NCBI RefSeq assembly: GCF_004193775.1
Contig: NC_041020.1
Span: 10,547,198-10,611,197 of the forward strand
Direction: 5' to 3'
From: Glycine soja
Taxonomy: Eukaryota > Streptophyta > Magnoliopsida > Fabales > Fabaceae
Length of the DNA stretch: 64,000 bases
Positions 1 through 64,000 of the stretch are shown one piece after another. The position numbers were made by a program, and so were the translations under genes. The first letter of the stretch is position 1. The number at the start of each line of letters is the position of its first letter. A model generated the notes under the pieces. The model made no database searches. It was not told the DNA's origin and worked only from the letters and a program-made list of their open reading frames with translations.

Positions 1-1012
1 CATTCGCTGCGGGGATGCTTAGGCGCTTTAATTTGTCCATGGTCATTGTACTTGATGGTGCCCAAGTTCATACGTCGTATGTTGTATATGTCCATGGAGG
101 GGTGCATTGACCTTGTCGGACGTCCCTTGTGTGGGAAACTAAAGTGGTTAAAGAATCTAAGCATTTTTGAGGGGATGCTTAGGAGCTTTAATTCATCCAT
201 GGTCATTGTACTTGATGGTGCCCATGTTTCATACCTCATATGACATGGGAAATAGTATAAATTGTGGCAGTATGTACTTTGTACTAGGGGGTGTGTCACC
301 TGGTAGGGAACTCCTTGTGGCCCTAGGTTAATCACCTGGGGGGGAGTTACAGTGCACGACTGGGTGGCCTCGACAAATACTGCATGGTTTCCTTAGTGAG
401 GTGTCGTGTAGACACGCTTAGGGCTATTTCCTTGGTATTGGATACGATACGTACCGCATTGCATCTGAGAGTTGAGGTCAGGTGCATGCATCATTCTAAG
501 CAGTCTTGATTGGATCCATGGATGGATGATGAATAATTGTTAAATATGTATGATGAATAATTGTTGAATGTGGGTGTTGAATAATGCATGTTCTGTATGT
601 TCATGATGTTTTCTTATGTTTTCTTGCTAATTGTGATTATTTGGATTTAACATTGGTTCTTTTTATAATGAACTCACCCTTGCAATTTTGTATCGTGCGG
701 TTGATATCTGTGATGATTGCAAACCTTGTTTGTGGGAGCAGAATGACAGCGGTAGGGTGCAGGGATGAGATTATGTTGAGGAGACGCCAAGCCGACGTGA
801 TGATGTTGAGATTATTTTGGGGAGAGAGTTGTGTTTTGTTAATCAACTCCCCCATAGTGGTTCATGATTTCTTTTGTTGGATTAAGGATGTAAATCACAG
901 ATTTAATTATATCTACAAACTGGTTTAATCTTCATTATGTGTATGATGTGTACTAAACTACTATATTAATATTCATGTATTCAGTTAAACATTGGTGCAT
1001 GTTTGGGAACAT

Positions 1013-1068
<56 letters not shown>

Positions 1069-1192
1069 GAAATTCAAATTTATTATGATTTTCATAAGCA
1101 AAATAATGGAGTTTTAATAAAAGAAAGAAAAAGAATTTAATTTCTTGAGTTATTAGAGTGATGATATCGTAGTAACGAGGCGGGTCGTTACA
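1..1192 (+). repeat. Ty3/gypsy 5' LTR (left end cut by window), family A
   Basis: This is the 3' part of a long LTR. It ends with TCGTTACA at 1192 and is followed at once by a tRNA-iMet-type primer site. The same sequence recurs at 2394-4810 and as a complete solo LTR at 37222-40064 (2843 bp, TGTAATACC...TCGTTACA), which defines the family. Inside are about 155-bp tandem units containing 'gcattgacctt' and 'tccatggtcattg', and an (AT)n run at 1021-1064. The TATA region lies outside the window. The only open frames are short and arise from the tandem units. Confidence 0.85.
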
Positions 1193-1196
1193 TTAG

Positions 1197-1208
1197 TGGT
1201 ATCAGAGC
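1197..1208 (+). other. Primer binding site (tRNA-iMet type)
   Basis: TGGTATCAGAGC lies 4 bases after the LTR end. It matches the 3' end complement of plant initiator tRNA-Met, the usual primer of many plant gypsy and copia elements. It fixes the element's orientation as plus and the LTR end at 1192. Confidence 0.85.
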
Positions 1209-1634
1209 AGGTTGAACCTTTCAGCCAGTGAGTTGTGAGTCTGCTATGTTTTTCTATGCATTCTCTGGTTGGTTTGTTAAATGTGTGATGTTGATTGTTT
1301 GCTATTAGCACTTACTCACTAGTTGTGTTTCTATGAGCTATAGAGATTTGATTGTTGTAGTCATATTGGATTTATTTTTCTGATGTCTGCTATACCATGA
1401 GTTTCAACGCCGAGTCACGGGTTATCAGACTGGCTATCTGTATAATTTCTGAAGGGCAATAGGATGATATGGCAAGCAATCAGAAAATACAAATGATGGA
1501 AAGTGGGTGTTAATGTCTTGAGGCATCAACTCTCAAGAGTAACTGAGTAGGAATTTGTGATGGTTGTGATTGTTGTGTGGCTCTTTTTCTTATGTGTATT
1601 CCTTCCATGTCTGACTCCCTAGTGTGTATAGGGA

Positions 1635-2393
1635 GTGATGGCTGGACGGAATTATCATGCGATAGCCAATGCCCTTCAAACCTTAGCTCAGGCTATAGGG
1701 AATCCAAACAGGCGAGAAGCTGGTGGAGCTGTTGAGTACCAAGAGTTGGACCGCTTCCAACGAAACAACCCTTCTTCTTTTAATGGAGGATACAACCCTG
1801 GTGGTGCTCAGAACTGGATAAGGGAAATTGAGAAAATTTTCCGAGTTATGGCATGTCTGGAGAGGCAAAAGGTTGCTTTTGGTACACATACTTTAGTGGA
1901 AGAAACTAAGTATTGGTGGGAGAATACTCGCCAATGCCTGGAGGTTGAAGGTCAAAATGTGACCTAGGATGTTTTCAAGAGGGTATTTTTGGAGAAATAC
2001 TTTCCTGAGGATGTTAGGAACAATAAGGAGATGGAGTTCTTGGAGCTCAAGTAGGGAAGCATGACTGTGACTGGATATGTAGCCAAGTTTGAGGAGCTAG
2101 TGAGATACTTTCCCCATTATCAAGGGAGAGATGGTGAAAGTTCCAAGTGTGTAAAGTTTCTGAATGGCCTGCGACCTGAAGTGAAGCAAGCTGTGAATTA
2201 CCAAGGTGTTCGTCAGTTCCCACTTTTGGTTAACATGTGTCGGATTTGGGATGAAGACTCCCGAGACAGGGCAACCTATTATAGGAGTATAGGTCTAATG
2301 AGGAACAAAAAGAATGGGCCTCAACATCGGGGAAAACCATACTTGACCCCTCCTAAGAAATATGGTAACCACCATGACAATCAGAGGACTTGA
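1635..2393 (+). pseudogene. Broken gypsy gag (Retrotrans_gag domain)
   Basis: One reading frame from the ATG at 1635 shows the gypsy Gag capsid pattern: GGYNPGGAQNWIREIEKIF, then KYWWENTRQ, then FLEKYFPEDVRN, then YVAKFEELVRYFPHY. Two in-frame TAG codons break it, at 1965 (in the place of a Trp) and at 2052 (in the place of a Gln). Both fit C-to-T or G-to-A decay of methylated DNA. The frame closes at 2393, where the sequence jumps into LTR sequence. The zinc knuckle, protease, RT and integrase are absent, so the element cannot move by itself. Upstream 1209-1634 is the untranslated leader. Confidence 0.85.
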
Positions 2394-4525
2394 ATTAGTC
2401 ATGTGTGAATTTCTTGATGTGGAGTTTTGTTGAGCGAAGTTGAAATTATGAGATTTTAGATTTTACCAAAACCTACTTAAGTGAAATCGCGATACCATAT
2501 TCGTTAACCGTTGAATCGTCTTCAAATTTTGTCTGGATCTCTCTAAGACATGTTTCTACAGTCTGATCGTTGGGATTTTGAAAATAATAACTTTTGGTCT
2601 CCTGCTAAGCAAGAATGGCGCGCTAAGCGTAATTCCAACCGAGGGGAATTGCACTGAGTGGCCCAAAGCTGCGCTAAGCCCAATTCCAATCAAGGGGAAT
2701 TGCGCTAAGCGAGCCTTAGTGCAGAGGGGCCTGCGCTAAGCCTAAACTCTTGCGCTAAGCGCAAGAAGTGGACTTCGGCTTAGCGTGACAGGGCCGCTAA
2801 GCAAAATTTGCAGGTTATAAATACGTCCTCAGCGTGAAAAACACGATTTTTTTTTCATTCTCCTTTTCTTCAAAAAGTCTCCCAAACCCTAAAACCTTAT
2901 TTTCCACAACCCAAGACCACCGGTGGCCGTCGTGAGCCGCCGTTGCTTGTCGTTGGACCCCCACACCAAGAGAAACACTTTAATCGGAGCAGAATCCTCC
3001 TCGAATATTCGATGGAGAAAATCCCTCAATCCTCCATTTCAAAGTTTCTCTGAGGTAATCTTGACTTCTAAGCCTTCTCCTAGCTAGTTTGAGTTCCTCT
3101 TAGTGTCTCTTATGTGTTGGGTATTGTAATAGGGTGTTTTTACACTTCCTTTGAAAAACCCTAGAGAATGAGACATTCTAAAAGTTATCTTTTTATAACA
3201 TTGAGGTTATTTTTGCGGCATTCAATGAACCCCGATCACATTGGCATGATCGAAATTTCAAAATGATGTTTCCATTTGTAGAATCCAAAACACCCCTCAG
3301 CCATTTATGTTTTGATAGGGGTATTTGACCCCGAATGTTACCTTTGACCTTGTTGTTGAAATTCATATTAAATTCCTTTCGTTTTGGCGTAATAGAGACT
3401 TGCGTTGGACCGACAAGCGCGAATGAGAGAGGGACCTCTAAGTGAGGCAAAGAGGAATTGACGGGGAGCTCACGATAGGTGAGGGGAGTTAATATAAAAT
3501 TTACCATTTTGACATCATAGTTAGGGTCAGGGAACCTAGCTATGAGAATATCTGTCTGTCCATGTTGCATGCTGATTTTCTTTCAAGAAAACTACATTTT
3601 TAACCAATGAGATGTGATACATTTGGTATTGATGTGAATGTTGGTTTTCAAGAAAAACTATATTTTTAATGAATGGGATGCGATATATCTATTATTGATG
3701 AATAACATTATTGTTTATTTATCTTGTGTTGTTTAAAGACTTGGGGAGTGTGAACCTCAGGCATGGAAAATATATTTATATCCGGAATGCGACTCATTGT
3801 TGATGTTGCTATTGGTGACTTTAATTGATATGTGGTGATGTTGATATTTACGATGATATTGATTTGAGATGACGTTGTTAATGGTGATCATGTCACCATG
3901 AATTGATGTTATTGTTGATGATTATGTGAATATGAAATGAGGTTGTTGTTGTTGTTGATAACGTCATTGAGATGAGATGATGTCTATGTTGAGAATGATG
4001 TGAACATGGAATGTTGATTGATGTTGGAAATGCATTGGCATGTGCATGTTGTGTATGTTCATGGGGGGGGGGGGTGCATTGACCTTGTCGGACGGCCCAT
4101 TCATGGGGACTAGAATGGTTAAAGAATCTAAGCATTCGCTACGGGGATGCTTATGCGCTTTAATTTGTCCATGGTCATTGTACTTGATGGTGTCCACGTT
4201 CATACGTCGTATGTTGTGTATGTCCATGGGGGGTGCATTGACCTTGTCAGACGTCCCTTGTGTGGGAAACTAAAGTGGTTAAAAAATCTAAGCATTTCTG
4301 AGGGGATGCTTAGGAGCTTTAATTCATCCATGGTCATTGTACTTGATGGTGCCCATGTTTCATACCTCATATGACATGGGAAATAGTATAAATTATGGCA
4401 ATATGTACTTTGTACTAGGGGAACATATATATACAATCTGATTTAATCTTCATTATGTGTATGATGTGTACTAAACTACTATATTAATATTCATGTATTC
4501 GGTTAAACATTAGTGCGTGTTTGGG

Positions 4526-4603
<78 letters not shown>

Positions 4604-4810
4604 CCCAAACACGCACTAATGTTTAACCGAATACATGAATATTAATATAGTAGTTTAGTAATGTATGTATGTATGTATGTATTTGTGAAATTCAAATTTA
4701 CTATGATTTTCATAAGCAAAATAGTGGAGTTTTCATAAAAGAAAGAAAAAGAATTTAATTTCTTGAGTTATTAGAGTGGTGATATCATAGCGACGAGGCG
4801 AGTCGTTACA
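2394..4810 (+). repeat. Truncated 3' LTR of gypsy family A
   Basis: The sequence aligns with the solo LTR at 37222-40064 from about its base 97, so the first 96 bases, the polypurine tract and the rest of the internal region are lost in one junction at 2393/2394. It holds an array of GCTAAGC-like near-palindromes (2604-2802), the TATA box 'gttataaatac' near 2814, the tandem units (about 4022-4370), and a deletion of several hundred bases after 'tactagggg' (about 4420) relative to the other two LTR copies. It ends TCGTTACA at 4810. Confidence 0.85.
4469..4660. repeat. Perfect 192-bp palindrome centred on (AT)36
   Basis: The arm 4469-4528 (60 bases) is repeated without any mismatch as its reverse complement at 4601-4660. 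The 72 bases between are pure (AT)n, itself self-complementary. The corresponding place in the first LTR (about 955-1065) has one copy of the arm and an AT run but no inverted copy. The palindrome therefore arose in this LTR, probably by fold-back or template switch at the AT run, and recently, since the arms are identical. Confidence 0.95.
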
Positions 4811-5395
4811 ACTTTTGCCATGAATGCTTCAGAAAATGAAGTCTTGAAGGTGTGAGTCGCACAAACATACTCTAAGCTCCTTTTCTTTTCTCTTAAAAGT
4901 GAGAACACAAGGTGGTTATTTATTGAGAAAATAGTTATAACTTCCTGTAATCGATTAAATCACCAATGTAATTGATTATTTCGAAGACGTAATCAATTAG
5001 ATTATCATTTTAATCGATTAAAATGCTCTTCCCAACACATAGAAAGCTTTCAAGAACAATGTAATTGATTAGATTCTTAATGTAATCAATTAAAGTGTTA
5101 TTGATCACTTCAAGGAATACTTTCAAGAATGAAGTAATCGATTACAATCACCTGGTAATCGATTAAACCAAAGACTCATGAAAAACCAGACATGGTCTCA
5201 ACCGAACGATGTAATCGATTACGGATAACTGGTAATCGATTAAACCAAAACTAGAATCTCTCTGCAGGCTACAAACAAGTTGTGTAATTGAATAGGAATA
5301 GCTTGGTAATTGATTAAAACATAGAGTTTTATGCACTGAAGAAGTTTCTAATTTTAGAAACAATCTTCCTACCTCTACATGATGATGTATGATGT
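4811..5395 (+). promoter_or_regulatory. LTR-like remnant with six paired AATCGATT palindromes
   Basis: No reading frame is credible here. Twelve copies of TAATCGATTA or close variants (TAATTGATTA, TAATCAATTA) lie at centres 4952.5/4973.5, 4994.5/5015.5, 5066.5/5087.5, 5139.5/5160.5, 5216.5/5237.5 and 5289.5/5311.5. The first five pairs are exactly 21 bp apart and the last is 22. The place, just before a copia gag, suggests the remains of a 5' LTR, but I see no clean LTR end or primer site, and it does not resemble the 3' LTR remnant at 21720. Confidence 0.6.
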
Positions 5396-6652
5396 ACATG
5401 TGGAAAGATAGAGACTAAGATGCAACAATCAATACAAATGCCATTTCAAAGAGTTTGGCATGTAAAAATACAAAACTTCTTCAAGCCCCAAAGCTTAATC
5501 ATCATGTTGCTCCCCCTATCTCTAACACCTCCACGCTTCACAACGAAGATTTTCCTTATTGGAAGGACAGGAAGGAGATGTACATCAAGTCCACACATCA
5601 TAGAATTTGGATGATCATCATGAATGGAGACCTACCCATTCTATTCTTGAAGCAGAATGGATAGACGCCAGCCTTGCCATAATGGAGCTCAACACAAAAG
5701 CTCGATTTACTCTAACATGCACCTTATCTAGAAATGAGTACAACAAGATCTTTAGACTAAAAACATCCAAAGAGATTTGGGACTCACTAAGTATCAACTA
5801 TAAAGGCACAAAGGATATCAAACTTAAGAAAATTGTCCCTCTTACAAGACAATACAGAAATTTCTCCATGATAGAAGTGGAATTTGTGGATGACACGTTT
5901 GGGAGACTGCAAGTTCTCATAATTTGTCTTGATTCTTTGGGACACACCTTTACGAAAGCAAGATAAATTTGAAGGTGTTGGATAACTTTTCCGAGGTGTG
6001 GGAATCAAAGACAACAGCCATCCAAGAGGCTAGAAATTTGAAAACTCTTTCTTGGGATGAATTGTTGGGCATCCTTCGTGTTCAAGAAGTCCATCTTCAA
6101 AAACAGAGACCACCTACCAAAGAAATATTCCACTATCATTTAGTTTGGAGAGACCAACTCCAGAAGAAAAGAAAAGAAGAGCTCTTCTAAAGCTTTTAAA
6201 GTGTAGATGGCTGAGTCTAATTCACTAGACATTAGTTCTAGAGGATCCACAGAGGATGAATTAGTTTTCACGTCCAAGAAGTTCAAACAAATATTGAAAA
6301 AGAAGGGAAAGTTTTAGCACTACTCTAGAAAGAAAGACAACATATTCAAGAAAAAGTACAAGGAAGAAAACAATGAGATCATCTACTTTCAATGCACAAA
6401 AGCTAGACACATGAAAGTTGAGTGTCCTAAGCTAAAAAAAAGATATTCTGGTGACAAATAGAAAAAGAGTCTAATGGTCACTTGGGATGACTTAGACTGA
6501 TAATAAAGTAGTAGTTCATATGATGAACATGTTAGCATCTATCTGATGGCAAATACAAATGAAAAAGTTGAGGTGAAAACTTGTTTTGAATCTTGATACC
6601 TCTTCTAATGCTTCATCAAATGATGAAGAAGAAATGTTGCAAAAAGTATAAT

Positions 6653-6655
<3 letters not shown>

Positions 6656-6700
<45 letters not shown>
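6656..6700. repeat. (AC)n microsatellite
   Basis: Pure CA/AC dinucleotide repeat of 45 bases inside the decayed copia gag-pol. It creates a spurious Val-Cys ORF on the minus strand. Confidence 0.95.
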
Positions 6701-6702
<2 letters not shown>

Positions 6703-8734
6703 TCTATTTGTGAAAACACTGAACTAAAGAAATCAAATAAGGTTTTTGGAAGAGAAAATCAAGACTCTATAAGAGAGTCTGAGTTAAGCCAATAATTTTG
6801 GTACAACAGGCAAACCCTCTATAGTTGAAAAACTAAGAGATAAGGTGGTATGTCTTACCAAAGACTTTAGGAAGTTTTTGGAAAGTTATAATACTTTAAT
6901 CATGCTTTTAAAATACCATCAACATCCCCATGATAAGTCTGACTTAGGCTTTGAAAAAGAGGCATCTTCCTCCAAGTCACAGTTTGATCCAAAATGTGAC
7001 TTCTATGGAAAGTTTGGACACTCCAAGTGCAGATGCATCCATAAGAAGAAACAAATGCTAAGGGTACTAATGTTTTTGGACCTAAAAATATTTGGGGTAC
7101 CAAAATCTCATATTATTCCTATTGTAAATATCATTGGTAGGAAAAGACCAAGATTTAAGCTGGTACATGAGCAACGACTGCTCACGACACCTGACGGAGG
7201 AAAGGTCTATGTTCCTCGACCTAAAGTCAGTTGAAGGAGAAGCAGTTGCCTTTGGAGGCATGAAAAAATGAAAGATCATTAATATAGGTAAAATTGGTAT
7301 TCCCTCTTTAACCTCCACAGACAAGTCTTATATGTTGAAGGTCTAAAGCATAACCTGTTGAGCATAAGTCAATATTGTGAAAATAGTTATATTATGTCCT
7401 TCAATAAAGATAAGTGTATAGTTAACATAGAAGATGACAAGTCACTCTTTACTACTAGACAACACAATAATATGTATGAGATTGATTTGATAGATCTTAG
7501 TAAATAGAATGTAACATGGCACAAAAAACTTAGGCATGTCAATCTGAAACATTTTCAAAAAATATCTAAGAAGGATTTAGTAAAAAGACTGCCTAAGATT
7601 TCTTGCAAAGCCCATATTCTCTGTGAAGTATGTCAACAAGGGAAACACATAAACACCTCTTTTAAATCCAAAGATCTTGTTTCCACTTCCGGACCATTAG
7701 AACTATTATATATGGATCATTTGGACCAACTAGAATGTTAAGTCTGGGAGAAACGAAATATGGCTTTGTCATAGTCGATCACTATTCTAGATATACATGG
7801 GTATACTTCCTTGCACATAAACATGAGTATTTTAAGGTCTTTGAATATTTTGTGAAAGCAGTAAACACAACATGTTGTGTTTAAAATAGAATATTGGTCA
7901 TATATTTGATGAAAAAAGAATCCTTATGAACTATGGGATGGAAGAAGACCCAATATTTCATACTTTCATCCATTTGGATCTGAGTCTTTTATCTTTAACA
8001 CCAGAGATCAACTTGCAAAATTTGATTCAAAGGTGGATAAAGGAATTTTTCTTGGATATTCTAATACATACAAAGCCTAAAGAGGTTTCAATACAAGAAC
8101 TTTAGTTGTAGAAGAATCTATACATGTTAAATTCAATGATGGACTAACATTTGATAGGAAGCTATCAAATCTAGAAGATGGTTTGTAAATATGTTGATTG
8201 GTCCATCTATAGCCCTTAAGGAAGATGAAGTGAAATAGTCTGAAGAAATCCTTCCTCAGATTGGAGGCTCGTTTGATCAACAACCATAGACAATTGATTT
8301 GAATTTTATGACTTACCACCTTCAAGATTAGATAATTGGAAATCAAACTACAGTAGTTAGAACTAGATCATTATTCAAAGATCATGCATCTTATGTCTTT
8401 GTCTTAGAGATAGAACCTAAGACAATAGACGAGGCACTAATAGATGATGACAAGATGCCATGGAGGAGTAACTTTACTAGTTCATCAGAAATGATGTTTG
8501 GACACTTGTTCCTAAGACCAAAAACGAAAGCATCATTGGAACAAGATGGGTGTTCAGAAACAAACTAGATGAATAGGGTAAAGTGGTAAGAAAAAGAGCT
8601 AGGTTAGTAGATCAAGGCTATAACCAACAAGAAGGTATAGACTTCATTGAAACTTTTGCTCTTGTTGCTAGACTTGAAGCTATAAGCATCAGGCTTGCTT
8701 TTGCTGCTAATAAACCAACTTTTGACCTTGTTTA

Positions 8735-8940
8735 TACATGAGTTTTCTAGCCATAATCACGTATCTTTGGTATATTTCATTGGCAAAACTCATGTTTGGG
8801 TGCTAGATTTTGCAATATAGGTACTTCGAGGCTAAAGAGTGGAAAAGAGTTAGAAAATATAGGTTTTTGCAAGAACGGAGACTTTGGCACATTTACCATA
8901 GTTGTGGTCACTTAACCATGGTTGTGGTCATCACTACAGA
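8735..8940. repeat. LTR U3 fragment inside decayed RT
   Basis: The copia RT reading stops near 8735 and copia-like sequence resumes near 8940. Between lies non-coding sequence with two near-palindromes, ACCATAGTTGTGGT (8895-8908) and ACCATGGTTGTGGT (8915-8928), centres 20 bp apart. The same motif type is found in the gypsy LTR at 58293-58417, so this is probably a piece of a related gypsy LTR. Ends are approximate and no target duplication was seen. Confidence 0.45.
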
Positions 8941-10097
8941 GAACTTCTAAAAAATTTCAAGATGGAAGATGCTAAATCTATGAAAACACTTATGTATACT
9001 TCCATTCCTATGAGCAAAGACAAATTAGGCAAACTAGTAGATCAGACAATCTACAGAGGTATAATTGCTCACTTCTTTATCTTACTGCCAATAGACCTAA
9101 TATAATGTGTAATGTCTTTTATGCACTAGATTTCAGTCCCATCCTCGAGAGTTGCATCTCAAAGTTTTTAATAGCATCTTATGTTATCTAGTTGGCACCA
9201 CTAACCTTAGTTCGTTCTATAAGAAAAATCAAGATTTTAGGTTAGTTGGATATTATGATGCGGACTATGCAAGAGATAGAGTAGACCAAAAAAGAAAAAG
9301 TGACGAATGGCATTACATTGACCTTTTTTGGTATCTTGGGCAAGCAAGAAGCAGAACTCCATCGAAGTGTCTATAGTTGAACTTGAATATGTGTTTGTTG
9401 CCAGTTGTTGCTCACAACAGTTATAGGTAAAGTATTAGCTAGAAGGTTACTCTAGTTTTGAAAAAAATATACTTGTATATTGTGACAATACTAGTGCAAT
9501 CAACCTATCTAAAACTCCCATACAACATTCAAAGGCAAAGCATATTGAAATAAGATATCATTTCATTCGTGATTATGAGCAAAAATGTGCTTTTGATGTA
9601 AACTTTGTAGGCACAAATCATCAATAGGCTGATATATTTACTAAGTTATTGTCTGAGGATTGCTTTGTCTATATAAGGGAACATTTGAATATGCATGCTT
9701 TATCATATTAATGTTGTGTATTTTAATTATTAAATGAGGGTATCATCTTATTGTCTTCATTCCTTTGTTTGGACTAATGTTTGTTCAAGTACACAAACAA
9801 AAAGGTAACTTGTTGATAATGATAGGAAACATTTCATTTTTCCTCAGAGAATGTGCTTTGCCTTTTTCCGCATGATTGAAATGACAGTTTTCAAAAAACA
9901 TTTAATGTGATTTGACATGTTATTGTTCATTTCTCTCTCTGGTTTTCGAACATATAAAAGGCAAAGGCATGCACTCAAAAATACTTTTTTGAAATTTCAA
10001 ATCTCTCAGAAATCCCTTTTGTTTCTTCTTTGAGTTTAAGAATTCAAAGTTTAAACAATCTCATCTTTTCCTCAAAAAGTTATGATCTTTGTGAAAA

Positions 10098-11182
10098 ATG
10101 GCACCCAAGAAGTATGAAACGACAAGGATTCTAGGCATCAAGAATGAAGGTGATGCCAATAAGGTCTTTCCCGAGAGTCCTTTTATCCCTGGATGATAGG
10201 TGAACTGCAATGACCTTTAAGAAGAGGGGTTTATTGTTAGAGACCTCTTTGATCGACCTGGGTGGACGAACTTCCTAGAAAAGTTTAGTTCTTGGTACTA
10301 TGGCCTCTATGCCCTTTTCTAGGGTACTGCTTATAAAGAATTAGTCAACATCAAAGGCACCATCAACTGAAAAGAAGTAATTATTTCCCCAACCACCATT
10401 TCTATTGTGTTTAGGTGCTTAGAAGAAGGGTTGGTGTTTAATAAGGAATAAGAGAAGGAGATAACCCAGAACATTGTGAACAAGTTGCTATATGATGGTT
10501 TCCAACCTATTGCGTCTAATAAGCAGGTTGTAAACAAGTTTCTAAGGTTTGCAAACATGACATATATAAGTAGACTCATCCATAACATCATCTTCAACAT
10601 TGTGATGCCCATAATTGGCTTAAGAGACTATGTGAGCAACAAAGACAAATTTTACATCTACAATGTGATTGTGGAAAAGAAGGTCAACTTGCGTGAAGTG
10701 ATCTTCTACTATTGGTTGCAAGCATTCAAGGACCGCTTCAACCAAAAGAAGAATAGGAAACTTGTCCCTTACTACATGTTATTTTCTCAAATCATGAGGG
10801 ATGTTAGGGTAGATGTATTTGGATTTGCACGGTCTGAAGATTCAACTCAGTTGATTAGGTCAAGCTTTGCAAAGATGGGTATAACTAACAATTTCTCTAA
10901 CTGGGAAAAATGTTAAATGAAGAGGAAGGTAAAAAAGGAACCCATAGTGGAACCACAATTTGTGGTAGGCCAGACAGTGGGAACTTTAGACCAGCCAATG
11001 GATCTTAAGTCTGCAGCTACGTCTCAACAGGCGCAAGAGTAGACAACCAAACCTACCCTTAGAATAAACCTTTCCAATATAAACCAAACTCCCCACCAAA
11101 AGACAGACCCAACCTCTACCATTAGACTAACCCAATAATCTTACAAAACAACCACCATTAAACCCTAAGTCTTCAAACCCAC
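10098..11182 (+). pseudogene. Envelope-like ORF of the old copia element, part 1
   Basis: It begins at ATGGCACCCAAG (10098), downstream of the decayed pol. One stretch is still open (10476-10916, 146 codons), with sequence such as FLRFANMTYISRLIHNIIF and VNLREVIFYYWLQAF. Position and style match the third ORF of Sireviruses, often annotated as a putative plant transposon protein domain. Several in-frame stops break it. It is cut at 11182 by the solo LTR and resumes at 12378. In 9711-10097, before it, I see non-coding leader sequence only. Confidence 0.6.
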
Positions 11183-12372
11183 TATCACAACCTACCTTAC
11201 AATGGGACAGCAAAAGAGAATAAAATAAAAACACGTTCGTCTACTAAGGAGAAAATGAGTGGGAGTTTCCATAAACGTTTATTCAAGGAAAACGTTAGAA
11301 AAATCAAAAAAGAGGTCTGTGAATTTTGAAAAGAAGGGTTCGGGAGTTGTTTACGCATAGGAAAGGTATTAGCACCCCACGTGTCCGTCACAAGGGACGA
11401 CAACCTTAATCAAATGTGCAAAACGTGACTTCAAAATTATTTATTTTCCTTTTTATTATTATTTATTATTATTTTTTAATCGACAAGGGTGTTGCCCTTG
11501 CTCCTACGTATCCATAGGTGCAATGAGGAAATAAAAAATATGTAGTTCTTTAATAAGAATGTTTATATTTTTTTGAAAGATTCATTTTAAATGCAAACAA
11601 AAAGTCGTTAAGGCATTAGACCTTGAAACGATGTTTTAATTTTTTTGAAAAAAAAAAGCAAAGAGAATCGTTAAGGCATTGGACCTTGAAACGATCTCAA
11701 GTGATATTTGATGAAAAGAAGTTTGGTTGTGAATTGATTTTTTTTTATTTGGTTATGTTTATTACTTTCCAGTCTCACTAAAAAAACCCAATTTCATGAC
11801 ACTAGTGACCGATTAGAACTAAGCCTTACAAATAAAATGAAATTACCAACGATAAATGGAGAAGATAAATATACACATAATATCACAAAGGACCTATAAG
11901 GGTACATAGATTACATTAGCATCTTAAGAAAAACTAACTGACTGTTGCACAGGGTACAAGGCTAGCAAGAGAAATGATGTAGGAAATGATCCACGGTTCG
12001 ATTCGGCAGCGCCTCAGCTTTTCTTTTTTTCTTCTTCTCTTTCTCTTTTCTTCGTTTTCCTCTCTCTTTTTTAGTTCTTAGAACCCCTTAACCTCTCCCT
12101 CTGCATGGCTATTTATAAAAAAAACCATTTGGTGCAGGGAAGCTAGCCCAGACGAGTAGCTTGATTAGGGCTAAAGCTTTTTCTTGCTTAGGGATAAAGC
12201 ATTTTCCTTGTGGCTTTTGTTTCTAGATTTGACAAACAACCATTAAAACCCTCCGTGATCCCTTGGCCTTGTGCTGTAACCGGTACCAAACACCGTAATT
12301 CGAATAGTAATGATCAAAACATCATATCCGAATGATAAAAGTATTATACCCGGATGAAATTAGGGTCTAACA
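11183..12372 (-). mobile_element. Solo LTR (gypsy, family D), TSD cccac
   Basis: This is a 1190-bp insert flanked by the 5-bp target duplication cccac (11178-11182 and 12373-12377). On the minus strand it starts TGTTAGACCC; the other end has decayed (TA for TG). It is related over its length to the LTR at 24494-25819. On its minus strand a TATA-type site (tatttataaa, about 12110) is preceded by degenerate GCT...AGC near-palindromes. No coding capacity. It splits the envelope-like ORF. Confidence 0.85.
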
Positions 12373-12377
12373 CCCAC

Positions 12378-12879
12378 GCACAACCCAAAAGAGAAAGGCT
12401 CCAAATACTCAGTCTGAACCTGACTTTGAACCTGTCACCAAAAGGCCAACCATTCGAATCAACACTCTTCCTCTTAACTCCAACCAACCTCACCGCCCAA
12501 GGATCAAGAATATGATGTTGAAACTCTTGAGACTCCTACACCACAACCTTCACCATCTATTGCCCTTCTACCTCAATCTCCACCACCAGCACCTCATAAA
12601 CCTAAACCAACTTTCCCTTGCAAACAAGAAGGAAGCTGAGACTCTTAGAAAGGCCAAGTTGCAATCCTTGGCAAAGGCCAGAAAAAAGGATAAGTTGGAC
12701 AAGTCCTTGGAGAAGAATAAGGACTTTGAGCTAGAATAAGGCATCCTAGCCTCCACCAAAGCTCTAAATTTAGAGAAGCAAAAGAAAAAGGCTTAGGAGG
12801 ATGCAAGGTTAGCTACCTTGGCTGGCAAAGGTGATGAAGAGATCCCAGAAGAAGTGGTCCTAGATTCTCTGAAGACATT
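12378..12879 (+). pseudogene. Envelope-like ORF of the old copia element, part 2
   Basis: The Pro/Thr-rich text, then a Lys/Glu/Ala-rich stretch likely to form a coiled coil (EAETLRKAKLQSLAKARKKD), continue the ORF cut by the solo LTR. The open piece 12512-12739 ends in a stop, and further stops follow. It resembles the proline-rich to coiled-coil layout of Sirevirus envelope-like proteins. It is interrupted near 12880. Confidence 0.5.
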
Positions 12880-14270
12880 TGATAATTTTTTCTCACACTC
12901 TATTTTTGTAAATAATTATCTTAACATTTTTAGGATTTTTTTAATAAATTGTTTCTTTTGTAAATAAAGATGTATAAAATTAGTGTAGAAAATAAAAAAG
13001 ATAGTTTTTAATGTTTTGTGTGAAATTTTGATGTTACAAAGGCATTTTGAGTTAAAAAGAATAAGGAACTGCATACTTAAACTTGCCATGGCAAGATGAA
13101 CTATCACCATAGCGAGACAGAACCGGATTTCATGTGAAAAAGTATGAAGACTCGCCACAACAAATCTACACCTCGCCATAGCAAATCTTCAATCTGATAT
13201 CAGAAACTTAAGCAAGAAGTGGCCACAACGAGTGCATGTGTCACCATAGCAAACGTTCGTCTATAGAGATTGAAGAATCAAGTGAAGTGTCCTTTGCAAG
13301 AGAAAAATGAAAATAGTAGACTTGTTGTAGCAAGAATTCTCCTCACTACAGTGACAATCTGACTTGGCATAAAAAAATATAGCTTTAACTCTCATTAAAA
13401 GAGCTTTTAACAACAGAATATGACATTTTTGTCACTTTTGTAATCAATGGATTAGAGTTTCTGATTTTCTCTTTATCTTTCTCATTCTTCCTCTTCCATT
13501 GTAAGTTTGATTTTTCATGATCTTTTGTATCAAAGTACGATCCATTGGAGCTAAAATTCATGTTGTTGGATTGAATGAAGTAGCTTCAAGTACATGATTC
13601 TCCAATTCCTAATTCATTTTCTTAGTTTTCCAATTCTTTGCTTAGATGCATGCTTAGGCATAATCAACCTTTCTTTTAGGAGTCAAATTGTTTGGAAACA
13701 AATTTGATTCTAGATCTGAATTGGAAATATGTAAGAATATGATTTTATGAATGAAATTAGGTTTTTACATGGTAAAGAGTCATTGTTTATAATTTGATTT
13801 CTTGATTAGGTTACCTACGAAATTAGGAATTCAACTTAGGGATAAAGGATTAATTACCTAAGTAATTAGGATTTAATCAATTTAGTTGAATCTTGGTTGC
13901 ATTAAATTGAGAAAATGATTGGAAATCAAATCACATATATAGAATGCTTTGGAATTTGAGCCAACAGTGTTTGTACTGTTTGCTTTTTCATTTTCGCTCC
14001 AAAATCTTTTCAAAGACTAGAAATTGTTTCTTTCTCAATATAGCAAATGTTGGTTTCATTACAATGGATTTCTCCTTTAAAACTCAATAAAACATTGTTT
14101 ATTTTCCAAAACAAATTGACAACGTGCCGCAATGAATGCTTCTACTTCTTTTTCTATTTTAGATAATATTTTTTGTTCAATTCCTAGATATTGCACCAAG
14201 TCTCCATGGATACAATACATGAATACTTATTGTTTCTTTACTACTTAGATTAAGTACAGTTGCCTAGATC
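12880..14270 (+). repeat. Probable solo LTR with four 21-bp-spaced palindrome pairs
   Basis: Coding-like sequence stops at about 12880 (TGATAATTTTTTC) and resumes at about 14270. The insert has no frame of interest. It has a U3-like array of CTCGCCATAGCGAG-type near-palindromes with centres 13088.5/13109.5, 13157.5/13178.5, 13225.5/13246.5 and 13327.5/13348.5, each pair exactly 21 bp apart, followed by an A-rich TATA-like site near 13377. I could not find a target duplication, so the ends are approximate. Confidence 0.5.
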
Positions 14271-15203
14271 ATGAGTCAACAACTTTATCTATTGAAGAGG
14301 TGCATAAGAAAGCTACTGAAGAGGCTACCATGATGGATATAGATAGTGAGTCAATGCCTGAAGTTCTCATTCTTGAATCCATCAAGGCATCGTCTGAAGA
14401 AGAATAGAGAAAGGAAGATCAAGAATAGCTTGAAAGAATGCAATCTACTGATGAGCTTGGAGTAGAGGAGCTTCAACTTGGTCTAATTGGAAAGGATATG
14501 AACCCTAAAGAAAAGGAAGCATTGGAGAAAGTAATGTTTCAGCCTGCCATTGAAGCATCTCTACGAGGACTAGAAATTCAAGATATTGTAGAGATAGACC
14601 CAGGTGCTAAAATGTTATATCCTAAACATGTGTTTGAAGATAATGAAAGGGAAGTTAATGTTACCCTGTCTTAAGAAATGGATAAGGATATACTCAATCA
14701 TATGGAAGAAGAATATGGAGTTCTAGAGTCTGAGTCCAATGCTTCAATGATAAAGAGTCTAGAGAAAAAGAAGAAGATTTATCTTGCTACTAAGTCTGTT
14801 GGGATATTTTCACTCTTCTCCAGACTTAATGTAGATTTGATGAAAGAAAAAATCTTGGCCTCCAGATTGGATTCTTCCCACCAAACCCAAAGTTAAACCT
14901 CTACCTCCAATGCCCATTAACCCAAATGTCAATTTTAAACTCTACCCTAGTTTTAGGGGTCATAGGGTATGTAAGTGGAAAACTTATAACAAAGAATGGA
15001 AGGCCAAAGGGATTATGCTTGAACCTGAGTTGTAGAATGCCTACCTTGACAAGATTTTTCTGTTGGATCCTTGGAAGAAAGGGTATCTTGGAATAAAACC
15101 CTTCAACTAACAATAAGGGAGGCTCATCCAGATGAAGAAGTGGATGCACCATCTTGCTACAAAAGGTAACCTATTTTAAGAGAGTTCCTTATTAGACAAA
15201 CAA
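14271..15203 (+). pseudogene. Unrecognised acidic ORF remnant, probably end of the envelope-like ORF
   Basis: Two open pieces in one frame (14438-14674 and 14678-14896) are separated by single stops. They are rich in Glu, Asp, Lys and Met, with repeats of sense such as LGVEELQLGLIGKDMNPKEK and ESNASMIKSLEKKKKIYLAT. A further Pro/Lys-rich stretch runs to about 15150 with stops. I do not recognise a family. The position between parts of the Sirevirus-like element makes a C-terminal part of its third ORF likely, but a separate captured sequence is possible. It ends at the gypsy insertion (TSD from 15204). Confidence 0.45.
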
Positions 15204-15208
15204 TGAGG

Positions 15209-16248
15209 TGATGCAATCCTACCCCGCAAGGGCATTGGATAGAAGACTCCAAGAAGATTGGACCAGAGATGCAAGAGAAGGCCTTAGGGTTCTCATGAGC
15301 CTTAGGGTAGATTTCGGGTCCAGGTCCATGGGCTAAGTATGAGCCCGCTTATCTTTGTACATATTAAATTAAGGTTTCATTATTTTTGGGCCTTTTATTT
15401 AGGTCTCGACAATATAGGTAAGGTACCCTAGAAATGTAGGATTTTTCAGCCTTTGTATTTTAGGGCACCTAGACTAGTTTTTGTATTAGGTAAGGTACCC
15501 TAGAAATGTAGGATTTTTTAGCCTTTGTATTTTAGGGCACCTAGACTAGTTTTTGTATTAGGGGTAGTTTTGTAATTTCACGTGCATTAAGTGAATATTT
15601 GATGTGTGTGGTTGGAAATAAATTTAATTGAATTGGGAGAAGCCCAATCCAATTAAATTTTAGAGGGGGAGGTGAGCATTTGCTTGCTACACCCCATTGC
15701 CACATCATATAGTCACACTTTGTGCATGTCCTTCATGCTTTACATGCCTCATGACACCTAAGCACACTTAGTGAAGAATCTTGGACTTGATCTTGGATTA
15801 GTGGGCTGAACCATAGCTAAAATTCACTAATCATGATTAGTGAAATTTTGGCTCCACAAATTCAATTTCAAATTCAAGTGAAATTTTAATAGAAATTCTA
15901 ATTTCCCTCCAATTTTGTGTGACACTTAGGTTATAAATAGAGGCCATGTGTGTGCATTTTTTCAACTTTGATCATTTGAGAATTACACTTCAAATTTCAG
16001 ACCTCATTTGGGGCACAAAATTTTGTGCTCCTTCTCTTCCTCTCCCTCCACTCATCTTCTCTTTCCTTCAAGCTATTATTCATGGCTTCCTATGGTGGTG
16101 AGCTTCTTCTTGACTCATCTTCTTCTTGAAGTGGCGTCTCCAATCATCTTTCTTCCTTCTCCATTCCGCTGCCATTAAACTTCAAGAAGCAAAGGACTTC
16201 ATTGATGAAGAAGATCCAAGGCCTACAAGCTCCAACGGAGCTACATCA
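15209..16248 (+). repeat. 5' LTR of the 15209-20678 gypsy element
   Basis: It starts TGATGCAATCC and ends CTACATCA. It contains a TATA-like 'gttataaatagagg' (about 15932), a hairpin at 15620-15660 with 18-base arms (one mismatch) and loop AGAAG, and a perfect 22-bp palindrome at 15823-15844 centred on ATCATGAT. The palindrome and hairpin are kept in the right LTR, the former with one change. Confidence 0.95.
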
Positions 16249-16250
16249 TG

Positions 16251-16263
16251 TGGTATCAAGAGC
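16251..16263 (+). other. Primer binding site
   Basis: TGGTATCAAGAGC starts two bases after the LTR end at 16248. It is the tRNA-Met type with one inserted A relative to the usual TGGTATCAGAGC. It gives the element plus orientation. Confidence 0.8.
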
Positions 16264-18140
16264 ATCTTCATCTAGGTGATGTTCTTTTGCTTCCTCTATC
16301 TTTTTGTTCGGTCAATTCACTTTAATTCCTTATTATTCATCGTATTCTCCATGTATATCCTCCATTGTATTGTGGTTTTGGTGCTGTTTAGAGTAGATTC
16401 AAAAAAAATAAACCGATTAAATCTTAAATCTACACTTGTTCTTGCATTTCTATGGTTCAAATTTTGTAGATCTACTCTTGAATCATGTTTTTGTGTTGAT
16501 TTTAGGTTCTATCATTTTTCATTCATAATATTCATGTGCTAAACCTTAGATCTAAATTTTCTTCCAAAATATTGATTAGAAAAAAAAAACACAAAAATCT
16601 AAGTGTAAATCTCTTAATCCATGTTGTCTTAGAGTCGTGTTTAGTCATAGTAATTGTTACATTATGTTCTAAGTTTGTGTTGAATTTTTATTTTGTTGAT
16701 TGAATTATAGATACATTTGTTCTGGTATTCTTGTCATTCTTAGCCTATCTTTTGAATTTTGAGTCTAATTCATGCATGTTATTTAGTTCATAACAGGTTC
16801 TAAATCAATTCCTAGAAGTAGTCTTGTTGTTGAACTCATTTTTTTTTTTGTTTTCTAAGTTTCCTACATGATGCCTATGATGAAGTTGAGTTGTGGCTGG
16901 ATTTGTGAATCAAAATAAGTCTTAAGCTCTCTTGAATTGTGTTATTCAAGATAATTGAGCATAAGCAAACACAAATTGTAACTATCCAAGCCTTAAGCAA
17001 CATAAACACTACTCTTGATTTCTAGGTTGAAATCGCTGGTGCTAGCAGCATGAACATACAAGCTTGTATAAATTACTGGGAATTGATCACTACGTGTTTT
17101 GAGCTGCAATTTTTACTGAATTTTCTAGACATCTGGACCAAAATTATCAAAAAAGAATCAAGCAATTTGGATTAAAGGAAAAAAATAAGAAAAATCACAC
17201 AATTTGGAAGAAAAATCAGTGTCCAAGAAAAAAAAGTGAAAGGGAAGTGTGCTTGTTGTTTTGGCTCAAAATTTGTTCTATAATTGGTGCCTATTTTATA
17301 CCAATCCTAGTTATGAAATTTCAATTGAAAATTAGTGTGAAAAAAAATCCAAAACTAGAGGTTTCTTGAGTCTTTTTATTTTGGTTTTTTTACTCTACTC
17401 TAGAGCCATTCTAAGTTTCTCTTTGAGTCCTAGCTTGCTTTTATGTGCTTTTCATTGCTTTAATTGTTGAAAAATCCCTGAAAATTTGTCTTGTTAAAAC
17501 TCTATTGGTTTAGCTTTCATTTCATTTTTTGGGTCTTTGGTTATTGCTTGTCTCTTTGTTTTCTTGTTTGTGAGTTGCCATATAGGGAATTGGAAAGGAG
17601 GATTGATGCCATCCCTTGAAGAATTTGAGTCAAGAAGCAAAGGGAAAACCACCTTAAGAGCTATTGGACTAAGAAGCACTCCAAATTGAGTGAATCACCA
17701 AAGAGAGAACAATCACACAAAATTGAGGACCTTTTAGTAATTTTTTTAATTGAGAATTTACTTACCTTCATTGCTTTCAAATTTTGTAACAAAAAGGCAT
17801 TTCATTGGAAGTAAGTTGGGAGCCTCCAATAGGTCACCCTACTTCCATTTGTGTGTAATAATTTTAGGCAATTTTTCCTTAGGATAGTGAGTGTTTTGTT
17901 GGGAACCTTAAATGAGGTCATCCAAACACTCTTAGGATCCACCTAGTTTACATTTCTTTCACTTTAATTTATTGCTTACTTTCATAGTTTATTTTCTTTA
18001 CTAGCCACACCTAGTTTATCTTGTTATTGCATAGTACTTTCTTCTTTCTTATCACACTTATCCTGAGTTCTTTTGGAACCTTAGCTTTTACCCTTTTTTA
18101 CAAACCCCCAACAAGAAAGAACCACAACTTAGGAACCAAC
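16264..18140 (+). other. Long untranslated leader of the gypsy element
   Basis: About 1.9 kb between the primer site and the likely gag start contain no convincing frame. It is AT-rich, with many T runs. The frame from 18021 opens with a hydrophobic stretch that is probably leader sequence read by chance, so I place the gag start at 18141. Confidence 0.6.
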
Positions 18141-19013
18141 ATGAGTCATCATTCATCTAGTGTTAATGGCAAGGGTACTAGTCATAACGATCCTCTATCT
18201 AGGATCTTAGATGAGTTGAGTTCCCTCAAGTTATGGAAAGAAAAACTAGAAAGAAAAGAAAAAGGAAAAGAGAGGGTAAAAATAAATCAAGATGAGAGGG
18301 AACAAATAAGGGAAGAAGAAAGAAGGAAAATACTAAAAGAATTAAGAAAAGAAAAACATGCCTCCTATAGTAGTCATAACTCTTGCAAGAGCCTAAGTAA
18401 GGAACTTCGTGACTATTATGAAGGAAGGCATAGGTTACATCTTAGACCTCACTCCCATATGAGAGAAAAGGAAAGAAAGCCTCAAGAGGCTAACATTAAC
18501 CTCCCATACTTCCATGGGAAGGATAATGTAGAGGCTAACTTAGATTGGGAAATAAGGGTAGAGAAACAACTTAAAAGGAAGTCTACTTCAAAATCTTATG
18601 GCTCTCACTCTTATCCAAAGAAAAACCAAGGTCAAGGCATCTTAGGGGTGACACCTTCGAAGCCCAAAGATGATAAGGGGAAGACAATAGAAAGGCAACC
18701 TCTTAAGGCTAGTATGCAAGAGAATACTAGATTTATAAAGTGCTTCAAATGTCTTGGAAAAGGACACATTAATTCTCAATGCCCCACCAAGAAAACCATG
18801 ATTATGAGGGGCCAAGACATTTATAGTAGCCAAGATGAAGCTACTACTTTTCCTTCCTCTAGTGAAAGTGAAGAAGCAAAAGAGGAAGAATCTAGTGAAG
18901 AGATCTACCCACAAGAAGAAGGACAACCTTTAATGGTTAAGGAGGAGTGTAAGGAGGCAAGTGTCTCCTCCAAGAGGTTAGCTAAGAAGGAAAGGAAAGG
19001 CATTTTGAAATAA
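18141..19013 (+). CDS. Gypsy Gag with large in-frame deletion
   Basis: The frame is open for 290 codons from ATG 18141 (MSHHSSSVNGKGTSHND). It has a Lys/Glu-rich coiled coil (EKLERKEKGKERVKINQ..EEERRKILKELRKEKH), then LPYFHGKDNVEANLDWE, the start of a Retrotrans_gag domain. It jumps at once to QLKRKSTSKSYGSHS and the zinc knuckle CFKCLGKGHINSQC (CX2CX4HX4C). In full-length relatives well over 100 residues of capsid lie between these. The junction is in the words RVE-KQLKRK, so a deletion between two similar 'KVE' sites is likely. The acidic tail (SSSESEEAKEEESSEE) is intact. The protein probably cannot form capsids. Confidence 0.75.
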   Translation: MSHHSSSVNGKGTSHNDPLSRILDELSSLKLWKEKLERKEKGKERVKINQDEREQIREEERRKILKELRKEKHASYSSHNSCKSLSKELRDYYEGRHRLHLRPHSHMREKERKPQEANINLPYFHGKDNVEANLDWEIRVEKQLKRKSTSKSYGSHSYPKKNQGQGILGVTPSKPKDDKGKTIERQPLKASMQENTRFIKCFKCLGKGHINSQCPTKKTMIMRGQDIYSSQDEATTFPSSSESEEAKEEESSEEIYPQEEGQPLMVKEECKEASVSSKRLAKKERKGILK

Positions 19014-19019
19014 AGACAA

Positions 19020-19660
19020 ATATTAAAGTTATTTCCCCTCTTAGACAACCTCCACATTTTCTCCTTTGTGAAAAGACAGCCACACCTCTTAGGCTTGAGT
19101 TTATTCCTCAAGTAAAGGAGTTGTTGGATAAGGGTTTGGTTCGCAAGAGCTTAAATCCTTGTGCTTTTTTGGTGCCCAAAATAGGTATTATTAGGCATCA
19201 AATCCCTAAAATAGGTGGTATGATGAATGTTTTGAGTAATGCAACCCTCTTTTGTAAAATCACTCGTGCACCCAACATCTTCATGATTTGTGTACGTAGG
19301 GACTCATTAGGTAGGAATAATCAACATGAAAATACAGAAAAAGGTGTGTTTTATTGCATTACTTTTCTTAATTTTTTAAATAGTGATCAAGGGGTTCCCA
19401 TGAATCCTAAGAGAATAAAGGTCATTCCTGAGTGTCCCACTCCACCAAGTATAAGAAAAATTTGGGGCTTCCATGACTTAACAAACTTTTACAAAAGGTT
19501 TGTCCCGTATTTTTATATACTTGTAGCACCACTCATTGAGTTGGTGAGGAACCATGTTCCTTCATGGGAAGATGCCCAGGAAATGGGTTTTCAGACCTTA
19601 CCTTACTTCAACATACCAAACACCATTAATACATATGGTTTTGTTCTTTTATAGGTGTTG
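19020..19660 (+). pseudogene. Gypsy RT scrap (two deletions)
   Basis: Readable pieces are LRLEFIPQVKELLDKGLVRKSLNPCAFLVPK (the start of the RT palm), APNIFMICV (after a large deletion), and GVPMNPKRIKVIPECPTPPSIRKIWGFHDLTNFYKRFVPYF (RT thumb start), ending NTYGFVLL. The catalytic YxDD block, most of RNase H and the whole integrase are missing. The text is of chromovirus-like plant gypsy type. It follows the shortened gag in the same element. Confidence 0.85.
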
Positions 19661-19713
19661 AGGAAAAAACCCAGAGTTTCAAAAACCTCGGGATTTGAGG
19701 TCAAATCCTTTTC

Positions 19714-19726
19714 AAGGGGGAGGGAA
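19714..19726 (+). other. Polypurine tract
   Basis: AAGGGGGAGGGAA directly precedes the right LTR start (TGATACAATCC at 19727). Plus-strand DNA synthesis of the element would begin here. Confidence 0.85.
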
Positions 19727-20678
19727 TGATACAATCCTACCCCGCAAGAGGATTGGACCAGTGATGCAAGAGAAGGCCTTAGGGTTCTCATGAGCCTTAG
19801 GGTAGATTTTGGACCCATGGGCTAAGTATGAGCTCGCTTATCTTTGTACTTATTAGATTAAGGTTTCATTATTTTTGGGCCTTGTATTTAGGGCTCTATA
19901 ATATAGGTAAGGTACCCTAGAAATGTAGGATTTTTCAGCCCTTGTATTTTAGGGCACCTAGACTAGTTTTTGTATTAGGGGTAGTTTTGTAATTTCACGT
20001 GCATTAAGTGAATATTTGATGTGTGTGGTTGTAAATAAATTTAATTGAATTGGGAGAAGCCCAATCCAATTAAATTTTAGAGGGGGAGGTGAGCATTTGC
20101 TTGCTACACCCCATTGCCACATCATATAGTCACACTTTGTGCATGTCCTTCATGCTTTACATGCCTCATGACACCTAAGCACACTTAGTGGAGAATCTTG
20201 GACTTGATCTTGGATTAGTGGGCTGAACCATAGCTAAAATTGACTAATCATGATTAGTGAAATTTTGGCTCCAAAATTTGGCTCCACAAATTCAATTTCA
20301 AATTCAAGTGAAATTTTAATAGAAATTCAAATTCCCCTCCAATTTTGTGTGACACTTAGGCTATAAATAGAGGCCATATGTGTGCATTTTTTCAACTCTG
20401 ATCATTTGAGAATTACACTTCAAAGTTCATAACTCATTTGGGGCACAAAATTCCGTGCTCCTTCCCTTCCTCTCCCTCCACTCATCTTCTCTTTCCTTCA
20501 AGCTCTTATCCATGGCTTCCTATGGTGGTGAGCTTCTTCTTGACTCATCTTCTCCTTGAAGTGGCGTCTCCAATCATCTTTCTTCCTTCTCCATTCCGCT
20601 GCCATTAAACTTCAAGAAGCAAAGGACTCCATTGATGAAGAAAATCCAAGGCCTACAAGCTCCAATGGAGCTACATCA
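19727..20678 (+). repeat. 3' LTR of the 15209-20678 gypsy element
   Basis: This 952-bp partner of 15209-16248 starts TGATACAATCC and ends CTACATCA, followed by the duplication tgagg. It lacks the 72-bp duplication of the left LTR. The hairpin recurs at 20037-20077. Confidence 0.95.
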
Positions 20679-20683
20679 TGAGG

Positions 20684-21719
20684 CCTAATCCCAACAGTAT
20701 GATCATGGTGCATTGATCAACAACAAAAAAGGTCTACCCTCCAAGCATAGACGTATGGACTTAAAGTGGTCTTTGAAATGATCATTGTCTTACACTAGGA
20801 GGTGAGGCTACGTGGCATGCTCTGATTCAAGAGGAAATGAATAAAGGTACAAACAATGGCATGCGTTCCTTATCATCGACGAAAATGACCTTTGAGGAAT
20901 ATTTTGCGTAGACCTTCTATTCTCTTTTATTTTTTCACTTCCTTAAATTCAAATGTGAGCAATTTAAATTAAGAGAGGCAAAATGAATTTTATGAGCGAG
21001 AATACAGGTACTTCTCTTTTTGGTTAACATAACATTTTCGTACTACGTTGGAGGTCGTAATAGTGAGTAAGAGACTTATACCAATTGGATGTGAGTATTG
21101 ATCATACTCGATGTATAATGTTGGTTATTATAATGAGTGGACGCTCTTGTTTTTATTGCGCATTGGGCGTTGGTTAATACTTAACAAAATGTTTTCCACT
21201 TTGAGTATGGATGAGATATTTAGATAATGATTAAGTCCTTTAACAAAGTTGGTCCTACCCACTTAACATTAACTCATTAAATTGTTAAAAAATTTTACTT
21301 TTTGTAAATCAAAATCTAAGGTAGGTGTGAATGATCGTTCAAACCTAACACTTTCTACACATTTTCAATGATGGACAACCAAAAGGAGGAGTGAAAATTG
21401 TAAAAGTTGAATAGTCTTATGCATCATTTGAGGGGGAGCAGAGCAAAAGAAAACATCCATCTCAGGGGGAGTTATTTTCAATTTCTTCTTCCCTGTCATT
21501 TTATTCATTGTACTCAAAGCACATCATCTTGATGTGAAAACCTTTAATGAATAAAATGAGATGTTTTTCAGACATTATCCAAAAGTCTTATGATTTATAT
21601 GTTCTATCTTGACATAGTTCTATTTGCATCTTACTTGTTTTTAACATGATTATATCTTGAAGCTATCTTGCATTTTTTAAATTTGTATTTGTTTGGCATT
21701 ATAAAAAATGGGGAGATAG
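20684..21719 (+). other. 3' internal end of the old copia element, with three polypurine runs
   Basis: No gene is seen. After the gypsy insertion, short coding-like scraps run to about 20930, then non-coding sequence. Purine runs occur at 21429-21440 (GAGGGGGAGCAG type), 21471-21481 (CAGGGGGAG type) and 21706-21719 (ATGGGGAGATAG type). Several spaced polypurine tracts before the 3' LTR are a known trait of Sireviruses and support the assignment of the decayed element to that lineage. Confidence 0.5.
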
Positions 21720-22238
21720 TTGAGTCATAAGACGAATCATGACCCTCAATAATTTTGATTAGATGCAAATAATTACAAATGTTAAAAGCTACATCTTATA
21801 TGCAATGAGATGAAAACATTGTATCTGCATTTGATACAATAGACGGAAGCAAATAGATGTCAAGTTCTGATAAAACATTTAAGACTTCATTTAGTAGTAT
21901 GTGTTTGAGATTCTTTTTGCAGGAATTGCTTTAAAAACATTCTTCTTACGATCTGTCAAAGTCCTAAGAAGTAAGAGAACAATTAGCGCCAATAAGTTCA
22001 AACATCTCAAATGACATGCCCTGCTACACTTGCTATGACAAATTTGCTTTAAGCAAAAGCACATGGTTTTCTACTAAAGTATGCTTCAATAGAGTTAAAA
22101 AAGACTGATTTTTCAGCCTGGAGAGGACGTGACTATCCCAACGAACACTTGCTAAAGAAGACCTAAAAATATGAAAAGCTTTGAATAGTTGAAGTTACGG
22201 ACAAACACACAAAAGATTTCAAATCTTTAGTTCACTTT
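21720..22238 (+). repeat. Probable 3' LTR of the old copia element, first part
   Basis: It begins next to the last polypurine run (TTGAGTCATAAGACG). It is non-coding and cut at 22238 by a TGTAACACC insert. It seems to continue at 26636, where a TATA-like 'ctttatatatttt' lies about 20 bases in. A matching 5' LTR was not found near 5400, so the call rests on position and the purine tracts. Confidence 0.45.
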
Positions 22239-22258
22239 GTAACACCAGAAAATTACAA

Positions 22259-22263
<5 letters not shown>

Positions 22264-22296
<33 letters not shown>
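22264..22296. repeat. (TA)n microsatellite
   Basis: Pure TA repeat of 33 bases near the left end of the 22239-26635 LTR. Confidence 0.9.
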
Positions 22297-22302
<6 letters not shown>

Positions 22303-24493
22303 TTTCTCTTGAGTAATTATCTATAGTTACTTTTCTGTGCTGGTGTCTGTGAGTGATTTTCTATAGTTAAAAATTGTTTGTAGTTTATTATTATTTATAT
22401 ATTGATTTCAATGTGATCATTTATTGATTTTTTTCGTGTTGATTTAATTTATCTTGAGTTCTAAATTTAACTGATAATTTAGTACACGAGCAAATTTTAT
22501 TTGTGAATAATTTGTACGTATGAAACTTAACTAATCTACTAGTATAGATTTTTATTTTTCTAGTTTTATAAAATTTAATTACATTGCTTATAATTACACA
22601 ATGAAAAATTACACGCGTAAATTAAGCTTGATATTAGTAACCCCTAAAACCCTCCTAAGCATGACACCTAACCCCTAACCTATCCTAACTTTGTGACACC
22701 TAGACTACTAACCACATGCAAGTCCTAAGCTAATGACAATACAACACTAACCTAACCCCACTACACACCCACGACCAACACCCCACTCACCTTCACTCTC
22801 TCAATTTTTTTTCACTCTTCACTCAAACAACATAACACATCACATAGAGAGAGAGAGAAAGAAAAACAAGAAAGTTTGAGAGAAATAGAGAGAGTTAGAT
22901 GGGAGTGAAGGAAGAAGGGTAGGCTACCACATTTGCTTGGTGCATACAAGCTAGGTAATCAACATCTTCATCTACTCTTTTCATTTTCCTCTTTGAGAAA
23001 CCAATTTAGGTAAGGGGCTCTTTCATGTGGACTCAAAAACAATTGTTTTGGGGAGCTCAACTATGTATCTGCATATTTGTCTCCATTGAGTGTTGAAAAT
23101 TGATTGCATGTTGAATTAGATGAAGGTAACACATGTTCATTTCCAATTTTTTTTCTTAAGTGATGGTTTCAGTCTTTGTCCAAATTATCTTGTGAAATTT
23201 GAAACCAAAACCAAATAGGCAGTGGTTGTTTTGAGTCCTATGAATGAGCAACAACTACTGTCTCGAGTATTTTAGAAAATCTAGTCCTTCGATTTTTGTG
23301 AAATTTGTCTTAAATTGAAGTAGACATAAAATTGTATGATGTTGATGTTAAGGTCTAAAAGAGATGAGTTCAAATTGGCAGTTATTTGTGGCCTTCAATT
23401 TGACCTCTCTGCTTTGGTGTTTGAAATTGGCAGTGCCCTGTTATTCCCAATATTGCAATTTTGTGTTTACAATTTTGAAATTTTGATTTTTGATCCTTGA
23501 ACTAGACCCAATAATATTGTTAACAATGTATATTAGGTAAATTAAAGAGGTTACCTTCTAATTTTGAAAGGCAAGACAAAACAGATTGTTGCTGGAAAAA
23601 TATTTTTCAAGTTAGGAAAAAGGTCTTTAAATAAAAATTTACTGGGAATTTTAGAAACTGAGTTTTGGTGCAATTTTTACCTTTATGAAAATATAATTTT
23701 TTTAGCTTCGATCTGGATAAAGTACCACTCAATTTGGATTTGGAAAGAGGGAGATAATTGTAAATCTTTGAACTATGTCAAATCTAAAATCAACTTTTTC
23801 TTACTGTCTTGTAGTATTTTGGGCATTTTTGCTAAAAAAATTGGAACACCATGTTAGAAAGTTGAGACAATAACCTTTAATTCTATATAAAAAGATTGTG
23901 TTGGAAATCTTTTGTTAATTTTAATTATGTCATGTTTCTGTTTTGTTTTCAAATGGTCTAGGGTTTTGAGTATTATGCTTGTTTTGTGATTAAATAGTTG
24001 TTTTGGCTAAGTGTATGACTTGCTTGAATTGGTGGATGAAAGGCATGTTGTTTACTATTTAAGTTAGTTGAAAGACCATAAAAATGTGAATTTCGGGCAA
24101 ATGTCATTGATATGTGTGATGCTTTTATTTGGAGACCAGGAGGAGTAGTGTAACCTCGGGCACTAATTTTGCATGTGATTGTCTATGTGGTACGGTTGAT
24201 TTTCAACCGTAGTGTGTAATTATTACTATGTTTAGATGTTTGATGTCAGATAGTTCATAGGGACTCAGGTATGAGTACAAGTGTTAACTACAAATATATT
24301 CTAGTAATGTTAGCATGATATTGAGATACATACATAACAATACTTAAATATGTCAGTTCTTCATTGCTCGGTATTGAAACAATGAAACCCCACTATGACA
24401 AAGAAAGAACGCTTTGAGTATGAAGAATCATTGAGAAGTGATCCAAACTTAAATGTTGTGAGACTACTAAGTTCTGCAAATTCCAATGGTAGT

Positions 24494-25819
24494 TGTTGCA
24501 ACCTACCATTCAACGGGAGGGCAAAAACATATAAATGAAAGAAAAGCACGTTCTTCTCCTAGGGAGAAAACACGTGGGAGTTTCCACCAACGTTTGTTGG
24601 AGAAAAACATTAGAAAAACCAAAAAGAAGTATGCGAATTTTGAAAATAAGGGTTCAGGAGTTGTTTACGCATAGGGAATGTATTAGCACCTCACGCGCCC
24701 GTCACAAGGGACGGTAGCCTTTAATCGAGTGTGCGTAGCATGACTTCAAAATTATTTATTTTCCCTTTTTAATATTTTTTTATATTTTTTTGGGATCAAC
24801 AAGGGTGTTGCCCTTGCTCCTATGTATCCTCAGGTGCGATGAGAAATTCAGACCTACGTAGTTCTTTAGGTCTGAATGTTTGTGTGTTAAATTGATTTTA
24901 TGTTTTTGAAAGATTCATTTTAATTGCGAACAAAAAAATCGTTTAAGGCGTTGGACCTTGAAATGATGTTTTAAATTTTGAAAAGCGGAGAGAATCGTTA
25001 AGGCATTGGACCTTGAAACGATCTTTTAGATTTGAAAAGCATACAGAATCGTTAAGGCGTTGGACCTTGAAACGATCTCAAGTGATATTTGATAAAAAGA
25101 AGTTAGTTATGAGTTGGTTTTATCTTGGTTTTGTTTATTAACTTTCAATCTTTTTAAAGACAACTTTACAACACTAGTGATCGGTTAAGATTGAACTTTA
25201 CAAAGAAAAATGAGATCGTCGATGATAGATGGAGGAAATAAATATGCACAAAACAATAAGGGGGATCCCTAAGGGTGCATAGATCACATTCAAATCTTAA
25301 AAACAAAACTAACCGATGGTCGCACGAAGTACGATGTAGAAGTTGATCACAATCACGATTCGGTAGCGCCTCAGCTTCATTTTCCTCTTCTTTCTTCTTC
25401 TTCTCCCTTATTTCTCTCAATGTTGAATGCTAGACCTCCCCTCAACCTCCCTATCACGCCTATTTATAGGAAAATGGGCAATTAGGACAATGGCAGCTTG
25501 CCCAAGTGAGCTAGAGCTCGCCTAGGCGAGCTGATGCTTACTCCTAAAGTAACTGGCTCGCCCAGGCGAGTTGGTTACTTCACCTTGAAGTCTTTTGAGA
25601 GCCCAGGCGAGCCAGAGGCTAGCCTGGGCGAGCTAGGGTCCAGGAAACTCAATAAAAAAAATCCTTTTGCCCCTCCTTTTTGGTATCTTTCGCATTCCTG
25701 ATTGAAACACTGAATGGTTCCTTGCTTTGCACTGTAACTGGTGTTCAATACTATAAGTCAACTAGCAAGGATCAAAAGATCAACGAATGATAGTCCCCAG
25801 ACAAAATTAGGGTATGACA
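24494..25819 (-). repeat. LTR (gypsy family D), nested solo copy
   Basis: It is related to 11183-12372. On the minus strand it starts TGTCATACCC (25819) and ends GGTTGCAACA (24494). A TATA box (CCTATAAATAGGCG, minus, about 25458-25475) is preceded by five GCTCGCCYAGGCGAGC-type palindromes at centres 25503.5, 25523.5, 25563.5, 25604.5 and 25625.5, that is multiples of 20-21 bp. Downstream of the TATA box, three copies of an ATCGTT-TAAGG...CCTTG-AACGAT stem-loop lie at about 24938-24966, 24993-25022 and 25047-25076. The flanks gtagt and tcagc do not form a target duplication, so an old rearrangement is possible. Confidence 0.75.
25496..25633 (-). promoter_or_regulatory. U3 palindrome array of family D LTR
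   Basis: Five copies of a 16-bp palindrome close to GCTCGCCTAGGCGAGC lie with centre distances 20, 40, 41 and 21. The array sits upstream of the minus-strand TATA box. It is sequence-unrelated to the AATCGATT arrays but has the same two-turn spacing. Confidence 0.8.
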
Positions 25820-26635
25820 TCAGCTAGCCAATGAGAAATAAGTAAGAATTAGTAATTGAAACATTTAGGGTGTGAGTGAGACTTGGTAAACAACCACTTC
25901 GTGGTGGTTAGTAGAATTGTGTGTGACTTCTTATGTTATTCTTGGTATCATTTGACAAAGCTGAAAGATTCATCCCTATGTTTTATTTTTTTAGGACTAG
26001 GCAGCAGTAGCTATAGAGATCATGGAGATATCGACTTCTTCGCCTTTGTCGTCCTCGTCACCATTACATTGAGCTGAGGTTTAGTTGACATGCATGATTG
26101 GAATTAGAGAACTATTATTTTTATATGAGTGGACCTAGGCTTAAGAACTTTTAGCATATGTAAATTTAGTCATTTCACTTTATCACAAATTGTATTTCTA
26201 TTATACTTTGGATTGTACATATTACCCTGTGCAAAGAAACATCTATGCATGATACTCTTTACTTCATGTATATATGTATAATTTGTAAACCAAAAATGCT
26301 TTTCTTTTTGTTTACTTGCTTTTTAATGTAAGATTCTAAGCGAGACAACACTACATGTTTATTTTAAAAAATTTAAAGGATAAGTTTTATTTAATACGTG
26401 GTGTCAACTTTCAAAGTTAATCTATACAAGTCTTAAAAACTTATGTAAAAGTCCACTTCAAGTTTTAAAAACTTATGTATAAGTCCACTTCAAGTTTTAA
26501 AAACTTATGTAAAAGTCCACTTCACGTTTTCTTAATTTATAGCCTTTAAGTAATTAAAATGGAAGTAACTCGTTTAAGAGATTAAAATATGTTTAAAATC
26601 TCAATTTTATGTAAACTCGAAATTAGGTTGTTACA

Positions 26636-26961
26636 CCCTCTTCTCAAGCTCTACCTTTATATATTTTAAAGTTGAAAAACTCTCAAAACACCTTGTGTAT
26701 CCTAAGAGAAAAGACTAAGTATTTCATTTGTATAATCGCCTTTAAGACGTTAAGAACTAGTTAGTGAACAAACTAATCCACAACAAATCTTCTGATTTGT
26801 TTAGAGTCAATAGTGGCTTGGTAGAACAAAGAATACTAGGTGGTTATTAGGCTTGGTGTAAGCTTTGGTTGTAAGAGCTAGAAGTAACAGTGAACAATAC
26901 TTATAACTTTGTTTAAAGTTAGTAGAACTTGGTAGGTTATCAAGAATTGGACGCATTCTCA
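26636..26961 (+). repeat. Probable 3' LTR of the old copia element, second part
   Basis: Non-coding. It starts with a TATA-like site and 'aaactctcaaaacacc', typical of an LTR U3/R border. It is cut by the MITE at 26970. The right end of the LTR could not be fixed. Confidence 0.4.
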
Positions 26962-26969
26962 GTGATAGA

Positions 26970-27617
26970 TAGGGGTGGGAATAGGTCAGGTCAGCCTACA
27001 GGGGCCTACGACCTGGCCTACATAAAACCTGGCCTAGACTGACCTATTTAATTAAAAGGTTAGGCTCAAGCTTTTTTAAAAGCCTATTAAATTAAATAGA
27101 TCAGGCTTAGGCTTATTAAAAAAACCTTATAAGCCTGATAGGCCGGCCTATATATATGTATATATACTTATATTATTTTTTGGGTACCAATTTATACTTA
27201 TATTATTTTTTGGGTACAAATAATTTTTTTTTGAAATTAGCAGACTTTGATTACACATTACTTCTCCATAACTTCCATTCCTATAATCAAGTAAGACTTT
27301 AATTATAATTTAGGTGTGAGTCATGTGCCCCTTTATATTCCTCATTATTTTTATTGGCTTTCCTATTCCTATTAACGTTTCCTTTTCCTATAACTTTCTT
27401 ATTACGTTTTTACTCCCGAGCAAAGAAATATTAAAGATTTAATGTGAAAAAGGCTTTTAAAAAGGCTATCAGGCCATGCTAAGCTTTTAAAAAGGTCAGA
27501 CCGAGCCAAAATAAAGTCTTTGATAGGCTATAGGTCAGGCTCGGGCCTCAAAAATTCATCGTAGGTTAGGCTCAGGCCTTTTAAAGCCTAGTCTGACCTG
27601 GCCTATTCCCACCCCTA
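26970..27617. mobile_element. hAT-type MITE, TSD gtgataga
   Basis: The 648-bp insert has terminal inverted repeats starting TAGGGGTGGGAATAGG and ending with the complement CCTATTCCCACCCCTA. It is flanked by the exact 8-bp duplication gtgataga (26962-26969 and 27618-27625). An 8-bp duplication and these ends are typical of hAT elements. It is rich in AGGCCTG/CAGGCCT words on both sides, so it can fold. There is no transposase, hence it is non-autonomous. Confidence 0.95.
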
Positions 27618-27649
27618 GTGATAGAGACGAACTAATATAAAATTACAAT

Positions 27650-27775
27650 AAGCTAATCAAGTTGCTCATGTCTTAGCTGACTATATTTCATGTTAGTACT
27701 CAATATTTTGAGCATGTTACTAATTGAATTGATGCCATTATTTTGAACGAAGTAATACAAGCTTCTTGCAATAAA
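27650..27775 (+). pseudogene. Scrap of a reverse-transcriptase-like RNase H domain
   Basis: The text ANQVAHVLADYISC, then after a stop and frame change IDAIILNEV, follows the C-terminal signature of the RVT_3 RNase H domain found in plant LINE elements and related cellular genes (NxVAHxLA... then IxxxIxNE). Only about 40 residues remain. It could equally be from a LINE or a host RNase H-like gene. Confidence 0.35.
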
Positions 27776-28734
27776 AGAAATTAACAGTGAAAATATTAGC
27801 TACTTGATCTTTTTTTTTAATTGTTATTAGTGTAAAATATCTATTAGTGTTATCGATAATTAACCTTTATTTAAAAATTTAGCTAATTATCTTTAGTGAA
27901 ATGTACTTCTTTCTAATAATATTTTTTTTCCATTCATAAAATTGAGTTCAAATCCACTTCAAATTATTGATTGGTATTTGGTGTAAAAATCCAAGAAAAA
28001 CTTGTGCAAATTATATAATCAAAAGATAGATTCAAAGGGACAAAAAAGGAATACACGGGGGGATTGGAGTGTAGGCATGATTCCAAAAATATTGAGTGGC
28101 ACCATGACCAGTGGGGTTTGTGCGTAATTTCCCAAAAGCTCAGCAAAACCATATTCCAATGCATGTTGGTATTTTCGGTGAAGACGAAACTCAATATAAA
28201 GCATATTCTTCAAAGAATATCGAAGCTCTTTTTGTCTATTTTGTGAAGATATTGAGATGGGTCCCCACTTTGATTTTCTATTTGTTTGTTGGCCAAGTAT
28301 AGCATCAAGTTTATTACTAAATCCAATATTATTTTGCTGCTTGTTATCAAAGCCGATGGATTAAGTTTATTTAAAGAATCCGATGGATTAATTAGTGCAT
28401 ATATAATAGGAACTTTATTGTTATGTTGTTTTTTTATTGAGTCCGCTGGTTCCCTGATTCAGATTCATGGGTAGAATTAGATCTTAATTCTTAATGGATT
28501 TTAGATTCCTCGTATTCTCAATTTTAATATATTTATCTTGTTGCTGAAAAATAAAAGAGTATAGTATTTACTGGTGTATAAAGTCATTATCACTTTTTCA
28601 TCTTCTTTTGGCACGAATTTCAACATAATTATTGTTTACAAAATTGAATCAAGATTTAAAACATTAAAGACGGAAATTCAAGGGTTTTACATTAAATTGA
28701 AAGCATCTATAAAATATGGATGACTAAATTAAAT
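27776..28734. other. Non-coding stretch
   Basis: AT-rich sequence. Short overlapping frames on both strands at 27964-28302 occupy the same bases in four frames and look fortuitous. I see no RNA gene, repeat array or transposon end here. Confidence 0.5.
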
Positions 28735-30185
28735 TTATAGCAATTACACCACACGCACGAGCTTTTATCAAATTACATATAGTTTCATCTTTTTTTTAAA
28801 AAAAAAAATTACACTTACCTCCTTTAAATTTAAAAATATTACATTAACACTCCCATATGTGTTTGGAACCATTATACTCACATCCTCTTTAAATCTTACA
28901 CTAACACCTGCTACAAGGAAGTGAAAGTAATGGTTAAAAAAGTAAAAAGTACTTGTGTAGTTGTATAAAATCTAAAGAAGTGTTGATGCTCATAAATTTA
29001 AGTTTAATAGTATATGTGTTGAACTTGTATAATTTTAACATTTGAGCAAATTATAGCAATAGCCCCTAGGCTTTTATCAAATTATGCATAATCACATCCT
29101 TTATGAGTTTTTTTAGTTTAAAAATATTACACTAATACCTCTTTATATGTTTGAAAACATATCACTAATGCCCAATGGCAGATGCACACATGTGAGAGCG
29201 TGAGGGCAATTGCCACAAGATTTTATTTTTTTATTTGTATGTGTAATAGAAGTTTTTTTTTGCTCCCATTAAAAAATAAGTATTGTCCCATAAGATAATT
29301 GTTTTATATGAATATAAAACATATAAAAATATAAAATGAAAAAAGAGGGAATAAATTGATACTAAATTTACTACTTTATCCTTTGAATTTTTAGGTTTAA
29401 TTACTATTTTTGTTATAAGTTTATTTTTAGGTTTAATTTGATCCTTTAATTTATTTATTAGATTCAATTTGGTGTCTTTATTTTTTAAGAGGTCTAACTA
29501 GGTCTTGGTTCCATTTTTTCTCTGATATGTCAGAAAAATGAGATCAAAATTGATTTTAGATGACATCAAATTGAATCCATTTAAAAAAATAAAAGACTCA
29601 TTAGAACATTAAAAAATGATTCACTAAATTGAACATAATAAATAAATTAAGAAAAACTTTATTTTGAGTTCCTAATAAAATTATTCTTTGCATTGAGTTC
29701 TCAATAAAACAAAAAATTTGTTTTTATTTTTGTTATTTTGTTTTATCCCTTCTAATATATCTATTTTTTCATTTTTGTTCCTGTAATATTTAAATCATTT
29801 ATTATTAGTCCTTATCAAATATTTTGTAAAGGGACTAATACAAAAGAACAAAAATAAAAAATATAGATATATTAGACAAACTAAAAGAAAATAATAATGA
29901 TTATTTTTTTGTTTTAGTAGAAACTTAATAGAAAAAATATTAGAGATCCAAAATAAGATTTACTAATTTATTATAGATGAAAAATATATTTAAATATATT
30001 TTTAATCAAATTAGAACTATTTCTTATCCCACAGATAAAACTTTCTACATCTATAACTGTTAACCGTCTCTCAAATCTTATACTAATACTCCTTATAAAA
30101 GAGATGAATGTAACGATTAAAAAAGTAATAAATATTTATATAATTATACAAAATTAGGTATATGTTATTGTAATTTGCTCTAAAA
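28735..30185. repeat. AT-rich MITE-like repeat(s)
   Basis: The words 'tatagcaattacacc...ttttatcaaattac' (28737 on) and 'tatagcaatagcccct...ttttatcaaatta' (29050 on) are direct repeats. The left end GAGCAAATTATAG (29044) reappears inverted as TAATTTGCTC at 30171-30180. 'cttayactaa..cacc' blocks are repeated at about 28890 and 30090. This looks like two related non-autonomous elements, one nested in or next to the other. No target duplication was resolved and the superfamily is unknown. A further copy of the GAGCAAATT end is at about 36204-36214. Confidence 0.4.
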
Positions 30186-30591
30186 AATTATTAGTTAGGA
30201 CCGGGAACAGTATCCTATATATTGAAGTTTCACGTCTAAAGAATAAGTTTTTTTTTTTACTTGTGTAATATATCTAGCGAGAATACCTTTTATATCTGAA
30301 AACAAAAAGAATAAATATGTTAAATCTTATTATAAATTGTCCAGATTAAAATTCATAAATTATGTAATTGAGAGGGTTTAATTCAGCTAGTTGAACGGGA
30401 TGTATAAATTGTTATAAACCTCTAAATAATTTTAGATTCGTATGGATAAAAACACATAAATTTTGAAGGTGATTATATTTATCTTTTGATTATCTTATAA
30501 TTTTTGGTAAAAAAATTAGCAAAAGGAATTCATTGACCAAAAAAATTATGACCTAAATTCATTCTTATTTTTACATAATAAAGCCAGTATT

Positions 30592-30594
<3 letters not shown>

Positions 30595-30657
<63 letters not shown>
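30595..30657. repeat. (AT)n microsatellite
   Basis: Pure AT repeat of about 63 bases. Confidence 0.95.
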
Positions 30658-30660
<3 letters not shown>

Positions 30661-32002
30661 CGACCAATCGCGTTTGCTTTTTAAAATTCAATAAGATGTC
30701 GATAAATTAATCTATTTTTACATATACCATGTGTGTGTCTTTTTCTTTTACAATCAAATTCTTGTTCTACCAATCACGTTTGTTGTTTTCCAAAACACAA
30801 TGAGATCTCTACATAATTTAATATTTTGCATTATCCACTATAAGAAAAAATCAATGCTTGTGAATGAAAATGGGAAGTAGCACCCTAACAAACAATCAAC
30901 AAAGAAAGACAGCGCACATGTGATGTGCTGTGTTTGCTTGTACTTTGAAAGAATGTTTATGCGTCGCCAGCACATTCTTCCCAACTAATCGCGGTATTAA
31001 CTTATATGCCCGTTTAAGAAGAAACACGATTAACAACAAACTATTACAGAGCTTTTATGAAATTATTAGATTAATTAAGGATAATAGAAGTAATAGGTCA
31101 ACGAAATTGGAAAGGTTTGTTGATCAAATTGTAAACACAATTACGGCTGAGTAGATTGTAGGTGATGGGATTGGCCTTCAATTACCCACCATTTTGGATT
31201 GGCTTATTTGTCCATTTCACTTTCAGTGAAACAACTTTGAAGATAAGGAAAACTACGAAATTTTTGAAGATGGGCATAGCATCCAACAAATCTCTGTCAT
31301 GTCTAATAAATTGAAAGAAAGAAAACGAACTTTGTTCAGATAAATTAAAAGAATAACAACGGAGAAATAGGAAAGAATTTATTTTCTTTCGTAGTTAAAT
31401 ATGGAGAGGGAGCTTATTAGCTTATCATAAATAAGACCATTCAATTATATCTACTGGATTAAAATTAAGGGTTTAAATTGTGTAATTAATACAAATTATA
31501 AATTCTTAAATAATCCTTAATTAAAAGAAAAAACCACATAAAATTTATAAAATTAAATGTGAAACATGATGTGTCAATTTTAATTTAATTAGTGCAATTG
31601 AATGTTCTCATTTCTCACCATTCAAATTTTAAATATTGACATATTGTTAAATATATATATTTTTTTAAAAAAAAATGAGATTTTAAGATTGTTGTAGTTT
31701 AATTTAACTAGTGTGCAGTGACTCGTGCATCGCACCAGTTATAAATTTTATTTATTAATGTTATATGTATAATTATATAATTAAAAAAATTAAATAATCT
31801 ACACCTATAATATTATAATAGCACTATTCAAATTAAAGTCGTTATTATAAATATTTGTCTAAGTTGTTGTCACTAAAAACAAAACAAAATAAGTAAAAAA
31901 AATTAATTAGATAAATTCATATTAAAAATATTTAACTAAATTGTTGTATTCATCCTAAAATACATGCAACTTCTTGGGGAATTAATTATAGTTTCATAGA
32001 AA

Positions 32003-32148
32003 TCATTTGAAAAGAGTTGAGGCATTACTCATTAGCCCATATAACGTAGAAGCAACAGCCCTTGCCAAAGCATTTTTAGGCTCAACTGCATTGATATGCT
32101 GCCATGTTTGAGATGAGAATTCTGGGTGACATTCTTTGGTTAACACGT
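32003..32148 (-). pseudogene. Coding-like scrap of unknown protein
   Basis: On the minus strand an open stretch of about 48 codons reads with a protein-like composition (CHPEFSSQTWQHINAVEP, then ALARAVASTLYGLMSN, ending TLFK and TGA). It is more GC-rich than its surroundings. Upstream lies a T/A-rich stretch and AG dinucleotides that could be a splice acceptor, so it could be the last exon of a captured or lost gene. I do not recognise the family. Confidence 0.3.
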
Positions 32149-34805
32149 TATATATATATGTTTTGATTCAATTAATTTATTTTAACAATCTCTTCATCAA
32201 TTTCAAAATTCTTATCTCTTCAATTTATTTAATTATAATAAAATAAAATAAAAACTTATTAATATAAATATATCTACTATTATATTTTATTTTCTTAAAT
32301 ATACATGATAAATTTATTGGTATATTCTCTTTCGTGCCCAAAAACATCTCCTTCACGCAAAATTAACTAAGGCAGGTACCATTTCCAATTGGTGGTCACG
32401 TATGTGGACTATGGTAGAACATGCAGATGGACAAACTCTTCATGATAAGTCAAACAAGAAATTAAGACAAAAAAATCCAAAACTGTAAAAGGTTGTCTTC
32501 CAACTTAATATTAATAAGCAATCTCCAGCAGGTATGTTTAGGAGGCAGGAGAAGACACCAGGAAACTTTCACGTCCCCATCTTTTTGGCTTTCTTCTATG
32601 CCTAGTCTCCTAAACTTCTCATTCGGCCGTATAAAGAAATCACAAAATAGAGTGGAGACTACACTTGTTTTAATTTTTAAATATCCTGTGGACGGTTGAA
32701 CCAAGGTTGATAGGACAGGCATGACTCGAGGCCAATTTAATAAGAGTAATTGTATTTAATTAGAAAAAATTATTGTGACACTCGTTCAATTTTGAATAAC
32801 ATTTCCTCGGATCCGTTCATTTGCGGTGAAAAAATCGAAAAAAAGTAAAATGAACAATAAAATGAAATAAGACCCGCACTTTAATACTTTATTTTAATTT
32901 AATTTATTTCATTTCACTTTCATTCTACTTTATGAATCTTTATTTATTTACCTGTATATAATATTCTCTTAGTTATGGACTTATATTAGGCTTTGAAACC
33001 AACAAATTGTTAGTCAAAGTGATAATAATTTTTTTTTAAGTAAGATTTTGGATTTAAATTTTATAAATAAAAAAAATATAATTGAAAGAAAAAGATTCAT
33101 TAAAGGTAATCAATTATATTTTTATTAATAATTAATAAAATTGATAAATAGTTCATATAAATAACATGATTAAAAAGAACTTAATATTAGGCTTTGGAAG
33201 TGCAAACAGTTTTTTTCTTTTTTAAAAAATAATGCTTTGATATTGAGGTTATTCGCTTATCTAAAACATAGCAGCATGACTTATGACTCTAAACTAGTCG
33301 ACAGCAAGAAGGCGATTTTTTTTAATTAATCCTTCTTCACAGAAAGAACTACTACAATTTAGCAGCAATAAAAGTGTATATATATTTAAACAAAGACCGG
33401 AAAGCAACAGCTATACCAACCAGAAAGTGCAAGTTTTTTAAATCATGGAGAAGACAAATTCGTATCTTACTTTTTGCGTCCATGAGAGTTTAGTCACAAT
33501 GTTACAAAGAATTTAAAAACATTTCTTCTTTTTTTCTTATGTTTTCTTTTATAAAAGCAGCAGCGGGGATTGCTTGGTTTTAGCAACGGTATGCCAAAAT
33601 TGGCATTTTATTATTATGGGTAGTTTCGTTGCTATTGGCCGAAAGAATAATGATTGAAAGGAAGGAATTTCATTCTTTTATTAAAATGAACATTTTTAAG
33701 ATTTATTATATTTCTTATTAACTCATAATTTCTCTTGCGTTAAGAAATTAATTTTATTTTTTATTCCATTTAAATATTATTACTTGAATTTAATTTAGTT
33801 TGAATTTGAATTTTAATATAAATTTTGATTTAATTTTTTACATTTTAAATTTTGATATATTATATTAAATTAAGGATTATTTTTTAAGATAATTTGAATT
33901 ATAAGATTATTATAATCTCAGTTAATCTATCTTAAGGATGTTTTAATATATCATATTAATAAAGATTATGTGTCTTGATTCAAATAGTTTTTTCTATAAT
34001 TTTTTTCTTAATATTCAATTAATCTATTTAATTTATTTTATATAATAAATAAAATGCTTACTATTTTATTTTTAAATATTAGTTAAATTTATATAATATT
34101 CTTAAAAAATTAATAACATCCAAATATATTTTATAAAATTTCTTTAAAATATTATTCTTAAATATGGGGAGATAATTTAATTAACAACCAAAGATTTGTC
34201 TAAAAACACCACCTTAACATTCTTCGGAATTGTTCTTGTCTTCTAAAAGCAATAATGACGAGAAGCATTAGTAGTTGACGGGTTTGGTTTTTCATTGGGC
34301 TAAACTGACCAATTTTGATTTGGTCCATACACGAAGCTTGTGGAGCGGATAATGGATATCACTTTCCTGCTCTAGCACTCTTTTGAAAATTGATTAGTTA
34401 ATTTATGGTCCAAAAAACAATGATCGATTCCTTACTTTAGAGAAGAGCTACTGAATATTGAAATTTAGCACTTTTGTATAGAGAAATTCCGCTGAAATGT
34501 AAATGAAAGCTGTTGAACAAGTCCACGCGAAAATGATAATGATTATTTCTTGATTACCATTCACCAGACAAAATGGTTTTGAATAGTCTTCTTTTGGGTC
34601 CATAAGATTTGAATAGTATATTAAAAAAAAAAAAGATTTGAATAGTTTACATGGCAAGAACTCCAAAATATTTTACGGGACTCAAGTATGATCTCTATAA
34701 TTTAATGGAGAAACCAAGCCTTGTCTTTTGGTGAAGAGAAACTTGTTCTAGAGTCTAGGCTTAACAATCAGGGTAATTTAACCATCATCTACAAGATGTC
34801 GGCCC

Positions 34806-36274
34806 ATGTTATTCTCACACCCAATTTTCCTATTCTCACACTCCCAACTTTTTTTTTTAATTTAATTTACCCAAATACCCTTAAAGGAACTAGTTTCCAT
34901 TATGGCACTATGCATAATACATCACAAAAACATATTTCCATTACATATCGCAAAGTCACTTCCCTATTCTAATTATAATTATAAACAATGGAAACTTATT
35001 TTAGTTATGTATTATACATAACCAAAATATACATAACGAAAATATATTTTCATGAAAAGTATTTATATATAAAACAAACAACAATGACTTCCTCTAAGTT
35101 TTACCATAATTACACGTGCATTTCCTTCTTTTTTTGACCCTATGGAAAATTTCCTAACTTTTTCATTCTCATAACAATGACACCCCTCTTCCCTAATAAA
35201 GTTAATTTTGTTTGTGTTTTTCTTAAAAAAGATTATCCCCAAAAAGCTTCCATCTTCTTCATTAAGTTGGGCACATATTCATCAGGCTTTCTCTCTTCCA
35301 AAAGCAATTGATCGATCAAGACTTTCAATATCTCAGAACAAATCAATATTTTGCATAAAAAATAAAAATTCATCATAAGCAAAATCACAATGCTTCTGCT
35401 TTACAATGGAGGAACAAGCGAAACCAAAATCCTACCCACAACAATCAACCAAGAATTTCAAAACAAAAGAATTTTATGACAAATAAATCAGAAAATCAAT
35501 AGAAGCTCAAACTTTTTCCACATAGATCCCTTTGTAAGACACACCCCACAATAGAGCCATTTCTTTTGTCCCCGCAAAGCTCTGAATCTATAAGCAAGTG
35601 AAAATTTCACCACAGAGCGATCAATGCCATAGTTTTTCCTTCTTGAAAAAGCACCATGGTCTATAGGGTTGAGATATTGTTGTCGTTGGCATCAATGTTG
35701 CCATTGTTGTAATGCTTGATGTGTAATCTTGGGCTTAGATCTGTATGGGATTTCCATTATGGTGGTCAAAACGCATATGTGATGATGACCACTTAGTCGC
35801 GCTGCTACGAAACCCTAGTCGCCCTAGTATAACATGTGAGTCACACTGCTAGAAAACCCCACTTTCCCCCAGTCGTACACATAAGGAAGCGATGCTACGA
35901 TAAACTAGTTGCCACCCCCGAACATGCGTTAAACACTATTACAAATCCCACAAAACATGCAATCCTTCAGAGGAACTTGGAGCCCCAGCATGAGCTATTG
36001 CGCATAAGGGGATTCATGCTGGTTGGCTCACTTAAGTGAAGGCTTTTTCAAGGTTTCAATACAAAAGGCATAAACATTAACGTAATTTAATTTTAAACAA
36101 GAAAACGAAGCTTGACGTCTTTATAGTAGCGGGTGCAAAAGAGATGATTTCAAACAGAGCGAGTGCATGTGTAATTAGGATAAAACTCAGGTAAGATCAC
36201 TACAATTTGCTCTAAAAAAGAATTTTAAAAAAAGTTGAAGTTTAAGAATAGAAAAAAGAAGTGAGAATAACATA
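34806..36274. mobile_element. Candidate TIR transposon carrying a coding-like scrap
   Basis: The left end ATGTTATTCTCAC (34806-34818) is repeated inverted as GTGAGAATAACAT (36261-36273). Similarity continues inward (left CCAATTTTCCTATTCT, right complement TTCTTTTTTCTATTCT). The flanks show no clear target duplication. The interior has no transposase. A 44-codon open piece (35233-35365, minus) looks protein-like. A non-autonomous element that captured a gene piece is possible. Confidence 0.35.
35233..35365 (-). pseudogene. Short coding-like piece inside the candidate TIR element
   Basis: The minus strand reads SEILKVLIDQLLLEERKPDE, then YVPNLMKKMEAFWG and a stop, an amphipathic, well-mixed composition unlike the surrounding AT-rich DNA. 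No start codon or family is recognised. Confidence 0.25.
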
Positions 36275-37221
36275 TGTTGCTTCGCAAATACATTTTCAAT
36301 TCACGCAGATCAAGCAATACCCATGGGTTTATGATGGGTTTAATTAAGTACAATTCGTTTCCAATTATTGGGAGCAACACACACAAGTTATGAGATGAGT
36401 ATTTCTATCGACACTACCACTTTTTCTATCATTACTTTCTTTAACTACTTTCTTTTTCTTTTTTAGAAATAAAGATAGAGGCACGAAATGCCTCTTTTTC
36501 AATTAGTAATAAACTAATAATAATACAAAATGAAAAATGTTCTCAAGTGCCCTTGGGGCCACCTCTTCTGCCACCTTTGTTGGCTTTCTTCCTTGGCGGC
36601 AGTCGCTCTTCGACCGAGTTACATCCAACTGCAAGACCCTCTTATGCCATCAACAAAAGTTATTGTATGACCTGATGACTATTTGTGCCTTCAGGTACAA
36701 CATTCATGTCCCATAATCTTTATGTGGACATTGACATCATTTGGAATCGATCCTACATAAATATTTAACGATACAATTAGTAATTATTTTTTCATTAAAA
36801 ATAAAACAAAATGATGACTATATTGTTTACATTACCTAACAGGAGTAAACATCACCTAGTATATAATATGGTATTTGACCACCAGGATGTGGTTGATGTT
36901 GAGGCTGAGGTGAAATACGTATAGGACTATGTGTTGGCTCTCCCTTCTGCGGTAGAATCATGTATGGATGTGAATGCTCGTAATACCAAGGCCGATAGTC
37001 TTTAGTATAGGCCCATGGAGCCCCATGTAGAACAACCTCGCCCAATGCCACCACATGCTACTCCCACTCGGCCCATGACTCACAACACTTCTCATATGCA
37101 GCAGGGCACTCAGGTGGGTCCAAGGTAATCCTCTGTATGTACCTGAATTGCCTCAAAACCCTTTCCGATAGATACGTCCACATGTATGTCCCATCTTTGA
37201 TGCAACTAGAGTACACTATAT

Positions 37222-40064
37222 TGTAATACCCTGAAATGTTATTAATTATAAATCGATGTTTAATTGTATTTGTTGCGTTATTTGACTCTATGTTTGACTT
37301 GAATGAGTTGAAGTATGCCTTGAATTAGTTATGTGTGAATTTCTTGATGTGGAGTTTTGTTGAGTTAAGTTGAGATTATGAGATTTTAGATTTTTTTTGC
37401 CTAAACCTAGTTCAGTAAAATTGAGATCCCAGATACGTTAACCGTTGGATCGTCTTTAAATTTTGTCTGAAACTTTCTAAGACATGTTTCCATAGTCTGA
37501 CCGTCGAGATTTTGAAAATAACAACTTTTGGTCTCTCGATAAGCGTGAATGGCGCGCTAAGTGCAACTCCAACAGAGAGGAAGTTGTGCTGAGCGCCAAG
37601 ATGTGCGCTAAGCCCAATTCCAACAGAGAGGAAGTTGCGTTGAGTGCCCTGAGGTGCGCTAAGCCTAATTCCAACAGAGAGGAAGTTGCGCTGAGTGCCC
37701 AGAGGTGCGCTAAGCACGATTTGCAGGTTATAAATATGTCTTCAACTTGAAAAACACGAATTTTCACTCTCCTCTTCTCCAAAAATGCCACCCAAACCCT
37801 AAAACCTCATTTTTCACCACCCAAGACTATCGATGACCGCCGTAAGCCGCCGTTGCTTGCCATTGAACCCCCACACCAAGAGGAACACTTTAATCGGAGA
37901 AAAATCTTCAAAATCTTCCTCAAGAATTCGGTGGAGAAAATCCTTCAATCCTTCATTTCATAGTTTCTCTGAGGTAATCTTGACTTCTAAACCTTCTCCT
38001 AGTTAGTTTGAGTTCCTCTTAGTGTCTCTTATGTGTTGGATACTGTAATAGGGTGTTTCTACACTTCCTTTGAAAAACCCTAGAGAATGAGACATTGTAA
38101 AAGTTATCTTTTTATAACATTGAGGTTATTTTTGCGGCATTCACTGAACCTCGGTCACATTGGCGTGATCAGAATTTCAAAATGATGTTTCCTTTTTGTA
38201 AAACCCGAAATACCCCTCAGCCCTTTATGTTTTGACAGGGGTATTTGATCCCAAATGTTGCCTTTGACCTTGTTTTTGAAACCTATGCTAAATTTCCTTC
38301 GTTTTGGCATAATAGAGACTTGCATTGGACCGACAAGCATGAACGAGAGAGGGACCTCTAAGTGACGCAAAGAGGAACCGACGGAGAGCTCACGATAGAT
38401 GAGGGGAGTTTATTATAAATTTACCATTTTTACACCATAGTTAGGGTCAGGGAACCTAGCTATGAGAATATATGCCTGCCCCTGTTGCATGCTGATTTTC
38501 CTTTATAGAAAACATCATTTTTAACTAATGGGATGTGATATAATTGTTATTGATGTGCATGCTGGTTTTCAAGAGAAACTATGTTTTTGACGAATGGGAT
38601 GCGATATATTTATTGTTGATGAATGAAATTATTGTCTTTATTTGACATGTGTTGTTTGAAGACCTGGGGAGTGTGAATCTCAAGCATGAAAGAAATACGT
38701 ATATGCGAAATGCGACTTACTGTTGATGTTATTATTGATGATTATGTTAATATGAAATGAGGTTGTTGTTGTTGTTGGTAATGTCATTGAGATGAGATGA
38801 TGTTATCTTGAGAATGATATTGGAATGGAATGTTGATGATGTTGGAAATGCATTGAGATGTGCATGTTGTGTATGTTCGTGGAGGGGTGCATTGACCTTG
38901 TCGGATGTCCCTGGTGGGGGAAAATAGAGTGGTTAAAGAGTTTAAACATCTCTGAGGGGATGTTTAGGATCTTTAATTCATCCATGGTCTTTGTACTTGA
39001 TGGTGCTCACGTTCATACGTTGTATGTTGTGTATGTTCATGGGGGGTGCATTGACCTTGTTGGATGTCTCTGGTGGGGGAAAATAGAGTGGTTAAAAAGT
39101 TTAAGCATCTCTGAGGGGATGACTTAGGATCTTTAACTCATCCATGGTCATTGTACTTGATGGTGCCCATGTTTCATGCCTCATATGACACGAGAAATAG
39201 TATAACGCAGTGTGTACTTTGTACTAAGGGGTGTGTCACCTGGTAGGGAACTCCCTTGTGGCCCAGGCTAATCACCGGGGGGGGGGGGGGGAGTTACGGT
39301 ACACGATTGGGTGGTCTCGACAAATATTGCATGGTTTTCCTAAGTGAGGTGTCGTGTGGACATGCTTAGGCTATTACCTTGGTTGATGGTACGTACCATA
39401 TTGCATCTGAGAGTTGAGGTCGGGTGCATGCATCATTCTGAGTAGTATTGATTGGATCCATGGATGGATGATGAATAATTGTTGAATGTGGGTGTTGAAT
39501 AATGCATGTTGTGTCAGTTCATGATGTTTGCTTATGTTTTCTTGCTAATTGTGATTATTTGGATTTAGCTTTGGTTCTTTTTATAATGAACTCACCCTTG
39601 TAATTTTGTATCGTGTGGTTGATACCTGTGATGATCGCGAACCTTGTTCGTGGGAGCAGAATGACAGCAGTAGGGTGCAGGAAGTGAGATTCTGTTGAGG
39701 AGCCGCCGAGCCGACGTGATGACGTTGGGATTATTTTGGGAGAGAGTTGTGTTTTGTTGATCAACTCCTCCATAGTTGGTTCCATGATTTTTTTTTGTTG
39801 AATTAAAGATGTAAATCCCATATTTGAATTATATGCATGAACAAGTTTAATTTCCATTATGTGAATGATGTGTACTGAGTTACTATACTAATATATATGT
39901 ATTCACTTAAGTATTGGTGCATTGTTTGGTGAATGCATATCGAGGAAAGAAGAAAAATTTACTTTCATTTTTTTTATAAGCAAATTAACTGAGTTTTCAT
40001 TTAAAATTTGAAATTTCTCGCGGTTTAGAGTGGTGATATCGTAGCGACGAGGCGGGTCGTTACA
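37222..40064 (+). mobile_element. Solo LTR of gypsy family A, 2843 bp
   Basis: It is complete from TGTAATACC to TCGTTACA. Flanks on both sides read atat (37218-37221, 40065-40068), and removing the LTR with one atat restores the reading frame of the mobile-domain pseudogene (FEDY-IVYSS), so a 4-bp duplication is likely. It contains GCTAAGC near-palindromes (37538-37715) in pairs 18-19 bp apart, the TATA box 'gttataaatatg' (about 37729), about 155-bp tandem units (38850-39170) and a G run near 39279. No coding capacity. Confidence 0.9.
37538..37715 (+). promoter_or_regulatory. U3 near-palindrome array of family A LTR
   Basis: GCTAAGC/GCTGAGC-type sites at centres 37541/37559, 37591/37610, 37642/37661 and 37693/37712 make four pairs 18-19 bp apart, about 51 bp from pair to pair, just upstream of the TATA box. 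The homologous array in the copy at 2604-2802 is less regular. Confidence 0.75.
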
Positions 40065-40316
40065 ATATAGTCCTCAAAAGGTTTGAGGTCTCTATGTGAT
40101 GCGTATGGAGACCAGACAACATTGGTCATCTGCAACTGATCCAATAACTCCCTACTCCCCACAGCCTTGTCGATAACCCTCAATGACAACCATCTAGCAC
40201 CTAGTGGTCATAATCTAGCACCTTTTCACTAAAAAACAGTTATGTATAAAAAAATAGTTCTTACCATAAGTAAATTCATATAACCTCTCATCTTCTTACC
40301 GCTATATGTTCGAACT

Positions 40317-41718
40317 CGGCAAGTGCACCGGATCGCGCAAGTAATATAAAACGGTAAGAACCGAGTATCGAACTCTTGGGGAACTTATGTTACTTGGTAA
40401 AGCTATATTCAGTGAATAGGTGTCTAGTATGAAAAGAGATATGTCAACTATGAAGAGGTAGATAAACTAACTATTAAAAGGAAAATCACATGAGTAATGA
40501 TGTGTAAAGACAAGTAGATAACACGTTGGTCTTCCTATTAGGTGCCTGATGTTAAAAGGATATTCTCTACTTAATAATGCTCATGTGTTCTATGGTGTCT
40601 CCTGAAATGCTAAACCCCGATTCCTCATGATAGTCTAGCCTAATCCAGATCAAGCATTGTCCTCAAATTCCTCTTGTTGGACTAAACTCGACCAGAACTG
40701 CATTAAGACAAACATACAAACAACTAGGTTACCATACCCCGATCCCTCGTGATAATACGATAAACTAGCCTTGTCCTATCAAGTTCTAAGAATCGGACCG
40801 GTTTTCACTGTTGAATGATCCTAACAAAGCATGCATCTACGTGATCAAGGAAAAAGCACACTGAAATGACGTACTGATAGCACAGAGAACAAATAAAACA
40901 TCATTAAATAGATATACAAGTATTTACATCAAGTACCTACAAGGAAGAACCAATAGAGGATTTAGCTCTCCATATCTGGGAAGCTTCCTTTACAACAAAG
41001 AGAAGAGAAAAATGAAGGATTGAAGAAATACAAGTAATGGGGATGTCTCCTACACCTCTAGAACCTCACAATCACTCATAGACTCATCTCATGCTCTCAA
41101 GATGACTTCCTTTTCTCGCTCAGTTCTCTGCCAGTCTTCTCACAGCAAAAGCTCTCAAAACTCTCTGGAACTTGGACCTTTCTCTCTCTAGAAATCTCTA
41201 AACATGAAAAAGCTTCGAGAATTTCCAAACTCTCTCTCCATTTCTGATTTCAGGCTTAAATAGGTGGCCTTATTGGTGCTTGTGTGCTTAGCGCAACTCT
41301 GGCTCGCTTAGCGTGCATTAGTGAATTTCGACTTAGTGCGCGTCTTTTCGCTCAGTGGATGGACTCAAGCGGTGCGCTTAGCGGGATTAGCCCTTGCTTA
41401 GCAAACATGAATAACTCATCCTTCTTCCATATTCTTCCTCGCGCTCAGCCAAAGGAGTGTTGCGCTCAGCAGATGGCTCGCTAAGCCAACAAATTGGCTT
41501 AGCGAGCGGATGAAAATCAACACTTCACAAACTTGCCTAATTAACCTGAAATTGAGAGGAAATGATTATTATACACACAAAATGGGAATACTAGGTATTT
41601 ATTACCTACGTTTAACAAAAATTAATTACAACATTACAAAATAACCATAAATTGGAGGAGTTTGATACAATTTACACAGGTTTTATACACAAAAGTTAGT
41701 CGTATTCATCGACTAACA
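40317..41718 (-). mobile_element. Solo LTR (family E), TSD ctata
   Basis: This 1402-bp insert has the exact 5-bp duplication ctata (40312-40316 and 41719-41723). On the minus strand it starts TGTTAGTCG and ends ...GAACA. A minus-strand TATA-type CCTATTTAAGCC lies at about 41244-41264, and upstream of it GCTTAGC/GCTCAGC near-palindromes span about 41286-41503. A UA-free, AGAGAG-rich leader follows. It splits the mobile-domain pseudogene. No coding capacity. Confidence 0.92.
41286..41503 (-). promoter_or_regulatory. U3 near-palindrome array of family E LTR
   Basis: Centres 41289/41309, 41334/41353, 41379/41399 and 41446/41467 give pairs 20, 19, 20 and 21 bp apart, and two more sites lie at 41483 and 41500. 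The core GCTTAGC resembles that of family A although the LTRs are otherwise unrelated and lie in opposite orientation. Confidence 0.7.
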
Positions 41719-42513
41719 CTATACTTGCATGCATATGACCGGTCATAAGGATAAGTAAGCACAACTACCCACCAAGCATACTCGTGATTGTGATCCAAAT
41801 CACTAAGGTCCTGCTAGTAATAGATGTGTACATGCGTCGAGCTCTTCTCGAAAAATATGGTATTGTCGAGCAAATGCATCAAATAGGTAATAGCAACCTA
41901 GACAAATGACTCACTGGCAACGTAGGTGTGATTCAACCTCTCTAACCAACTCAGAGCTAGCCTGTTGCCTGATGACGTTGTAAGATCTATCTTTTGGTCT
42001 GCATAATGCTAAGTGCTGACCTCAATAGACTTCTGATCTCCTTCCCGGTGTAGGTTGTGTCTATATGATTAAGGAAAAGACATGACGCATCATCAAGGGG
42101 GGTGATGGTCATCTCACCAACTGGAAGGTGGAAGGTGGAAGGAGGAGGTCTAATTGTGCCATCTCTCGATGAAGGCATTGATTATACCTTTATTCGCGAA
42201 TGTTTATCATGTGTCATATAGGACCTTTAGTCCTGACCTATGTGTCTTTGGCTCTGTCTACTGGTGTTGTCATTAAGCCAAGTATGCGTTACGACATGCT
42301 GATGCAGTCACATGTTGCCTATGTTCCTCAACATCCGAGACATAGGCAATAATATGCTTCATGCGAGCCATTTAAAAAAAATCAAATTAAAATTAATTAG
42401 AAGCATAAAATATTAATTAAACAATAAATTAAATAATTTAAAAAAATAAAATAAATCATTTCACAATGATAATATTGTATTTCCATTATAGTTTTTCAAA
42501 ATCAACACAACAG

Positions 42514-42940
42514 AAATATGATTTTGTTGTGTTATGGGTTGAGAAACACACCGAAATCGTACTTCCATTGCATTATTTTTTTTGTTGTTTTGAAAAATAA
42601 CACAATGGAAGTATGATTTCATTGTGTTATTCATCCAATAACACAACAAAATTGTATTTCCATTGTGTTGTTTTTCAAAACAAAAAAAATCACAACGAAA
42701 TTATGATTTTATTGTGTTCTAGGTTGATAAACACAATATAATTGTATTTTTGTTGTGATTTTTTGTTTGTTATGGGAAACACTACAACAAAAATATGATT
42801 ATGTTGTATTTCTCAATCCAAACACAATGAAATCATACTTTTGTTGTGTGTTTTCCAAAACAAAACAAAATCACAACATAAGTATGATTTCATTGTGTTC
42901 TGGGTTGAGAAATACAATAGAATCGTACTTTTGTTGTGTA
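42514..42940. repeat. Array of ten 30-bp near-palindromes
   Basis: Ten units of the form ACACAA-YRRAA..TATGATTT..TTGTGT lie at approximate centres 42528, 42559, 42613, 42655, 42704, 42744, 42796, 42835, 42885 and 42925. From the third on, spacings alternate about 40 and 50. Each unit can pair with itself and with its neighbours. It could be the subterminal part of a TIR transposon or a fold-back element. Short frames in it are by-products. Confidence 0.7.
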
Positions 42941-42959
42941 TAAAAAAACAAACAAAAAA

Positions 42960-43190
42960 AACTTGCCACCACAGAGAGGGGAGTTGGGAAAGTTGTTGAA
43001 AATTGAAGAAGAAGGGGAAAAGGTTGTGGAAGAGGGGAAAGAGTTGGGCACAAGGGTTGGGAGAAGAGGGAAGAGGGCAAAAAGGTTGGGGGAAGAAGGA
43101 AAAGAGATGTATGAGAGGGGAAGGGAGAAGGGATAAAAAATAAGAATAAGGGAGAGAGAGAGAAAGAGACATTGGAGGGAAGGGGAAACA
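42960..43190 (+). other. Purine-rich stretch
   Basis: Almost all A and G on the plus strand (gggaaa, gaagaagg and similar). It gives long Ser/Pro/Phe-rich shadow frames on the minus strand. It could be an old leader or a simple-sequence region, and no gene is supported. Confidence 0.6.
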
Positions 43191-43231
43191 ATGGTGAGAA
43201 GAATGGATGGGGAAAAAGCACAAAAGACACT

Positions 43232-43441
43232 CACTACTAGAAAGAATGGTTTTAACATCGCTACGTTAACATCGGTTTTTGAAAAAATCAATCTTAACAT
43301 GAGTTTGTTAACATCAGTTTTTACTGATATTAACGAACTCATGTTAAAATCGGAAAAATCGATGTTAAGGAACTCATGTTAACATCAATTTTTAAAAAAT
43401 TGATGTTAACAAACTCATGTTAACATCAACCTCCTCTAGTG
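43232..43441. mobile_element. CACTA-like MITE
   Basis: It starts CACTACTAGAAAG and ends with an inverted TAGTG. Inside are many copies of GTTAACATC and its complement GATGTTAAC in both orientations, as in the subterminal repeats of En/Spm (CACTA) elements. The flanks do not show a clear 3-bp duplication, so one end may be lost. Confidence 0.5.
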
Positions 43442-43444
43442 TAA

Positions 43445-45800
43445 CTATTTAGGTGGAAACCCCTCTTTAGTGTTGATTCTATGGGTGCAATGGGTAGGGT
43501 CCAAACCCTTTATGTCATGAATGCTCCACCCAAAGGCTTCCTTGTTGTCCCTTAGAACCCTTAATAGTTTATCCTCCTCAGTTTCATGTAAACCTACAAC
43601 AATCACAATTGGGAGAGACGATGGTGGGTTAAGAAAAACATATTTAAGGTTGGAAGGAAGGGACTTCAACTCCAATTCTAGAGGTTCCTCAATAGAAGGC
43701 TTTATCTTTGGGTCATTGCCCCATTTCAACCTCTAAAAATTGAATGGTTTAGGATTTTGATGTGACTGGAGAACTGACAGTATCTCCTCTACTTCTGGGT
43801 CTAGTTCCCAGACTAAGTCCGAGAACTCTCTCAATAGGGTTAGACATCCCCAAACTTAGGAATGCCCCCATCATCAATACATAAAAAAATATCAACAAAC
43901 TTTATAAAGCTATAGGAAGCAAATGAGGAAGGTTGTTTCAAAGTATCAGAAAGATTAAATACCACTCTCTCATCCCCTAGTCTAAGGGTGAATCTACCAA
44001 GCCTAACCTCAATAACCAAATTACAAGTACCAAGGAAAGGTTGTTCCAATATGATAGGGACATCCTTATCTGCCACCATATCTAAACTCACAAAATCAAA
44101 TGGAAAAATGAATTTGTCCACCTTAACCGGCATATCCTCAATCGCCCCTCTAGGATAGACAACTGAACGATCAACAAGGTGAAGGGAGATGTTAGTTGGC
44201 TCTAAGTTTGTTATGCCCAACTTCTTAAATACAAAATAGGGCATCAAGTTTATACTCTCCCCCAAATCACACAAACACTTATCAAAGTAAGACCCCCTAT
44301 CAAGTAGGGAATAGTAAATTTACCAAGGTCTTTTATCTTAAGGGGAAGTTTTCTAAGGACTATAGCAGAATACTACTCATTAAGACCCATAGTGCCAAAA
44401 TTTTCCAATTTTCCTTTGTTTGATAAAAGTTATTTTAAATGCTTGGCATAAGATGGTATCTGTTAAATAACCTCAACAAAAGGGAGGTTGATGTTCACTT
44501 TTCTCATAACCTTGAGAAATTTTTTAAATTGCACATCTTGTTGGTAATTCTTAACTCTATGACAAAAGGGTAGACTTACCTAAGGAGATGTCAGTATCTC
44601 CTTCTTTTTATCCCCTTCCTTCTTTGGCAATGCGTTCCCAATAGTAGGATCTTCAACCTTCTCAAGTACTTGGTCCTTTTCAGCAAGGATCCCATTTACA
44701 GTTTTTGGAGGAAAGTCTTCTTTCTCCTTAATGTCTCCTTGAATTCTCTTGCTTCTAGTCATCACAAATTTAACATCCTCCCTCTTAGGATTTGATTCAA
44801 GTTGTGAAGGAAGGTTTCTTGGTTGTCTTTATGATAGGAGAGATTGTATGTTTGTCAATTGGGACTCTACCTACTTCATTCTCTTATTATTTTGGGTTAT
44901 ATATTGAATCATGGTTTCTTGAAGAGTAGGTTATCTCTCCTCTTGTCTAGGCCTTTGATTTTGCATGGGTTGAGGCCTAAACATTCCCTGGTTCTGCTTG
45001 AAGCCCTATCCCTTATTGAAATTGTTGGGGTACTGATTATAAGAGTTGTTTCTTCCCTTAACAAAATCAATCCTATCCATGGCTACAACTAACTCATCAT
45101 CATAGTTTGGGAATGAAGGTGTAGTGATGGGGACTTAAGCTTGAGCTTTCTTGATTGTTTCAATATTCAATGTTAGAGCCTACATTTTCTTTCCTAGTTC
45201 AATTAGGGATTCATCTGTCTCCACCTGGTTGATGCCCTCTTCATGATCCTTATATACCTTAAGTTGTTGTAGGGGTTAGAGCATATGTCTTTAATGATTC
45301 TGATGGCATCGACAAGGGGCTTTAACATGAGGTTACCCCCATAAGCAACATCCAAGCTTGTCCATTATGTGAGGACACTCCACCAAAATATATGGACCAA
45401 TCTCTGTTGGGTAATGTCATGGTGTGGACTCTCTTGTTCCCTTTACACAAAGTTTCCAATGTCTCTGATGTACTAATTCTAATGAAATTCCTTAAGAAGG
45501 AATTTATGCACTAGTTCCATTTAGTTAAGGGAAGAAACATGTACCCTCTACTTGTACCACAAAGGATGTACCCTCTACTCCACTAAACGGGTTGTTCTCT
45601 GACATATGTAAGAACTCATGCTAGAAGTCAAATTGACTCCCTCAGGTAGATCAGGCAGGTAGATTATATTAGCTTCCCCCAAAGTAGGGGTGAGGTAGTT
45701 CATAGGTGTTTGAGTCTGATTAACTAGCATTACTCTTTCTCTCTCTTCATAGGTCTATGCATGAAGTTTATAGATTAGCTTGTCAATATCAGGTTCATAT
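43445..45800 (-). pseudogene. Ty3/gypsy gag-pro-pol relic (Athila/Tat-like)
   Basis: On the minus strand are a gag part at about 45800-45100 (SENNPFSG, YLPDLPEGVNLTSS and NPYNNLRYI types of text), then a Lys/Glu-rich linker (44580-44765). The retropepsin domain follows at 43840-44274 (MCDLGESINLMPYFVFKKLGI...SVVYPRGAIEDMPVKV...PIILEQPFLGT), with the usual Ala after DLG changed to Glu. Next comes the start of pol (43445-43729, ELKSLPSNLKYVFLN, LRVLRDNKEAFGWSI). It is cut there, next to the CACTA-like MITE, before the RT catalytic part. Stops lie between the open pieces. Confidence 0.85.
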
Positions 45801-45984
45801 TGCAGTGGCGAATTTTGTAAACTGGTTTACATGCACTACAAAAAAAAGAAGATCGAGTGCAATGAAAAATAAAAGAATAAAATAAAAAATAAATAGCTGA
45901 AAATAAAATAAATAATAAAAGAATTTCTATAAACAAAATTCCTTGGTTTAACAAAGTTAAACTAGTTGGGAATTCTGCAACTAG

Positions 45985-46000
45985 TTCCCGGCAGGCGCTA
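45985..46000 (-). other. Probable primer site of the minus-strand gypsy element
   Basis: On the minus strand TAGCGCCTGCCGGGAA resembles TGGCGCCGTTGCCGGGGA, the tRNA-Asp-type site of Athila/Tat gypsy elements, with several changes. It lies 6 bases from the inferred LTR end at 46007. Confidence 0.5.
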
Positions 46001-46006
46001 GAAACT

Positions 46007-46264
46007 TGATGCGTAAAATATGTAAGCCTCACACAAGGACAAGTGTATCCTACATAGTAGTAACAATTGACTCGAAATTCCAGATATTGAACCCAAAGGA
46101 AGATTTGAGTGATGATAACAGTGACTAGGGGTTATGATTCACTAGTACCAATTTTCCCCAATCCCAATGAAATTCCTTCTCTAATTATTTACTGATTCCC
46201 AAAATCAACCAAAGCCTATGATTAGGATCAAAGGATGTTCTTTGCCTTAAACCAATACCCTAAT
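46007..46264 (-). repeat. LTR of the minus-strand gypsy element, first part
   Basis: It begins TGATGCGTAAAAT on plus, that is it ends ...GCATCA on minus next to the primer site. Cut at 46264 by the solo LTR 46265-57735, it resumes at 57741. Non-coding. Confidence 0.6.
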
Positions 46265-47092
46265 TGTTGGATCGAGTGACCTCAGAATAATTAAGAGGGG
46301 GGGGGTTGAATTAATTATTCCTAAACCTTTACTAATTAAAAATTACTCTTTTAAGGCTTTTACTAAATTGTTAAGAGAATGAGGAGTAGAAGAGAAAACT
46401 TAACAGAAAGTAAAAGCGGAAATTAAATGCATAGCAGAAAGTAAAAGCGTAAGGAAGAAGGAAACAAACACATAAAATTTTTATACTGGTTCGGCAACAA
46501 CCCGTGCCTACATCCAGTCCCCAAGCGACCTGCGATCCTTGAGATTTCTTTCAACCTTGTAAAAAAACCTTTTACAAGCAAAGATCCACAAGGGATGTAC
46601 CCTCCCTTGTTCTCTTTGAACCTAGTCGATGTACCCTCCACTAGAACTGATCCACAAGAGATGTACCCTCTCTTGTTCTCAGTCAAACCCAAGTAGATGT
46701 ACCCTCTACTTGTACCACAAAGGATGTATCCTCCAATGTGTTAAGACAAAGATCTCAGGTTGTTAAACCTTTGATACTTTGTGAATGGGGATACAAAAGA
46801 ATTCTCAGGCGGTTAGTCCTTTGAACACTTTTGTATTAGGGAATGGGAAGAATCAAAAGAATTCTCAGACTGTGTCGTTTTGAATTCTTTGACAAGGGAG
46901 AAGGGAGACACAAAAGAATTCAGGCGGTTAGTCCTTCATTCTTTTGGAAAAGGGAGAAGAGAGACACAAAAAGAATTAAGGCGGTTAGTCCTTGGCGAAT
47001 TCTTTTTGGAAAAGGGAGAAGAGAATGAAAAGATGAATAGCACAAGTTTTCAAGGTTTGGAAAACTAGAAAACTTCAGAAAGCTTTTGGTAC
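46265..47092 (-). mobile_element. Solo LTR of family B, right part (minus), TSD ctaat
   Basis: This is the reverse complement of the LTR at 58430-60091. The two halves (46265-47092 and 56889-57735) together make about 1.67 kb, the full LTR length. The target duplication ctaat is exact (46260-46264, 57736-57740), so this was a solo LTR before the SIRE1-like element inserted into it at 47093. It contains the stem-loop block with loop GGGTACA (complement TGTACCC, about 46580-46740) and the 'ggcggttagtcc' repeats (about 46800-47010). Confidence 0.92.
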
Positions 47093-48239
47093 TGAAATTC
47101 TGATACCAGGGGACAGATGTCGTACAGGATGTCACGACATCACGCTTCAGAACATGCAGTTTATATGTGTCTGTATGAACAGATTAAACAAGTAAATAAC
47201 ACAAGAGAATTGTTAACCCAGTTCGGTGCAACCTCACCTACATCTGGGGGCTACCAAGCCAGGGAGGAAATCCACTCTCAATAGTGTTAGTTCAAGGTCT
47301 AACAGCCCCTGTTTACAACCTTCTCACCTAACCACTACCCGTGCGATCTCTACCTAAGAGCCACTCTTAGATATGAGAACCTCTGCTCACTCCCTCTCAC
47401 TCACACTCCCGTGTTTACAATTAAGTCAAAGACACACCAGAGATCAACTCTGAACAAAAGAGATCAACTCTACACACTAGAGATCAACTCTAGACACAAG
47501 AGATCAACTCTACACACATAGGTCCAACACTTGATGCTAAGGTACCATCAAGGTGGCTCACAAAAGACTCAAGTCCCAAAACTCACAAAATAACTCTTCA
47601 ATCCCGGACTTGGTACAGAACTCGTGCAGCCTCCATGATTATATAGCCGTGTACGATTCTGGGCTGCAACTCCTTGATGCTGGAGGAGATCTATCTTCTT
47701 CTGAAAAATCTGCAGTTAAAGAACTAAAAGATAACTTTTGATCTTTTAGTTTGAATCTTTAATCTTTAATCTTTAATCCCTGAACGAACTCTTCTACTTT
47801 GAAATTCGAACTTTAATGATCTTTTAATTCGTTCCTAAAGATAGATCTTCTAATCTCTTGCTAACTGCACAATAATCTGTTAAAGATATAACAAATTTAT
47901 ATGTCCAGTATTATCGGGCCGGATGTCAGGACATCGTGTCCGACATCGTGGATCCTGCAGCTTCACTTCTGCACTTGACTTTTATCTTGCATTGTACAGC
48001 AATTCCAGTATTCTCGGGCAGGATGTCAGGACATTGTATCCGACATCGTGGATCCTGCAACTTCACTTCTGCACTTGACTTTTTATCTTGCCTTGTGCAT
48101 TGTGCAGCCCGATCTCATTCCTTGACATAACGTTGGACATCATGTGCAACAACTCCAGCTTTCCTTCATTGTCTAAGTGCTTATGTTTTAACAAAATCTT
48201 AGCCAATCTTTTAAAGCTCAGTAGAGCTAAACACTAACA
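47093..48239 (-). repeat. 3' LTR of the SIRE1-like element
   Basis: It holds three 26-bp GATGTC/GACATC modules (47116-47141, 47922-47947, 48022-48047) and four copies of AGAGATCAACTCT at exactly 20-bp steps (47441-47510). Frames 47553-47741 and 47936-48130 are chance frames repeated in the other LTR. Confidence 0.97.
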
Positions 48240-48254
48240 ATCTCCCCCTTTGGC
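48240..48254 (-). other. Polypurine tract of the SIRE1-like element
   Basis: On the minus strand CCAAAGGGGGAGAT abuts the 3' LTR (its TG at 48239). It primes plus-strand synthesis. Between it and the envelope-like ORF (48255-48877) lies the 3' untranslated part with two of the 26-bp modules and further purine runs (complement of 'ctccccctg', 'ctcccccttt'). Confidence 0.9.
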
Positions 48255-48877
48255 AAATTTTGTCTAAAACATACTTAGACACTTCCTGAGCAGGTACGAG
48301 CAGTTATGCAAGTAGGATCAGCAACTTCCATTATCAGAGTAATCAAGCACAGCGGAAATTCTTCAAGTTGCAAATCTACAAGTCTTCTCCAGAATGTCAA
48401 GACATCTCTCGTGACATCAGCTTTCTGCTTCTGCTCCCCCTGTCTCCATGCTTACTGCAGCATCTTCTATCAGCTACTAGTCTTTTCCAGGATGTCGAGA
48501 CATCTCATGTGACATCCGCTATCTGCTCCCCCTGTCTTCATGCTCTTACTGCAGCATCTTCTAGTAGCTTACAACAGTCATCATCAGCAGCAGTCTCCCC
48601 CTCAAAATCATATTCATACAACTCCCCCTCAAGATCGTGAATCATGCATACATCGTATCCTACTATCCTACTGCCATACATCATACATTCAACATAATCA
48701 TGCATAATAGCAAGCATAATACTATTACTCCCCCTTTTTAGACATAAATTTGGCAAAAGTAGGATGCATGAAATTAATGTGCGAATATTACAGACCCATA
48801 GTAACCAATTGTTCAAAGGGACATGCCCCTTTAACTAATAACAGTAAAAGCAAAAACAAAACATAAAGGTCTGATGA

Positions 48878-50947
48878 TCATGGGGTGGCTTCAGAATCAT
48901 CATCTGATTCTGTCTCTTCTGCTGCATCTTCCTCTTCCTCAGCAGCTTCTTCTTCTTCCTCGGCTGCTTCTTCCTCTTCTTCTTCAGCAGCTTCTTCTTC
49001 TACTTCAGCTGCTTCACCATCTTCCTCAGCTGCTTCACCATCAATGCCACTTTCTGAGAGCCTTTTGATCAGCCGTTCCAGCTCCATCTTCTTCTCTGTG
49101 TTGGCTTTGATGGTTGCTTCCAGCACCTTGCATGTGTCCTTGAGTTCTGCAATCAAGGCATCCTTGGACACAGCACCTGAAGCAGCTTTCCCTGATGTCG
49201 AGACAATGTCTGGGACATGTGTCCCCTCAAACAGTTTGTAATGCAGGGATAGAGGAGATTCTCTCTTTATCACAGAGTCAGTGTAGTTTAACATATTGGG
49301 ATGCTGACTCAACATAATGCCACACAATACAGTAGGGAAGGCAATGGGTAATTTGACAGCAAATGATTCTGAATGCTTAACAGTTTGATCAAAAATATAG
49401 TTTCCAAAATTAAATTTGGACTTGGTTCCAACAGCATACAGAAATTTACCCAAACCTGTGGCAACAGTAGAAGTATGATTGGTGGGAACCCAGTTTGCAG
49501 CTCCAATCCTGTGCAGAATTGCATACTTCACACTTAGCTTCCCTGCTGAAAGCTTCCCTTTCTTTGGCCAATGCTGGACTCGTTTGGCAGTGATTTCCTT
49601 GGCAATTTGATGCTCAGAAACATCAATATCTATCACTCCATCAGTAGGTCTGCCCAGATATTTGTTGATCACAGCAGGGGTGAATCTAACACACTTTCCT
49701 CTGACAAACACTCTTTGATAATCATCACTTTTTCTGTTTGATATGTCAGAGGGAATGTTGACAATGAATTCCCTGACTAGGCCTTCATAACAGTCTCCCA
49801 ACTTGGTGACTGTCTTCAGTAGTCCAGCAGCCTTGATGAGGTCCATGATCTCCTTGCAATCCAAGGCAGTTCTTCCCAGTTCTCTTTCCAAGGCAAGTCT
49901 GCGTTGATACACGAATTTCCACCTTTCTGCATTGCCAATGGAGTGGAATGAGATGTTGTCCAATGGGGCATCAGGGACATTTTCAGGCACCTTCTTCCCA
50001 GATTTCTTGACCCTCTTAGATGTCGAGACATCTAGTTCGACATCCTCATCAGAATCGGATGAGGAAATTTCTTTCCTCTTCTTGGAGGGGATAGCAACCT
50101 TGCTTCTTCTGGATGTGGTAGGAGTGATTGGAGTGCTCTTCTTCTGGGCCATAGTTTTGATTCGTCCAGACCTCTTGATGGGAGTTTTCCCTTTTCGGCT
50201 TTGTAATCGTTCTGCAACGCCAGGTGCCAACCTGTTGGCAATGGGTTCCTCATCAGATTCTACTTCTTCCAGGTCAATGAGGTCACCTGGAGCAGGTTCT
50301 GGTGCCCTTGGTGCAGGGGTCTCCTTTGTCGCTTGATCATCTTCCTCTGTTGATCTCTCTTTGCTGGGGGAAGAGAGTACTTCAGCATTTGGCCCGGAAG
50401 ATGTTGGAACATCTTTCTCAACATCCGGCACAGAAACATTCGGGGTGGAAGATGTTGGAACATCTTTCTCAGCATCAGGCACAGAAGCATCTTTCAGAAT
50501 GCTACTCACAATACTGCGGATTTTCTTGTCCATCTCCGGGTCTACTTCCCTAGGACTTGTTGCAGAGCTAGGGTTTTCAGCAATCTTCACTCCCTGTTGT
50601 CTTCTGGGAACCAGTTTCTCAGGGACTGAAGCTTGACCAGGAATTATCTGTATGGGTTGGATGTTGAATTCTGGTTGTTCCTGGTGCGGAGATGATGGTA
50701 CAGCGGGTGAACCAGGAGCTGCAGTTTCTTTTGGTGAGGTAGCCATGGAAAAGCAGAGCGTTTGGAATGATTTCGTAAATCTCAGAAAACTATTGGGAAA
50801 TGCTGGAGAAAACACGAATGCCAAGCAGATATAAATTTGAATGAAGAATGTAGAGGGGCGTGTGAAGCAACGGTCGAATTTGCTTTGTGGTGAACGTGCT
50901 ATTAATGTTAAGTGATTCGTTTGGGCACGTTCAGATTGCAGTAGCTG
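48878..50947 (-). CDS. Envelope-like ORF of the SIRE1-like element (read-through)
   Basis: The frame is open for 689 codons after the gag-pol UAG and in the same frame. The first in-frame TTG is at 50824 and the first ATG at 50744-50746, so expression most likely needs UAG read-through. From the TTG: a hydrophobic N-terminus (residues 1-27, AFVFSPAFPNSFL), a Pro/Ser/Thr-rich part with repeated DVEKDVPTS words (about 100-160), and a basic linker. A folded domain follows (about 295-545, WKFVYQRRLALERELG ... NKYLGRPTDG ... KLPIAFPTVLCGIM) of the kind annotated as a putative plant transposon protein. The tail is a coiled coil (about 550-600) and an acidic Ala/Glu repeat with DSEATP at the end. 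In SIRE1 it was called envelope-like from layout, and an entry role is unproven. Confidence 0.85.
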   Translation of the reverse strand, partial: QLLQSERAQTNHLTLIARSPQSKFDRCFTRPSTFFIQIYICLAFVFSPAFPNSFLRFTKSFQTLCFSMATSPKETAAPGSPAVPSSPHQEQPEFNIQPIQIIPGQASVPEKLVPRRQQGVKIAENPSSATSPREVDPEMDKKIRSIVSSILKDASVPDAEKDVPTSSTPNVSVPDVEKDVPTSSGPNAEVLSSPSKERSTEEDDQATKETPAPRAPEPAPGDLIDLEEVESDEEPIANRLAPGVAERLQSRKGKTPIKRSGRIKTMAQKKSTPITPTTSRRSKVAIPSKKRKEISSSDSDEDVELDVSTSKRVKKSGKKVPENVPDAPLDNISFHSIGNAERWKFVYQRRLALERELGRTALDCKEIMDLIKAAGLLKTVTKLGDCYEGLVREFIVNIPSDISNRKSDDYQRVFVRGKCVRFTPAVINKYLGRPTDGVIDIDVSEHQIAKEITAKRVQHWPKKGKLSAGKLSVKYAILHRIGAANWVPTNHTSTVATGLGKFLYAVGTKSKFNFGNYIFDQTVKHSESFAVKLPIAFPTVLCGIMLSQHPNMLNYTDSVIKRESPLSLHYKLFEGTHVPDIVSTSGKAASGAVSKDALIAELKDTCKVLEATIKANTEKKMELERLIKRLSESGIDGEAAEEDGEAAEVEEEAAEEEEEEAAEEEEEAAEEEEDAAEETESDDDSEATP

Positions 50948-50950
50948 CTA
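50942..50950 (-). promoter_or_regulatory. Leaky UAG stop context between gag-pol and envelope-like ORF
   Basis: On the minus strand the stop reads UAG CAG CUA, fitting the UAG-CAR-YYA rule first defined in tobamoviruses and reported to work for SIRE1. No other stop lies between it and the end of the envelope-like ORF, so a small share of ribosomes would make a fusion. Confidence 0.85.
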
Positions 50951-53900
50951 TAATTCCTCTAGCAGACAAATGCCCAGCTTGCCCCTCAGTTTTTCAAACT
51001 GATTTGCATCCAAAGCCTTTGTGAAAATATCTGCTATTTGTTCCTCAGTGTCAACATGCTTCACTGTGATCACTTTATCATCAACAAGATCTCTGATATA
51101 GTGATGTCTAATGTCAATGTGCTTGGTTCTGCTGTGTTGAACAGGATTTTTAGAAATATTAATAGCACTCATGTTGTCACAGTACAATGTCATGACATCT
51201 TGTTCGACATTGTACTCCTTCAGCATCTGCTTCATCCAAACTAGCTGTGAACAGCTGCTTCCTGCTGCAATATACTCGGCTTCTGCAGTAGATAGGGACA
51301 CACAGTTCTGCTTCTTGCTGAACCATGAAATAAGGTTGTTGCCCAGATAGAAGCATCCACCAGAAGTGCTTTTTCTGTCATCTGCACTTCCAGCCCAATC
51401 AGCATCACAATACCCAACCAGCATTGAATTTGAACAATGACAGTACATAATCCCATAGTCACTGGTGCCATTTACATATTTCAGAATTCTCTTTACTTGA
51501 GTCAAGTGACTTATCTTAGGATTGGCTTGATATCTTGCACAAACACCTACTGCATAGGTGATGTCGGGTCTGCTAGCTGTTAAATATAGTAAGCTCCCTA
51601 TCATGCTTCTGTACAGACTTTGATCAACACTGGTGCCTGCTTCATCCTTTGACAGCTTCAAGTGAGTTGGTGCAGGTGTTCTTTTATGGCCGGCATTCTC
51701 CATCCCAAACTTCTTGACAATGTTCTTTGTATACTTGCTCTGTGAGAGGAATATGGAGTCTTCCATCTGCTTCACTTGAAGTCCCAGAAAATAAGTCAGC
51801 TCTCCAACAAGACTCATCTCAAATTCAGATTGCATCTGTTGGACAAAATGTCGAAGCATCTCATTCGACATCCCTCCAAACACAATGTCATCAACATATA
51901 TCTGTGCAATCATCAAGTTTTCAGCATCTTGTTTGACAAAGAGAGTCTTGTCAATTCCTCCCTTCCTATACCCTTGCTGAGTAAGGAACTCTGTCAGCCT
52001 TTCATACCAAGCTCTTGGAGCTTGCTTCAATCCATAGAGAGCCTTCTTGAGCCTGTATACATGATCTGGATGAGTTGGGTCTACAAATCCCCTTGGCTGC
52101 TCCACATAGACTTCTTCATTCAGGTATCCATTCAGAAATGCGCTCTTCACATCCATCTGGTACAGCTTGAATTTGAGGATGCAAGCTACACCAAGTAATA
52201 ATCTGATGGACTCAAGTCTAGCAACTGGGGCAAAAGTCTCATCAAAGTCTACACCTTCAATCTGAGTGTAGCCTTGAGCAACCAGTCTGGCCTTGTTTCT
52301 GGTTATGACACCTTCTTCATTGGTTTTGTTCTTGAAGATCCACTTGGTGCCAATCACATTAGTTCCCTCGGGCCTAGGAACTAGCTCCCATACTTCATTC
52401 CTTTTGAATTGCTCCAATTCTTCTTGCATAGCATTGATCCAGAACTCATCTGTCAGTGCCTCTTTCACATTCTTGGGCTCAATTTTGGAGACAAAACATG
52501 AGTTTGAGACGATCTCAACCTCCCTTGATCTTGTAGTGACCCCTCTGTTTGGATCTCCTATAATCAGCTCCTTGGGGTGCATCTTCTGGATTCTAATGGA
52601 GGGTCTCTTGTCAGGTTGGTTGATGTTTGAATCATCTGTAGCAGGATCAGAGTTTTCTGCATTTTCTCCACTTTTAGCTGCATCTGCTACATTGTCTCCC
52701 GATGTTCTGACATCTTCTTCGACATCCTTCTTTCTTGCTGGAGACAGATCATCAACAACCACATTGATGGATTCCATCACTGTTCTGGTTCTGGAATTGA
52801 ATACTCTATATGCTCTGCTGTTTGTAGAGTATCCCAGGAATATTCCTGCATCACTCTTGGGATCCATCTTTCTCCTTTGCTCTCTATCTGTCAAGATGTA
52901 ACATGGACTTCCAAAGATGTGGAAGTGCTTGACAGATGGCTTCCTCCCTTTCCAGATTTCATACAGGGTGGTTGGAGTCCCTCTTCTCAGTGTGACTCTG
53001 TTGTGGATGTAGCATGCTGTGTTCATGGCTTCAGCCCAGAGATTATAAGGAAGTTCTTTGGCATGAAGCATGACCCTAGCAGCCTCTTGCAGAGTCCTGT
53101 TTTTCCTTTCAACTATGCCATTCTGTTGTGGTGTAATGGCTGCAGAGAACTCATGAGTGATGCCTTCAGATGTGCAGAATTCAGTGAACCTGCTGTTTTC
53201 AAATTCTCTGCCATGGTCACTCCTGATTCTCTTGATGACACAATCCTTTTCTCTTTGAAGTCTTAGACTCAACTCTTTGAATACTTCAAAGGTTTCTGAT
53301 TTCTCTCTGATAAAGTTGACCCAGGTAAATCTGGAGAAATCATCCACAACAACATAGGCATACCTCTTTCCTCCAAGGCTTTCAACTTGCATAGGCCCCA
53401 TCAAGTCCATGTGAAGTAGTTCCAACACCCTGGAAGTGGTCTGATGTTGAAGCTTCTGGTGGGACATCTTGACTCGCTTTCCAATCTGACATTCACCACA
53501 AATTCTGCCTTCTTCTATTTTCAGATTGGGAATGCCTCTAACAGCACCTTTGTCAATGATTTTCTTCATGCCTCTTAAGTGCAGATGTCCAAATCTTTGA
53601 TGCCATATTCTGACTTCATCTTCTTTGGAGGATAGACATGTGGAGGAGTAGCTGGTTTCTTGGGGTGTCCATAGGTAACAATTGTCCTTTGATCTGCTGC
53701 CCTTCATTAGAACTTCACTCTTCTCATTTGTCACCAAGCATTCTAACTTTGTGAAGTTTACATTGAACCCTTCATCACACAGCTGACTGATGCTGATCAA
53801 GTTTGCAGTCAGTCCCTTCACCAGCAGTACTTTGTTCAGACTAGGAAGTCCATCATGAGCTAGCTTTCCCATTCCAATGATCTTTCCTTTAGAGCCATCT

Positions 53901-55678
53901 CCAAATGTCACATAACTAGTGGAGCAGGGCTCAATATTCAGCAGGAATTCTTTGACTCCTGTCATGTGTCTGGAACAGCCGCTATCTAGGTACCAATCTT
54001 CCTTAGCTGATGCTCTAAGTGAAGTATGAACAACAAGACTGACAGCCTTGTGTTTTGGAACCCACATCATCTTCTTTCTGTTGTTGCTACTTTGAGTTCC
54101 ATGATGTGGATGGCCATGTAGATGATAGCAAAAGGGCTTTATGTGACCATACTTGCCACAGTAGTGACACCTCCACTTCTTTCTTTTGCTCTTTTTCTGC
54201 TGCATTCCATGATGTCGAGACCGATGTTGTGACATCGTGGCTCCAGTCCTGTTTTTGGCAGGAACAAATTCTGTCATGGTTGTTCTGCCAGCAGACTTAG
54301 GATTAAATCCAAGTCCTCTCTGGTTTCCAGCATTCTTTCCAAGCAGCAGCACCTCATTAAGCGTATCTGAGCCTTTATTCAGCATCTTTATTGATTTGGT
54401 CATGTTTTCCAATTTAGAGTTCAGAAAACCGACTTCTCCTTTAAGCTCAGAGATCTCCTCTTTATGTGCCTTCTTCTCAGCCTCCATATCTGCAATGACC
54501 TTCTTCAGTTGTGCTTCTTGCTGAAGAATCTTCTCACTTTTGATGCATAGTTCTCTATAGGATGTAGCAAGCTCATCAAAAGTGATTTCACTGTCTGTAT
54601 CACTTGAATCTTCAGCAGATTCAAATCTCCCAGTGAGTGCATTCACATCTCTGTCAGAGTCACTTTCTTGTTCACTCTCTGTATCAGATCGACATACAGA
54701 AAGTCCTTTCCTCTGCTTCTTGAGATGAGTGAGGCATTCAGCTATGATGTGTCCATAGCCTTCACACCCATGGCATTGAATTCCTTTGCTGTGACTGGGC
54801 TTTACATCTGATCTTTTCTGGTATTTACTGCCTTTCCTGATGTCGAAAGGGATGTTCTGGACATGTGGTTTCTGCCTCTTGTCCATTCTGTTCAGCACTT
54901 TGTTGAACTGCTTTCCAAGGAGCACAACTGCCTTAGTCAGACCTTCATCAGTATCCAGGTCATAATCATCTTCTTCTCCTTCATCATTGGACACGAACGC
55001 CAAGTTCTTGCTCTTCTTTTCAGCCCCATCCGAGAGTCCTAGCTCAAAGGTTTGAAGGGAACCAATGAGTTCATCCACTCTCATGTTGCAAATGTCTTGG
55101 GCCTCCTCTATTGCAGTGACTTTCATGTCAAATCTCTTAGGCAAGGATCTGAGGATCTTTCTCACCAGCTTTTCATCTGTTATCCTCTCTCCCAAGGCAG
55201 TGCAAGCATTGGCAATTTCAAGAATGTTCATGTGGAAGTCATGAATACACTCTTCCTCCTTCATCTTCAGATTTTCGAATTTTGTAGCCAAGAGTTGCAA
55301 TCTGGACATCTTAACTTTGGAGGTTCCTTCATGAGTGGTTTTCAGGATCTCCCATGCATCTTTGGCCACTGTGCAAGTGTTGATTAGTCTGAAGATATTC
55401 TTGTCAACTCCATTGAATAGAGCATTCAAAGCTTTGGAGTTTCCAAGTGCCAATTCGTCTTCTTCTTTAGTCCAGTCTTCTTCTGGCTTCAATTCATCAG
55501 TGGGCTTTCCTTCTGTGTCCAGCATCTTGGGATGTTCCCAGCCTTTGATGACAGCTTTCCAGGTTCTGCTATCCAGTGATTTGAGGAAGGCCACCATCCT
55601 TGCTTTCCAGTATTCATAGTTGGTTCCATCTAGGATTGGTGGTCTGTTCACTGGTCCTCCTTCTTTCTCCATGTTCAT
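50948..55678 (-). CDS. Gag-pol polyprotein of the SIRE1-like element
   Basis: It has 1576 codons, intact. Gag carries the DUF4219/UBN2 capsid ([16 protein letters not shown] near residue 13), a first zinc knuckle [14 protein letters not shown] (302-315) and a second [14 protein letters not shown] (504-517). Two knuckles are a Sirevirus trait. The protease has D565-S-G. Integrase has the HHCC zinc part (about 690-735) and D758, D821, E857 with 35 residues between the last two, the D,D-35-E rule. RT carries the YVDD box at 1261-1264. RNase H starts at [18 protein letters not shown] (about 1410), and the C-terminus is [13 protein letters not shown]...IFTKALD. All catalytic residues I can check are present. 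The start follows the primer site by about 40 bases. Confidence 0.97.
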
Positions 55679-55720
55679 CAGAATTTATCTCCCCAGATCT
55701 CACTCTGTGATTTCGAGTGT

Positions 55721-55734
55721 TGGCTCTGATACCA
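55721..55734 (-). other. Primer binding site of the SIRE1-like element
   Basis: On the minus strand TGGTATCAGAGCCA lies two bases inside the 5' LTR end (55737). It is the exact complement of the 3' end of plant initiator tRNA-Met. Confidence 0.95.
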
Positions 55735-55736
55735 AG

Positions 55737-56883
55737 TGAAATTCTGATACCAGGGGACAGATGTCGTACAGGATGTCACGACATCACGCTTCAGAACATG
55801 CAGTTTATATGTGTCTGTATGAACAGATTAAACAAGTAAATAACACAAGAGAATTGTTAACCCAGTTCGGTGCAACCTCACCTACATCTGGGGGCTACCA
55901 AGCCAGGGAGGAAATCCACTCTCAATAGTGTTAGTTCAAGGTCTAACAGCCCCTGTTTACAACCTTCTCACCTAACCACTACCCGTGCGATCTCTACCTA
56001 AGAGCCACTCTTAGATATGAGAACCTCTGCTCACTCCCTCTCACTCACACTCCCGTGTTTACAATTAAGTCAAAGACACACCAGAGATCAACTCTGAACA
56101 AAAGAGATCAACTCTACACACTAGAGATCAACTCTAGACACAAGAGATCAACTCTACACACATAGGTCCAACACTTGATGCTAAGGTACCATCAAGGTGG
56201 CTCACAAAAGACTCAAGTCCCAAAACTCACAAAATAACTCTTCAATCCCGGACTTGGTACAGAACTCGTGCAGCCTCCATGATTATATAGCCGTGTACGA
56301 TTCTGGGCTGCAACTCCTTGATGCTGGAGGAGATCTATCTTCTTCTGAAAAATCTGCAGTTAAAGAACTAAAAGATAACTTTTGATCTTTTAGTTTGAAT
56401 CTTTAATCTTTAATCTTTAATCCCTGAACGAACTCTTCTACTTTGAAATTCGAACTTTAATGATCTTTTAATTCGTTCCTAAAGATAGATCTTCTAATCT
56501 CTTGCTAACTGCACAATAATCTGTTAAAGATATAACAGATTTATATGTCCAGTATTATCGGGCCGGATGTCAGGACATCGTGTCCGACATCGTGGATCCT
56601 GCAGCTTCACTTCTGCACTTGACTTTTATCTTGCATTGTACAGCAATTCCAGTATTCTCGGGCAGGATGTCAGGACATTGTATCCGACATCGTGGATCCT
56701 GCAACTTCACTTCTGCACTTGACTTTTTATCTTGCCTTGTGCATTGTGCAGCCCGATCTCATTCCTTGACATAACGTTGGACATCATGTGCAGCAACTCC
56801 AGCTTTCCTTCATTGTCTAAGTGCTTATGTTTTAACAAAATCTTAGCCAATCTTTTAAAGCTCAGTAGAGCTAAACACTAACA
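55737..56883 (-). repeat. 5' LTR of the SIRE1-like element
   Basis: 1147 bp, colinear with 47093-48239 (constant offset 8644), with two transitions only. It carries the same three GATGTC/GACATC modules (55760-55785, 56566-56591, 56666-56691). Confidence 0.97.
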
Positions 56884-56888
56884 GGTAC

Positions 56889-57735
56889 AAAGAAGAAGAA
56901 GAAGTTCAAAGAGATTTAGGGCTTGTAAAAGATTGATTGAATAAGTGTTAAAGATTCTTTTTTTAAATGCAAAACAAAGCCTTGCTTTTATAGACTCTTC
57001 ATGTCTGGTCAAGACAACCATTGGAAGAGTTATGTCTTTTAGAAAAACTTAAAAACCAATTTGAAAAAGTCAAAAACCTTTTTGAAGAGTTACATCTTTT
57101 GATTTATTCAGAAACAATCACTGGTAATCGATTACCAAATTAGTGTAATCGATTACACAAGGCTTTTAAGTGAAAGGATGTGACTCTTCACATTTGAATT
57201 TGAATTTCAACGTTCAAGGGCACTGGTAATCGATTACAAAAACATTGTAATCGATTACAGCCTTTTGAAAATAATTGGAACGTTGTAAATTCAGTTTGAA
57301 AACTTTTTCAAACTCATTTTGCTACTGGTAATCGATTACAACAATATGGTAATCGATTACCAGAGAGTACAAACTCTTTGGTAAAAGGTTTTGTCAAAAA
57401 CTCATGTGCTATTCATAGTTTTGAAAAACTTTTTAATACTTATCTTGATTGAGTCTTTTCTTTATTCTTGAATCTTGATCTTGATTCTTGAGATCTTGAA
57501 CCTTGAATCTTGATTCTTGATTCTAGGCTTTCTTCTTGAGTCTTGAATTCTTCTTGATTCTTTTCTTGAACTCTTGACTTGTTCTTGATTCACTTGAGAT
57601 GTTCTTTGATTCACTTGAGTTGTTCTTTGATCTTTGAGCTTTTTTATCATCACCTTTGTCATCATCTTTTGTTGTCATCATTGTTATCACCAAAACACCT
57701 TTGAATCACATTCACCATGAAGCCTTGCTTCTACA
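56889..57735 (-). mobile_element. Solo LTR of family B, left part (minus)
   Basis: This continues 46265-47092 after the SIRE1-like insertion; the end GCTTCTACA at 57735 is followed by the duplication ctaat. It carries the U3 palindrome pairs TGGTAATCGATTACCA/GTGTAATCGATTACAC at centres 57129.5/57150.5, 57231.5/57252.5 and 57333.5/57354.5 (each 21 bp apart, 102 bp from pair to pair), and a stretch of 'cttgattcttga' repeats near 57460-57600. Confidence 0.92.
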
Positions 57736-57740
57736 CTAAT

Positions 57741-58429
57741 GATCATGGGTCTATCAATTTAAGTCAAAAGATATAATCAATCCTAGGGATGATCAATTAA
57801 AAATTAACTAATCTATCAGAGATTACTCAAACAATTTGTTCATGCAATTTAGTGTAAACTATTCTCTACCTAGACCTAGCAATCACATGCAGATGATCAC
57901 TACTATGCAATCAATTAAGTATTAGAATGATTGATTCCAAATAAACAATAAAGATAAGGAAGATAATTAATTAACATTAAACAATAAAGAATTCCATTAA
58001 GAACAAGGAGAAAGGTACAATTGGATAGTTACATCATAAACCCAGACTAGGGGAACTAGCCGCCTATGATCATAGAAAAACTAGCCATCCTATACAAAAT
58101 AGACATAGACATACCAATAAGGCAGGAACTATGATCACAACCCATTTTCACAGTGTTGTCCATGCTTCATAGCCCTCAAAAGCCCTTAAGGTTCTATCAA
58201 ATTTGTAAAAAGATAACCGTGAAACGAAGACTTTTTTATGAATTATAGAGACCTGTATATAGCTTCCTAAAGATATCAGTTTGAGAAGGTGTACTACGGT
58301 CGTGGTAAAATCTACCATGGCTGTGGTCGGAAGTGATGTTGAAGCTTTGTGGCATTTTGGATTGACTATGACCCTCATGGTTGACCACAACCCTCATGAA
58401 TTGACCACGGTTGTGGTGAATTTACCATG
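57741..58429 (-). repeat. LTR of the minus-strand gypsy element, second part
   Basis: It continues 46007-46264. A minus-strand TATA box (AGCTATATACAGG, about 58252-58262) is preceded by ACCACGGTTGTGGT-like near-palindromes (58293-58417), two of them exactly 21 bp apart. It is cut at 58429 by the next element, whose likely duplicated target is ccatg (58425-58429), the right copy being outside the window. No gene. Confidence 0.65.
58293..58417 (-). promoter_or_regulatory. U3 near-palindrome array of the minus-strand gypsy LTR
   Basis: ACTACGGTCGTGGT (centre 58299.5) and ACCATGGCTGTGGT (58320.5) are 21 bp apart. Weaker copies lie near 58371.5 and 58390.5, and a perfect-looking one is at 58410.5, about 20 bp further. 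The next copy would centre at about 58430.5, exactly where the following element inserted. Confidence 0.65.
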
Positions 58430-58793
58430 TGTAGAAGCAAAGCTTCATGGTGAATCAAGAGTGATTCAAAGATATTTTGATGATAACAAAGATGATAACA
58501 AAAGATGATGACAAAGGTGATGACAAAAAGCTCAAAGGAAAATCAAAGAATGAGTTCAAGATGTTCAAGATAGAATCAAGAACACTTTAAGATTCAAGAG
58601 GAAAGTTGAATTCAAGAATCAAGAATTAAGATTCAAGAGATCAAGATTCAAGACTCAAGATTCAAGAATCAAGAAAAGGCTATTCAAGAATCAAGAAAAA
58701 GCATAATCAAGATAAGTATGAAAAGGTTTTTTCAAAAACTGAGTAGCACATGGATTTTTCTCAAAACATGTTTACTAAAGAGTTTTTTGCTCT

Positions 58794-59034
58794 CTGGTAA
58801 TCGATTACCAGATTGTTGTAATCGATTACCAGTAGCAAAATGGATTTGAAAAAGTTTTCAACTGAATTTACAACGTTCCAATTAATTTCAAAAAGCTGTA
58901 ATCGATTACAATGTTTTGGTAATCGATTACCAGTGCCTTTGAACATTGAAATTCAAATTCAAATGTGAAGAGTCACATCCTTTCACATAAAAGCCTTGTG
59001 TAATCGATTACACTGATTTGGTAATCGATTACCA
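58794..59034 (+). promoter_or_regulatory. U3 array of three palindrome pairs (family B)
   Basis: The six palindromes are: CTGGTAATCGATTACCAG (58794-58811), GTAATCGATTAC (58818-58829), TGTAATCGATTACA (58897-58910), TGGTAATCGATTACCA (58917-58932), GTGTAATCGATTACAC (58998-59013) and TGGTAATCGATTACCA (59019-59034). Centres within pairs are exactly 21 bp apart, and pairs are 101-102 bp apart. The same geometry is in the solo LTR and the 3' LTR (63928.5/63949.5). TATA box about 125 bp downstream. Confidence 0.95.
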
Positions 59035-59617
59035 GTAATTGTTTCTGAATAAATCAAAAGATGTAACTCTTCAAAAGGTTTTTGACTTTTTCAAATTGGT
59101 TTTAAGTTTTTCTAAAAGTTATAACTCTTCTAAATGGTCCTCTTGGCCAGACATAAAGAGTCTATAAAAGCAAGGCTTTGATTTGCTTTTCAACATACTT
59201 TTCCAATCAATCTTACACAATCCTTTACAAGCCTTGAATCTCTTTGAACTTCTTCTTCTTCTTTGTGCCAAAAGCTTTCCAAAGTTTTCTGGTTTTCTAA
59301 ACCTTGAAAACTTGTGCTATTCATCTTTTCCATTCTCTTCTCCCTTTGCCAAAAAGAATTCGCCAAGGACTAACCGCCTGAATTCTTTTTGTGTCTCTCT
59401 TCTCCCTTTTCCAAAAGAACAAAGGACTAACCGCTTGAATTCTTTTGTGTCTCCCTTCTCCCTTGTCAAAGAATTCAAAACGACACCGTCTGAGAATTCT
59501 TTTGATTCTTCCATTTCCCTTATACAAAAGTATTCAAAGGACTAACCGCCTGAGAATTCTTTTGTATCCCCATTCACAAAGTATCAAAGGTTTAACCGCC
59601 TGAGATCTTTCTCTTAA

Positions 59618-59772
59618 CACATTGGAAGGTACATCCTTTGTGGTACAAGTATAGGGTACATCTACTTGGGTTGTTGATTGAGAACAAGAGAGGGTACATC
59701 TCTTGTGAATCAGTTCTAGTGAAGGGTACATCCACTAGGTTCAAAGAGAACAAGGGAGGGTACATCCCTTGT
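59618..59772 (+). promoter_or_regulatory. Five tandem stem-loops with invariant loop GGGTACA
   Basis: Stems are as follows. 59618-59642: CACA..GGA/TCC..TGTG, loop AGGTACA, two mismatches. 59646-59668: CAAGTA/TACTTG, extended to 8 bp in the solo LTR copy. 59684-59706: ACAAGAGA/TCTCTTGT. 59716-59738: CTAGTG/CACTAG. 59750-59772: ACAAGGGA/TCCCTTGT. The loop is constant while the stems differ yet stay paired. The block lies downstream of the TATA box and so in the transcript leader (and in the 3' end through the other LTR). Confidence 0.85.
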
Positions 59773-60093
59773 GGATCTTTGCTTGTAAAAGGATTTTTAC
59801 AAGGTTGAAAGAAATCTCAAGGACCGCAGGTCACTTGGGGACTGGATGTAGGCACGGGTTGTTGCCGAACCAGTATAAAAACTCTTGTGTGTTTGTCTCC
59901 TTCTTCCCTACTCTTTTAATTTCCGCTGTGCATTTAATTTCCGCTTTTACTTTCTGTTAAGTTTCTCTTCTACTCCTTATTCTCTTAACAACTTAGTAAA
60001 AGCCTTAGAAAAGTAATTTTTAATTAGTAAAGGTTTAGGAATAATTAATTCAACCCCCTTCTTAATTATTCTGAGGCCACTCGATCCAACAAG

Positions 60094-60105
60094 TGGTATT
60101 AGAGC
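60094..60105 (+). other. Primer binding site of the family B element
   Basis: TGGTATTAGAGC, tRNA-iMet type with one change (C to T) from the perfect TGGTATCAGAGC, starts two bases after the LTR end. Confidence 0.85.
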
Positions 60106-60141
60106 AGGTATCTTGTAGAAAGTCTAACCACTTCAAGATTC

Positions 60142-61227
60142 ATGGCCTCTTCAAATCCCTTGTTTCCTGAAGGAAATTCCATTCACAGACCACCCATTTT
60201 CAATGGTGAGGGTTACCGTTATTGGAAAACTCGTATGGAGATATTAATTGAAGCCATAGATCTAAATATTTGGGAAACAATAGAAATAGGACCACACATA
60301 CCCACTATAGTAGATGTAAGCACTACAACCCAAAAACCTAGAGATAAGTGGACAAAAGAAGATAGGAGAAGAATCCAGTATGATCTCAAAGCCAAAAACA
60401 TCATCACTTCAACCCTAGGAATAGATGAGTACTTTATAGTGTCAAATTGTACTAATGCCAAGGAGATGTGGGATACTCTCCAATTATCCCATGAAGGAAC
60501 CACAAACGTAAAAAGGTCTAGAATCAATACCCTTACCCATGAATATGAATTATTTAGGATGAACCCAAATGAAAACATTCATAGTTTGCAAAAAAGATTT
60601 ACACATATAGTAAACCACCTTGCATCTTTAGGAAAAATCTTTCCTAATGAAGATTTGATTAATAAAGTTTTAAGATGTTTAAGTAGGGAATGGCAGCCCA
60701 AGGTAACTGCTATTTCTGAAAGTAAAGACCTCTCTTCCATGTCTCTTGCCACTTTATTTGGTAAATTGCAGGAACACGAGATGGAACTTCAACGCCTTAA
60801 TCAGAATGAAGAAAATGACAAAAAGAAGAGAAGTATAGCCCTTAAAGCCTCATCATCAGTACAAGAAGAAAATGAAGAAGAAGACTCAGATGATGAAGAA
60901 GATTTTTCTTTCTTTGTTAAGAAATTTCAAAAATTCATCAAGATAAGAAGAATTGACAGGCGTCAGAATTTCAATAATGGAAGAAAATCACAAGATGATT
61001 CTCAAGTTCTTAGGTGTTACAAATGCAACCAAATTGGTCACATCAAGGCCAATTGTCCTTCAAATGAAGAATGGTCAGAGAAAAGTGAGAAGAAAAGATT
61101 TGATGAAAGAAGAACTAAGAAAGCCTACATTGCATGGGATGACAATGATTCATCCGATGGTTCAGAAAAGGAGATTAATCTTTTAACCAAAGATTATGAA
61201 AGTGATGAGAACATCTCTCAAGAATGA
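60142..61227 (+). CDS. Copia-type Gag of the family B element
   Basis: 361 codons, intact. It has a DUF4219/UBN2 capsid: HRPPIFNGEGYRYWKTRM (residues about 14-31), AKEMWDTLQLSHEGTTNVKRSRI (about 107-129), then RINTLTHEYELFRMNPNENI. An acidic stretch (EENEEEDSDDEEDFSFF, about 246-262) precedes the single zinc knuckle CYKCNQIGHIKANC (about 294-307), and the tail is charged. It is similar in layout to the Gag part of the SIRE1-like polyprotein but ends with a stop instead of running into protease. Intact Gag with no pol suggests it still serves the element's packaging. Confidence 0.92.
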   Translation: MASSNPLFPEGNSIHRPPIFNGEGYRYWKTRMEILIEAIDLNIWETIEIGPHIPTIVDVSTTTQKPRDKWTKEDRRRIQYDLKAKNIITSTLGIDEYFIVSNCTNAKEMWDTLQLSHEGTTNVKRSRINTLTHEYELFRMNPNENIHSLQKRFTHIVNHLASLGKIFPNEDLINKVLRCLSREWQPKVTAISESKDLSSMSLATLFGKLQEHEMELQRLNQNEENDKKKRSIALKASSSVQEENEEEDSDDEEDFSFFVKKFQKFIKIRRIDRRQNFNNGRKSQDDSQVLRCYKCNQIGHIKANCPSNEEWSEKSEKKRFDERRTKKAYIAWDDNDSSDGSEKEINLLTKDYESDENISQE

Positions 61228-61992
61228 AAAACAAGGAGAAAAAGCATGATCCTCATCTTTGAAGATGTATACACTTTAATCTTGAAAAAGGTAATATCAA
61301 AACCATTATCTTATTAAAATTTCTCTTAAGTTGAAATTTTTATTCAAACATTTTGATTATGATGACTATCAACTCCTTATTTGTTTGTTTTTTATTGTTT
61401 GGAATCATGAGTATGTGTTCTTGATTGATTTCATCCTATTTGCATGAAATATTCATTCATATATTTAAATAAAATCAATATTCTTCATACTTATGTTTTG
61501 ATTTTTTTTAAAAAATTGATTATCTACATGTTTTGATGTTTTTGCATGATATGATATGTGAATTACATGATTGAGAATTATTCATAAATTTTTTTTAATA
61601 TATTTATCTTTAAAAAGTATTTTGATAATTACTCAAAATTTCTTTTCTCCTAGAAAGTCTTAGTTTTTGTTTTCTGGCTAAAATAACCTCTGGTAATCGA
61701 TTACCATAATGGTGTAATCGATTACAAGCAGTTATTTCTGGCTATGTTGCTCTATGGTAATCGATTACCATATTTGTGTAATTGATTACAATGTGTCCCT
61801 GCACCTATATACTCAGATTTCAAATTCTGAAACCTGCAATTCTTCTCTCTCTCGAAAATCCTCTCCCCCAAATTTTCCTCTAGCCATATCTCACTCAATT
61901 CTTGTCCAAATCACTCCCTACAAAGCCCAAAACTTCATCTTTTTTCACTTTCTTTCATTTGAACCGATTGAAATCTCGAAAAATCTCTTCAA
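61228..61992 (+). promoter_or_regulatory. Region between gag and ORF2, with LTR-like promoter module
   Basis: No frame is seen. At 61691-61790 are two palindrome pairs: TGGTAATCGATTACCA/TGTAATCGATTACA (centres 61698.5/61719.5) and ATGGTAATCGATTACCAT/TGTAATTGATTACA (61762.5/61783.5). Each pair is 21 bp apart, as in the LTR U3. A TATA-like 'cctatatactcag' follows at about 61804, then a pyrimidine-rich leader ('cttctctctctcg') to the ORF2 ATG. This looks like a separate promoter for ORF2. The first part (61228-61680) is AT-rich with nothing further seen. Confidence 0.65.
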
Positions 61993-63099
61993 ATGGCGGA
62001 ACCATCGAAGAAGCGAAAGGGCACTTCGAGTCGGAGTCAATGACATTCCGGGTCACAGGAAACGCCAATTCCTTCCTCCATTCCCTCTGGATCATTGTTT
62101 TCATGAGAGGAACAACGTATATGGTACACAAACCTCTTTTCCTCTCATTCCATTATAGACCAAAAATTCATAGATATGGATTTCTTCTCAAATGAGAGTT
62201 TTGAATGCTTTCAAGCATTTGAAAACTCAAATCTTATTCCATTCATGTCTCTGAAATTACCCGTTTATTTTGATCTAGTCAAAGCCTTTTATTCTAATTT
62301 AGAAATCAATGAAGGTACCCTAATGTCTAAATTTTATGGGATTAAGATGGTCATTGACCAATCCCTATTTTATGATTTAACCAAATTGCCTAGTGAAGGT
62401 GTGCCTTTTGAGGGTACAATGATTGATGATTAGAAATTCGATTTTTCTGTGCATGATGCTCGTCGGTTGGTTTGTACCAACCAAGCGGATATGACCGGAA
62501 GGCTTCTTGCCGGTTCATTGGCTTTTGAAAGCCGCATCCTCCATTACCTTATTGTTCGCATCTTGCTTCCGAGATCTTCAAACCTTGCTCAGGTTTCTGA
62601 AGAAGATCTCATTGTATTGTGGGCCTTTCATAAAGGTTTACAAATTGATTGGGCACATCTTGTTAGATATCGCATGCATAAGGCATTGCGATTGAATGCC
62701 CCATTGCCTTATCCTCATCTTGTCACCCTTTTCCTTCAACACTTCAACATTCCTCTTGATTCTAAACCTTATGTTCCAATCAAGAGATCTTTCCTTATAG
62801 GCGCTTTAGTCATAGCATCTTTTGGCTATCAAAAGGAGCATGATGGCTCTTGGGTGAAGAAAGGTACTCGACATGTTGGTGAAGAAGGACATGATGGAGA
62901 GGATTCGTCTCTCCTTTCAAAGATAATGGATAGGTTTGATTGTCTTCAAACCTTTGTTGGTGAAAGGTTTGACACTTTGGAATTACAAGTGGATATGCAC
63001 TTCAATAAAATGGAGCCAAGAATCACAAAGGTTGAAGAAGATGTGTCTTACATTCGTTCAAGCTTCGATCTTCCACCACCGCCGCCACCATCATCTTAG
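61993..63099 (+). pseudogene. ORF2 of the family B element (putative plant transposon protein domain), three nonsense changes
   Basis: One frame runs from ATG 61993 (MAEPSKKRKGTSSRSQ, a basic start) to the stop at 63097, interrupted by TGA 62041, TGA 62104 and TAG 62431. All three fit single C-to-T or G-to-A changes. The body (ECFQAFENSNLIPFMSLKL ... VYFDLVKAFYSNLEI ... ARRLVCTNQADMTGRLLAG ... SEEDLIVLWAFHKGLQIDW) is of the same kind as the folded part of Sirevirus envelope-like ORFs. It is followed by a coiled coil (LLSKIMDRFDCLQTFVGERF) and a Pro run. Its job is unknown. Confidence 0.8.
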
Positions 63100-63540
63100 A
63101 TTTCTATATTATTAGTACTTTGATTTTAAGCCTTGTATTTTGGCTATATTATTATGGTATTTGAACAATTTACTATTTCCTTATTTGCATGGTATGTTTG
63201 AACAAATATTAAGTATGTTATTTGACTATGTGTATTTTATAGTTAATCTATTTATGATTGTTGCTTCATGGTTCTTGCTTCATGATTTGGTTGATAGTTT
63301 TTCCATGAATTTTGTATGGATGTTTAGTTATATTTGAATACTTCAAATTTGATACGCACTTTGGCTTTTTGTTGATGACAAAGGGGGAGAGAAATAGGGA
63401 TTAAATCAAGAACTCACATGAGTAATCAAATTAATTTTAAGAGAAGCATAAATTCAAAAACAAAGGGGGAGAATTTATGTGAGTGATCGACTAGGAAAAA
63501 GTGTGTGTGTGTGTTTCTTGATTTCAGAAGTTGTCATCAT
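63100..63540 (+). other. 3' untranslated part of the family B element
   Basis: It is AT-rich with a (GT)n run near 63500 and 'aaagggggagaa' runs (63380-63390, 63462-63473) before the final polypurine tract. Several purine runs again recall Sireviruses. No gene is supported; frame 63140-63337 is hydrophobic and probably fortuitous. Confidence 0.6.
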
Positions 63541-63555
63541 AAAAAAGGGGGAGAT
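63541..63555 (+). other. Polypurine tract of the family B element
   Basis: AAAAAAGGGGGAGAT directly precedes the 3' LTR start TGTAGAAGC at 63556. Confidence 0.92.
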
Positions 63556-64000
63556 TGTAGAAGCAAAGCTTCATGGTGAATCAAGAGTGATTCAAAGATG
63601 TTTTGATGATAACAAAGATGATAACAAAAGATGATGACAAAGGTGATGACAAAAAGCTCAAAGGACAATCAAAGAATGAGTTCAAGATGTTCAAGATAGA
63701 ATCAAGAACACTTCAAGATTCAAGAGGAAAGTTGAATTCAAGAATTAAGAATCAAGATTCAAGAGATCAAGATTCAAGAATCAAGATTCAAGAATCAAGG
63801 AAAGGCTATTCAAGAATCAAGAAAAAGCTTAATCAAGATAAGTATGAAAAGGTTTTTTCAAAAACTGAGTAGCACATGGATTTTTCTCAAAACATGTTTA
63901 CCAAAGAGTTTTTTACTCTCTGGTAATCGATTACCAGATTGTTGTAATCGATTACCAGTAGCAAAATGGATTTGAAAAAGTTTTCAACTGAATTTACAGC
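63556..64000 (+). repeat. 3' LTR of the family B element (cut by window end)
   Basis: It is colinear with 58430 onward, with a few differences in the 'caagattcaaga' repeats. It includes the first palindrome pair (63920-63955) and ends at the window border. Confidence 0.95.

Follow-up and report, generated by a model that had tools for sequence, protein, structure and literature searches.

The closest described systems are the long terminal repeats (LTRs) of Sireviruses. These carry palindromic repeated motifs (RMs) clustered upstream of the TATA box, with extra copies upstream of the ENV-like gene (Bousios et al. 2010, PMC2829016), for which an internal promoter is thought likely and none has been conclusively identified (Bousios et al., PMC2829016). 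In maize Sirevirus LTRs, where palindromes cluster as they do here, the clusters define a cis region and are discussed as targets of small RNAs and of secondary structure (PMC5311732, PMC10760457). Section 9 of PMC2829016 holds no spacing rule, the words 'helical' and 'spacing' occurring in that paper only in reference titles, and neither the passages on the subject in PMC3414828 nor a word search of PMC11656987 yielded one. We found no report of a helical lattice in the literature covered by our search, outside which most subscription papers lay, including Bousios 2016; searching by the letters of the motifs gave nothing relevant except PMC2829016.

The palindromes of family B, an LTR family in the window (the whole 64-kb stretch of DNA analysed here), resemble Sirevirus RMs, as these are described in the relevant parts of PMC2829016, in forming clusters upstream of the LTR TATA motif and in having copies before a 3' open reading frame. 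The RMs mostly have a CGG-CCG core, whereas the core found here is TAATCGATTA; a published exception is the tobacco Tnd-1 motif ACAATCGATTGT, which has the AATCGATT core in common with the present palindrome (PMC2829016). Where RMs are defined by at least eight copies per element, counted over LTR and linker together, family B has six copies of TAATCGATTA in its 5' LTR and three exact and one changed copy internally, its 3' LTR being cut by the end of the window. Palindrome arrays in Sirevirus LTRs are already known (PMC2829016); the whole-turn lattice of TAATCGATTA is wider than the pairing at 21 bp noticed in an earlier, sequence-only reading of the window.

The window contains 23 TAATCGATTA sites, 20 of which have a partner whose centre lies exactly 21 bp away. 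The sequence-only reading had listed such pairs in the family B 5' LTR (58802.5/58823.5, 58903.5/58924.5, 59005.5/59026.5), in what it took for a solo LTR, here the split minus-strand LTR (57129.5/57150.5, 57231.5/57252.5, 57333.5/57354.5) and in the 3' LTR (63928.5/63949.5), and all of these centres are exact. Three further pairs at 21 bp, absent from that list, lie at 5139.5/5160.5, 5216.5/5237.5 and 61698.5/61719.5. The sites at 4952.5, 5015.5 and 61762.5 have no exact partner, that of 61762.5 being TAATTGATTA at 61783.5, in which one base is changed. The features concerned are as follows.

58430 to 60093, plus strand: family B 5' LTR, its start taken from the match to 63556-63998 (97.7%) and its end set by eye before TGGTAT, presumably the initiator-tRNA primer site
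58793 to 59034, plus strand: family B 5' LTR array of six TAATCGATTA palindromes, steps 21/80/21/81/21
59162 to 59168, plus strand: CTATAAA, the family B 5' LTR TATA motif, lying 140 nt past the point where the last site begins
57122 to 57362, minus strand: family-B-like array of six sites in the split LTR, steps 21/81/21/81/21
63919 to 63955, plus strand: opening pair of the array in the family B 3' LTR, shortly after which the window ends
4948 to 5242, unstranded: second TAATCGATTA array, steps 63/124/21/56/21

The spacing of 21 bp amounts to two turns on a lattice of helical pitch, because TAATCGATTA spacings follow multiples of 10.2 bp. The lattice sample combines the window, 20 stretches of 10 kb hand-picked at round positions on 20 large contigs (31-58 Mb) with the motif disregarded, and 20 short C1 stretches selected for holding the motif. 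It yields 191 TAATCGATTA sites (67 from the window and hand-placed stretches, 124 motif-chosen), 37 arrays of at least two sites and 153 adjacent spacings of up to 130 bp. Of these 153 spacings, 76 are 20 or 21 bp and the rest cluster at 29/31, 50-53, 70-73, 80-81 and 91-94, with one at 101; values of 35, 43, 56, 57, 63, 68, 83, 85, 114, 123, 124 and 129 occur one to three times each. The turn numbers are mostly 2, 3, 5, 7, 8 and 9. All told, 129 of the 153 fall within 1.5 bp of n x 10.2, where 45 (29%) would be expected at random, and 24 lie off the lattice. Steps of four and six turns are nearly missing (1 and 2 of 153), a gap that pure phasing would not predict.

A slope fitted through the origin gives a repeat of 10.216 bp (bootstrap 10.167-10.267). 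Among periods of 6-16 bp, the best fit is at 10.15 with every spacing included and at 10.20 when only spacings longer than 25 bp are taken (n=77, R=0.66, phase -1 degree). With one spacing of each kind per blastn cluster the peak stands at 10.25 (R=0.47 over 37 spacings longer than 25 bp, nominal p 3e-4), a much weaker result than the raw test. The window and hand-placed stretches alone supply 53 spacings with R=0.83. Among the first C1 places listed, R is 0.75 for spacings of 41-71 bp, from 39 of 50 plus-strand entries, and 0.68 for spacings of 72-102 bp, from 48 of 55; the highest values reached in 5000 uniform draws were 0.47 and 0.40, respectively. The control from unrelated motifs is thin, a single 6-mer having at least 25 spacings (TTTGAA, R 0.28). 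A motif-free count of centre-to-centre distances has its largest peak at 20/21 across the window and the twenty 10-kb stretches (28 pairs with arms of at least 5), nearly all of it TAATCGATTA.

This palindrome geometry is real, genome-wide and strongly non-random. Across the 1.01-Gb assembly, for which repeat counts are lower bounds and the control is the motif read backward, the exact 21-bp pair TAATCGATTAC-N10-TAATCGATTA occurs at least 30,288 times on the plus strand (control 0), and TAATCGATTA pairs with centres 10-40 bp apart at least 46,511 times (control 5); at least 65% of the latter are at exactly 21 bp. Two further genome counts are at least 26,682 against 37 and at least 56,723 against 7. 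Among the first 50 plus-strand places listed at 10-40 bp, the spacing is 20 in 12, 21 in 32, 29 in one, 31 in four and 35 in one. As a separate observation, the only exact 21-bp TAATCGATTA pair found in IMG/VR is in a viral contig (L045:52-82), where it resembles operator-like direct repeats; the 260 bases read of that contig contain no plant-like sequence.

The best explanation, held here with moderate confidence, is that the palindromes are sites of a dimeric transcription factor kept in helical register. The DNA-binding protein that would occupy them as a dimer is most likely a transcription factor of the host. With centres on a 10.2-bp lattice, bound dimers would face one side of the DNA and could contact each other or a common partner. 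The basic unit would be the two-turn pair of 20/21 bp, with pairs set mostly 3, 5, 7, 8 or 9 turns apart, and the palindromes would serve as upstream activating region both for the LTR promoter and for an internal promoter that precedes the 3' open reading frame (ORF). Selection would maintain both the 12-bp site and its rotational position. We infer binding by a protein, its dimeric state and the activation of transcription by that binding. The better of the two ideas in the sequence-only reading was that two helical turns would bring two dimers onto one face of the DNA, which extends to the TAATCGATTA lattice but does not hold across all classes of palindrome. Helically phased transcription-factor sites in enhancers likewise stand at multiples of a turn; the arrays here differ in their thousands of copies, in their residence in retrotransposons and in the turn-sized changes between relatives.

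Both the sites and the length of the array are conserved between two copies. When the split minus-strand LTR is compared with the family B 5' LTR, the six 12-mers are identical (72/72 bases), and mismatches number 10/164 in the array spacers and 63/583 in the remainder. The sites differ from the rest (Fisher p 0.001), the spacers not significantly so (p 0.075), and indel events number one in the array against 29 elsewhere (Poisson 2.5e-4). The bases flanking TAATCGATTA covary at offsets 2 and 3 (0/2000 permutations each) and weakly at offset 1 (46/2000), with none detected at offsets 4-8 among 181 sites with different flanks; the covarying flanks are mostly TGG..CCA (36/181) or GTG..CAC (24/181). 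Such covariation would be expected of a symmetric dimer or of strict palindromy, and descent may contribute to it. TATA motifs lie beside several arrays. A CTATAWA is found within 500 bp outward of 23 of the 37 arrays, most often at 80/81 (six arrays), a raw, uncontrolled count on either strand that includes many short loci; by arithmetic, the distance from the family B array to its TATA motif is off the 10.2-bp phase. The palindrome clusters of plant LTRs, known but unexplained, would come under a testable rule, namely that an inserted half turn should lower activity and a whole turn should not, and the genome provides tens of thousands of natural variants.

A second reading, possible if on balance doubtful, is that the lattice would fix which way the sites face on a nucleosome, or on DNA wrapped in some other manner, exposing or hiding them together. 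The repeat fits 10.2 rather than 10.5 bp, and it is the pitch of nucleosomal DNA that makes the smaller value suggestive of wrapping. Spacers of at least 45 bp have their AAAA/TTTT tracts half a turn away from the palindrome centres (n=205, R=0.32, phase 171 degrees), while their G+C dinucleotides keep the phase of the sites (n=203, R=0.18). The tract signal persists when redundancy is reduced to 21 spacers (P 0.023) or nine (P 0.0275) and loses significance at six (P 0.28). Of the two outside flanks, the left shows it (P printed as 0.000, 2000 rotations) and the right does so without significance (P 0.215). Taken together, the phase of the A-tracts and the pitch of 10.2 hint that the DNA is bent or wrapped. 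Should it prove to be wrapped, these arrays would give plants a natural enhancer of the pioneer type, replicated many times over.

Common descent with tandem duplication could by itself leave a regular spacing, the arrays being copies of one ancestral unit, some 10.2 x n bp long, whose spacing they inherited without selection for it; we consider this rather unlikely as the whole account. Many of the arrays do share descent, to judge by their sequences. One blastn cluster takes in 26 of the 37 TAATCGATTA arrays and the effective sample is therefore small, successive spacers within an array are alike (z>3) in 10 of 31 cases, and empty lattice points are slightly more site-like than off-lattice points (3.69 against 3.10 matches of 10, with at least eight matches in 12/544 against 8/2542), a resemblance to be expected from decayed sites and from an old repeat alike. 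Against it, 21 of the 31 successive spacers show no such similarity, so that simple tandem duplication accounts for part only, and within the one cluster spacings vary from array to array by whole turns (51, 71, 81, 92 and 101 bp, for instance). Homologous spacers differ in length by 0-2, 9-11, 18-23, 29-32 or 41-43 bp in 187 of 231 pairs, a manual tally of non-independent pairs; when only the differences above 4 bp are scanned, the period that fits best is 10.85, and R at 10.2 is 0.48. In the comparison of the two LTR copies above, moreover, the array is poor in indels and its sites are poor in substitutions.

How far the geometry extends to other palindromes bears on whether it is a rule. 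The sequence-only reading had it in several unrelated families. It is sharp in the TAATCGATTA class, partial in others and no general rule: most TAATCGATTA arrays fall in the one cluster, CTCGCC palindromes are mainly 19 bp apart among the pairs listed and GCTNAGC palindromes mainly 18. The other arrays in the window are the following.

13082 to 13355, unstranded: decayed CTCGCCATAGCGAG-type sites in the 13-kb LTR, pairs 13088.5/13109.5, 13157.5/13178.5, 13225.5/13246.5 and 13327.5/13348.5
25497 to 25632, unstranded: family D CTCGCCNNGGCGAG array, steps 20/40/41/21
41286 to 41402, unstranded: GCTTAGC array, steps 20/70/20
58293 to 58417, unstranded: ACCAC-N4-GTGGT-type (ACCATGGTTGTGGT-type) array, centres 58299.5, 58320.5, 58390.5(-) and 58410.5, steps 21/70/20
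47434 to 47518, with a second copy at 56078-56162: four AGAGATCAACTCT dyads 20 bp apart with varying 7-nt spacers in a nested copia LTR, read by eye

The four pairs claimed for the 13-kb LTR, aligned by eye and then checked, are indeed exactly 21 bp apart, but most of the sites are now poor palindromes (matched arm pairs, of 7: 7, 4, 2, 4, 2, 3, 5, 5). The steps between its pairs are 48, 47 and 81 bp, of which 48 and 47 are off the 10.2-bp phase. The steps of 20, 40, 41 and 21 given for family D are right, and the ACCATGGTTGTGGT-type array has its 21 and 20 on either side of a step of 70. Genome-wide, ACCAC-N4-GTGGT gave only two pairs, both 20 bp apart, against one in the control, and we draw nothing from them. 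For the GCTTAGC cores, to which the sequence-only reading ascribed 18-21 bp, the steps are 20/70/20 and then 84/17 at 41289, but 18/51/31/31/19/24/18 at 2607. Over 11 GCTNAGC loci, 18 bp accounts for 20 of 77 adjacent spacings, with R 0.35 at 10.2; spacings of 40-70 bp in the genome listing give R 0.30 and fit a period of 9.15 best, and the backward-motif control, with zero spacings, is uninformative. Arrays of this class (2607-2799 and L055-L065) advance mainly by 18 bp, often then by 23-25 or 32, with sums near 41-43 and 50, which is a different geometry.

Pairs of CTCGCNNNNGCGAG 14-44 bp apart occur at least 2,727 times in the genome (control 0). Among 50 plus-strand CTCGCC..GGCGAG pairs listed, 41 are at 19 bp with nearly constant spacers and nine at 40/41 with diverse spacers; the 19-bp form is 1.4 bp below two turns, and this class therefore backs the lattice only in part. 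Nine CTCGCC loci chosen for the 40/41 step have steps of 40/41 (nine, by choice), 20 (one) and 62 (six). Together with family D of the window they show local matches among all of them at 66-88% identity, one diverged superfamily, and the 13-kb LTR matches none of these ten.

A broader proposal is that the code is one of geometry and not of sequence: palindromes kept in 10.2-bp rotational register, and A-tracts turned to the other side of the helix, would make an enhancer built for wrapped, nucleosome-like DNA, its dimer sites exposed on one side. We think this fairly improbable, and slightly more so than before because 19 bp prevails in 41 of the 50 CTCGCC pairs listed. If it were true, retrotransposons could swap the bound factor and keep the geometry.

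It is very unlikely that the palindromes act in the transcript as an RNA hairpin or small-RNA feature, 21 bp mirroring the 21-nt small RNA, which the sequence-only reading had offered as its alternative. Palindrome-rich LTR regions of maize are hotspots of small-RNA mapping in the passages of PMC5311732 that treat them, but the link does not predict spacings near multiples of 10.2 bp, the values 29/31, 50-53, 70-73, 80-81 and 101 fitting these and not 21, and the core palindromes have no loop.

Inside family B, a further array precedes a 3' ORF.

60142 to 61227, plus strand: family B copia-type gag ORF (PF14223, 2e-26; zinc knuckle)
61691 to 61790, plus strand: internal array, centres 61698.5, 61719.5, 61762.5 and the changed 61783.5 (TAATTGATTA), steps 21/43/21
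61805 to 61811, plus strand: CTATATA, a candidate internal promoter downstream of the internal array and ahead of the 3' ORF
62449 to 63099, plus strand: 3' ORF past the internal array (PF20167 Transposase_32, 8.3e-9, 36 bits, under the Pfam cut-off of 45)

Three other loci (L010:4701-4830, L024:5483-5634, L044:3528-3680) have an internal array with a CTATAWA 24 nt on, and in L010 and L024 it lies between copia pol and the 3' ORF; all three belong to one blastn cluster and are thus not three independent events. In L010, L024 and the window, the internal arrays with a TATA motif ahead of the 3' ORF look like internal promoters, and they offer a specific candidate route by which such elements could express their 3' ORF. 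Extra palindromes lie upstream of each 3' ORF, of which that of L024 scores above the PF20167 cut-off, that of the window below it and that of L010 has no match. Of the Ty1/copia reverse transcriptase that belongs to a Sirevirus, the Pfam family RVT_2 is present in L010 and L024; L016 has copia integrase/gag, and the family B copy gag only. The PF20167 relatives of the L024 3' ORF (L024:6108-6734), 57-60% identical over most of its length, are named from Cajanus cajan, which makes the 3' ORF older than Glycine. A structure model of the 3' ORF product, from a 29-row alignment, has a pLDDT of 50.5. Least probable of all is that this product is expressed from a palindrome promoter of its own and is what binds the palindromes, their sequence varying by family and their geometry shared: L010, L024 and the window do carry the same palindromes both in the LTR and ahead of the 3' ORF, but Pfam found no DNA-binding domain in the ORFs scanned, the structure model is too poor to use, and palindromes are also reported from ENV-less Sireviruses in the relevant parts of PMC2829016.

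A young SIRE1-like copia element (47093-56883, minus strand, LTRs 99.8% identical) is inserted in a family-B-like LTR, whose halves are 46254-47092 and 56884-57736. Its ORFs (55684-50951 and 50947-48881, minus strand) are in one frame with a single stop between them, an arrangement of gag-pol and 3' ORF like that given for soybean SIRE1 in the relevant part of PMC2829016; one piece matches RVT_2 (3.5e-76), and the 3' ORF matches PF20167. For residues 330-600 of the minus-strand protein at 48884-50947 there are 1023 matches, and the 120 of these that were listed are 90-98% identical and named from Glycine max or Glycine soja, which points to Glycine as the source. The nested element differs from the elements above in its LTR dyad, AGAGATCAACTCT at 20 bp, and in leaving no room for an internal promoter between pol and the 3' ORF. 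Elsewhere in the window, a perfect inverted repeat with 96-bp arms flanks an AT run at 4469-4660 (centre 4564.5). Outside the window, one TAATCGATTA array (L023:8552-8728) lies about 1.2 kb downstream of a Ty3/gypsy RT and RNase H and an integrase-like piece, identified by eye, and is a candidate member of that element.
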